From positions 1 to 35,686 of the IMG/VR virus record IMGVR_UViG_3300025120_000218: DNA of 35,686 bases; one strand, given 5' to 3'. The translations under genes and the position numbers were made by a program. The notes under the pieces were generated by a model. The model searched no databases, had not been told where the DNA came from, and worked only from the letters and a program-made list of their open reading frames with translations. Positions 1-35,686 of this stretch are shown here, in pieces. The first letter of the stretch is position 1, and every line of letters begins with the position of its first letter. Source of the stretch: a virus.

Positions 1-1
1 T

Positions 2-1981
2 GCCAGGAGTTCCGGCATAGGGCCTGACGCCAACACGGTGACATCTAATCTCAATGACGAAGTAGCATTGACCGGTGACGGCAACAATAGAATAATCAAC
101 GCTCCCGGCAATGAACGGCTAAAGGGTGCCTTGGACAAGAGCCAGGCAACACTGAACAAGAACAGAGACATATATTTCAAAAATGTGAACATGACCGCGA
201 TACCAGGACCCAACGACAAGAGACGATTGACAGGGGTCACACAGATCAAGATGGAGATGATAGAACCAGCCGGTATAAGCCTATTGGAGAAGATCAGAGG
301 TGCCGCATTCAACAACGGTTACTTGGACCACATGGATGCACCATTCCTGTTGACCATGAACTTCGCGGGATTTGATGAACTGGGCAAGCCGATATCAGAC
401 AAGGTGAAGGGCACACTCGATCGTAGGATACCTGTTAAGCTGGTAGATATGGACATGTCGATCACTGGTGCCGGCACGGTATACACTGTAAAAGCGATAC
501 CGATGAATGAGGCCTCATACGTGAACAGATACAACTATCCCAGGACCACTGGCAAGCTGTCATTGACCAACAACAACACATTGGGCGGCGTGGTGCACGA
601 ACTTGAGAAGGTTTTGAACAAACAGAATCAAGACGAAGCAGATGCGGGACTGGTACAATATCCAGATGTGTACCAGATATCCATAAACGAAAAACTGAGG
701 CCCGGAGTGACGATCAATACTACCTCCATAGACCAGGCAGGAATGTTTGTTGGGTCAGAAGGCACCGGACCAAGGAGCCAGGACTACCTGAAGTTCGGTA
801 CAGGAAACCCTATAACAAAGATGCTGGAAGAGATAATGAAGGGACATCCTGATTTCACGGACGACAAATTCGAAGAATTCAAAAAGAAGAACACAGGTGA
901 TCAGACACCGTTTACCCCTGCCTATGATTTTGATGAAGCACCCACGGAGAGTTTCTATTATGATTACTTCAGGATAAAAGGCAGTGTGATTAACACGACT
1001 TTATTTGACACGATAAGGAACATGAATGTCAAGAAAATCATTTTCACTGTAGAACCATACAAAGTACATGCGATGTCATTGGCCGTGCCAGGCACCAGTA
1101 CTGGACGAAATTTTATGCGTTTCGTACGCAAGAAATACAACTACATATTCACAGGAGAGAACGTGGACATACTAGACCTAGATATAAGGTACAAGGTGGC
1201 CTACTTCCAGAGCAGATTGAAGGACATAGAACCCAGCGAATCTAAAAAGATAAACGTAAATGATCCAACTGGCGTAGCAACAGGAGGATCAGATTCCAAG
1301 GGACTGGGCAGTGACGGGAACCTGTTTGTCAGGTCATACCCCAATGCTGTCAAATCAGGATCGTCAGGTAAGACGGGAGGTACAGCACCGGTTCTGGATG
1401 CTTTCCTTGACGCACTGACACACCCAACGGCGGACATGGTGGTGATCAGGATGACCATACTGGGCGACCCGGCCTACCTAGGGCAGTCACAGTTCATGCC
1501 TGCAACCCCAAGGAAGAGGAAGGACGGAACCCACACAGATAAAATCATAGACGAGATCCACGGTACCCCGGACAAGGTATGGAATTCGAAACGGCAATGT
1601 TTCAATGCTGACCTGGCCGAGCCAGTGGTGTTGCTGAACTTCAGGATGCCGACAGACATAAACAATAATACAGGAGTGTACGAAATGAGGAGTGACCAGT
1701 CAGCCGAATTTTCCGGACTCTACAGGGTGACACAGGTGGAACACGATTTTGATGGCGGAATTTACAGAAACGTGTTGACCATGGTGAGATTTAACAACCA
1801 GGGCATTGAGATATCTAACCCACAGACATCAATAGCATTAGATAATAAAATTATAACAAGTGCTGAATTCAAGGAAATAGCCAAGAGTATTACGGGGAGA
1901 GAACAAGGACTCATAGATAACTTAACTAACACTGTGAAACGGAAGTTTAAGGATGAACTGTCAAGGATATTAAAGAACTAA
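2..1981 (+). CDS. Baseplate hub protein, gp27-like (5' partial)
   Basis: Probable central baseplate hub component joining the tail tube to the spike. The frame is open to the left edge of the window, so the gene very likely begins upstream. The GTG at 38 is only the first start-like codon inside the window and has no convincing Shine-Dalgarno. At least 647 residues follow that GTG. Near the C-terminus (about residue 560 counting from the GTG) a stretch reading SGLYRVTQVEHDFDGG is followed by a conserved-looking VLTMVRF. This pattern is typical of the hub beta-barrels of gp27, Mu gp44 and VgrG-type proteins. The stop overlaps the next start by one base (TAATG), and the next gene encodes the spike, which fits a hub role. 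No enzymatic motif was seen. The hub assignment is inference from this motif and the gene order; the exact T4 counterpart is uncertain. Confidence 0.6.
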   Translation, partial: ARSSGIGPDANTVTSNLNDEVALTGDGNNRIINAPGNERLKGALDKSQATLNKNRDIYFKNVNMTAIPGPNDKRRLTGVTQIKMEMIEPAGISLLEKIRGAAFNNGYLDHMDAPFLLTMNFAGFDELGKPISDKVKGTLDRRIPVKLVDMDMSITGAGTVYTVKAIPMNEASYVNRYNYPRTTGKLSLTNNNTLGGVVHELEKVLNKQNQDEADAGLVQYPDVYQISINEKLRPGVTINTTSIDQAGMFVGSEGTGPRSQDYLKFGTGNPITKMLEEIMKGHPDFTDDKFEEFKKKNTGDQTPFTPAYDFDEAPTESFYYDYFRIKGSVINTTLFDTIRNMNVKKIIFTVEPYKVHAMSLAVPGTSTGRNFMRFVRKKYNYIFTGENVDILDLDIRYKVAYFQSRLKDIEPSESKKINVNDPTGVATGGSDSKGLGSDGNLFVRSYPNAVKSGSSGKTGGTAPVLDAFLDALTHPTADMVVIRMTILGDPAYLGQSQFMPATPRKRKDGTHTDKIIDEIHGTPDKVWNSKRQCFNADLAEPVVLLNFRMPTDINNNTGVYEMRSDQSAEFSGLYRVTQVEHDFDGGIYRNVLTMVRFNNQGIEISNPQTSIALDNKIITSAEFKEIAKSITGREQGLIDNLTNTVKRKFKDELSRILKN

Positions 1982-4554
1982 TGGCACTTAATGATTATTT
2001 AAAAGGAGATGCGTCAACAGCCAAAGCACCGGGCAATGACCAAGACTGGGCCCAAAACAATCCTGGTCCATACTTTGGCATAGTCAAGGGCAACTCTGAC
2101 CCAACGAGGATGGGTCGACTGTCAGTGTTTATACCCAGCATCGCAAAGGTACAATCAGGGAAAGTTGCAGAGAACCAGCTGATAACCTGTGAATACCTTT
2201 CTCCATTTTATGGAGCCAAAGATGCCCAAAAAACGAATGGTGCATCAAGGCAGTACAAAGACTCACAGCACTCTTATGGCTTCTGGGGAGTACCGCCTGA
2301 TATTGAAACAAAAGTTCTAGTTATATTCGCAGAGGGCAAGATGGATCAGGCCTATTGGATAGGTTGCATACAGGATCCATACACCAACCAAATGGTACCA
2401 GGCATAGCATCGAGTACCAACACATGGGACAAGTCCACAGGACAACAGGAAGGCCCTCCCGGGACTGAACAGTCCACAGTTGACAAAGTACGAACATACG
2501 GAAGCCAAAATGTTCCTGCAGGAGAACTTAATAGAAGAACCCCAGGAGCACTTGCAAACGGAAATTACGAAGGAACAAAACTACCTATACACCCATTTGC
2601 TGAGGTGCTTGTCAAACAGGGATTGAGTGCAGATGATACCAGGGGTAACACATCAAGTTCGGCACGTAGGGAATCTCCTAGCCAAGTTTTTGGTATCAGT
2701 ACACCTGGTCGTAAAGACACAGGAACCACAAGGGAACCGGTAGGCCCAAAAGATTCGGGAAATTCCGATTATGTTGTGAGGACCCCAGGACACACCTTCA
2801 CCATGGACGATGGAGCGGAGGATGGCACAAACCAACTTACTAGATTGAGGACGGCCTCCGGACACCAGTTGCTGATGCATGATACTGCCGGCATAGTCTA
2901 CATAGCCAATGGTTCAGGTAACGCATGGATAGAGATGAACAGTGATGGAAAGATAGATCTCTACTCAGGAGTGGGTGGAATAAACATGAGGACACAGGGT
3001 GACTTCAACTTACACAGTGATGCCAACATAAACATGCACGCCGCAGGATCCATAAGAATGAGTGCGGAAACAGACATGGTGCAGTCGGCCTCGGCCCTTT
3101 TCAATATTGGCGAAAAAGGTATATTCAACGCCTCACATGGTGGTTCCATAAGGGACTACGCAAGGGATGGATTATCATCTTTCACACCAGGACAACAACT
3201 GCATGGCGCCGGCGGGGCAATACACCTTGCAGGTGCACAGGTACACTTTAACTCCACAGGTGCGAGTCCAACATGGGGGCCGGAATGGCTGACCACGGAC
3301 AAGGTGGGAATGACCCCAAGGGAAGAGGGAGACGTTGAGCTGGCACAGAAGGGAATGAAACCACTGCAATCCTTTACAAAGAAAACAAAGACCACAGTAC
3401 ACAGATTTGTGACGCACGAACCAATGCCAAGATTCAAGGGATTTACATCAGAAGGGGTGCTACCGAGCACAGATCCAAACGATGACCGGCTGGACACAAA
3501 ACAGTGGTCTAGGTTGTCAAGGACGCCGGGCACAGTGGAGTTCATGGAACAGAACAACAGGGTCTCGCCAATTGAGAGCATAAGGCTTGGACAGTTCCAA
3601 GCGGACTCAGAGAAATATCTACAAACTAAGATGGGCAGTTCAACAAATGCTGTCAAGGCACGAGAGCTGATCACAGAATTCGGGGACAAATACGACGACA
3701 CCTTCAACATATTAAATCAGGCCAAAGGCAAGTTTGCCGAGGTCGAAAGCATATCAAACAAATTGAGAAATTTCAGTCTAAGCGACAGTGTGGATGATGT
3801 TACGAAAAATATCACAACGCAACTCTCTAACCAGGTGGTGGATAGTGTGACAGGAAGCACGGCGGTGCAGATGTTCAAAGACAACGTGTTCGTCAACAAT
3901 GTTGGAGAGCTGTATTCACTGCGTGGAGGAGGCGCCGACCTAGGAACAGTACTTGCAACAGGAAACAAGATTGTGGGCGACCTTAACATCGAAAGTCTAC
4001 AGTCCGTTACTGACAACGTTGCTGTCGTAACAAATGTTTACAAGAACGTTGTGTCGGGCAACCTCACAAACGTGGTGCAGTCTGCGGCGGTATCTTATGT
4101 TCAGAACCAAGCAGTGGGGTATCTTAAAAATACTGCCATAGCCAAATCTGTCACGGCCGCGGGCAAGAAGGCCATTAGTTCATTCGTGGGCAAAGGAGCT
4201 CTGAGCAGAGGAGCGGCACTGCATGGATCTCCACTTGCGGCCACTGGTTTTGCAAGTGTGCTAAAATCCGTTGGAGCAATAAGTCTCGGTGGAGGGAGCA
4301 CCGTGGCCACGGTAGCAACAGCCGTGGGCAGTTTCTTCAAAGGATTCAGTGATGTAAGGCTTAAAGAGGACATAGAATTAATTGGCAAGTCACCTGCCGG
4401 AATCAACATATATTCATTTAAATACAAGCAACTGCCCGGAAGATACATCGGTGTAATGGCACAGGAAGTTCCATGGGCGAGAGAAATGACAGACACGGGA
4501 TTCTACATGGTAGATTACAGCAAAGTGGATGTTGAATTCAGGAAGTTAAATTAA
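1981..4554 (+). CDS. 5: Baseplate spike/hub protein, gp5-like, with C-terminal S74 chaperone
   Basis: Trimeric tail spike at the tip of the tube. Residues about 28-165 look like the gp5/VgrG OB fold (PYFGIVKGNSDPTRMGRL, then IGCIQDPYTNQMVPG). Residues about 268-365 form the beta-helix-type run, with short repeats such as INMRTQGDFNLHSDANINMH. The lysozyme domain that T4 gp5 carries between these parts is not visible: the linker is Gly/Ser/Pro-rich with no lysozyme-like motif. A long C-terminal extension ends in SDVRLKEDI (Ser790, Lys795) and GVMAQEVPWA. These are the signature of S74 intramolecular chaperones, in which the Ser/Lys pair cleaves just before the Ser. At 857 residues it is far longer than T4 gp5 (575). 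It is joined by TAATG overlaps to the hub gene before it and the gp25 gene after it. The gp5-like role is well supported; self-cleavage is inferred. Confidence 0.85.
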   Translation: MALNDYLKGDASTAKAPGNDQDWAQNNPGPYFGIVKGNSDPTRMGRLSVFIPSIAKVQSGKVAENQLITCEYLSPFYGAKDAQKTNGASRQYKDSQHSYGFWGVPPDIETKVLVIFAEGKMDQAYWIGCIQDPYTNQMVPGIASSTNTWDKSTGQQEGPPGTEQSTVDKVRTYGSQNVPAGELNRRTPGALANGNYEGTKLPIHPFAEVLVKQGLSADDTRGNTSSSARRESPSQVFGISTPGRKDTGTTREPVGPKDSGNSDYVVRTPGHTFTMDDGAEDGTNQLTRLRTASGHQLLMHDTAGIVYIANGSGNAWIEMNSDGKIDLYSGVGGINMRTQGDFNLHSDANINMHAAGSIRMSAETDMVQSASALFNIGEKGIFNASHGGSIRDYARDGLSSFTPGQQLHGAGGAIHLAGAQVHFNSTGASPTWGPEWLTTDKVGMTPREEGDVELAQKGMKPLQSFTKKTKTTVHRFVTHEPMPRFKGFTSEGVLPSTDPNDDRLDTKQWSRLSRTPGTVEFMEQNNRVSPIESIRLGQFQADSEKYLQTKMGSSTNAVKARELITEFGDKYDDTFNILNQAKGKFAEVESISNKLRNFSLSDSVDDVTKNITTQLSNQVVDSVTGSTAVQMFKDNVFVNNVGELYSLRGGGADLGTVLATGNKIVGDLNIESLQSVTDNVAVVTNVYKNVVSGNLTNVVQSAAVSYVQNQAVGYLKNTAIAKSVTAAGKKAISSFVGKGALSRGAALHGSPLAATGFASVLKSVGAISLGGGSTVATVATAVGSFFKGFSDVRLKEDIELIGKSPAGINIYSFKYKQLPGRYIGVMAQEVPWAREMTDTGFYMVDYSKVDVEFRKLN
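4348..4551 (+). other. S74 intramolecular chaperone/auto-peptidase domain of the spike protein
   Basis: Residues 790-857 of the spike. The visible signature is S-D-x-R-L-K followed about 30 residues later by GVMAQEV. The known S74 mechanism uses the Ser, with a Lys five residues on, to cleave directly before the Ser after trimer folding. Here that would release a segment of about 68 residues, which is shorter than many S74 domains. Confidence 0.75.
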
Positions 4555-4970
4555 TGGCGTACAACAGCAACAGCGGCTCATCAGGAGCCATCAATTCATC
4601 CGTAACCTTCAAAGGATTCAGTTCCAAGGCTGACAAGCAAAATTTCAAACTTTATGACTTTGAATGTGCCAAGCAGGATCTGATCAACAGGTTATCTGTG
4701 CGTAAGGGAGAAAGGGTAGAAAATCCCGAATTCGGCACTATAATATATGATTCTTTGTTCGAACCATTCACAGATATACTTAAAGAAGCTATTCTAGAGG
4801 ATGTTACAGCAAATCTTAACGCAGATCCACGTATATCTACAGCGGATATAGTAGTGACGGAAGCAGATAAAGGCATAACCATACAGGCAACTATCACGTA
4901 TGTTCCACTGGATATCACAGAGAAACTGAGATTTGGCTTTGATGAGAACTCACTGTTGCGTCTATCTTAA
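4554..4970 (+). CDS. 25: Baseplate wedge protein gp25
   Basis: Small wedge protein of the gp25/GPW family, which links the wedge to the tail tube and sheath base. Its length (138 residues) matches T4 gp25 (132). The central pattern fits the family: DLINRLSVRKGERVENPEFGT, then LFEPFTDILKEAILEDV, then a C-terminal beta strand pair (ITIQATITYVPLDITEKLRF). The first 25 or so residues are Ser/Gly-rich and probably flexible. Its start overlaps the stop of the spike gene by one base (TAATG), so the two are probably translationally coupled. It is followed by a 53-base gap holding a late-promoter candidate and then gp6, as in other T4-like phages. Despite the historical name 'gp25-like lysozyme', no lysozyme catalytic pattern is visible. 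Confidence 0.9.
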   Translation: MAYNSNSGSSGAINSSVTFKGFSSKADKQNFKLYDFECAKQDLINRLSVRKGERVENPEFGTIIYDSLFEPFTDILKEAILEDVTANLNADPRISTADIVVTEADKGITIQATITYVPLDITEKLRFGFDENSLLRLS

Positions 4971-4990
4971 AGTACGCACATATCCTAACA

Positions 4991-4998
4991 CATAAATA
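4991..4998 (+). promoter_or_regulatory. T4-type late promoter candidate upstream of gp6
   Basis: CATAAATA lies in the only sizeable gap of the baseplate cluster, 25 bases before the gp6 start. It matches the T4 late consensus TATAAATA at 7 of 8 positions. No Shine-Dalgarno is visible before that start. Confidence 0.5.
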
Positions 4999-5023
4999 TC
5001 GTTGTTAACAAGTTGATAAAACT

Positions 5024-8000
5024 ATGGCCACAACAGACAGACAGAACCGATTACTAGTCGCCGAAGATTGGAGGAAGATCTACCAGTCATTCCAGCAGGC
5101 AGATTTCAAGAGCTACGACTTCGAGACACTTCGAAGGACAATGGTGGCATACCTCCGTGAGAACTACCCAGATGATTTCAACGATTTCGTTGAGAGTTCT
5201 GAATACGTGGCACTGATTGATCTGATAGCCTACGTGGCACAGGCACTTTCATTCAGGGTGGATCTAAACGCAAGGGAGAATTTCCTGGAAACAGCGGAGA
5301 GAAGGGATTCGGTGTTGAGATTAGCGAGACTGATAAACTACAATGCAAAGAGGAACAAAACGGCCACAGGACTTCTAAAGATTGATGCTGTATCTACAAC
5401 ACAGGACGTTAACGATTCCTCAGGAACGAATCTAGCAAACAGTACAGTTATATGGAATGACAGTGCAAATTCTAATTACAGAGAACAGTTCACAACAATA
5501 TTAAATGCGGCAAACCAGACAGGACAACTGTTTGGCAATCCCAGGGAAGCAGGAACGATAGGAGGGATCACAACAGAACTTTATACACTGAGTTCAAACC
5601 AATTAGATCTGCCAATATTCACTTTCTCAAAAGAGATTGGAGGAACAAACAGAAGTTTCGAGATAGTGCCAAGCACAATAAACGATTCGGAATCAATATA
5701 CGAATCTTCTCCCGTACCAGGAACAGGGCTGACTTACGTGTTTAGAAATGACGGATCCGGAGACAGCTCAAACAACACCGGGTACTTCTTCCTGTTCAAA
5801 CAAGGACAATTACAACAGACAGATTTCACAGTAAACACGGCAGTAACCAATTACATAAAGTCTTTGAACAACACGAACATCAATGACTCCGATGTGTGGT
5901 TGTACAAGTTGGACCAGTTCGGACAGCTGTCAGAGAGGTGGAGTCAGGTACCTTCACTTTCAGGCAACAACGCAATATACAATTCACTTTCAAAGGCAGA
6001 GAGAAACACTTACAACGTCGTAACAAAAGCAAACGACAGTATTGATTTGGTTTTTGGAGATGGAAATTTCTCAAATCTCCCACTAGGTAATTTCAGAGTA
6101 TACCACAGAACCAGCGCCAATGCCAGGTATTCTATTCAACCTTCGGACATGCAAGGTATATCTCTTTCAGTTCCATACGTGGACGCCAACGGAGCACAAC
6201 AGAGTCTAACGTTAACGCTTGGATTGAAGGCGTCGATATACAATTCGTCATCTTCAGAATCAAATGATTCCATAAAGGAAAAAGCAGGTCAGGTTTATTA
6301 TTCACAAAACAGGATGATAACTGCTGAGGACTACCAAGTGGTACCTCTGTCAGCATCGCAGGAGATAGTGAAAGTGAGATCAGTGAACAGATCAGCATCA
6401 GGAATATCGAGGGCCAAGGAAATTTTAGATCCAACAGGAGCATACTCAAATGTCAGAGTGTTTGCTGATGACGGCATCGTTTACAGGGAAGAAAGCCTAC
6501 AGCAGTTCACGTTCTCATTCAAAAACAGGAGTGACATACAGTCAACGATAGATACATCTGTAGAGGCTAAACTTAAAGAAGCTTATTCAAGACAGTTTTA
6601 CTACTTGAAATATGCTCAAAAATCTTTAAGTTCTATGTCAGCAACATGGAATTCGACAACAACATCAACAAACACCAACACAGGATTCTTCACATCGGGA
6701 GGCGCACTTTCAGTTGGCGATTTTGCAACATCAAATTTGAAATATGCCAAAGTAGGGGCATTAATTAAGTTTACATCTCCAGACACAAGGGAATTTTTAA
6801 ACAGCACATTGGTAACAGCAGGAACAGATAATGCAGAGGACAGGACATGGGCAAAAGTTAGTGCAGTTGTGGGCGACGGAGCAAACTCCGGCACAGGAAA
6901 TCTAGAGTCGGGAGCAGGGCCAGTCACACTAAACAATTTAATACCAAACGGATCGGTTCTTAGTTCAGTGATACCTGCATTTACAACATCATTTTCAGCA
7001 ACGCTTGAAGCAGACATGGTAGACAGGATCGAAGGATACGAGGAATTTGGTCTTAGGTACGATTATGACTCAGAGACATGGAAAGTTATAACAAGCACAA
7101 ATCTAAGTACAAGTTCTGTGTTTGACACAGCCGGTGCAGGTAGTGCCTTAGGTACTAACCAAGATGCCAGCTGGTGGTTCAAATTTACCAATGATGGAAA
7201 CACATACACGGTTGTGTACAGAAAGCTGGATTACATATTTGAATCAGAGGGACAGAACAAGTTCCATTATGATGCACAGGAAAAAATTTACGACTACAAG
7301 ACAGGTAAGAGTGTCAAAGACACTGTAAAAATTCTAAAAACAAATTCAATAGTTTCAACAGGAAACAGTGTAGGTTATCCTATCACATGGCAGGTAGTGG
7401 ACACCGTGACAGAATTAGATGGATTTCAGGACAACAGGAAGGTCAAGGTCGGCTTCTTTGATGATGACGATGATGGAGTTGTTGACAATCCGGATATCTT
7501 TGATATATTCGTTGAGCCGGACACTTCCGTAGCAAGTAAGTTTGTCTTCTTTGAGAAGTACATATCTTACGATACTGTGGAGAGATACAGACCGTACGCC
7601 TCAACAAATTTTGTTGTGACTGAAAAAGAAACAGACATAACCCTGACCGGATACACAGACGGTCAGTTATTTTATTTCTATGACAGTGCAGAGGATGTGA
7701 TCAAGAAATACAGTTCAACCACAAACACTTTGACAACAACCACAGATTACTATGCGAGGAGAGGCAGGGGTTCGATCAGCTTCCAATACAAACACAATGC
7801 AGGACAGGAGACAAGGATAGATCCCAGTGTGTCAAACATTGTAGATATCTATATGTTGGAAAGATCTTATGACAACCTGTTTAGAATATGGTTGCAGGAT
7901 GGTGGTGCCAAACCAACACCATCCACATCAGACCAGTTGAGAATAAATTATTCGGGAAAACTTGATCCATTAAAATCATTATCAGACCAAATTGTATACC

Positions 8001-8500
8001 ACCCAGTGAGATACAAGATACTATTTGGATCATCTGCAGATGAACAATTACAAGCAACATTTAAAGTTGTTAAGAACACAAACACAAATGTTACAGACGC
8101 AGTTATCAAGACAAGGGTAATTGCCGCAATAAATGAATTTTTTGCATTGGATAATTGGGATTTTGGAGATGCATTTTACTTTACAGAGTTAGCCGCTTAT
8201 ATACACAATCAACTAGCACCAAATTTATTGACAGCAGTTATTGTGCCAAACCAAACAGGACAAACATTTGGATCTCTATTCCAGATCAATTCCGCGGCAG
8301 ACGAGATTTTTATCAGTGGGGCCACCGTTGATGATGTTTCGATTATCAGTGCGTTAGGAGCCAACCAACTATCGGCTTCGGGCACAGTAGTGACATCAAC
8401 ACCAACTGCCACGACAAGTACGACATCAGGATCAGCAGTGTCAGGCTCTACTACAACAGGTTCTTCATCAAGCACCGGCAGTAGTGGGGCAGGATACTAA
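5024..8500 (+). CDS. 6: Baseplate wedge protein gp6
   Basis: Wedge protein whose dimers form the ring of the T4 baseplate. The N-terminus matches the marine T4-like gp6 pattern: AEDWRKIYQSFQQADFKSYDF, a nearby YLRENYPDDFNDF, then ALIDLIAYVAQALSFRVDLN. At 1158 residues it is much longer than T4 gp6 (660). The extra length includes an acidic DxDxDGxxD loop (D813, D815, D817, G818, D821) resembling a calcium-binding loop. The last 35 or so residues are almost only Ser, Thr and Gly and end in GAGY. The start at 5024 is the first ATG after the late-promoter candidate and begins the conserved N-terminus. The stop overlaps the next start (TAATG). Identity as gp6 is strong; calcium binding is inference. 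Confidence 0.9.
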   Translation: MATTDRQNRLLVAEDWRKIYQSFQQADFKSYDFETLRRTMVAYLRENYPDDFNDFVESSEYVALIDLIAYVAQALSFRVDLNARENFLETAERRDSVLRLARLINYNAKRNKTATGLLKIDAVSTTQDVNDSSGTNLANSTVIWNDSANSNYREQFTTILNAANQTGQLFGNPREAGTIGGITTELYTLSSNQLDLPIFTFSKEIGGTNRSFEIVPSTINDSESIYESSPVPGTGLTYVFRNDGSGDSSNNTGYFFLFKQGQLQQTDFTVNTAVTNYIKSLNNTNINDSDVWLYKLDQFGQLSERWSQVPSLSGNNAIYNSLSKAERNTYNVVTKANDSIDLVFGDGNFSNLPLGNFRVYHRTSANARYSIQPSDMQGISLSVPYVDANGAQQSLTLTLGLKASIYNSSSSESNDSIKEKAGQVYYSQNRMITAEDYQVVPLSASQEIVKVRSVNRSASGISRAKEILDPTGAYSNVRVFADDGIVYREESLQQFTFSFKNRSDIQSTIDTSVEAKLKEAYSRQFYYLKYAQKSLSSMSATWNSTTTSTNTNTGFFTSGGALSVGDFATSNLKYAKVGALIKFTSPDTREFLNSTLVTAGTDNAEDRTWAKVSAVVGDGANSGTGNLESGAGPVTLNNLIPNGSVLSSVIPAFTTSFSATLEADMVDRIEGYEEFGLRYDYDSETWKVITSTNLSTSSVFDTAGAGSALGTNQDASWWFKFTNDGNTYTVVYRKLDYIFESEGQNKFHYDAQEKIYDYKTGKSVKDTVKILKTNSIVSTGNSVGYPITWQVVDTVTELDGFQDNRKVKVGFFDDDDDGVVDNPDIFDIFVEPDTSVASKFVFFEKYISYDTVERYRPYASTNFVVTEKETDITLTGYTDGQLFYFYDSAEDVIKKYSSTTNTLTTTTDYYARRGRGSISFQYKHNAGQETRIDPSVSNIVDIYMLERSYDNLFRIWLQDGGAKPTPSTSDQLRINYSGKLDPLKSLSDQIVYHPVRYKILFGSSADEQLQATFKVVKNTNTNVTDAVIKTRVIAAINEFFALDNWDFGDAFYFTELAAYIHNQLAPNLLTAVIVPNQTGQTFGSLFQINSAADEIFISGATVDDVSIISALGANQLSASGTVVTSTPTATTSTTSGSAVSGSTTTGSSSSTGSSGAGY

Positions 8501-11500
8501 TGGCCGACAATCCTGTTAACTCATCAACCAATCAAGAAGTTGTCACACAAGGCAATATCGAACTGAGAAGAACAGTTCAGCATCTACCTGCATTCTATAG
8601 AACAGATACCAACCAACGATTCCTGTCAAGCACACTGGATCCGTTGATACAGAAAGGAAACCTGGAGAGATTGGACGGGTACATTGGAAGACAGGATGCC
8701 TACACTAGACAAATAAAAGACAGATATCTCACAGCTACCAGCAGAGATAGGATGTCATACCAGTTGGAACCTACAGTAACATACACAGACAAGGACACCA
8801 CTTCGGTTAATCCAGAGGACCAGGTCAAGTTTACTGGAACGTACGACGACTACATCAATCAGATCAAGTACTTCGGCGGCAAGGTGGACAACCATGACAG
8901 GCTCAACAAGGAAACTGTATACGGTTGGAACCCAGCTATAGATTACGACAAACTGATCAATTACAGGGAATACTACTGGATACCGCGTGGACCCAATGCA
9001 ATAGAGATAGATTCTATAGGACCATCGGCTGTGGCAGAATATAATGTTGTTAATCTTGCCAAGGGTGCATACAACTTTGGTCACAGGCCGGGGGAAAATA
9101 ATCCCATAATAAAACTGTACAGGGGAAACACATACAAATTCAATGTAAACGCAAAAGGACATCCGTTCTATATCATGACCGAACCATACAAGAGTCAGGT
9201 TGCAGAGGATGGTTCAAGCTCAACACTGTACTCAACAGGCGTGGTGAACAATGGTGCAGACTATGGAACAGTGACATTCACAGTTCCACTTACGGGTACT
9301 CCAGACACTTTGTATTACCAGTGTGGCAATCATAATGCCATGTATGGTATATTACAGATCAGAACCATAAACACACTGGCAAAAATTAATCCGGATGATG
9401 ATATAGTTGGTGTTAAGACTTACAGCCTGAGAACATTAAATCTTTCCAATGGAATGAAAATCAAGTTCACACCAGGACAATTAGAAACAGGTTCAGCATA
9501 TCTGAACAAGGAATACTACGTAGAGGGAGTCGGAGAATCGATTACACTTACTGATGTGGAAAATCTTATCACACCGGCAACTTACGCCACAGAGACGACA
9601 ATACTATACGATGAGGTTGAATACGACTCGAGGCCGTATGCCAAAGCATATTACATACCTGATACAAAGGATTACATAACGATAAAGAGAGATTCACGGG
9701 ATCAGAATGCATGGTCTAGATACAACAGGTGGTTCCACAGATCCATCATAGACGAGACGGCCAGGATCAACGGCTATACCCCAACACTAGACGAGGACAC
9801 TAGGGCCAAAAGACCCATAATAGAATTTGACTCTGGACTGGCTTTGTACAATCACGGAACAGTGGCAAAAACATCTGTCACACTGTTTGATACAGTGACA
9901 ACAGATGCCTTCAGTGATGTGGTACTACAGACAGGTTACATAGTAGATGGCGTTTCACTGACAGAAGGAATGAGGGTCATATTCGCGGCAGACACGGATC
10001 CCATAGTAAAGAACAAGATATACAAAGTCAGCTTTGCGACAGCAGGAGATAGCTCACAGGTCATCTCACTGACTGAAGAGTCAGACGGAGTACCTGCAGA
10101 CAAGGACAGCGTATTCGTAGAATTCGGAACAGCGAACCAAGGCAAGACTTTCTATTACGACAGTGCAACGGCCACGTGGAAAGATGCACAGCAGAAGACA
10201 GGAGTCAATCAACAACCGTTATTTGGCATGTGGGACGCCACGCACACCAGCTTTGATGATACGACAAAATATCCCAACTCCTCATTTGCAGGAGCCAAGG
10301 TGTTTGCATTCGCAACAACAGACACGGCAACAACAGACACGGTACTGGGCATAAAGGTAAAATACAACACCATAAACAACGTCGGCGACATAGTATTTGA
10401 ATCAGACCACACAACAGGAACGTTCACATACAAATCCGGATCGGCCACGGTAACAATGAAATTAGAAGAAGGACATCTTCACTACACAACAGGTAACGAA
10501 ACACACAACTCAAGGAGTGCCTGGGTAAAGAGGACCAACGACAGCAAACAACGAGTAATCAGGACTTTCGTAGTAGAGCAAACAGAGAAACAGCTATTCC
10601 CTATAGACTTCTACAAAAATTCTGCCACACTGACAGACTTAGAATTATCAGTTTCTGTAAATGGTGCTAGAAAAACCTTGGCGACGGATTATACCGTTGT
10701 TAACGGAACAACAAACAAGTATGTTAAATTTATAAATGAATTGGTAGTTGACGATCAAATTAGGATTGCCGGATACAGCGGTGCCGACAAGGTAGAGGAC
10801 AGGGGAATCTATGAGGTGCCAGAAAACTTAGGCTTTAACAGCCTGAATCAACAGCTAGGATCATTCACTTATGGTCAGATATTAGGTCATGTGAGGGATA
10901 TATTTGACAAGAACCAAGACGTGACAGGAACAATACCTGGAGTGTCAAATCTCAGAGACAAACCAGATGCAAGATTGAAAGGTGGTAGTATACACCAACA
11001 CGAAGCACCATTGACTCCGGCAGTTTTTGGTCTGATAGATCAAGAGTCAAACTTAATTTCTGCAATGGATTTTGCTACCAAGGAATACGAAAAATGGTAC
11101 AATGCATTCCTTACACATGCAACAGGAACAGCATACGAAGGCGTAGCCGCTGACAGAGTTGATGAGATCATTACAGCAATAACAGAGGGTAGGAACTCAT
11201 CTTTTCCTTTTTTCTATGAAGACATGATAGGATGGGGTGAAAATGTTTCAACTAGATCTTACACAGTACTGGGAGAGTCACAGACAGAATACGCACTCGA
11301 CTCGCAACACAACATAACAACGCCAAGCAATAGAGCAGTTTACGTTTATCTGAACAGTGTGCAATTAATATTAGGCACAGACTACACATTCAGCACAGTA
11401 GATGACAGCGTAGCAATATCAACCACACTTGCAGAAGGTGACAAAGTGGAGATCAAAGATTACACAGATACAACAGGCAGTTACATGCCACCATCTCCAA

Positions 11501-14500
11501 CTAAACTTGGAATGTATCCAAAATTTAAACCAGAATTGTTTACTGACAACACTTATACTACAAGCACAGCAGTAATTAGAAAACATGATGGATCGATTAT
11601 AAAAGCATACGGAGACGAGAGGGATGATCTAATACTTGAATTGGAGAAAAGAATCTATAACAACTGTAAGACTGCATACGATCCAACCTTGCTTGATATA
11701 CATGATGTTAGTCCGAGTGCATTTGTGTCAACAGAATTTACACTGCAAGAAATCAATGACATAATGGGTGCAACTTTCTATACATGGGCAGGAAGGAACA
11801 ATGTACAATACATCAACAACACAACTTTTGTAGAAGGTTCGCCATTCACTTACAACTATGCAAGAAGCACGGACAGGATAAACAATCAAACTTTTCCAGG
11901 GTACTGGAGGGGGATCTACAACTACTTCTACGACACAGATTCACCGCACACTAGACCATGGGAGATGTTAGGACATTCAGAGAAGCCAACGGACTGGGAA
12001 ACACTTTATGGTCCAGCACCATACACATCGGCCAATGATGTTCTTTGGGACGCCATTGCAACAGAACCAGGCAGGTATGGTAAACCGGAAATCAAAACTT
12101 ACCTACCAGTTGATGCATCAGGTAACCTCTTGGATCCGATTGCGGTAAAACTTGTAGAAAACTTTGACATACCTGGTAGACAGTCCTCTTGGAAGTTTGG
12201 AGACCAGTCACCGGCTGAGACAGCCTGGAGACGATCGTCGTCTTATCCTTTTGCTGTGATGAGAGTGCTGGCACTGACTAAGCCTGCCAAGTTTTCAGCA
12301 AACTTCTTTGATCCTTCTAGACTGTCTACAAACACAGCAGGAAATCAAATAGACACAGACACAGGAATCAGGAGACAGTTAGCCACTGCAAAATACCATC
12401 TGGAAACAGAGACGGACCAGAACACCGGTGCAGTGACAAGATACGTCACAGCAGGATACCAACCATTTGTGGTCAACTACTTGATATCACGTAACTTGGA
12501 TCCTACAAACTTCTATTATAATAAGATGAAAAAATTGTCCGTACAGCTGTCATACAAGCTGGGGGGATTCACAGACAAAGACAACATCAAAATACTAACA
12601 GATTCTGTATCGCCGGGCTCTACATCGGGATCAAAATTTATACCAGATGAGAACTACAAAATTTTATTCAGAACATCGAACCCTGTTCAAAGTTTCACTT
12701 ACTCGGGTGTGTTGATAGAGAAGAACACAGATACAACCACAGATGGGTCAACACTTTCAGGTGGCTACAAGGTGTTAGGATATTCAACAACCAAACCTTA
12801 TTTCTCATTCAACTATCCTGTCAGGACCACGACACACTCAGCGATTGCAGTTACGGGAGCAACAGTAGTGAAACGGTACAAAACCTATCAGGAGGATGTA
12901 CAGACCATACCGTATGGATACGTGTTTAACACAATACAGGATGTCACAGATTTCCTTTTGGGATATGGAAATTGGTTGGAAGGACAAGGATTCAGATTTA
13001 ACAAATATTCAAACGAATTGAAAGAAACATTGAACTGGGAAAATGCAGTAAAGGAATTCTTATTCTGGACCACACAGGAATGGGCACCAGGCAGTGCGGT
13101 TACTGTGTCTCCGGCCGCTGACGGTTTTGAATTAGACACTAACAACTCAATAGTTGGCAAGTTAAGGAATCTGGCAGGAGACTACTCATTGCTGGACGCA
13201 GGAGGCAGGAAGATAGATATTAGGGAGATATCAACAAAACGTATAGGTAAGACATTCGATATAGGAATCAAATCAGACAGTATCGGCCTTTACAACATAG
13301 CACTGAACACAGTACAGAAAGAACAAATATTGTTGTTTGACAATAGTACAGTGTTCGCAGACATAATATTTGATCCGTTCACAGGATTCAGACAGCAGAG
13401 ATTGAAAATAGTTGGATGGAAAACAGCAGGGTGGAACGGCGACTACTATGCACCAGGTTTCATGTTTGATGCCGCACAGGTATCTTACTGGACAGCAAAT
13501 ACCGATTACAAAATAGGTGACACAGTAGAGTACCAAGGAAAATTCTATGTAGCAAAAATTAATCACAACTCGACATCAGTGTTTGATAATGCAAACTGGA
13601 TGTTAAAAACAGAAAAACCAGCACCACAGTTGATTCCAAACTTTGAATACAAAATATCACAGTTCAATGATTTCTACAATTTAGAAACTAACAACTTTGA
13701 CGAGTCGCAACAGCAACTAGCACAGAGACTGACTGGTTACCAATCAAGGGACTACCTAGAGAATCTTTTCGTCAATGATGTTTCTCAGTACAAGTTCTAT
13801 CAAGGATACATCAGGGAGAAAGGTACGAAGAATGCCATAGACAAACTGACGAAAGCTCAATACGAGAAAGAAGACATCGAGTTGGATCTGTATCCGGAAT
13901 GGATGATCAGGACTGGAAATTTTGGTAACACCGATTCCATAGAGAACATTCAGCTTGTGTTAAAAGGCGACACGATAACTGCCAATCCACAGAGCATAGA
14001 ATTACTAGACACATCAAACGACACTATCGAATATCTTAGATCTGCATCAGTAGCCAAGAATAAGCTGTATTACTCTCCGGTCGATTACACCGCTTCAACA
14101 ACTTTTAGAAGATTAGATTACTCCAAGGAAGGAGTAGACAGAGAAACAGCACAGTTCTACAAGACTGCAGGATATCCACAGCTGTCTCAAGTACAGCACA
14201 CAGCATTCAACATAGCCGACATTCAGAACCTAGATATGAATCTTATAACGTCAAATGATCTTGTATGGATTGCGAACAAGGCCAACCAAGACTGGGACGT
14301 GTTCAGGATCACTAACACCGGTGTCACAATAGCTTTTTTGAAACCCATAAATGATGCCACGCAGTTGGAGATAACGTTAACAGGTTCTCATAACTTGTCA
14401 GCAGGTACTACTAACACATTGCCTGACTACTTTGGCATAGCAAACAGTGAAGAAACTACACTGAATGGTGTTTACCCTGTGGCAAGCACACCGGACCATA

Positions 14501-17500
14501 AGACAGTTGTGATAGATTATGTGGGTAACATAGGGTTCATCCCGGAATTGGAAGACGGATCAACGGCAGACACCTACGGTAACTTTTATAAATTTGTTTC
14601 CGTGAGGTTAAACTCAATGGACAATGTGAACGATATCATACCATACTCGACTTACGTAGACAAGGATGATGCTATAGAAAGACCTGGTGATAAGGTTTAT
14701 GCTGATGCAGACAGTAAAGGACTGTGGCAGGTGTACGAGAAACAGGACCCGTATGTGTCTGGTGTAATATTATCCCCAGACAGCGAAACATCGGAGCAGG
14801 AGTTTGGTCACAGGATAGTGGCAAGGAATAACGGGAGAACTATTGTGGTATCTGCACCAGGTAAAGGGCAGGGAGAGATACACTTCCTATTCCGTTCGGA
14901 TGTAACTCCAGGAGCCTTGTTCCAAACACAGTCAACAGAGACCATGACAGAGAATGATGACAACACAAGCAGATTGGGTCAATCACTGTCCATGAGTACA
15001 GACGAGAACTTCGTTGTTGCGGGTGCACCATTCACCAACACCACAAGTTCCGATGGTAGCACACGATATATTAACAGCGGACTGGTAAAAATTTACCTTT
15101 GGGATCCAAATACATTCAAGTATTCATTACTGAACACACTGACACCACCCGAGGATGGATCAACAGCGGATAACCTGCAAGAACAGAACTTCGGTTCATC
15201 TCACAAGATCTCAGAACCGGGTGCAAGTTCGGTCAGAGACACATCGACAAAATATCTTTTCGTTGGAGCACCGGGATACAGTGATGGTACGGGCCGGGTT
15301 TACATGTACGAATGGGGCCTTGGTGTGGATGGATCAACATATGACACATGGACACAGAATTTAACGATTACGTCAGCCGATCCAGGAGCAGGAAAAAGAT
15401 TTGGACACAGAATAGAAGCCAATGACAATGGCGATATACTGGCTGTCAGTTCAACATCACCTGGACAGGCAGGGAAAGTGGAGATATACATTAGAAATTC
15501 ACAAGCAAATGATGGCAGTACAGATCATTCATTCACTCTTGCACAGACATTGACAGGCACGAGTGCAGATGGATCATCATTGAACACAGCGTTTGGCGAT
15601 TCTATGTCGATGGTAAGTGACGGTACAACACTGATCATTGGTGCCCCGGGAGTTGACGGCACGGAACAGATAGATGCAGGAGCAGTGTACTACTACAAAT
15701 GGAACGCAGACGGCTCAACTAACACATACACATTACAGCAGACACTGAATGCTCCAGATACACAAACAAACATGAGGTTTGGAACTAGCCTCGATACAAA
15801 TCATAACGGAACTAGATTAACGATAGGTGCTGAGAACTCTTCGACCCCCAGGGACATGAAAATTGATTCCGGTGAAACAACATTTGATTTACAGGATACG
15901 ATGTTCGTTGATCTTAACACAGGATCAGGGGCGACATTCACAGCCACTATGTACAACACAACATTTGTGATAGATGACAAGCTGATAACAAACAATGTGA
16001 CAGATGATGACAATTTTGGAAAAGGTGTGTGCGTCGTTGAAAACACTGTGTTTGTTGGAGCACCGAATGACGAAGGCATAGGAGGAACAGTTATCAATGA
16101 CGGAACAGTGGCCTGTTATGATCTAGCAGTAGCCGGAGAGTATGCATGGAAGAACATAGCTTCGGAAACGGCACTGATTGACATAGCAAAACTAGGACAG
16201 GTTTTTGAATTTGATAACGGAAGCAAACAGATCAGAGACCACTACGATCTTTATGATCCGGTCAAGGGACGTATTTTAGGTATTGCCGACAGGGAAATCA
16301 ACATCAAGGCACCGTGGGATCCGGCAGTGTACAACACAGGTCCAAATGCCAACACCAAGACATCATGGGCAGAGGAACACATAGGAGAAGTATGGTGGGA
16401 TCTATCGACAGTCAAATGGACATGGTATGAACAGGGAGATCAAGAATTCAAAACAAACAACTGGGGCAGAATCTTCCCAGGATCCAGCATAGACATATAC
16501 GAGTGGACGGAATCTACTATACTGCCTAGTGAGTGGTCCTCGAGAACCGGTACAGAGGAAGGGATCGCACAAGGAATATCAGGCACACCACGTACCATTG
16601 ACGATGAGCAGTACACGGTGATACAGAGATACAACACCAGACTAGATTCATTTGTGAATTACTATTACTACTGGGTGAAGAACAGAGTATCAGTGCCAAG
16701 GAACAGTGTTGTCCAAAGGAAGAACTCGGTAGGATTTGTGGCAAATCTTATAAAGAACCCATCCAGTACAGGAGCCAAATACTATTCGGTTACAGACACT
16801 AACAAACTCCTGTTGAACAATGTTAATAACCTGGGCGACGATAACATAGTGCTGAACATTGACATCAGGACCAACACCTTCGAAGGAGATTCACACTCCG
16901 TGTGGAAGTTGGCTAGAGAAGGAGACATCTCCTACAGGCCAGGAACACAAGTAGAGACACGTTGGTGGGATTCGCTGATAGGACAGAACGAGTCAGGAGA
17001 CCTTGTCCCGGACATCGGACTTCCTGTTAACGAACGATACGGGAACAAAATAAGACCGAGACAGAGTTGGTACGTGGACAGGTTCACAGCACTTAAAGAA
17101 ATCATAGACTACTCTAACACTGTTCTAAAGAAAAATCAATTGGCAGGAACGTTCAATCTTAGAAATCTAGATTCCAAGGAACCAGAACCAACTGCTGAGA
17201 GTTTGGAATGGGACACGACCATAGACACATATGCGGAACTGACGTACATTGACACAAGAGACCTATCAGGAACAGTTAAATTCCTAGTCAAGGCGGATGA
17301 GACAGCCAACGGATACTGGGCGATATACACATGGGATGGTACGGAATTCTCAAGGACACGATTACAGACTTACAAAACTTCTAGCTATTGGAGTTACACA
17401 GACTGGTATGGCACAGATCCTGATGTACATGGAATGCTCCATGGTGAAAACACGCCAATTGACAAGCAGGTCAAGTTCCAATACGAACTAGACACTTTAA

Positions 17501-20500
17501 ACCTTGCAATAGGTAAACACGTCAAAGTAACAAACGCAGATACAGGTGGGTGGAAATTGTTCATGAAGACTGCGACAGGTTGGCAAAATGTTGGAACAGA
17601 GAATGGGACTATAAGACTATCAACTAAACTGTATGACTACTCGCAGGATGCCATAGGATTTGCAGGTGAGGACACGTTTGACGACAATTTCTTTGACGAG
17701 GCACCTTCTATAGAGACTAGAAAAGTTTTGACAGCACTGAGGGATGACTTGTTCATTAATGATCTTGCTTTGGAATACAACACACTGTTCTTCACAGGTT
17801 TGAGGAAAGTATTATCTGAACAGACTTACGTTGATTGGATGTTTAAAACGTCATTCCTTAATGCCACAAGTTCTGTTAGACCATTGGACCAGAGAAAATC
17901 GTACACAACAGGAACAGACAAATGGATAGAAAGCTACATAAATGAAGTAAAACCTTTCCATAGTAAAATAAGAGAATACAGACTTGGATATACGGGCACG
18001 GACACACAGGATGGACTGTTCACTGACTTTGACAGTCCCACATTCTATGATGTGACGACAGGCAGGATTAGGGCACTTAACGTATCCAAGGACACAGCTA
18101 AACTGACTGAGTATCCTTGGCAGATGTGGAATGACTATCACAAGAAATACATTTCGTCTATTACAGTCACTAAAGGTGGATCCGGCTACACCACAGCCCC
18201 AACAGTCACGATAGTGGGAGGAACAGTGGGAGCCACAGGGCCTTTCCAGATATTGGCAACAAGTTCAAGAGGATCAACGTCAGGCACTTATGGTTACTTC
18301 TATCCACTGTTCAGTAGTGAAACACAGGCAAAGATATATGACACACAGAACGGTGGTGCAGGAACAACAAACATTTATAAATTTGATGGGTACACAGGCA
18401 CGTTCTATGGTCCGAGTACGATCATTACAGCACAGGCAACGATTTCGGGTGCATTCAAGATGTACACAACACCGACCACTACTGCGGCGACTGCCACGGC
18501 AACAGTTGTTGGTGGCACAGTAACAAAAGTTACTGTAACAGGTATTGGTGCAAACTACACTTCAACACCTATGGTGGTGTTAACCGGAGGTGCATCTGAT
18601 GGATCAACACCGTCTGACACTGCTAGAGCATATGCAAACCTGAACAATGACCTTGTGAGAGACATAGACACCACAATAAAATTTGATAGGGTTTCTAGCA
18701 CATCGAGAGTGGTCGATTGGACGGCATTGACCAGCTATGCATACGGACAGCTGATTAGATACAACAACCAATTATACAAAACAACAAGTGCCTTCACTGC
18801 AACAGCAAACTTCAACGATGGTGCAAACAAATTGTACAAGGTTTACGGAGATGAAACAGGTTTAACGGCCGCAGACAGGACCAAAGGTTTCTACACACCA
18901 GGAGCAGGGATGGCAGGCAACGAACTTTCACAAGTCATGTCGGGGGTTGACTACGGTGGAACAATGGTGACAGGATTGTTATTCTCACAAGAAGCAGGGT
19001 GGGACAAGGCAGGTTGGTATGACTTCCCATGGGACAACTATGGAGCCTCAAGGATCAAGTCATTCAGTGCAGACGGATTGACAGCAACATTTACAATTAC
19101 ACCTGCACCAGCCATAAGCGATGTCTATCAAGTTTATCTTACATCAGCCGACAGTACAAGGGTTAAAAGAACAGAGGTATTCAGAGGTGATGGATCGACA
19201 ACATCATTTACAATAGGTACTATACCGGCCGCAGGTACGTTAGTGGAGTTTATACCGTTCGATGATGATGGTGTTTTGACACCAACTGATGATAGGACTT
19301 TGGAGTCGATAATCAAAGGTGGACTTTTTGGTTCTGCATTAGGATCAGCGCCGAGCGATATTTTGCTAGAAGGTGATGATTTCATATCACCTGAAACCAG
19401 CTACGCACCGGAAGAAACTGTTCCGGGACAGCTATTTGATACACTGGACATAAAAGTTTACACATCTCCGGAGTCTGGAGTACCTTTCATATCTAGTAAA
19501 AATCACAGAGGTGACGCAACCACGACAACATTCAGCATTGGTGATTATCCAGGAACACTTGGTTCGGTTACAGTTTCAGTAAATGGTGTGGTTAAAAAAT
19601 TAACAACGGACTACACAGTCAGTGTTGCAAACAAAACAATAACATTTGGAACGGCGCCAGCAACCAACAGTGTTATAGCCACTAGAGTCTTTGCAATAAG
19701 TGGAGAAAATTACAGAGTACTTGACCAGTACACAGGTGACGGAAGCACAGTAACATTCACGACATCAACCAGGGGTGAGTTCAACTTGGACTCAACGGTG
19801 TCTGATATGTATATCACTATTGACGGCGTACCAACAACAGCGTTCACAACGACTACTACTGCCAATGCAGTCACAGTTACATTCAATTCAGCTCCAGTGG
19901 CCAATGCATTAGTACAGGTGGCAGGGTTCAACAAATCCACAACAAGCACAAGAAGTTATGCCAGCATCAGAAATGAAGCGGTGACATACGACGGATCAAC
20001 AAACAGATACACTTTGACCTATCCACCAGGATCGATAGGACCATTGTCGGGTCTGACTATCGTTGAGGCAAATGGGAAAGTACTGAGAGGCCCTGACGTG
20101 AGTTACTACATAGGAGACGGAACTACTACCCGATTTGATTTCAACGCACCATCAGGCTTAGGAGCAACAGTAGGCACCACAGATTCAACATCAGAGACAG
20201 CTGACACACATACGATAACTGCAGATGAGTCGCAAGTACCAGCACTGGGCGAAGATTCAACAATAGATCCTGCAAAGACCATCACGAGTGCATCGCAGAT
20301 ACAGGTACACATAAATGGGGTAGAGCAGATACTGAACACCCACTACACGGTCGATCTAGGAAATGGAATACACACAGCGGATGAAACAACAGAAGAAGCT
20401 GACACGACCACAACAACAGCGGACACGGCATCAGCACCAGACAGGGTGGTTTTTGTTACTGCACCGACAACTACAGATTTAATTGCTATAACAACAATAG

Positions 20501-21525
20501 CTGACAACCAGTACCACAACGTAGGGACGGATATAATAATAGATGTAGCACAGATGGCATCAGATGGTCAGACACTAACAGCTAATGATGTTCTGTCGGT
20601 AACAACATTCAATAACGCACTTGGAATGAAACTGAGAAGAGAGGTATTAGGAGGAGAACCTGATAACATCTTTAAACTGAGATTCGATCCACTAAATGCA
20701 GGATACACTTTCGTCTGGTTGAATGGAGTACAGCAGGTACAGAATTATGATTACACAATGACCGGCAACACTATAACTTTTGTTGGCAAGACGATATTAG
20801 GTTCAGACAGATTAGATGTGATGTACTTCGCGTTGGAATCTGCGATAGGTGCCACGGGATTCAGGATATTCAAGGACATGTTAAACAGAACATTCTACAA
20901 ACGTATCAGCAAAACAGCAACGACAGAATTAGTTGATGATCTGACCGATACAATAGACACACTGCAGGTCAAAGACGGAACTGCATTACCGGAACCCAAT
21001 GCCGAAAACAACTTGCCGGGTGTGGTCTTCATAGACAAGGAAAGGATAGAATATTTTACCAAGAACGGAAACACGTTGGGACAACTGAGACGTGGAACAC
21101 TTGGAACAGGAATTAAGGACCATAGCGATGGCACACTAGTGGTAGATGCCAGCGGATCTCAAACTATACCTTATGCGGACACAGTGTACACCAACACCTT
21201 CACAGGTGACGGTAGCACAACAGCGTTTGCACTATCACAAATCCCAGCCTCTGCTAGTGAGTTAGACATATTCATTGGTGGCCAACGATTGTTGCTTACT
21301 AGCGAGGATGGATCAACTATTAACTACTCTGTGAACGGATCTAGCACAACAGTGACTTTAAGCACTGTACCGGCTGTCGGAACACAGGTTAAAATCTTAC
21401 ACAAGAGAGGACAGGTATGGTACACAGCATTAGACGGCAATCCAGCAGATGGTAAAGGATTACAGGCGTCTACTACTAATCAGGCTAAATTCATAGCTAA
21501 CGAGCCAACAAACTCACCTGAATAA
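8500..21525 (+). CDS. Giant baseplate/tail structural protein (4341 aa)
   Basis: Very large virion protein directly after gp6, in the place where marine T4-like phages carry a gp7-like or giant wedge-associated protein. The N-terminus (LPAFYRTDTNQRFLSSTLDP) and the segment YMPPSPTKLGMYPKFKPEL (about residue 1000) match my memory of marine T4-like structural proteins. Visible modules in order: cupredoxin-like (about 197-290); chitin-binding-like (about 1662-1700); seven FG-GAP repeats (about 2096-2542); a Trp/Tyr-rich region (about 2590-2880); a GYTTAP repeat with an inserted module (3243-3327); a second chitin-binding-like module (about 3404-3450). From about 3540 on, fibre-like beta modules start with GDGSTT and contain VNGV..DYTV. 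The end (ANEPTNSPE) also looks family-typical. No signal peptide or membrane segment was seen. It probably connects the wedge to the fibres and may bind host glycans. The structural role is well supported; ligand binding is inferred. Confidence 0.8.
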   Translation: MADNPVNSSTNQEVVTQGNIELRRTVQHLPAFYRTDTNQRFLSSTLDPLIQKGNLERLDGYIGRQDAYTRQIKDRYLTATSRDRMSYQLEPTVTYTDKDTTSVNPEDQVKFTGTYDDYINQIKYFGGKVDNHDRLNKETVYGWNPAIDYDKLINYREYYWIPRGPNAIEIDSIGPSAVAEYNVVNLAKGAYNFGHRPGENNPIIKLYRGNTYKFNVNAKGHPFYIMTEPYKSQVAEDGSSSTLYSTGVVNNGADYGTVTFTVPLTGTPDTLYYQCGNHNAMYGILQIRTINTLAKINPDDDIVGVKTYSLRTLNLSNGMKIKFTPGQLETGSAYLNKEYYVEGVGESITLTDVENLITPATYATETTILYDEVEYDSRPYAKAYYIPDTKDYITIKRDSRDQNAWSRYNRWFHRSIIDETARINGYTPTLDEDTRAKRPIIEFDSGLALYNHGTVAKTSVTLFDTVTTDAFSDVVLQTGYIVDGVSLTEGMRVIFAADTDPIVKNKIYKVSFATAGDSSQVISLTEESDGVPADKDSVFVEFGTANQGKTFYYDSATATWKDAQQKTGVNQQPLFGMWDATHTSFDDTTKYPNSSFAGAKVFAFATTDTATTDTVLGIKVKYNTINNVGDIVFESDHTTGTFTYKSGSATVTMKLEEGHLHYTTGNETHNSRSAWVKRTNDSKQRVIRTFVVEQTEKQLFPIDFYKNSATLTDLELSVSVNGARKTLATDYTVVNGTTNKYVKFINELVVDDQIRIAGYSGADKVEDRGIYEVPENLGFNSLNQQLGSFTYGQILGHVRDIFDKNQDVTGTIPGVSNLRDKPDARLKGGSIHQHEAPLTPAVFGLIDQESNLISAMDFATKEYEKWYNAFLTHATGTAYEGVAADRVDEIITAITEGRNSSFPFFYEDMIGWGENVSTRSYTVLGESQTEYALDSQHNITTPSNRAVYVYLNSVQLILGTDYTFSTVDDSVAISTTLAEGDKVEIKDYTDTTGSYMPPSPTKLGMYPKFKPELFTDNTYTTSTAVIRKHDGSIIKAYGDERDDLILELEKRIYNNCKTAYDPTLLDIHDVSPSAFVSTEFTLQEINDIMGATFYTWAGRNNVQYINNTTFVEGSPFTYNYARSTDRINNQTFPGYWRGIYNYFYDTDSPHTRPWEMLGHSEKPTDWETLYGPAPYTSANDVLWDAIATEPGRYGKPEIKTYLPVDASGNLLDPIAVKLVENFDIPGRQSSWKFGDQSPAETAWRRSSSYPFAVMRVLALTKPAKFSANFFDPSRLSTNTAGNQIDTDTGIRRQLATAKYHLETETDQNTGAVTRYVTAGYQPFVVNYLISRNLDPTNFYYNKMKKLSVQLSYKLGGFTDKDNIKILTDSVSPGSTSGSKFIPDENYKILFRTSNPVQSFTYSGVLIEKNTDTTTDGSTLSGGYKVLGYSTTKPYFSFNYPVRTTTHSAIAVTGATVVKRYKTYQEDVQTIPYGYVFNTIQDVTDFLLGYGNWLEGQGFRFNKYSNELKETLNWENAVKEFLFWTTQEWAPGSAVTVSPAADGFELDTNNSIVGKLRNLAGDYSLLDAGGRKIDIREISTKRIGKTFDIGIKSDSIGLYNIALNTVQKEQILLFDNSTVFADIIFDPFTGFRQQRLKIVGWKTAGWNGDYYAPGFMFDAAQVSYWTANTDYKIGDTVEYQGKFYVAKINHNSTSVFDNANWMLKTEKPAPQLIPNFEYKISQFNDFYNLETNNFDESQQQLAQRLTGYQSRDYLENLFVNDVSQYKFYQGYIREKGTKNAIDKLTKAQYEKEDIELDLYPEWMIRTGNFGNTDSIENIQLVLKGDTITANPQSIELLDTSNDTIEYLRSASVAKNKLYYSPVDYTASTTFRRLDYSKEGVDRETAQFYKTAGYPQLSQVQHTAFNIADIQNLDMNLITSNDLVWIANKANQDWDVFRITNTGVTIAFLKPINDATQLEITLTGSHNLSAGTTNTLPDYFGIANSEETTLNGVYPVASTPDHKTVVIDYVGNIGFIPELEDGSTADTYGNFYKFVSVRLNSMDNVNDIIPYSTYVDKDDAIERPGDKVYADADSKGLWQVYEKQDPYVSGVILSPDSETSEQEFGHRIVARNNGRTIVVSAPGKGQGEIHFLFRSDVTPGALFQTQSTETMTENDDNTSRLGQSLSMSTDENFVVAGAPFTNTTSSDGSTRYINSGLVKIYLWDPNTFKYSLLNTLTPPEDGSTADNLQEQNFGSSHKISEPGASSVRDTSTKYLFVGAPGYSDGTGRVYMYEWGLGVDGSTYDTWTQNLTITSADPGAGKRFGHRIEANDNGDILAVSSTSPGQAGKVEIYIRNSQANDGSTDHSFTLAQTLTGTSADGSSLNTAFGDSMSMVSDGTTLIIGAPGVDGTEQIDAGAVYYYKWNADGSTNTYTLQQTLNAPDTQTNMRFGTSLDTNHNGTRLTIGAENSSTPRDMKIDSGETTFDLQDTMFVDLNTGSGATFTATMYNTTFVIDDKLITNNVTDDDNFGKGVCVVENTVFVGAPNDEGIGGTVINDGTVACYDLAVAGEYAWKNIASETALIDIAKLGQVFEFDNGSKQIRDHYDLYDPVKGRILGIADREINIKAPWDPAVYNTGPNANTKTSWAEEHIGEVWWDLSTVKWTWYEQGDQEFKTNNWGRIFPGSSIDIYEWTESTILPSEWSSRTGTEEGIAQGISGTPRTIDDEQYTVIQRYNTRLDSFVNYYYYWVKNRVSVPRNSVVQRKNSVGFVANLIKNPSSTGAKYYSVTDTNKLLLNNVNNLGDDNIVLNIDIRTNTFEGDSHSVWKLAREGDISYRPGTQVETRWWDSLIGQNESGDLVPDIGLPVNERYGNKIRPRQSWYVDRFTALKEIIDYSNTVLKKNQLAGTFNLRNLDSKEPEPTAESLEWDTTIDTYAELTYIDTRDLSGTVKFLVKADETANGYWAIYTWDGTEFSRTRLQTYKTSSYWSYTDWYGTDPDVHGMLHGENTPIDKQVKFQYELDTLNLAIGKHVKVTNADTGGWKLFMKTATGWQNVGTENGTIRLSTKLYDYSQDAIGFAGEDTFDDNFFDEAPSIETRKVLTALRDDLFINDLALEYNTLFFTGLRKVLSEQTYVDWMFKTSFLNATSSVRPLDQRKSYTTGTDKWIESYINEVKPFHSKIREYRLGYTGTDTQDGLFTDFDSPTFYDVTTGRIRALNVSKDTAKLTEYPWQMWNDYHKKYISSITVTKGGSGYTTAPTVTIVGGTVGATGPFQILATSSRGSTSGTYGYFYPLFSSETQAKIYDTQNGGAGTTNIYKFDGYTGTFYGPSTIITAQATISGAFKMYTTPTTTAATATATVVGGTVTKVTVTGIGANYTSTPMVVLTGGASDGSTPSDTARAYANLNNDLVRDIDTTIKFDRVSSTSRVVDWTALTSYAYGQLIRYNNQLYKTTSAFTATANFNDGANKLYKVYGDETGLTAADRTKGFYTPGAGMAGNELSQVMSGVDYGGTMVTGLLFSQEAGWDKAGWYDFPWDNYGASRIKSFSADGLTATFTITPAPAISDVYQVYLTSADSTRVKRTEVFRGDGSTTSFTIGTIPAAGTLVEFIPFDDDGVLTPTDDRTLESIIKGGLFGSALGSAPSDILLEGDDFISPETSYAPEETVPGQLFDTLDIKVYTSPESGVPFISSKNHRGDATTTTFSIGDYPGTLGSVTVSVNGVVKKLTTDYTVSVANKTITFGTAPATNSVIATRVFAISGENYRVLDQYTGDGSTVTFTTSTRGEFNLDSTVSDMYITIDGVPTTAFTTTTTANAVTVTFNSAPVANALVQVAGFNKSTTSTRSYASIRNEAVTYDGSTNRYTLTYPPGSIGPLSGLTIVEANGKVLRGPDVSYYIGDGTTTRFDFNAPSGLGATVGTTDSTSETADTHTITADESQVPALGEDSTIDPAKTITSASQIQVHINGVEQILNTHYTVDLGNGIHTADETTEEADTTTTTADTASAPDRVVFVTAPTTTDLIAITTIADNQYHNVGTDIIIDVAQMASDGQTLTANDVLSVTTFNNALGMKLRREVLGGEPDNIFKLRFDPLNAGYTFVWLNGVQQVQNYDYTMTGNTITFVGKTILGSDRLDVMYFALESAIGATGFRIFKDMLNRTFYKRISKTATTELVDDLTDTIDTLQVKDGTALPEPNAENNLPGVVFIDKERIEYFTKNGNTLGQLRRGTLGTGIKDHSDGTLVVDASGSQTIPYADTVYTNTFTGDGSTTAFALSQIPASASELDIFIGGQRLLLTSEDGSTINYSVNGSSTTVTLSTVPAVGTQVKILHKRGQVWYTALDGNPADGKGLQASTTNQAKFIANEPTNSPE
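9088..9369 (+). other. Cupredoxin-like domain within the giant tail protein
   Basis: Residues about 197-290 read like a small Greek-key copper protein. They contain IIKLYRGNTYKFNV, then GHPFYI with His221, then GTVTFTVP, then YYQCGNHNAMYG with Cys275, His278 and Met281. A His followed by CxxHxxM is the usual layout of a type-1-like copper site. The ligands appear complete, but copper binding is inferred. Confidence 0.65.
13483..13602 (+). other. Chitin-binding-like (CBM5/12-type) module 1 of the giant protein
   Basis: Residues about 1662-1700 read SYWTANTDYKIGDTVEYQG, then KFYVAK and a closing NANW. The pattern W..(x)..Y..GD.V.Y.G..Y.A...(x)..W is that of small carbohydrate-binding modules. 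In phage tails such modules may be structural only. Confidence 0.5.
14785..16125 (+). other. Seven-repeat FG-GAP beta-propeller of the giant protein
   Basis: Seven repeats, each starting FG or LG and followed by a (V/I)(x)(G/S)AP or similar strand: FGHRIVARNNG, LGQSLSMSTDE, FGSSHKISEPG, FGHRIEANDNG, FGDSMSMVSDG, FGTSLDTNHNG and FGKGVCVVENT. GAP follows in repeats 2, 3, 5 and 7, SAP in repeat 1, and weaker forms (VSST, IGAEN) in 4 and 6. Seven is the canonical count for an integrin-alpha-like propeller. The type resembles bacterial FG-GAP_2 repeats. Confidence 0.75.
18226..18480 (+). other. About 85-residue module inserted in a GYTTAP-type repeat pair
   Basis: Two related repeats, ITVTKGGSGYTTAPTVTIVGG and (downstream) VTVTGIGANYTSTPMVVLTGG, are separated by a segment of about 85 residues. 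It contains YFYPLFSSETQAKIYD, YKFDGYTGTFYGPST and a short Thr/Ala linker. It looks like an independent module placed inside an otherwise tandem pair. Confidence 0.45.
18709..18849 (+). other. Chitin-binding-like module 2 of the giant protein
   Basis: Residues about 3404-3450 read VVDWTALTSYAYGQLIRYNN, then QLYKTTSAF. This repeats the W..(x)..Y..G..I.Y.N.LY..T layout of module 1. It is a weaker match because the Asp of the GD.V motif is Gln here. Confidence 0.4.
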
Positions 21526-21528
21526 ATA
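21521..21528 (+). promoter_or_regulatory. Weak late-promoter candidate before the 241-aa structural gene
   Basis: AATAAATA overlaps the stop codon of the giant gene and sits 6 bases before the next ATG. It fits NATAAATA, but transcription starting at the usual distance would leave essentially no leader. It may therefore be chance in this AT-rich junction. Confidence 0.25.
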
Positions 21529-21534
21529 CACTAG

Positions 21535-22260
21535 ATGACAGATGACAATAAACCACAAGAAGCAAAAGAAGAGAATAAAAAGCCTCAGGATCAAAGCGGA
21601 GTTATGATCGAAGGACATATCAAGATATTTGATCCAGAAACAGGTGAAGTAATTGTCGACAAAAGAAACGCAATACATTACGAAAACATGTCACAGGCAC
21701 TGGCTAATTCATTGGCACACAAGTCAACAGGTTTCGTGCATGAAATTGCATTCGGGAATGGTGGTACGTCAGTTGATCCAACTGGCATAATCACATACCT
21801 AACACCAAATTCTACAGGTACAAATGCCACACTTTACAATCAAACATACTACAAAGTGATAGACGACAACTCTGCCACTAACAAAGACACAACAAGGAAC
21901 AAGATGGAAGTGAGACACACAGCAGGTAACAAGTATACCGACATCGTTTGCACTTGCACACTGGACTACGGTGAGCCTACGGGACAGGCCGCGTTTGACA
22001 ACACGACAGATTTTAACGGCGACTATGTGTTTGACGAATTGGGATTAAAAAGTTGGGAAGGAACAGAGAACGGAACCACTAATAAACTGTTGACGCACGT
22101 CATATTCCATCCAGTACAGAAATCTCTAAACAGACTGATACAGATTGATTACACCCTAAGGATACAATCATTAACGACATTCACCGAAACAAGTTCAACG
22201 GCACTGTCAACTTCAAACACAGTGAGTGGAACAACGTCAGGTGGTAACACAGGGTACTAA
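21535..22260 (+). CDS. Tail-associated structural protein (241 aa), function unknown
   Basis: I recognise this only as a conserved-looking structural protein of the fibre region, with no named function. Residues 1-22 are very polar (Lys, Glu, Gln, Asn) and probably disordered. The folded part starts at GVMIEGHIKIFDPETGEVIV and NAIHYENMSQALANSLAH, and strands such as VHEIAFGNGG and IQIDYTLRIQS suggest a beta-rich fold. The last 27 residues are Ser/Thr/Gly-rich and end in GNTGY, resembling the tail of gp6. It lies 9 bases after the giant gene and just before the first fibre paralogue, so a connector or assembly role in the fibres is plausible but unproven. No catalytic motif, membrane segment or good ribosome binding site is visible. 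Confidence 0.7.
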   Translation: MTDDNKPQEAKEENKKPQDQSGVMIEGHIKIFDPETGEVIVDKRNAIHYENMSQALANSLAHKSTGFVHEIAFGNGGTSVDPTGIITYLTPNSTGTNATLYNQTYYKVIDDNSATNKDTTRNKMEVRHTAGNKYTDIVCTCTLDYGEPTGQAAFDNTTDFNGDYVFDELGLKSWEGTENGTTNKLLTHVIFHPVQKSLNRLIQIDYTLRIQSLTTFTETSSTALSTSNTVSGTTSGGNTGY

Positions 22261-22263
22261 TAA

Positions 22264-23772
22264 ATGGCATACACAGTAAACAGGCGAAACAGTTCGACAT
22301 CACCAAACCAGTACACGGTACAGGATGGAGTGGTCAACACACAGACTAATTTGAATTTTGTCGGTAAAGGATATGCCGGTTACGGGGAACTGATTGCAGA
22401 GAACTTCCTACACCTGATGGAGAACTTTGCAAACACGACAGCACCGGACAAACCCATCGAAGGACAGGTTTGGTATGATTCGGCAACTGCAAAACTAAAA
22501 GTTTACAACGGTAGCATATTCCAAACAGCAGGCGGTAATGCACCTTATCAGTCAACCGAACCACCATCAATGGCACAGGGAGACCTTTGGATAGATTCAG
22601 ACACAGGACAGATGTACTATTATAACGGTGCCTCGAGTGTATTGGTAGGCCCACCTAGTACAACAGGAACGACGAACGGATTTGTATATGATTCTATTTT
22701 AGATTCATCAGACACAACACAGAACATCACAAAACAGTTTAATGACGGTAACCTGGTTGCTGTTATTTCAGAGGACACATTCACACCAAAGGTATCACTT
22801 TCGGGATTCGCAACAATTAAGAAAGGTATAACACTTTCAACAGCAATATCGGATTTGAAATTCCAAGGTACTGCAACAGATTCAGACGCTCTCGGTGGAG
22901 CGTCGGCGGCAACATTTTTAAAGTCCACAGAGAACGACACAACATCAGGCACACTGGGTATTGTAAATGACACCGGACTAACAATTGGCGCTGACAGTGA
23001 CTTGTCATTAAGAGTTGAAAGTTCTGGTCCAGTTATTTCAAACGTTATCTCAGACTCAGACATAACATTCAAGGTAAATGATGGTGGTACGACAACTACT
23101 CTGATGACCATGGATGGTTCACTGTCTTTCATAGGTATAGGAACAACAACACCAAGCACAAAATTACAGGTTGTAGGAACAGTGACAGCGACAGCATTCG
23201 CAGGGCCACTTACCGGTGCGGTCACAGGAAACGTGACAGGAAACATCGCGGGGTCGGGTACCAGCAGTCTAGGTGCAACAACACTGTCAGGAACACTTAC
23301 CACAAAAACAATACTACCAGATACAGATGCCACATACGACATAGGGTCAGCAAGTAAAGGATACAACACAGTTCATGCCAAAGCAACATCGGCACAATAC
23401 GCTGACTTGGCTGAGATATATGAATCCGACTCGGAGTATGAAGTGGGCACAGTTGTCATATTTGGTGGAGAGAAAGAAATAACGGTTTCAAGCATGGGTG
23501 CAGATCCAAGAGTGGCAGGCGTTATCTCTGAAAATCCAGCGTACCTGATGAATTCAGAAGCAACAGGACAACCGGTAGCATTACAAGGAAAGGTATCATG
23601 TAAAGTTGTTGGACAAATCAGCAAGGGAGACATGTTGGTTACACACTCACAACATCCAGGAGTCGCTAGGAAAGGAACAAATCCTTCGATGGGTACAGTG
23701 ATAGGGAAAGCACTAGAAGAATACAATTCAACCGATATAGGCACGATTAATATTGTGGCTGGAAGACTATAA
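22264..23772 (+). CDS. Tail fibre protein, paralogue 1 (502 aa)
   Basis: First of three related fibre proteins. The N-terminal 110 or so residues (FVGKGYAGYGELIAENFLHL, then GQVWYDSATAKLKVYNG, GDLWIDSDTGQMYYYNG, VGPP) form a domain shared by all three and probably attach to the virion. The middle shares FQGTATDSDALGGASAA and a nearby DSDITFKVNDGGTTTTLMTM with paralogue 3. The C-terminal part has PDTDATYDIGS followed by ATSAQYADLAEIYESDSEY, a Gly-rich beta region and PAYLMNSEA, again shared with paralogue 3. The short GPLTGAVTGNVTGNI repeat suggests a trimeric triple-beta-helix stalk. It starts three bases after the upstream stop with no clear Shine-Dalgarno. Its stop codon overlaps a perfect TATAAATA word. 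A fibre role is likely; the receptor is unknown. Confidence 0.75.
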   Translation: MAYTVNRRNSSTSPNQYTVQDGVVNTQTNLNFVGKGYAGYGELIAENFLHLMENFANTTAPDKPIEGQVWYDSATAKLKVYNGSIFQTAGGNAPYQSTEPPSMAQGDLWIDSDTGQMYYYNGASSVLVGPPSTTGTTNGFVYDSILDSSDTTQNITKQFNDGNLVAVISEDTFTPKVSLSGFATIKKGITLSTAISDLKFQGTATDSDALGGASAATFLKSTENDTTSGTLGIVNDTGLTIGADSDLSLRVESSGPVISNVISDSDITFKVNDGGTTTTLMTMDGSLSFIGIGTTTPSTKLQVVGTVTATAFAGPLTGAVTGNVTGNIAGSGTSSLGATTLSGTLTTKTILPDTDATYDIGSASKGYNTVHAKATSAQYADLAEIYESDSEYEVGTVVIFGGEKEITVSSMGADPRVAGVISENPAYLMNSEATGQPVALQGKVSCKVVGQISKGDMLVTHSQHPGVARKGTNPSMGTVIGKALEEYNSTDIGTINIVAGRL

Positions 23773-23775
23773 ATA
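23768..23775 (+). promoter_or_regulatory. Perfect T4-type late promoter word TATAAATA
   Basis: An exact TATAAATA overlaps the stop codon of fibre 1 and ends 7 bases before the ATG of fibre 2. In T4 such a site would start transcription almost at the ATG, implying a very short leader or none. It is the best consensus match I found at a gene boundary. Confidence 0.5.
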
Positions 23776-23782
23776 TAAGCAA

Positions 23783-25171
23783 ATGGCATACACAATTAAC
23801 AAAACAGACGGATCAGTAGTAGCTTCAATCACAGACGGTACGGTAGACAACACCACTTCCGTACAGCTTTTCGGAAAGAGCTTTTCAGGGTTTGGTGAGG
23901 GTCTAAATGAGAACCTTGTTAGACTGCTAGAGAATTCAGCATCAACGTCACAACCATCAGCACCTTTGAAAGGTGAACTTTGGATGGACACTTCAACAAA
24001 CCAACTCAAAGTTTATGATGGAACAAGTTTCAAACCCACAGGTGGAGCAAAATCACAGAATACAGAACCCACGTCACCCTCAGCAGGAGATCTTTGGCAT
24101 CATTCAGATAATGATCAACTTTATGTTTACACAGGATCAGCATTCCAACTGGTGGGTCCGGTCTACACAGCAGGACAGACACTGTCGGGTTGGAAGATTG
24201 AAACACTAGCAAGTTCGTCCGGAAACAAAGTTGTTTCTTCAATGTACGCAGGTAACACAAGAGTAGCCATACTTGCAAAGGAAGATTTCACACCGAGTGT
24301 AACACAATCAGGGTTCGCGGCAATCAAAGCAGGAATAACACTGAATTCAACATTGGGAGCAGTGTTCGAGGGAACAAACACACAAGCTTCGCAAATCAAT
24401 GTAACAGGAACAACCAACACTTCCAGCACGGTTATTGCAGGTGGAAACTTTGTGAGAGCAGATGCGGCAGACACTATGACAGGTGCACTGACCATTGATA
24501 CAGATAATGGATTAATAGTTGGTGGATCACAGGAATTGACAGTGACCGTTTCAAGCAACGATGTTACAGTTGCACAGACTTCACAGGACAAAGATCTAAA
24601 ATTCACTGTAAACGATAATGGTACAACAAAAACACCTTTGACACTGACAGGTGCAGATGGTGGCATTGACATGGTAGGTGACCTTACAATAACAGGTAAC
24701 TTGAATATCAGTGGTGCATACAACTACACATCATCCAACATCGTACAACACTCAGACACCTTCTTGAAAGTCAACGCAGGTGGTTCAGAAGCAGACGCAG
24801 GACTTATAGTAGAAACATCAGACACAGATGATGCTAGAATGTTCTATGATGTGTCTGAAAATTTCTGGAGTGCAGGACATGGTGGAACATATTCACAGGT
24901 TATAAGATTAGCAGATGCGGTAGTAGACGGAAACTCATCAAAAGAAAAAGTTTTAAAAACAACAGCGGCAGGCCTAGTCACAGTAACAAATATCAATTTG
25001 GCCGCAGTAGGTACGGCAATAACAACTTCAAACACTGCATTAGTCGGCGTTCCAACAATAGGCCAGGTTGCAACATACGGACTACAATGGGGTGGCTCAC
25101 TTAAAACAGTTTCAACATCAGACCCAAGTGGCGGCAGTGATGGTGACTTCTGGTTCAAGTATGAGGCATAA
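23783..25171 (+). CDS. Tail fibre protein, paralogue 2 (462 aa)
   Basis: Second member of the fibre family. I chose the ATG at 23783 rather than the in-frame ATG at 23753 because MAYTINKTDG aligns with the starts of the paralogues (MAYTVNRR, MAYKINNT). The upstream ATG would also overlap fibre 1. The N-terminal domain is conserved (FGKSFSGFGEGLNENLVRLL, GELWMDTSTNQLKVYDG, GDLWHHSDNDQLYVYTG). The centre shares ITIDTDNGLIV and TSQDKDLKFTVNDNGTT with fibre 3. The C-terminus differs: it lacks the YADLAE/PAYLMN domain, has GNLNISGAYNYTSSNIVQHS, and ends in DGDFWFKYEA. It therefore probably presents a different tip, or pairs with another protein such as the glycine-rich adhesin encoded next. No strong ribosome binding site is visible. 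Confidence 0.75.
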   Translation: MAYTINKTDGSVVASITDGTVDNTTSVQLFGKSFSGFGEGLNENLVRLLENSASTSQPSAPLKGELWMDTSTNQLKVYDGTSFKPTGGAKSQNTEPTSPSAGDLWHHSDNDQLYVYTGSAFQLVGPVYTAGQTLSGWKIETLASSSGNKVVSSMYAGNTRVAILAKEDFTPSVTQSGFAAIKAGITLNSTLGAVFEGTNTQASQINVTGTTNTSSTVIAGGNFVRADAADTMTGALTIDTDNGLIVGGSQELTVTVSSNDVTVAQTSQDKDLKFTVNDNGTTKTPLTLTGADGGIDMVGDLTITGNLNISGAYNYTSSNIVQHSDTFLKVNAGGSEADAGLIVETSDTDDARMFYDVSENFWSAGHGGTYSQVIRLADAVVDGNSSKEKVLKTTAAGLVTVTNINLAAVGTAITTSNTALVGVPTIGQVATYGLQWGGSLKTVSTSDPSGGSDGDFWFKYEA

Positions 25172-25173
25172 TC

Positions 25174-26619
25174 ATGCCTACACGTATTGAAAAATTTCAG
25201 TATTCAGGATTACTAAACACGCTCACAATTCCGGCAGGTGCAACTTCGGTGGACATGTACCTATGGGGTGGTGCAGGTGGTGGTGGTGGTGCAGACGCAG
25301 GTGGACCTGGAGGTGTAGGAGCCGCAGGACACTATGTTTCTAAAACCAGTTATTCATTAACATCTAATGTCGGCGACACTCTAGAATTGGCAGTGGGCGG
25401 AGGTGGTGCAGGTGGCGGATCAGGTGGCGGTGCCCCCGGCGGAAACAACGGAAAAAGTAAGACAGGATTTTCAGGTGGGAACGGTGGTAACGCAGGACCA
25501 CAACCATATTCAGGAGCAGGTGGTGGGGCAGGCGGAGCCACAACAGTATTCATAGGCGGAACAGCGGTCGCGATAGCAGGTGGAGGCGGTGGCGGCGGTG
25601 GATCAGGCAGAAGCGGAAACGGCGGAGCAGGCATAAATTCAAATACAGCAACAAGTAACACACCAGGCACACTAGGTGAAGAAGGTAAGGATCACTCAGG
25701 TGACGGAGGCGGTGGTGGAGCCGGCGGTGGTGGAGCCGATGGGGGAAAATCAGGAAATGGTGGTAGCGGTGACACTAACGGAACCGGCGGATTTTCTGGA
25801 TCCAACACTGTGCCAAGCGGAGGCGCTGAAAGCAACGGATCAGGAGTGACCCCAGGTGTTGTTACTCTAGAGATAGGTGGAGTTGAATATTACGATTCAG
25901 GAGTGGCAGTAGGAGCAAGCCCATCGGGAACAGGTGGAAACGGTCTTGCAGTAATTGTTTTCAACGTGGGAGTACAGGCCAGCACCAAGATCGGTGGAAC
26001 ATGGACGGACATATCAAACATATACACAAAAATTTCAGGAGTATGGACGGAAATCACAGCAGGGTACGTCAACATATCAGGAACATGGAAAGCACTATAC
26101 AACTCGGGTATAGCATTCTTATCAACAGCGGCAGGATTTGGAGACTCATCGGGTGGATCAAGTTCAGGTTCGGGTGGATCTGGTGGTGGTGGTGGTTGTT
26201 TCATAGCAGGAACAATGATATCAATGAACGATGGTTCGTTGAAACCGGTCGAGCAAGTGGACATAGGTGACACAGTTTCAGTTGGTGGCAAGGTGTTCGC
26301 AACAGGTAACTTGATAGACAACCTGTATGACTACAACGGGATCCAAGTATCAGGAACGCACATGGTCAAAGAAGATGGTGCATGGACAAGAGTCGAGGAC
26401 AGTAGACTAGGAGTATCACTGGGTGATGACGAAGTAATAGTGTACGTGTTCGGTAGCGAAAACAGAAGAATTATTATAAACAACACAGAATTCACAGATT
26501 ACTTCGAATTAAGTGAACAGCAAGAACTAACCAACCACGGTGAACAATTTTTTAGTAATTGGCAAGATCATGATAGACAGATACATGATAAAAATGTTAA
26601 TATACTGAATGCTCGATAA
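25174..26619 (+). CDS. Glycine-rich adhesin-like tail protein with C-terminal Hint domain (481 aa)
   Basis: Probable receptor-binding tail protein that may process itself. Residues 1-45 (FQYSGLLNTLTIPAGATSVD, then MYLWGGAGGGGG) and several later Gly clusters to about 240 match the phage glycine-rich fibre/adhesin type, in which Gly runs can pack as polyglycine helices. Residues about 272-312 hold a short Trp repeat (IGGTWTDIS, ISGVWTEIT, ISGTWKALY). After a Gly/Ser linker comes CFIAGTMISMNDGSLKPVEQ with Cys342, then VDIGDTV, then GTHMVKEDGAWTRVED with Thr395 and His396. These are the Hint/intein A and B motifs. Self-cleavage before Cys342 is inferred from the family and would release the adhesin part. 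It overlaps the next gene, an oxygenase, by 11 bases. The start (ATG two bases after the previous stop) has only a weak Shine-Dalgarno. Confidence 0.75.
   Translation: MPTRIEKFQYSGLLNTLTIPAGATSVDMYLWGGAGGGGGADAGGPGGVGAAGHYVSKTSYSLTSNVGDTLELAVGGGGAGGGSGGGAPGGNNGKSKTGFSGGNGGNAGPQPYSGAGGGAGGATTVFIGGTAVAIAGGGGGGGGSGRSGNGGAGINSNTATSNTPGTLGEEGKDHSGDGGGGGAGGGGADGGKSGNGGSGDTNGTGGFSGSNTVPSGGAESNGSGVTPGVVTLEIGGVEYYDSGVAVGASPSGTGGNGLAVIVFNVGVQASTKIGGTWTDISNIYTKISGVWTEITAGYVNISGTWKALYNSGIAFLSTAAGFGDSSGGSSSGSGGSGGGGGCFIAGTMISMNDGSLKPVEQVDIGDTVSVGGKVFATGNLIDNLYDYNGIQVSGTHMVKEDGAWTRVEDSRLGVSLGDDEVIVYVFGSENRRIIINNTEFTDYFELSEQQELTNHGEQFFSNWQDHDRQIHDKNVNILNAR
26197..26520 (+). other. Hint (intein/Hedgehog-type) autoprocessing domain
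   Basis: Residues 342-449. The first residue is Cys342 after a Gly-rich linker. The A-motif reads CFIAGT..SMNDGSLKPVE with IGDTV just after it, and the B-motif holds Thr395-His396. The end, FTDYFE, resembles the last strand of phage Hint domains. No C-extein splice junction (HN plus nucleophile) is evident, so cleavage is more likely than splicing. Confidence 0.7.
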
Positions 26620-27277
26620 ATCATATTACCACGGACAGCAAGGCGAATGTTTCCTGAGAATAGAAAAACATTTCACAGAGATCAAACACGAGTTCGACTC
26701 ACAACCCAACAAGATATTCTTAGATCCAGAAGACTTCTCAGACAGCGTAAGGGGACTTCCGGATGACTTCGATGACAAGTCAGGGGACTATGTGAATGGA
26801 CAGTGGAAGGCACTGGGAATACAGTCAGGGGAACACGAGGGACAATCGTTCAATGACTATCCCATGCTGTATTCGATACTGAGAAAATTCCCATACAAGA
26901 CCAATGTGGCAATAATGACTGTTGGGCCAGACACAAAGATTGGTAACCACACGGATAACGAAGGTGGCTGGAGATATCAGATGTGTTTGGATGACGGGGG
27001 AGGAGACCAGAGTGGTATGTATGTTATGAACCTAGAAACTAGGAAACAGGAATTGATGACCTGGAAGACAGGTGAAGCGTTCATTTTCCAACCAGACATA
27101 CAGGTACACAATGGTTTCAACAACAATCCAGGTGAGAGAACCACGTTATTAATTGACTTTTACAAAGAATCACTGTACACTAAAGAGAAGTTCGAACAAT
27201 ATTACCAACACTATTCGGAATGTTTTGAAGGGTTGGAAAATCTAGTGGATGTGTATGAATCAAGGAAACAAAAATAA
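26609..27277 (+). CDS. 2OG-Fe(II) oxygenase, Asp/Asn beta-hydroxylase-like
   Basis: Likely iron- and 2-oxoglutarate-dependent hydroxylase acting on protein side chains. NVAIMTVGPDTKIGNHTDNE provides the HxD pair (His114, Asp116). TGEAFIFQPDIQVHNGFNN provides the distal His167, and NPGERTTLLIDFY provides Arg177 for 2-oxoglutarate. This arrangement fits the aspartyl/asparaginyl beta-hydroxylase family. The length (222 residues) suits a lone catalytic domain, and no membrane anchor is seen. The gene begins inside the end of the Hint adhesin gene (11-base overlap) and overlaps the SDR gene by 29 bases, so it is probably translationally coupled. This position suggests the substrate may be the adhesin or a fibre, but that is inference. 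A host target is equally possible. Confidence 0.75.
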   Translation: MLDKSYYHGQQGECFLRIEKHFTEIKHEFDSQPNKIFLDPEDFSDSVRGLPDDFDDKSGDYVNGQWKALGIQSGEHEGQSFNDYPMLYSILRKFPYKTNVAIMTVGPDTKIGNHTDNEGGWRYQMCLDDGGGDQSGMYVMNLETRKQELMTWKTGEAFIFQPDIQVHNGFNNNPGERTTLLIDFYKESLYTKEKFEQYYQHYSECFEGLENLVDVYESRKQK

Positions 27278-27830
27278 AATAGCAATCATAGGGCACACCA
27301 AAGGGATAGGTAAGGCCATAGCGGACCTGTATCGGAAAAAGAATTACACAGTCGTTGGGTTGAGCAGTAGCAACGGATACGATTTACAATGTAGTCAAGT
27401 AGAGATAATGGAACAGCTGGATGACTGCCAATTGATCGTACTCAATGCATATGTTGGCAGAGGCCAAATGACCTTGTTGAAAAGAATATACGGCAAATTC
27501 GTTTTCGAGGACAAGAAAGTTGCAGTGATCACAAGCACGTCAGGTACTCCTATTGGAATGGATGAGGATTTACAAAATACGGAATACACAGACTACTGCG
27601 AGAACAAGAAAAATCTAATAGATTACATAGAAGAGCTACAACAAGAATTATTAAACAAACCTTTGTCAGTTTATGATGTCTGTCCGGATGTGGTGGACAC
27701 GGACATGACAAAGGGCTTGTGGGAAGACCTACCAAAATTAAGAGCAAACGAAGTTGCAGAAGCAGTGCGTTACTGTTTTGAATCAACATTCAACGTCAAC
27801 AAGATAGTGATGCAAAAAAATGTTAGTTAG
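27249..27830 (+). CDS. Short-chain dehydrogenase/reductase (SDR) family protein
   Basis: NAD(P)-dependent oxidoreductase of the SDR family. The N-terminus has the cofactor motif IAIIGHTKGIGKAIA (Gly15, Gly19, Gly21). LIVLNAYVG stands where classical enzymes have NNAG. TSTSG (Ser96, Ser98) is followed by a YxxxK pair (Tyr116, Lys120), and DVCPDVVDTDM matches the PGxVxT-type segment. At 193 residues it is shorter than classical SDRs (about 250), with the missing length mostly before the Ser, yet the catalytic residues are kept. Either ATG 27249 or ATG 27255 could be the start; both lie within the end of the oxygenase gene. It overlaps the next gene by 11 bases. The substrate is unknown; it could reduce or oxidise a sugar or a product of the neighbouring oxygenase. 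Confidence 0.7.
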   Translation: MCMNQGNKNKIAIIGHTKGIGKAIADLYRKKNYTVVGLSSSNGYDLQCSQVEIMEQLDDCQLIVLNAYVGRGQMTLLKRIYGKFVFEDKKVAVITSTSGTPIGMDEDLQNTEYTDYCENKKNLIDYIEELQQELLNKPLSVYDVCPDVVDTDMTKGLWEDLPKLRANEVAEAVRYCFESTFNVNKIVMQKNVS

Positions 27831-28284
27831 AGCCTGGGACAGAGACAAGGATTATGACACACTGGTCAAGTGGTGGACACAGTGGGAGTTTGGCACGGTG
27901 CCCAAGGAATGCCTGCCACCTGCAGGCATAATGGTGGAAGTTGACGGAGAGCCTGTGTGTGCTGGAGGGTTATACATAGGTGAGGGAACACAGTTCGCTT
28001 TCATGGAATGGATAGTGACGGACAAGACAGCAGAATCAAAGAATGTGCATAAATGTCTAAAATTGTGTATCGACGGCATAATGAAATTGGCAAAAGACAA
28101 GGGAATGAAACTGGTGTACACCGCTACAAAGGAACAAGCTCTGCACAAAAGGTATCAAAAATACCACGATATGGTGCTTACGGAGAGCAACGTCAAGACT
28201 TTTCTGAGGGATCTGGACGGATCGTATTCCGAGGATTTAACCTGGATATCAGACGATGAGCAGATAGAAGAACATAATAAATAA
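27820..28284 (+). CDS. GNAT-like acetyltransferase (154 aa)
   Basis: Probable acyl-CoA-dependent N-acetyltransferase of the divergent GNAT type seen in marine phages. Features are a start like a GNAT beta1 (LVRAWDRDKDYDTLVKWW), LPPAGIMVEVDGEPVCAGGLY, FAFMEWIVTDKTAESKNVHK, then a helix IMKLAKDKGMKLVYTAT and LHKRYQKY. The cofactor loop (usually Q/RxxGxG/A) is weak: SKNVHKCLK stands in its place, so catalysis is uncertain. Its ATG lies inside the end of the SDR gene (11-base overlap), which makes it the third enzyme of a coupled cassette. The last 20 residues are acidic. The target is unknown; a fibre amine or an amino sugar is a reasonable guess. An inactive GNAT fold is also possible. Confidence 0.55.
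   Translation: MLVRAWDRDKDYDTLVKWWTQWEFGTVPKECLPPAGIMVEVDGEPVCAGGLYIGEGTQFAFMEWIVTDKTAESKNVHKCLKLCIDGIMKLAKDKGMKLVYTATKEQALHKRYQKYHDMVLTESNVKTFLRDLDGSYSEDLTWISDDEQIEEHNK
28276..28283 (+). promoter_or_regulatory. Late-promoter candidate before the 58-aa gene
   Basis: AATAAATA overlaps the end of the GNAT-like gene, 20 bases before the next ATG. Unlike most fibre genes here, the following start also has a good Shine-Dalgarno. Confidence 0.3.
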
Positions 28285-28288
28285 GCAT

Positions 28289-28294
28289 AAGGAG
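28289..28294 (+). promoter_or_regulatory. Shine-Dalgarno AAGGAG for the 58-aa gene
   Basis: AAGGAG lies 9 bases before the ATG at 28304. It supports that short reading frame as a real gene. Confidence 0.6.
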
Positions 28295-28303
28295 TACATT
28301 TAA

Positions 28304-28480
28304 ATGGCAACAAAAGAAGAAGTAGCAGATTACATCAACGATAACAACGAGACAGTCTGGTCAACAGAAGAGCAAGCCAAGATTGAGGCAATGTTGACAC
28401 CTGAACTTGCGACTATATTAATAAAGTTAGTGGGAGATGTCAGTTTCTTGACCGAGGTCAGGGACAACGCATCAAACTAG
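28304..28480 (+). CDS. Small protein of unknown function (58 aa)
   Basis: A short reading frame fills the otherwise empty space between the GNAT-like gene and fibre 3 and is preceded by a strong Shine-Dalgarno. The product starts MATKEEVADYINDNNETVWS, is acidic and looks mostly helical (TEEQAKIEAMLTPELATILI, then LVGDVSFLTEVRDNASN). It has no Cys, no membrane segment and no known motif. Fibre 3 starts six bases after its stop. I do not recognise it. Its size and place would suit a fibre-assembly helper, a cofactor of the upstream enzymes or an acceptor peptide, but nothing in the sequence decides between these. Confidence 0.65.
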   Translation: MATKEEVADYINDNNETVWSTEEQAKIEAMLTPELATILIKLVGDVSFLTEVRDNASN

Positions 28481-28486
28481 TAAGCT

Positions 28487-30133
28487 ATGGCATACAAGAT
28501 TAACAACACATTTGGGACCTTGTTGGTCTCCTTGGCAGACGGAACTATTGATGTCGCCACAACTGACCTTACACTGATTGGAAAAGGTTATGCGGGCTTC
28601 GGTGAGAAGTTAAATGAAAATCTTGTAAAACTACTAGAGAACTTCAACAACACATCAGCACCATCAAACAAAATAACAGGTCAACTTTGGTATGATCAGA
28701 CAAACAAACGTATCAATGTTTGGACAGGAGATAAATGGAAACCTGCAGGAGGTCCAAGTAACTCAACTACACAGCCAACTAATGCGGCCCAGGGAGATCT
28801 ATGGCTTGACACCCAAGCAATACAGTTATATGTTTACAATGGAAGTGCATGGACACTTATCGGACCAACAACAGTTGCTGGCTCGGGTGTGACACAGATA
28901 GTTTCTGAAGTAGCGTCAGATGACACAGGAGTCAACCAATCATACTTGAAACTGGTTGCCAACGATGCAGTGGTAGGTGTTGTATCGAACGTGGCATTCA
29001 CTCCAAGCACAACAGAAGACAATGCGGTGGCACTTACCTCGGCAGGTTTCACAACTGTTGCACAGGGTATACAGCTTTCATCAACAGTATCAAGTGCGAA
29101 ATTCAGGGGCACAGCAACAGACTCGGATGCACTGGGCGGAGTTGCGGCGGCCAACTATCTAAGATCAGACGCCAACGATTCCACAAACAGTTCATTCACT
29201 ATTGCAAATGACACAGGATTAATTTTAGGTGCAGGATCAGACATCACGATGAGTCTGTCAGGTGACAACTTGACCATTGCACAGACAACACAAGACAAAG
29301 ATATTATTTTCACAGTGAACGATGGTGGAGTAACGACAACAATGATGACCATGGACGGGTCAACAGGGTTACTGGAACTTCCATCATGTGGAGATGTAAG
29401 GGTGAAAGGAAACTTACTTGTCGATGGAACAAGCACAACAATGAACACATCGGTGCTTACAGTTGAGGATAACATCATAGAATTGAATAGGAACATATCA
29501 TCTGCCAGTGGTATGCCAAATTACACAGGATTAAAAGTAAACAGGGGAGAAACATCCACAGCAACTGAGCAGGATCTGTTCTGGGTATGGGACGAGACAT
29601 TCGCAGATGACGGTACAACAACTCACGGAAACGCGGGCGGTGCCTGGACAGCTTTCAAATCAGGCGGCGGCGATGACGAACTGTCGGCCGCGACACTGGT
29701 GGACATCAGGGCCAATGTGGTACACGCAACAGCGACATCGGCACAGTACGCTGACCTGGCAGAAAGATATGCCACAGATACTCCCTTAGAAACTGGAGAA
29801 GTGGTGAGCCTGGGAGGAAAAGAAGAGATAACGAAATGCATGGATGATAAATCTGATGCAGTTTTCGGTGTTGTCTCGGATGCCCCGGCATACTTGATGA
29901 ATTCAGAAGCAGGCAACAACGACACACACCCAGCGATAGCACTGAAAGGACGTGTTCCTGTTAGAGTAACAGGCAAAGGATCAGCAGGTGATCGTATTCT
30001 ATCGGGAGGCTATGGAACGGCACGTGTAGCACAGCCAGGCGAAGCGACCACTTTCAACACCCTGGGTAGACTTATTAAGCATAAATATAATGAAGAAACA
30101 GCACTCACAGAGTGCGTGATAGGAGTTAAATAG
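28487..30133 (+). CDS. Tail fibre protein, paralogue 3 (548 aa)
   Basis: Third and longest fibre paralogue. The N-terminal domain is shared with the other two (LIGKGYAGFGEKLNENLVKL, GQLWYDQTNKRINVWTG, GDLWLDTQAIQLYVYNG, LIGP). The centre matches fibre 1 at FRGTATDSDALGGVAAANYL and fibre 2 at TTQDKDIIFTVNDGG. Its own section VDGTSTTMNTSVLTVEDNII with LNRN resembles trimeric fibre-shaft repeats. The C-terminal domain (ATSAQYADLAERYATDTPLE, VSDAPAYLMNSEAG) is shared with fibre 1 but carries a different final region. It follows the enzyme cassette, which separates it from its paralogues. No clear Shine-Dalgarno is present. CATAAATA near its 3' end may drive the next gene. Confidence 0.75.
   Translation: MAYKINNTFGTLLVSLADGTIDVATTDLTLIGKGYAGFGEKLNENLVKLLENFNNTSAPSNKITGQLWYDQTNKRINVWTGDKWKPAGGPSNSTTQPTNAAQGDLWLDTQAIQLYVYNGSAWTLIGPTTVAGSGVTQIVSEVASDDTGVNQSYLKLVANDAVVGVVSNVAFTPSTTEDNAVALTSAGFTTVAQGIQLSSTVSSAKFRGTATDSDALGGVAAANYLRSDANDSTNSSFTIANDTGLILGAGSDITMSLSGDNLTIAQTTQDKDIIFTVNDGGVTTTMMTMDGSTGLLELPSCGDVRVKGNLLVDGTSTTMNTSVLTVEDNIIELNRNISSASGMPNYTGLKVNRGETSTATEQDLFWVWDETFADDGTTTHGNAGGAWTAFKSGGGDDELSAATLVDIRANVVHATATSAQYADLAERYATDTPLETGEVVSLGGKEEITKCMDDKSDAVFGVVSDAPAYLMNSEAGNNDTHPAIALKGRVPVRVTGKGSAGDRILSGGYGTARVAQPGEATTFNTLGRLIKHKYNEETALTECVIGVK
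30080..30087 (+). promoter_or_regulatory. Late-promoter candidate inside the end of fibre 3
   Basis: CATAAATA lies within the last codons of fibre 3, 50 bases before the next ATG. It is the same word as the candidate before gp6. A leader of about 45 bases would result. Confidence 0.35.
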
Positions 30134-30137
30134 ATTT

Positions 30138-31112
30138 ATGGCATACGTAGCAGGAGATACAATTTTAGACGACGAGTACCAAACATTCGTTGCTAGTTCA
30201 AGTGATCCTTATGGATGGAACCACTTTGCAGGCACAGGTGCGGGTCAATACGGATTGGGACAGACACATCTAGTAGAAGTTACGCCAAATGCAACTACAA
30301 TTACAGCGGCACAGTGGAATGCACTGATGACAGGTATAGATAATATAGCCAATCACACCAACGATTCCATGACTGCAAGGACGGCAGTAGTAACAGGAGA
30401 CACTATCGCGATCAAATCAGCGGTGGCGGCAGACCTTGCGACACTGGCGGCTTCGGTTGCAGGTGGTTGTGTATCAGCAACGGCACTTTCCGCAGGATCA
30501 GAACTGCATAGTTCATTATCAAGTACAAGATACGCAGGATCACACACAGTGGAACACACAGTTACATTCGCAAACGGAAACAACCTAAGGTTCTTCTTCA
30601 ACGCGGGTGGCAAGATCAGGGTAAACCTTACAAGGAATGGGAACGGTGGTTCGGCAAAAACTGGCAAAGATGATTCTGTTGATGAGATGATCACTGCGAT
30701 GGGCAACTTCGACATAGGTGCACAGGTATCTACAAGATCAGGTTCAGGCGAGACACTGACGACAGATGGTTTTGCTAACGGTGTAGATGACCTAGGAACC
30801 AGTTACACGACAATATTCCTACTGACTCAGGCCAATGGTGACTACACTAGTATGACACTGAAGGGTGAGGCACTGGTGAACAATGCCACGTACGGAACAG
30901 CGGTATCAGTCACAGTTAAGATGACACTGACGGACGCGGATTCGGGAGATGCTGAATTCACAAGTGGTAACACATCAAGTATTGACCAGTTCGAGAACTT
31001 CATTGGTCAGACAGACTTCGCAACCAAGCTGATGCTACCAACGACGGCACAGGGTTTGGGTACGGTGTACACGCTTTCAGGTAGTGCTGAAACAAGTAAC
31101 ACCACAGCATAA
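30138..31112 (+). CDS. Tail-associated structural protein (324 aa)
   Basis: Probable minor tail or fibre-accessory protein, without a named function. It opens with MAYVAGDTILDDEYQTFVAS and GWNHFAGTGAGQYGLGQ, followed by an Ala-rich helical part (about 60-115) and a beta-rich C-terminal half. The segment HTVTFANGNNLRFFFNAGGK with IRVNLTRNG is followed by TTIFLLTQANGDYTSMTLKG. The FFNAGGKIR pattern is one I associate with phage tail proteins of marine viruses. The start shares MAY with the fibre genes, which may reflect a common translation start context (ATGGCATAC, no Shine-Dalgarno). It is the last clearly structural gene; a 53-base gap with a different type of promoter follows. No catalytic motif is seen. 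Confidence 0.65.
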   Translation: MAYVAGDTILDDEYQTFVASSSDPYGWNHFAGTGAGQYGLGQTHLVEVTPNATTITAAQWNALMTGIDNIANHTNDSMTARTAVVTGDTIAIKSAVAADLATLAASVAGGCVSATALSAGSELHSSLSSTRYAGSHTVEHTVTFANGNNLRFFFNAGGKIRVNLTRNGNGGSAKTGKDDSVDEMITAMGNFDIGAQVSTRSGSGETLTTDGFANGVDDLGTSYTTIFLLTQANGDYTSMTLKGEALVNNATYGTAVSVTVKMTLTDADSGDAEFTSGNTSSIDQFENFIGQTDFATKLMLPTTAQGLGTVYTLSGSAETSNTTA

Positions 31113-31130
31113 TCATTTATTTTTCAGGTA

Positions 31131-31159
31131 TTGATCTTACCAATAATTAACTGTATAAT
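31131..31159 (+). promoter_or_regulatory. Sigma70-like promoter before the glycosyltransferase/radical SAM module
   Basis: TTGATC (31131-31136) and TATAAT (31154-31159) are separated by 17 bases, the ideal bacterial spacing. Transcription would begin at about 31166, the first base of the ATG, so the mRNA would be almost leaderless. No Shine-Dalgarno is present. It lies in the second of two clear gaps in the window. Confidence 0.55.
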
Positions 31160-31166
31160 ACAGTTA
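31148..31166 (+). repeat. 19-bp perfect palindrome over the -10 box and start codon
   Basis: TAACTGTATAATACAGTTA is a perfect inverted repeat with 9-base arms around one central A. It contains the whole TATAAT box and ends on the A of the ATG at 31166. It could be an operator for a dimeric repressor. As RNA it would form at most an 8-bp stem with a 3-base loop. Confidence 0.6.
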
Positions 31167-31483
31167 TGGATATTGGCAATATTAAGAAACAATCGGACCT
31201 CAACTTCGAGGTAGCACAGGCTAAGAAGAACGCACTGGAGAAACTGCGTTCAAGACAGCTGATGGCCTACAACGAGAGATTGTTCACGGCGGACGTTGAT
31301 ACCATTAACCTAGTGAGCACACTCAAACAACACAACAAAGATTTCTACATGTTAGATGTTAATGACAATCCCTGTCATGTCAAGGATCCGGATGATTTCC
31401 TAAACAAATTAATAGAAAGAAACCAGGAAACACTGAACTCGTACCAACAGCTACATCAAGATCTCGCCAAAAAGAGAAAATAA
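31166..31483 (+). CDS. Conserved-type phage protein of unknown function (105 aa)
   Basis: Small helical protein with no named function. The N-terminal half is charged and coiled-coil-like (QSDLNFEVAQAKKNALEKLR, then SRQLMAYNERLF). A middle segment VDTINLVSTLKQHNKDFYML is followed by DVNDNPCHVKDPDDFLNKLI and a basic C-terminal helix ending AKKRK. The layout 'helix, then D-x-N-x-N-P-x-x-V, then D-F' matches a small protein family I remember from marine T4-like phages, without known role. It is the first gene after the promoter/palindrome and its stop overlaps the first glycosyltransferase-like gene (TAATG). Its start has no Shine-Dalgarno, consistent with leaderless initiation. Confidence 0.65.
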   Translation: MDIGNIKKQSDLNFEVAQAKKNALEKLRSRQLMAYNERLFTADVDTINLVSTLKQHNKDFYMLDVNDNPCHVKDPDDFLNKLIERNQETLNSYQQLHQDLAKKRK

Positions 31484-32235
31484 TGACAACCGGTGTACTG
31501 ATGTACTGTTTTGACACTCCTGAGGTCAACTATCACAGGTTGGCAGAACGTTGTGTGGCACAGGTACGTAAATATCTCAAACTGGAAATCACTATCGTCA
31601 CCAATCTAGAGACATACAAGAAATTCAAACCCTTGGGCATGATCAACTACAAGTTGGTTGAAGTCAAGACCACCAACACAAGGCCTTACAGGGGCAAAAG
31701 TGTGGCATGGTACAACAAGGAACGTGCCCTGGCATATGAACATTCGCCCTACGACACGACCATACTGATGGACTGTGATTATTTCGTGTTCTCTTGCACA
31801 CTGTTGGAATTGGCAAACACAAAGTTTGACATGATGTTGCACGATCGGGTGCATGACCTTACAGGCAAAGACATGATATTAGGCAAAGACGAGAGCACAC
31901 TGCCTTTGGTATGGGCGACAGTGACACTGTTCAAGAAGAGTGCGAACACCGAGTCGATATTCGCCATGATAAGACATGTACAGGAATATTATCCACACTA
32001 CAGGAATCTCTACAGGATACGTTACCCAAACTACAGGAACGATTATGCTTTCGCAATAGCACTGCACCAATTGAATCTGGGAAGCCGCATACCCACACCC
32101 ATGACCATGTTGTCATCCACTGTAGATGTGATAGACAGTGATGAGGACGGTATTGTTTTCAAGTACAATGATAACATAAATTTCACCACAGGGCAGGATG
32201 TACACGTGATGGACAAGGAGTGGTGCAATGGATAG
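31483..32235 (+). CDS. Glycosyltransferase-like protein 1 (GT-A type, 250 aa)
   Basis: Likely nucleotide-sugar-dependent glycosyltransferase. TTGVLMYCFDTPEVNYHRLA and the following VAQVRKYLKLEITIVTN look like a Rossmann-like GT-A start. TTILMDCDYFVFS supplies a DxD-type metal/sugar-nucleotide motif (Asp97-Cys98-Asp99). The middle LPLVWATVTLFKKS and the later DYAFAIALHQLNL resemble an acceptor-side region. No membrane segment is visible, so it acts in the cytoplasm. It overlaps the preceding gene by one base and the next gene by eight. Two further GT-like genes follow, so it belongs to a glycosylation group. Donor and acceptor are unknown; a phage structural protein, host envelope glycan or DNA are all possible. 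The class call is motif-based. Confidence 0.6.
   Translation: MTTGVLMYCFDTPEVNYHRLAERCVAQVRKYLKLEITIVTNLETYKKFKPLGMINYKLVEVKTTNTRPYRGKSVAWYNKERALAYEHSPYDTTILMDCDYFVFSCTLLELANTKFDMMLHDRVHDLTGKDMILGKDESTLPLVWATVTLFKKSANTESIFAMIRHVQEYYPHYRNLYRIRYPNYRNDYAFAIALHQLNLGSRIPTPMTMLSSTVDVIDSDEDGIVFKYNDNINFTTGQDVHVMDKEWCNG
32215..32220 (+). promoter_or_regulatory. Shine-Dalgarno AAGGAG for glycosyltransferase-like gene 2
   Basis: AAGGAG sits inside the end of the preceding gene, 7 bases before the ATG at 32228. It fixes that start. Confidence 0.65.
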
Positions 32236-33040
32236 GGGATATGTATGGTTCGCACTGAACAACTCAACAACAGATTACATTGAGCTCAGTAGGGAACTGG
32301 CAAAGAGCATAAAGAAATTCAACAAGCACAACAAGGTATGTGTGATAACAGACAAACCGGTCAAGGACGGACTGTTTGATTTTGTTAAGGTATTGAAGCA
32401 AGATGACAGTGCAGATCAGGAATGGAAACTTAACAACGAATACAAAGTATTCCACTGCACCCCCTTCACGCACACCATAAAACTCACAGCCGATATGTTA
32501 TTCACACAGAACACTGACTGGTGGTGGAACTATCTATGGCAACATGATCAAGTGTTCTCATACCATTGCAGGAACTACCAGGACGAAGTTATAAAACACA
32601 GTTTCTATAGGAAGCTTTTTGCAAGGAATGATCTTCCCGATGTGTATGATGGTTTGCACTACTTCAGGAAGAGCACAAAAGCAAAACATTTCTATGACTT
32701 GTGTGAGACAATCACAAAAAACTGGAAACAAGTCAAAGAAACAGTCCTCGTGGACTGTCATGACCAGCAACCAACAACAGACGTGGTGTATGCCCTGGCC
32801 AACAAGATACAGGATCCTTTACAGCAGGACAAGATAGATTATGAGTGGTTCAAGTTCATGCACAACAAACAGCACATAAACAAAATAGGCAAGAGATTCG
32901 AAAATGACAACTACCTTTATCCCATGAAAGTAGTAAACAAATTGTACATGGGTGGATACAGACAGCACAGGGTAGTACACTACCACAACAAGAAAATGAT
33001 AGGAGAATTAAGTGAACGAACTTTTGAAAGCACTCGCTAA
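32228..33040 (+). CDS. Glycosyltransferase-like protein 2 (270 aa)
   Basis: Distant relative of the previous protein with the same plan: GYVWFALNNSTTDYIELSRE, KKFNKHNKVCVITDKPVKDG, then TIKLTADMLFTQ where the first protein has ILMDCDYFV. Only the second Asp of the DxD is kept (Asp89, in Thr-Ala-Asp). Catalysis may therefore be altered, or it may be a partner subunit. The centre is rich in Trp and Tyr (TDWWWNYLWQHDQVFSYH). LPDVYDGLHYFRKSTKAKHF is followed by VDCHDQQPTTDVVYALA, which resembles a GT acceptor region. The C-terminal half is basic. It overlaps the gene before it by eight bases and the 103-aa gene after it by 29. It belongs to the same group as glycosyltransferase-like proteins 1 and 3, but with lower certainty. 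Confidence 0.5.
   Translation: MDRGYVWFALNNSTTDYIELSRELAKSIKKFNKHNKVCVITDKPVKDGLFDFVKVLKQDDSADQEWKLNNEYKVFHCTPFTHTIKLTADMLFTQNTDWWWNYLWQHDQVFSYHCRNYQDEVIKHSFYRKLFARNDLPDVYDGLHYFRKSTKAKHFYDLCETITKNWKQVKETVLVDCHDQQPTTDVVYALANKIQDPLQQDKIDYEWFKFMHNKQHINKIGKRFENDNYLYPMKVVNKLYMGGYRQHRVVHYHNKKMIGELSERTFESTR
33001..33005 (+). promoter_or_regulatory. Shine-Dalgarno AGGAG supporting a GTG start
   Basis: AGGAG lies 6 bases before the GTG at 33012, within the end of the previous gene. It is the reason to accept GTG as the start of the 103-aa protein. Confidence 0.65.
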
Positions 33041-33323
33041 TCTACCACCTGTTGAAAAGAAAATACACACTGTGACCATACAGGGAAAGACCATTGAAGT
33101 CAGTCTCGGAAAAAAATTAGAAATCATGAAAGCCACGAACGGTGAAGATGCATTTATGTTAGATGGGGATAAAATAATTCTAAAACCTGTGGAAAAAAAA
33201 ACAAAACGTAGATTGCCTATTCTTAAAAAAGATAAAACGGGTGGTCATTTCCATAACGGTGATCCTTTCTGGTTAGAAACAATAGCAGAGGAGGGTTACA
33301 TATGGCAGACAGAATCAGAGTAA
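33012..33323 (+). CDS. Small basic protein of unknown function (103 aa)
   Basis: Short protein starting at a GTG with a good Shine-Dalgarno. The first half is a small beta-rich unit (HTVTIQGKTIEVSLGKKLEI, MLDGDKIILKPV). A Lys/Arg stretch (EKKTKRRLPILKKDK) follows, then a conserved-looking end GGHFHNGDPFWLETIAEEGY with IW. Codons and base content differ from the neighbours: it is richer in A+T, roughly 30-38% G+C over 33081-33240. A run of nine A (33193-33201) is present. It lies between two glycosyltransferase-like genes and overlaps both, so it may be an adaptor or an acceptor of the modifying enzymes. That role is inference; I know of no function for it. Confidence 0.6.
   Translation: MNELLKALANLPPVEKKIHTVTIQGKTIEVSLGKKLEIMKATNGEDAFMLDGDKIILKPVEKKTKRRLPILKKDKTGGHFHNGDPFWLETIAEEGYIWQTESE
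33289..33294 (+). promoter_or_regulatory. Consensus Shine-Dalgarno AGGAGG for glycosyltransferase-like gene 3
   Basis: Perfect AGGAGG, 7 bases before the ATG at 33302 and inside the preceding gene. It is the strongest ribosome binding site in the window. Confidence 0.7.
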
Positions 33324-34207
33324 GTGATCTAGATTTCGTGTACATCAGTTACGCTGAACCCAACAGGGAAGAGAACTGGGCAGACCTCAAGAACAAGGTG
33401 CCATGGGCAAAACGTGTGGACGGTGTAAAAGGATTTGATTCGGCACACAAGGCCGCGGCCGAGACAGCAGAGACAGATTTCTTCATAAGCGTGGATGGTG
33501 ATAACATCATAGATGAAACTTTCCTATTGCAAACATTAGACTGGACAAAGACAGATAGGAAAGCAGTACACAGATGGAGAGCCAAGAACAACATCAACGG
33601 TCTTGTGTATGGCAATGGGGGGTTAGTTGGATGGGACAAAGAAATCTGCCTAAACATGAAGACACACGAGAATGCAGAAACAGAAGAAAATAGAATGGAT
33701 TTCTGTTGGGGAATGCCTCATGAAAATCTACACAACTGTTATTCCACCACAGTCATCAATGCAACTTCACAACAGGCCTTCATAGCAGGTTACAGGGAAG
33801 GTGTCAAGATGAGCACAGAAAAAGGCAAACCTATTACGGCAAAAAATTACAATAAATCTATCTGGAAGAACAATCTCAGTATATTGAGTACATGGTGCAC
33901 AATAGGTGCAGACATTGACAATGGCAAGTATGCCATGCTGGGTGCAAGGATGGGTTGTTTCTACACTGTTATAGAACCAAGCAATGAATTTTTTAGGATC
34001 AGTGATTTGACCGAACTAGAAAAATATTTTGCAGAATTGGCAGTAGAAAATGGCAACATCGATGAGGAGTTACAGTTGTTCGGAAACAGTCTAAGACAAC
34101 AACTGGACATACCGATCGCAGAATACTCTGAGGACGACAGCAAGTTCTATAGGTTTGTGATGCCACAACACAGGAACAAAGGAGTACAAGATCGTGAGTA
34201 CCAGTGA
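33302..34207 (+). CDS. Glycosyltransferase-like protein 3 (301 aa)
   Basis: GT-A-type protein of a family I associate with marine T4-like phages. It opens with LDFVYISYAEPNREENWADL, then KNKVPWAKRVDGVKGFDSAH. ETDFFISVDGDNIIDETFL carries a clear DxD motif (Asp65-Gly66-Asp67) for metal and sugar nucleotide. GLVYGNGGLVGWDKEICLNM resembles the acceptor-side loop, and MPHENLHNCYSTTVINAT suggests a beta-rich core. Beyond about residue 190 the protein is helical and mostly charged. It starts from a consensus Shine-Dalgarno inside the 103-aa gene and overlaps the radical SAM gene by 14 bases, so translation of the two is probably coupled. The substrate is unknown; co-occurrence with a radical SAM enzyme suggests modification of a sugar or a peptide. 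Class moderately certain. Confidence 0.65.
   Translation: MADRIRVSDLDFVYISYAEPNREENWADLKNKVPWAKRVDGVKGFDSAHKAAAETAETDFFISVDGDNIIDETFLLQTLDWTKTDRKAVHRWRAKNNINGLVYGNGGLVGWDKEICLNMKTHENAETEENRMDFCWGMPHENLHNCYSTTVINATSQQAFIAGYREGVKMSTEKGKPITAKNYNKSIWKNNLSILSTWCTIGADIDNGKYAMLGARMGCFYTVIEPSNEFFRISDLTELEKYFAELAVENGNIDEELQLFGNSLRQQLDIPIAEYSEDDSKFYRFVMPQHRNKGVQDREYQ
34178..34184 (+). promoter_or_regulatory. Shine-Dalgarno AAAGGAG supporting the GTG start of the radical SAM gene
   Basis: AAAGGAG lies 9 bases before the GTG at 34194, within the end of glycosyltransferase-like gene 3. It supports GTG as the real start. Confidence 0.6.
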
Positions 34208-35564
34208 TTACAAGCAAGACGCACTGAAGGCAAAAGAGAAGTTGGCCACGGTATCACCTACCATGTGCCTGGCCAAGTGGAATCAGACATCACTGCACCT
34301 GCCCACAGGACTGACGAACTCATGCTACCATCCACCACTGCACAAGATCGACGCACAAGCAGTCAAACGTAATCCCGCCGCACTGCACAACACACAAGAG
34401 AAAATGAATCAACGACAACAAATGCTAGAAGGAGAGCAACCTGAGGGTTGTTCCTACTGTTGGAACATGGAGAAGACTGGGGAGATGTCAGACAGGCACT
34501 ACAGATCCGGTGAACCATGGGCCATGCAGGACTTCGAAGACATCAGAAAGAATCCAATAGACGAACATTGGACACCGAGGTACGTGGAAGTCAACTTTAA
34601 CAACGCTTGTAATCTAAAGTGTAGTTACTGTTCTCCACAGTTCTCGACAACGTGGGGCAAGGAGATTGACAGGTATGGCCAATATCCCACATCTCCTCCC
34701 CACAACGCACCAGAACACTTCCAGGGAAGACGCAAACCCATACCCAACAGGGAGGACAATCCCTATGTCACCGCATTCTGGAAATGGTGGCCCACGCTGT
34801 ACAAGAATCTAAAGCACTTCCGTATGACGGGCGGGGAACCCATGATGGATGTGAACACGTACAAGGTGTTCCAGTACATAATGGACCATCCCAAGAAGGA
34901 TCTTCACCTGAACATAACATCAAACATGTGTCCCGCAGACAAGAAGCTGAAGGACAAGTACTTCAACATGGCCAAGAACATATGCATGGATGAGAAAGTG
35001 GAACACCTGATGCAGTTCGTCAGCGTAGATGCCTGGGGCAAACGAGCAGAGTACATACGTAATGGACTGGACTTCAACTACATGATGGACAACGTGGAGG
35101 AGTTCCTGGAGCGTATTCCTGTGCGTAACTCGATAACATTCATATGCACATACAACAACCTGAGTATAACAAGTATGGACAAACTGTTGGAGAAGATACT
35201 GGAACTGCGTACAAAGTACAGCAAGACCTATCAGAGGGTATGGTTAGATGTGCCCGTGCTGAGGCAACCCGCATGGCAACAGATCACACTGCTACCAGAG
35301 TCGTACCAGGCCATACACGAGAGCAACATAGAGTACATGCAGAAAAATTCCGGAGAAGAAAACGGCCTACACATATTCAAGGACTTCGAGATCCAGAAGA
35401 TGCAACGGAATCTCGCATACTGGAAAGAAAACGCGGACGCAAGTACGCAACAAAAAAAGAACTTCTACGCATTTTTTAACGAACACGATAGAAGACGTGG
35501 TACAAACTTCCTGAACATCTTCCCCGAGATGGAGGAATTTTACATGGAGTGTAAGAACACATGA
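34194..35564 (+). CDS. Radical SAM protein (456 aa)
   Basis: Radical S-adenosylmethionine enzyme. VEVNFNNACNLKCSYCSPQF holds the CxxxCxxC cluster (Cys139, Cys143, Cys146) that binds a 4Fe-4S centre, and FRMTGGEPMMD supplies the SAM-binding GGEP (213-216). LHLNITSNM and the downstream FVSVDAW match later strands of the radical SAM barrel. Before the core, a conserved-looking N-terminal part (MCLAKWNQTSLHLPTGLTNS, CYHPPLHKID, GCSYCWNME) has Cys25, Cys44, Cys86 and Cys89. These may bind metal or form part of the substrate pocket. No C-terminal SPASM-like Cys cluster is visible. It fits the class called twitch-domain radical SAM proteins in marine T4-like phages; the reaction is unknown. The next gene starts in a 4-base ATGA overlap and encodes a relative. 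Confidence 0.85.
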   Translation: MSTSDYKQDALKAKEKLATVSPTMCLAKWNQTSLHLPTGLTNSCYHPPLHKIDAQAVKRNPAALHNTQEKMNQRQQMLEGEQPEGCSYCWNMEKTGEMSDRHYRSGEPWAMQDFEDIRKNPIDEHWTPRYVEVNFNNACNLKCSYCSPQFSTTWGKEIDRYGQYPTSPPHNAPEHFQGRRKPIPNREDNPYVTAFWKWWPTLYKNLKHFRMTGGEPMMDVNTYKVFQYIMDHPKKDLHLNITSNMCPADKKLKDKYFNMAKNICMDEKVEHLMQFVSVDAWGKRAEYIRNGLDFNYMMDNVEEFLERIPVRNSITFICTYNNLSITSMDKLLEKILELRTKYSKTYQRVWLDVPVLRQPAWQQITLLPESYQAIHESNIEYMQKNSGEENGLHIFKDFEIQKMQRNLAYWKENADASTQQKKNFYAFFNEHDRRRGTNFLNIFPEMEEFYMECKNT

Positions 35565-35686
35565 ATGATCTAGAATACAAAAAACAAATATTAGATACAA
35601 AGAGTGCAAGTTTCTGTGGAGCCAAGTGGTACAATGCTACCATATGGTTGGGCAGTGGTATGACCACAAGTTGTCACCACCCACTT
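35561..35686 (+). CDS. Second radical SAM-family protein, N-terminal fragment (cut by window end)
   Basis: A reading frame opens at ATG 35561, overlapping the TGA of the previous gene as ATGA, and stays open to the last base (42 residues). Residues 18-42 read FCGAKWYNATIWLGSGMTTS then CHHPL. This matches the N-terminal segment of the preceding radical SAM protein (MCLAKWNQTSLHLPTGLTNS then CYHPPL): same Cys, Ala-Lys-Trp, Thr-Ser-Cys and His-Pro. The gene is therefore very likely a tandem paralogue. The CxxxCxxC core lies beyond the window, so catalytic competence cannot be checked. Coupled translation is likely from the overlap. Confidence 0.75.
   Translation, partial: MNDLEYKKQILDTKSASFCGAKWYNATIWLGSGMTTSCHHPL

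Follow-up and report, generated by a model that had tools for sequence, protein, structure and literature searches.

A conserved operon of putative glycosyltransferases and N_Twi radical SAM enzymes in marine T4-like phages, possibly building and tailoring a surface glycan

Overview
The right-hand end of the viral record analysed here (35,686 bases, hereafter the window) carries the promoter-proximal half of one operon, in which putative glycosyltransferase genes (GTa, GTb, GTc) are followed by radical SAM (rSAM) genes; the window stops too early to hold the rest. With about even confidence, the operon is read as a phage-encoded pathway that builds a surface glycan, on the host envelope or on the virion, and tailors it by radical chemistry.

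Gene layout of the window
In the window, genes for T4-type baseplate components (hub/lysozyme and wedge proteins) and an open reading frame of 4341 aa are followed by tail-fibre-like genes and then by the operon. All six coding regions from GTa to the rSAM2 stub are real (Table 1). The first-pass annotation had placed these genes and described them as joined by overlaps, and all neighbours indeed overlap by 4–29 nt: GTa/GTb by 8 nt, GTb/103-aa gene by 29, 103-aa gene/GTc by 22, GTc/rSAM1 by 14, and rSAM1/rSAM2 by 4. The 105-aa gene and GTa share 1 nt, and this pair overlaps in 85% of 47 loci. In orthologous pairs, overlaps were repeated in 67–98% of cases from GTa through GTb, the 103-aa gene, and GTc to rSAM1 as well as from rSAM2 to rSAM5, and in 48% for rSAM1/rSAM2, where an SGNH gene sometimes sits in between. 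Strong ribosome-binding sites (5–6 nt) precede GTb, the 103-aa gene, GTc, and rSAM1, the site of rSAM2 is weak (GGAG), and a ribosome-binding site is absent at the GTa start. Since 5% of positions reach a score of 5 or more by chance in this test, the earlier statement on strong Shine-Dalgarno sites is valid for those four of the six genes.

Table 1 Features of the operon in the window
Feature	Position	Strand	Remark
105-aa protein, c7/c18 family	31166..31483	+	first cistron of coupled operon; tail-fibre-associated position
GTa, putative GT8-like glycosyltransferase (GT-A type)	31483..32235	+	250 aa; invariant D-x-D at residues 97-99
GTb, GTa paralogue	32228..33040	+	270 aa; weak glycogenin (GT8) profile match
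103-aa slot protein, fast-evolving	33012..33323	+	between GTb and GTc
GTc, unannotated family	33302..34207	+	301 aa; N-terminal putative GT-A domain, VDGDN motif
rSAM1, N_Twi_rSAM radical SAM enzyme	34194..35564	+	456 aa; twitch + core cysteines
rSAM2 5' end	35561..35686	+	42 codons, runs off window; AKW...SCHHP twitch motif

Orthologues of the 105-aa protein precede GTa in all phage groups. The family gave no match in Pfam, which thus lends no support to a possible resemblance to DUF4376-like proteins of tail-fibre assembly. The slot between GTb and GTc is filled in other phage groups by different proteins of about 150–446 aa.

Conservation in marine T4-like phages
Relatives were gathered as tblastn-confirmed viral contigs with rSAM1 as bait (79 loci), and a second locus set was gathered with GTc as bait, so that each set tests the other partner. 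The order GTa-GTb-GTc was found in 68/68 loci holding all three genes, at protein identities down to about 26–45%. An rSAM gene came next after GTc in 66/66 loci where the contig continues, the contigs of the remaining two (L087 and L092) ending at GTc; the suspected co-occurrence of the three glycosyltransferase families with rSAM genes was thus borne out. GTb, GTc, and rSAM1–5 were found in order in 34 loci. Exceptions were four loci of the rSAM1-bait set with a carbamoyltransferase and without GTc, and three loci consisting of rSAM arrays without these glycosyltransferases nearby. The operon sits directly after tail-fibre genes, and an SGNH-like gene is located 3' of rSAM5, where a carbamoyltransferase was present in 26 loci; NAD epimerase and DegT aminotransferase genes lie further downstream in some orthologous loci.

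The assignment to marine T4-like phages agrees with the T4-type baseplate genes of the window and with Gp23 on 3/14 relative contigs, which are partial records. A DNA similarity search of the window against cultured phages gave no match, nor did tblastn of rSAM1 and of GTc in cultured phages. The G+C content of the window is 44%, which we take to be high for a SAR11 phage.

Glycosyltransferase-like proteins
GTa and GTb form one family (hhalign 99.2%), which is classified by sequence as putative GT8-like glycosyltransferases of GT-A type. Its likeness to glycogenin and GT8 is one of profiles: the glycogenin match of GTb is weak (E 0.036), DUF5672 was weakly matched by 8/36 GTa members, and neither protein matched Pfam GT8 significantly. 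The Pfam matches DASH_Spc34 and MIT_C were dismissed as chance because they were below cut-off and inconsistent between members. The D-x-D motif is invariant in the family alignment of GTa and eroded in GTb, where the full motif occurs only in distant members; in the window's clade, the first Asp is replaced by E, T, or A (TAD in the window itself), and the last Asp alone is kept. In Synechococcus phage ACG-2014f, a distant GTb homologue is part of a glycan operon.

GTc is unrelated to GTa or GTb by hhalign and gave no significant sequence match in Pfam, NCBIfam, or PDB, its sequence-profile matches in PDB being chance only. The AF2 model (pLDDT 89) places a GT-A domain at approximately residues 4–153, followed by a helical C-terminal half. 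In a Foldseek search with this model, the top matches were glycosyltransferases, SunS being the best (E 2e-4), and VIA-align superimposed the model on B4GALNT1 with Z 10.3 (141 aa aligned, rmsd 2.9). Many further GT-A enzymes matched in VIA-align, and nucleotidyltransferases, which have the same general fold, also scored 8–9; the absence of a family from these lists carries no weight as evidence. The DxD motif of GTc, located at a strand end in the model, is invariant in all 31 aligned members (VDGDN or IDGDN, once VDADN). GTc is accordingly treated as a family of its own, a putative glycosyltransferase for which a GT-A fold is predicted. It has the DxD motif and, by model, the fold in common with GT-A enzymes (e.g., B4GALNT1 and the capsid glycosyltransferase of PBCV-1), but no significant sequence match links it to them. 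Of the three glycosyltransferase-like proteins in the first-pass annotation, two thus proved to be one family and the third to be sequence-unrelated to them; the concern that their folds might be unrelated is eased for GTc by the modelled GT-A fold, the link between GTa and GTb being one of sequence.

Radical SAM enzymes
rSAM1 was identified as a member of N_Twi_rSAM (NCBIfam NF033640; curated cut-off 170 bits) at 331.8 bits. In the relatives, it is followed by rSAM2, 3, 4, and 5, giving five successive rSAM genes, of which the orthologues rSAM2–5 scored 299.5, 415.3, 321.6, and 364.6 bits. The two related rSAM proteins noticed earlier are therefore both real, but the supposed tandem pair only opens a series of five. 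The stub of rSAM2 in the window gave a weak NF033640 match and matched rSAM1 itself at E 1e-5; that the second gene encodes a radical SAM core, as had been assumed, is evident from its intact orthologue (L006:11368-12711), which keeps the CX3CX2C motif.

The cysteines of rSAM1 comprise the twitch positions 25/44/86/89 and the core CX3CX2C at 139/143/146, and all seven were kept in 72/72 orthologues. For rSAM2–5, the N-terminal twitch/SPASM cysteines and CX3CX2C were present in 100% of the aligned orthologues of each group, and Pfam SPASM was matched at residues 33–97 of rSAM3, i.e., N-terminally. All five thus share with NF033640 an N-terminal twitch/SPASM domain followed by the CX3CX2C core, at scores far above cut-off; the family is named from its domain only, whereas the phage operon holds five old, separate lineages. 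rSAM1 and rSAM2 are 34% identical, and a recent tandem duplication was ruled out by the tree, in which rSAM1 clusters with chromosomal Bdellovibrionota proteins and rSAM4 is phage-only in the sample; the tree was calculated by a quick method and has long branches and weak, partly open deep forks. In the open-licence literature searched, none of N_Twi_rSAM, GTa, GTb, and GTc had a characterised member.

The closest folds to the AF2 model of rSAM1 (pLDDT 91) were SkfB, BlsE, SuiB, and anSMEcpe (Z 13–14, 211–233 residues, rmsd 3.3–3.9). Because peptide maturases (SkfB, SuiB, anSME) tie in Z with enzymes of nucleotide sugars (BlsE, DesII), a sugar substrate for rSAM1 is something that we infer.

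Counterparts in bacterial chromosomes
Parts of the set, which had been described from phages, were also found on chromosomes of Bdellovibrionota. In a phylum set of 291 genomes drawn around a Bdellovibrionia MAG, GTc was present in 19. An N_Twi rSAM above cut-off was located within 10 kb of 13/17 GTc loci (12 of the 19 genomes), compared to approximately 1.2 expected under random placement; loci were merged by hand and the expectation is rough, so that P is given only as “very small.” In one locus (L142), GTc is directly followed by an rSAM1-type gene (576 bits), and the flanks contain GT2 and amine-oxidase genes as well as a weak PMT_2 match; in places, such chromosomal GTc/rSAM clusters adjoin ordinary polysaccharide glycosyltransferases. 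In another locus (L136), a radical SAM/SPASM enzyme and a GTc domain are encoded together in a single 635-aa open reading frame. A protein of 1220 aa in L147, at first suspected to be a further fusion, consists of GTc with two GT2 domains and gave no rSAM profile match, so it is not counted. One genome (G001) carries a 30-kb array of N_Twi rSAMs. Misbinning of MAGs is possible, yet several of these stretches lie on long contigs amid ordinary chromosomal genes.

Proposed function and alternative explanations
The first-pass annotation had suggested that a sugar or peptide on the virion or host surface could be remodelled. This remains the best class of explanation, and within it the neighbouring genes speak more for a surface glycan. 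The surface-glycan reading was chosen because gene order, the rSAM position after GTc, and start/stop overlaps are conserved, because twitch and core cysteines are intact in rSAM1–5, and because GTc combines a predicted GT-A fold with a DxD motif. It was further chosen because carbamoyltransferase, NAD epimerase, and DegT aminotransferase genes occur downstream in orthologues, because of the L142 cluster, the cellular GTc-N_Twi linkage, and the L136 fusion, and because of two phages, ACG-2014f with its GTb homologue and the cultured Vibrio phage K566 (OZ196521). In the latter, two GT8 genes and a weak GT4 match are interspersed among four N_Twi-like rSAMs, in a block that adjoins pagP and lpxC; being lipid A genes, these two are indicative of the host envelope. 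Against the glycan reading, the papers searched gave no characterised family member, the closest rSAM folds tie between peptide and nucleotide-sugar enzymes, the genes for sugar nucleotides are not part of the coupled block and differ between phages, and the first Asp of the GTb DxD is missing in the window's clade. The adjacency of the operon to tail fibres fits a virion acceptor equally well.

Building on the established operon structure, families, intact catalytic motifs, fold class as predicted, and conserved linkage, we infer enzymatic activity, step order, a sugar substrate, acceptor, and timing as follows. The operon would be expressed during phage infection, and a surface glycan would be built and then tailored. 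The three GT-A-type enzymes would transfer sugars from nucleotide donors. Each N_Twi rSAM would reduce SAM at its CX3CX2C cluster and abstract hydrogen from a carbon atom in the sugar or in a sugar-bearing acceptor, and the four-Cys twitch cluster may aid completion of the reaction (dehydrogenation, epimerisation, dehydration, or bond formation). Amino and carbamoyl groups would be added by the downstream enzymes. The product may mask or remodel the host envelope, with superinfection exclusion or a changed receptor as the effect, or decorate the tail fibres encoded just upstream. It is conceivable, though doubtful, that marine T4-like phages and Bdellovibrionota share an undescribed type of pathway in which a series of N-terminal-twitch rSAMs forms a unit with GTc and several enzymes jointly tailor a surface glycan by radical chemistry; this would give a sugar chemistry beyond that of ordinary nucleotide-sugar enzymes, exchanged between phages and bacteria.

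The main rival, which we regard as rather unlikely, is that the rSAMs act on amino-acid side chains in a structural protein of the phage (tail fibre, 105-aa protein, or slot protein) which is also glycosylated by the glycosyltransferases, yielding a radical-modified virion glycoprotein. Virion glycosylation has reportedly been treated by Freeman et al. 2023. The contiguity with tail-fibre genes, the coupling of the 105-aa cistron to GTa, and the constant occupation of the GTb-GTc slot by a fast-evolving small protein are consistent with such a product; however, the slot protein differs between phage groups while the enzymes are conserved, and the same GTc/rSAM sets occur in bacterial chromosomes without tail genes. 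The structural likeness of rSAM1 to the peptide maturases SkfB and SuiB would also fit but is tied with that to nucleotide-sugar enzymes. The best Foldseek match of GTc, SunS, is a peptide S-glycosyltransferase, and an Asp/Arg beta-hydroxylase family protein occurs within the rSAM array of Bdellovibrionota.

The RiPP-maturase-like rSAM fold, the likeness of GTc to SunS/ThuS, and the small open reading frames of the operon could likewise suggest that rSAMs and glycosyltransferases make a small natural product, ribosomal (RiPP-like, glycocin-like) or other, directed against competitors. We consider this improbable. In peptide-maturing SPASM enzymes, the SPASM domain is C-terminal and a precursor gene lies nearby on the DNA, directly adjacent, whereas the twitch/SPASM cysteines of rSAM1–5 are N-terminal and no precursor-peptide-like gene was identified in the operon or among the slot proteins; neither a short Cys-rich or repeat precursor gene nor a transporter or protease was found in the operon, and the 103-aa protein alignment retains only four invariant positions.

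Phage glycosyltransferases often glucosylate modified bases, and some hypermodification pathways include rSAM enzymes. A hypermodification of phage DNA bases by the operon is nevertheless very improbable, as the operon lies beside tail fibres, its genes are also met with in polysaccharide loci of bacteria, and a thymidylate synthase/dCMP hydroxymethylase family member was not found on the 14 relative contigs (partial records). The slimmest chance is given to host-metabolism genes, e.g., for heme synthesis: viral rSAM/SPASM genes are often named ahbD, and abundant ahbD calls are termed speculative by the viral survey itself (PMC9301287), but AhbD has a C-terminal SPASM domain whereas the SPASM/twitch cysteines of rSAM1–5 are N-terminal, their best family is N_Twi_rSAM at 300–415 bits, and the operon neighbours are glycosyltransferases, with no heme genes recognised near the operon.

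Relation to known systems and significance
A host recognition cluster of pelagimyophages, i.e., a hypervariable tail-fibre region with glycosyltransferases in T4-like marine phages, has been described before, and radical SAM cassettes were named as the difference between two genomes; the accessible portion of that paper does not describe a conserved operon, the GTc family, the number and type of rSAMs, or bacterial counterparts (PMC7029224). For a T4-like environmental genome, 12 radical SAM genes were reported together with genes for Fe-S assembly, and the portion of the paper available describes no linkage to glycosyltransferases and no operon (PMC5332604). That phage and the relatives studied here have multiple rSAM genes and an A-type Fe-S carrier in common: up to 12 N_Twi_rSAM matches were counted per phage contig, and the carrier was found on 3/14 relative contigs, including those with 12 matches. 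Radical SAM cassettes in such phages were thus known before, while the conserved operon, the GTc family, and the bacterial link appear to be new with respect to the open-licence literature.

Glycosyltransferases are common in phages, and scattered “radical SAM” genes with no function attached appear in surveys; the two kinds of gene are united here in one conserved operon. N_Twi_rSAM is a large orphan enzyme family, for which the conserved gene order, intact active sites, newly recognised family with predicted GT-A fold, and chromosomal counterpart provide a functional context, and for which the operon supplies a testable set of partners. By inference, this suggests that many viral radical SAM genes filed as auxiliary metabolism, e.g., as ahbD, may be surface-tailoring enzymes.

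Multi-domain GTc proteins and variable operon genes

Independent support for assigning GTc, the predicted GT-A-fold family of the operon, to the glycosyltransferases came from locus L147 (3895-7557), where a GTc domain is joined to two GT2 domains in a single protein of 1220 aa. Minus-strand proteins of 1014-1284 aa, each carrying several weak GTc-like segments and encoded beside a carbamoyltransferase, were found at L043-L046, L049, and L074, and are possibly multi-domain GTc enzymes.

The position between GTb and GTc was occupied by a small, fast-evolving protein in every case (the window, L043, L062, L086, L088, and L092). Slot proteins from different phage groups had no apparent homology to each other, and one class ends C-terminally in the motif DPHF...YT.K.FDKY. 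The slot protein is a candidate acceptor or adaptor.

Upstream in the window, the 4341-aa ORF possibly occupies a position equivalent to that of VrlC of pelagimyophages. Many relatives conserve the SDR-like and acetyltransferase-like genes (clusters 15 and 13), which there precede the final fibre gene.

Features of the window
Feature	Position	Strand	Remarks
4341-aa ORF	8500-21525	+	between baseplate wedge gene and fibre-like genes
SDR-like protein	27249-27830	+	GHTRGIGKA motif in relatives
Small acetyltransferase-like protein	27820-28284	+	phrog_17252
Slot protein	33012-33323		between GTb and GTc

Related loci in MAGs and a cultured phage

A Bdellovibrionia MAG (L104-L105; G001:C1, about 745-775 kb) carried more than ten N_Twi radical SAM genes within about 30 kb; a gene of the Asp/Arg beta-hydroxylase family and further unknowns are interspersed among them. 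On a phage-like contig of a Rickettsiales MAG bin (L108-L109; G005:C6), a GTa-GTb-GTc block was followed downstream by radical SAM genes of several types, numbering well over ten. In the Bdellovibrionota set, contig L131 (G169:C21) combined chromosomal-looking genes and a GTc-GTc fusion with a subsequent block of phage type that ran from a structural gene through c18, GTa, GTb, and GTc to radical SAM genes; prophage, tailocin, and chimeric contig are the candidate explanations.

The cultured Vibrio phage K566 (L149, 152829-177755) harbored N_Twi radical SAM and GT8 genes together with lpxC and pagP in a single neighborhood and offers a practical test system.
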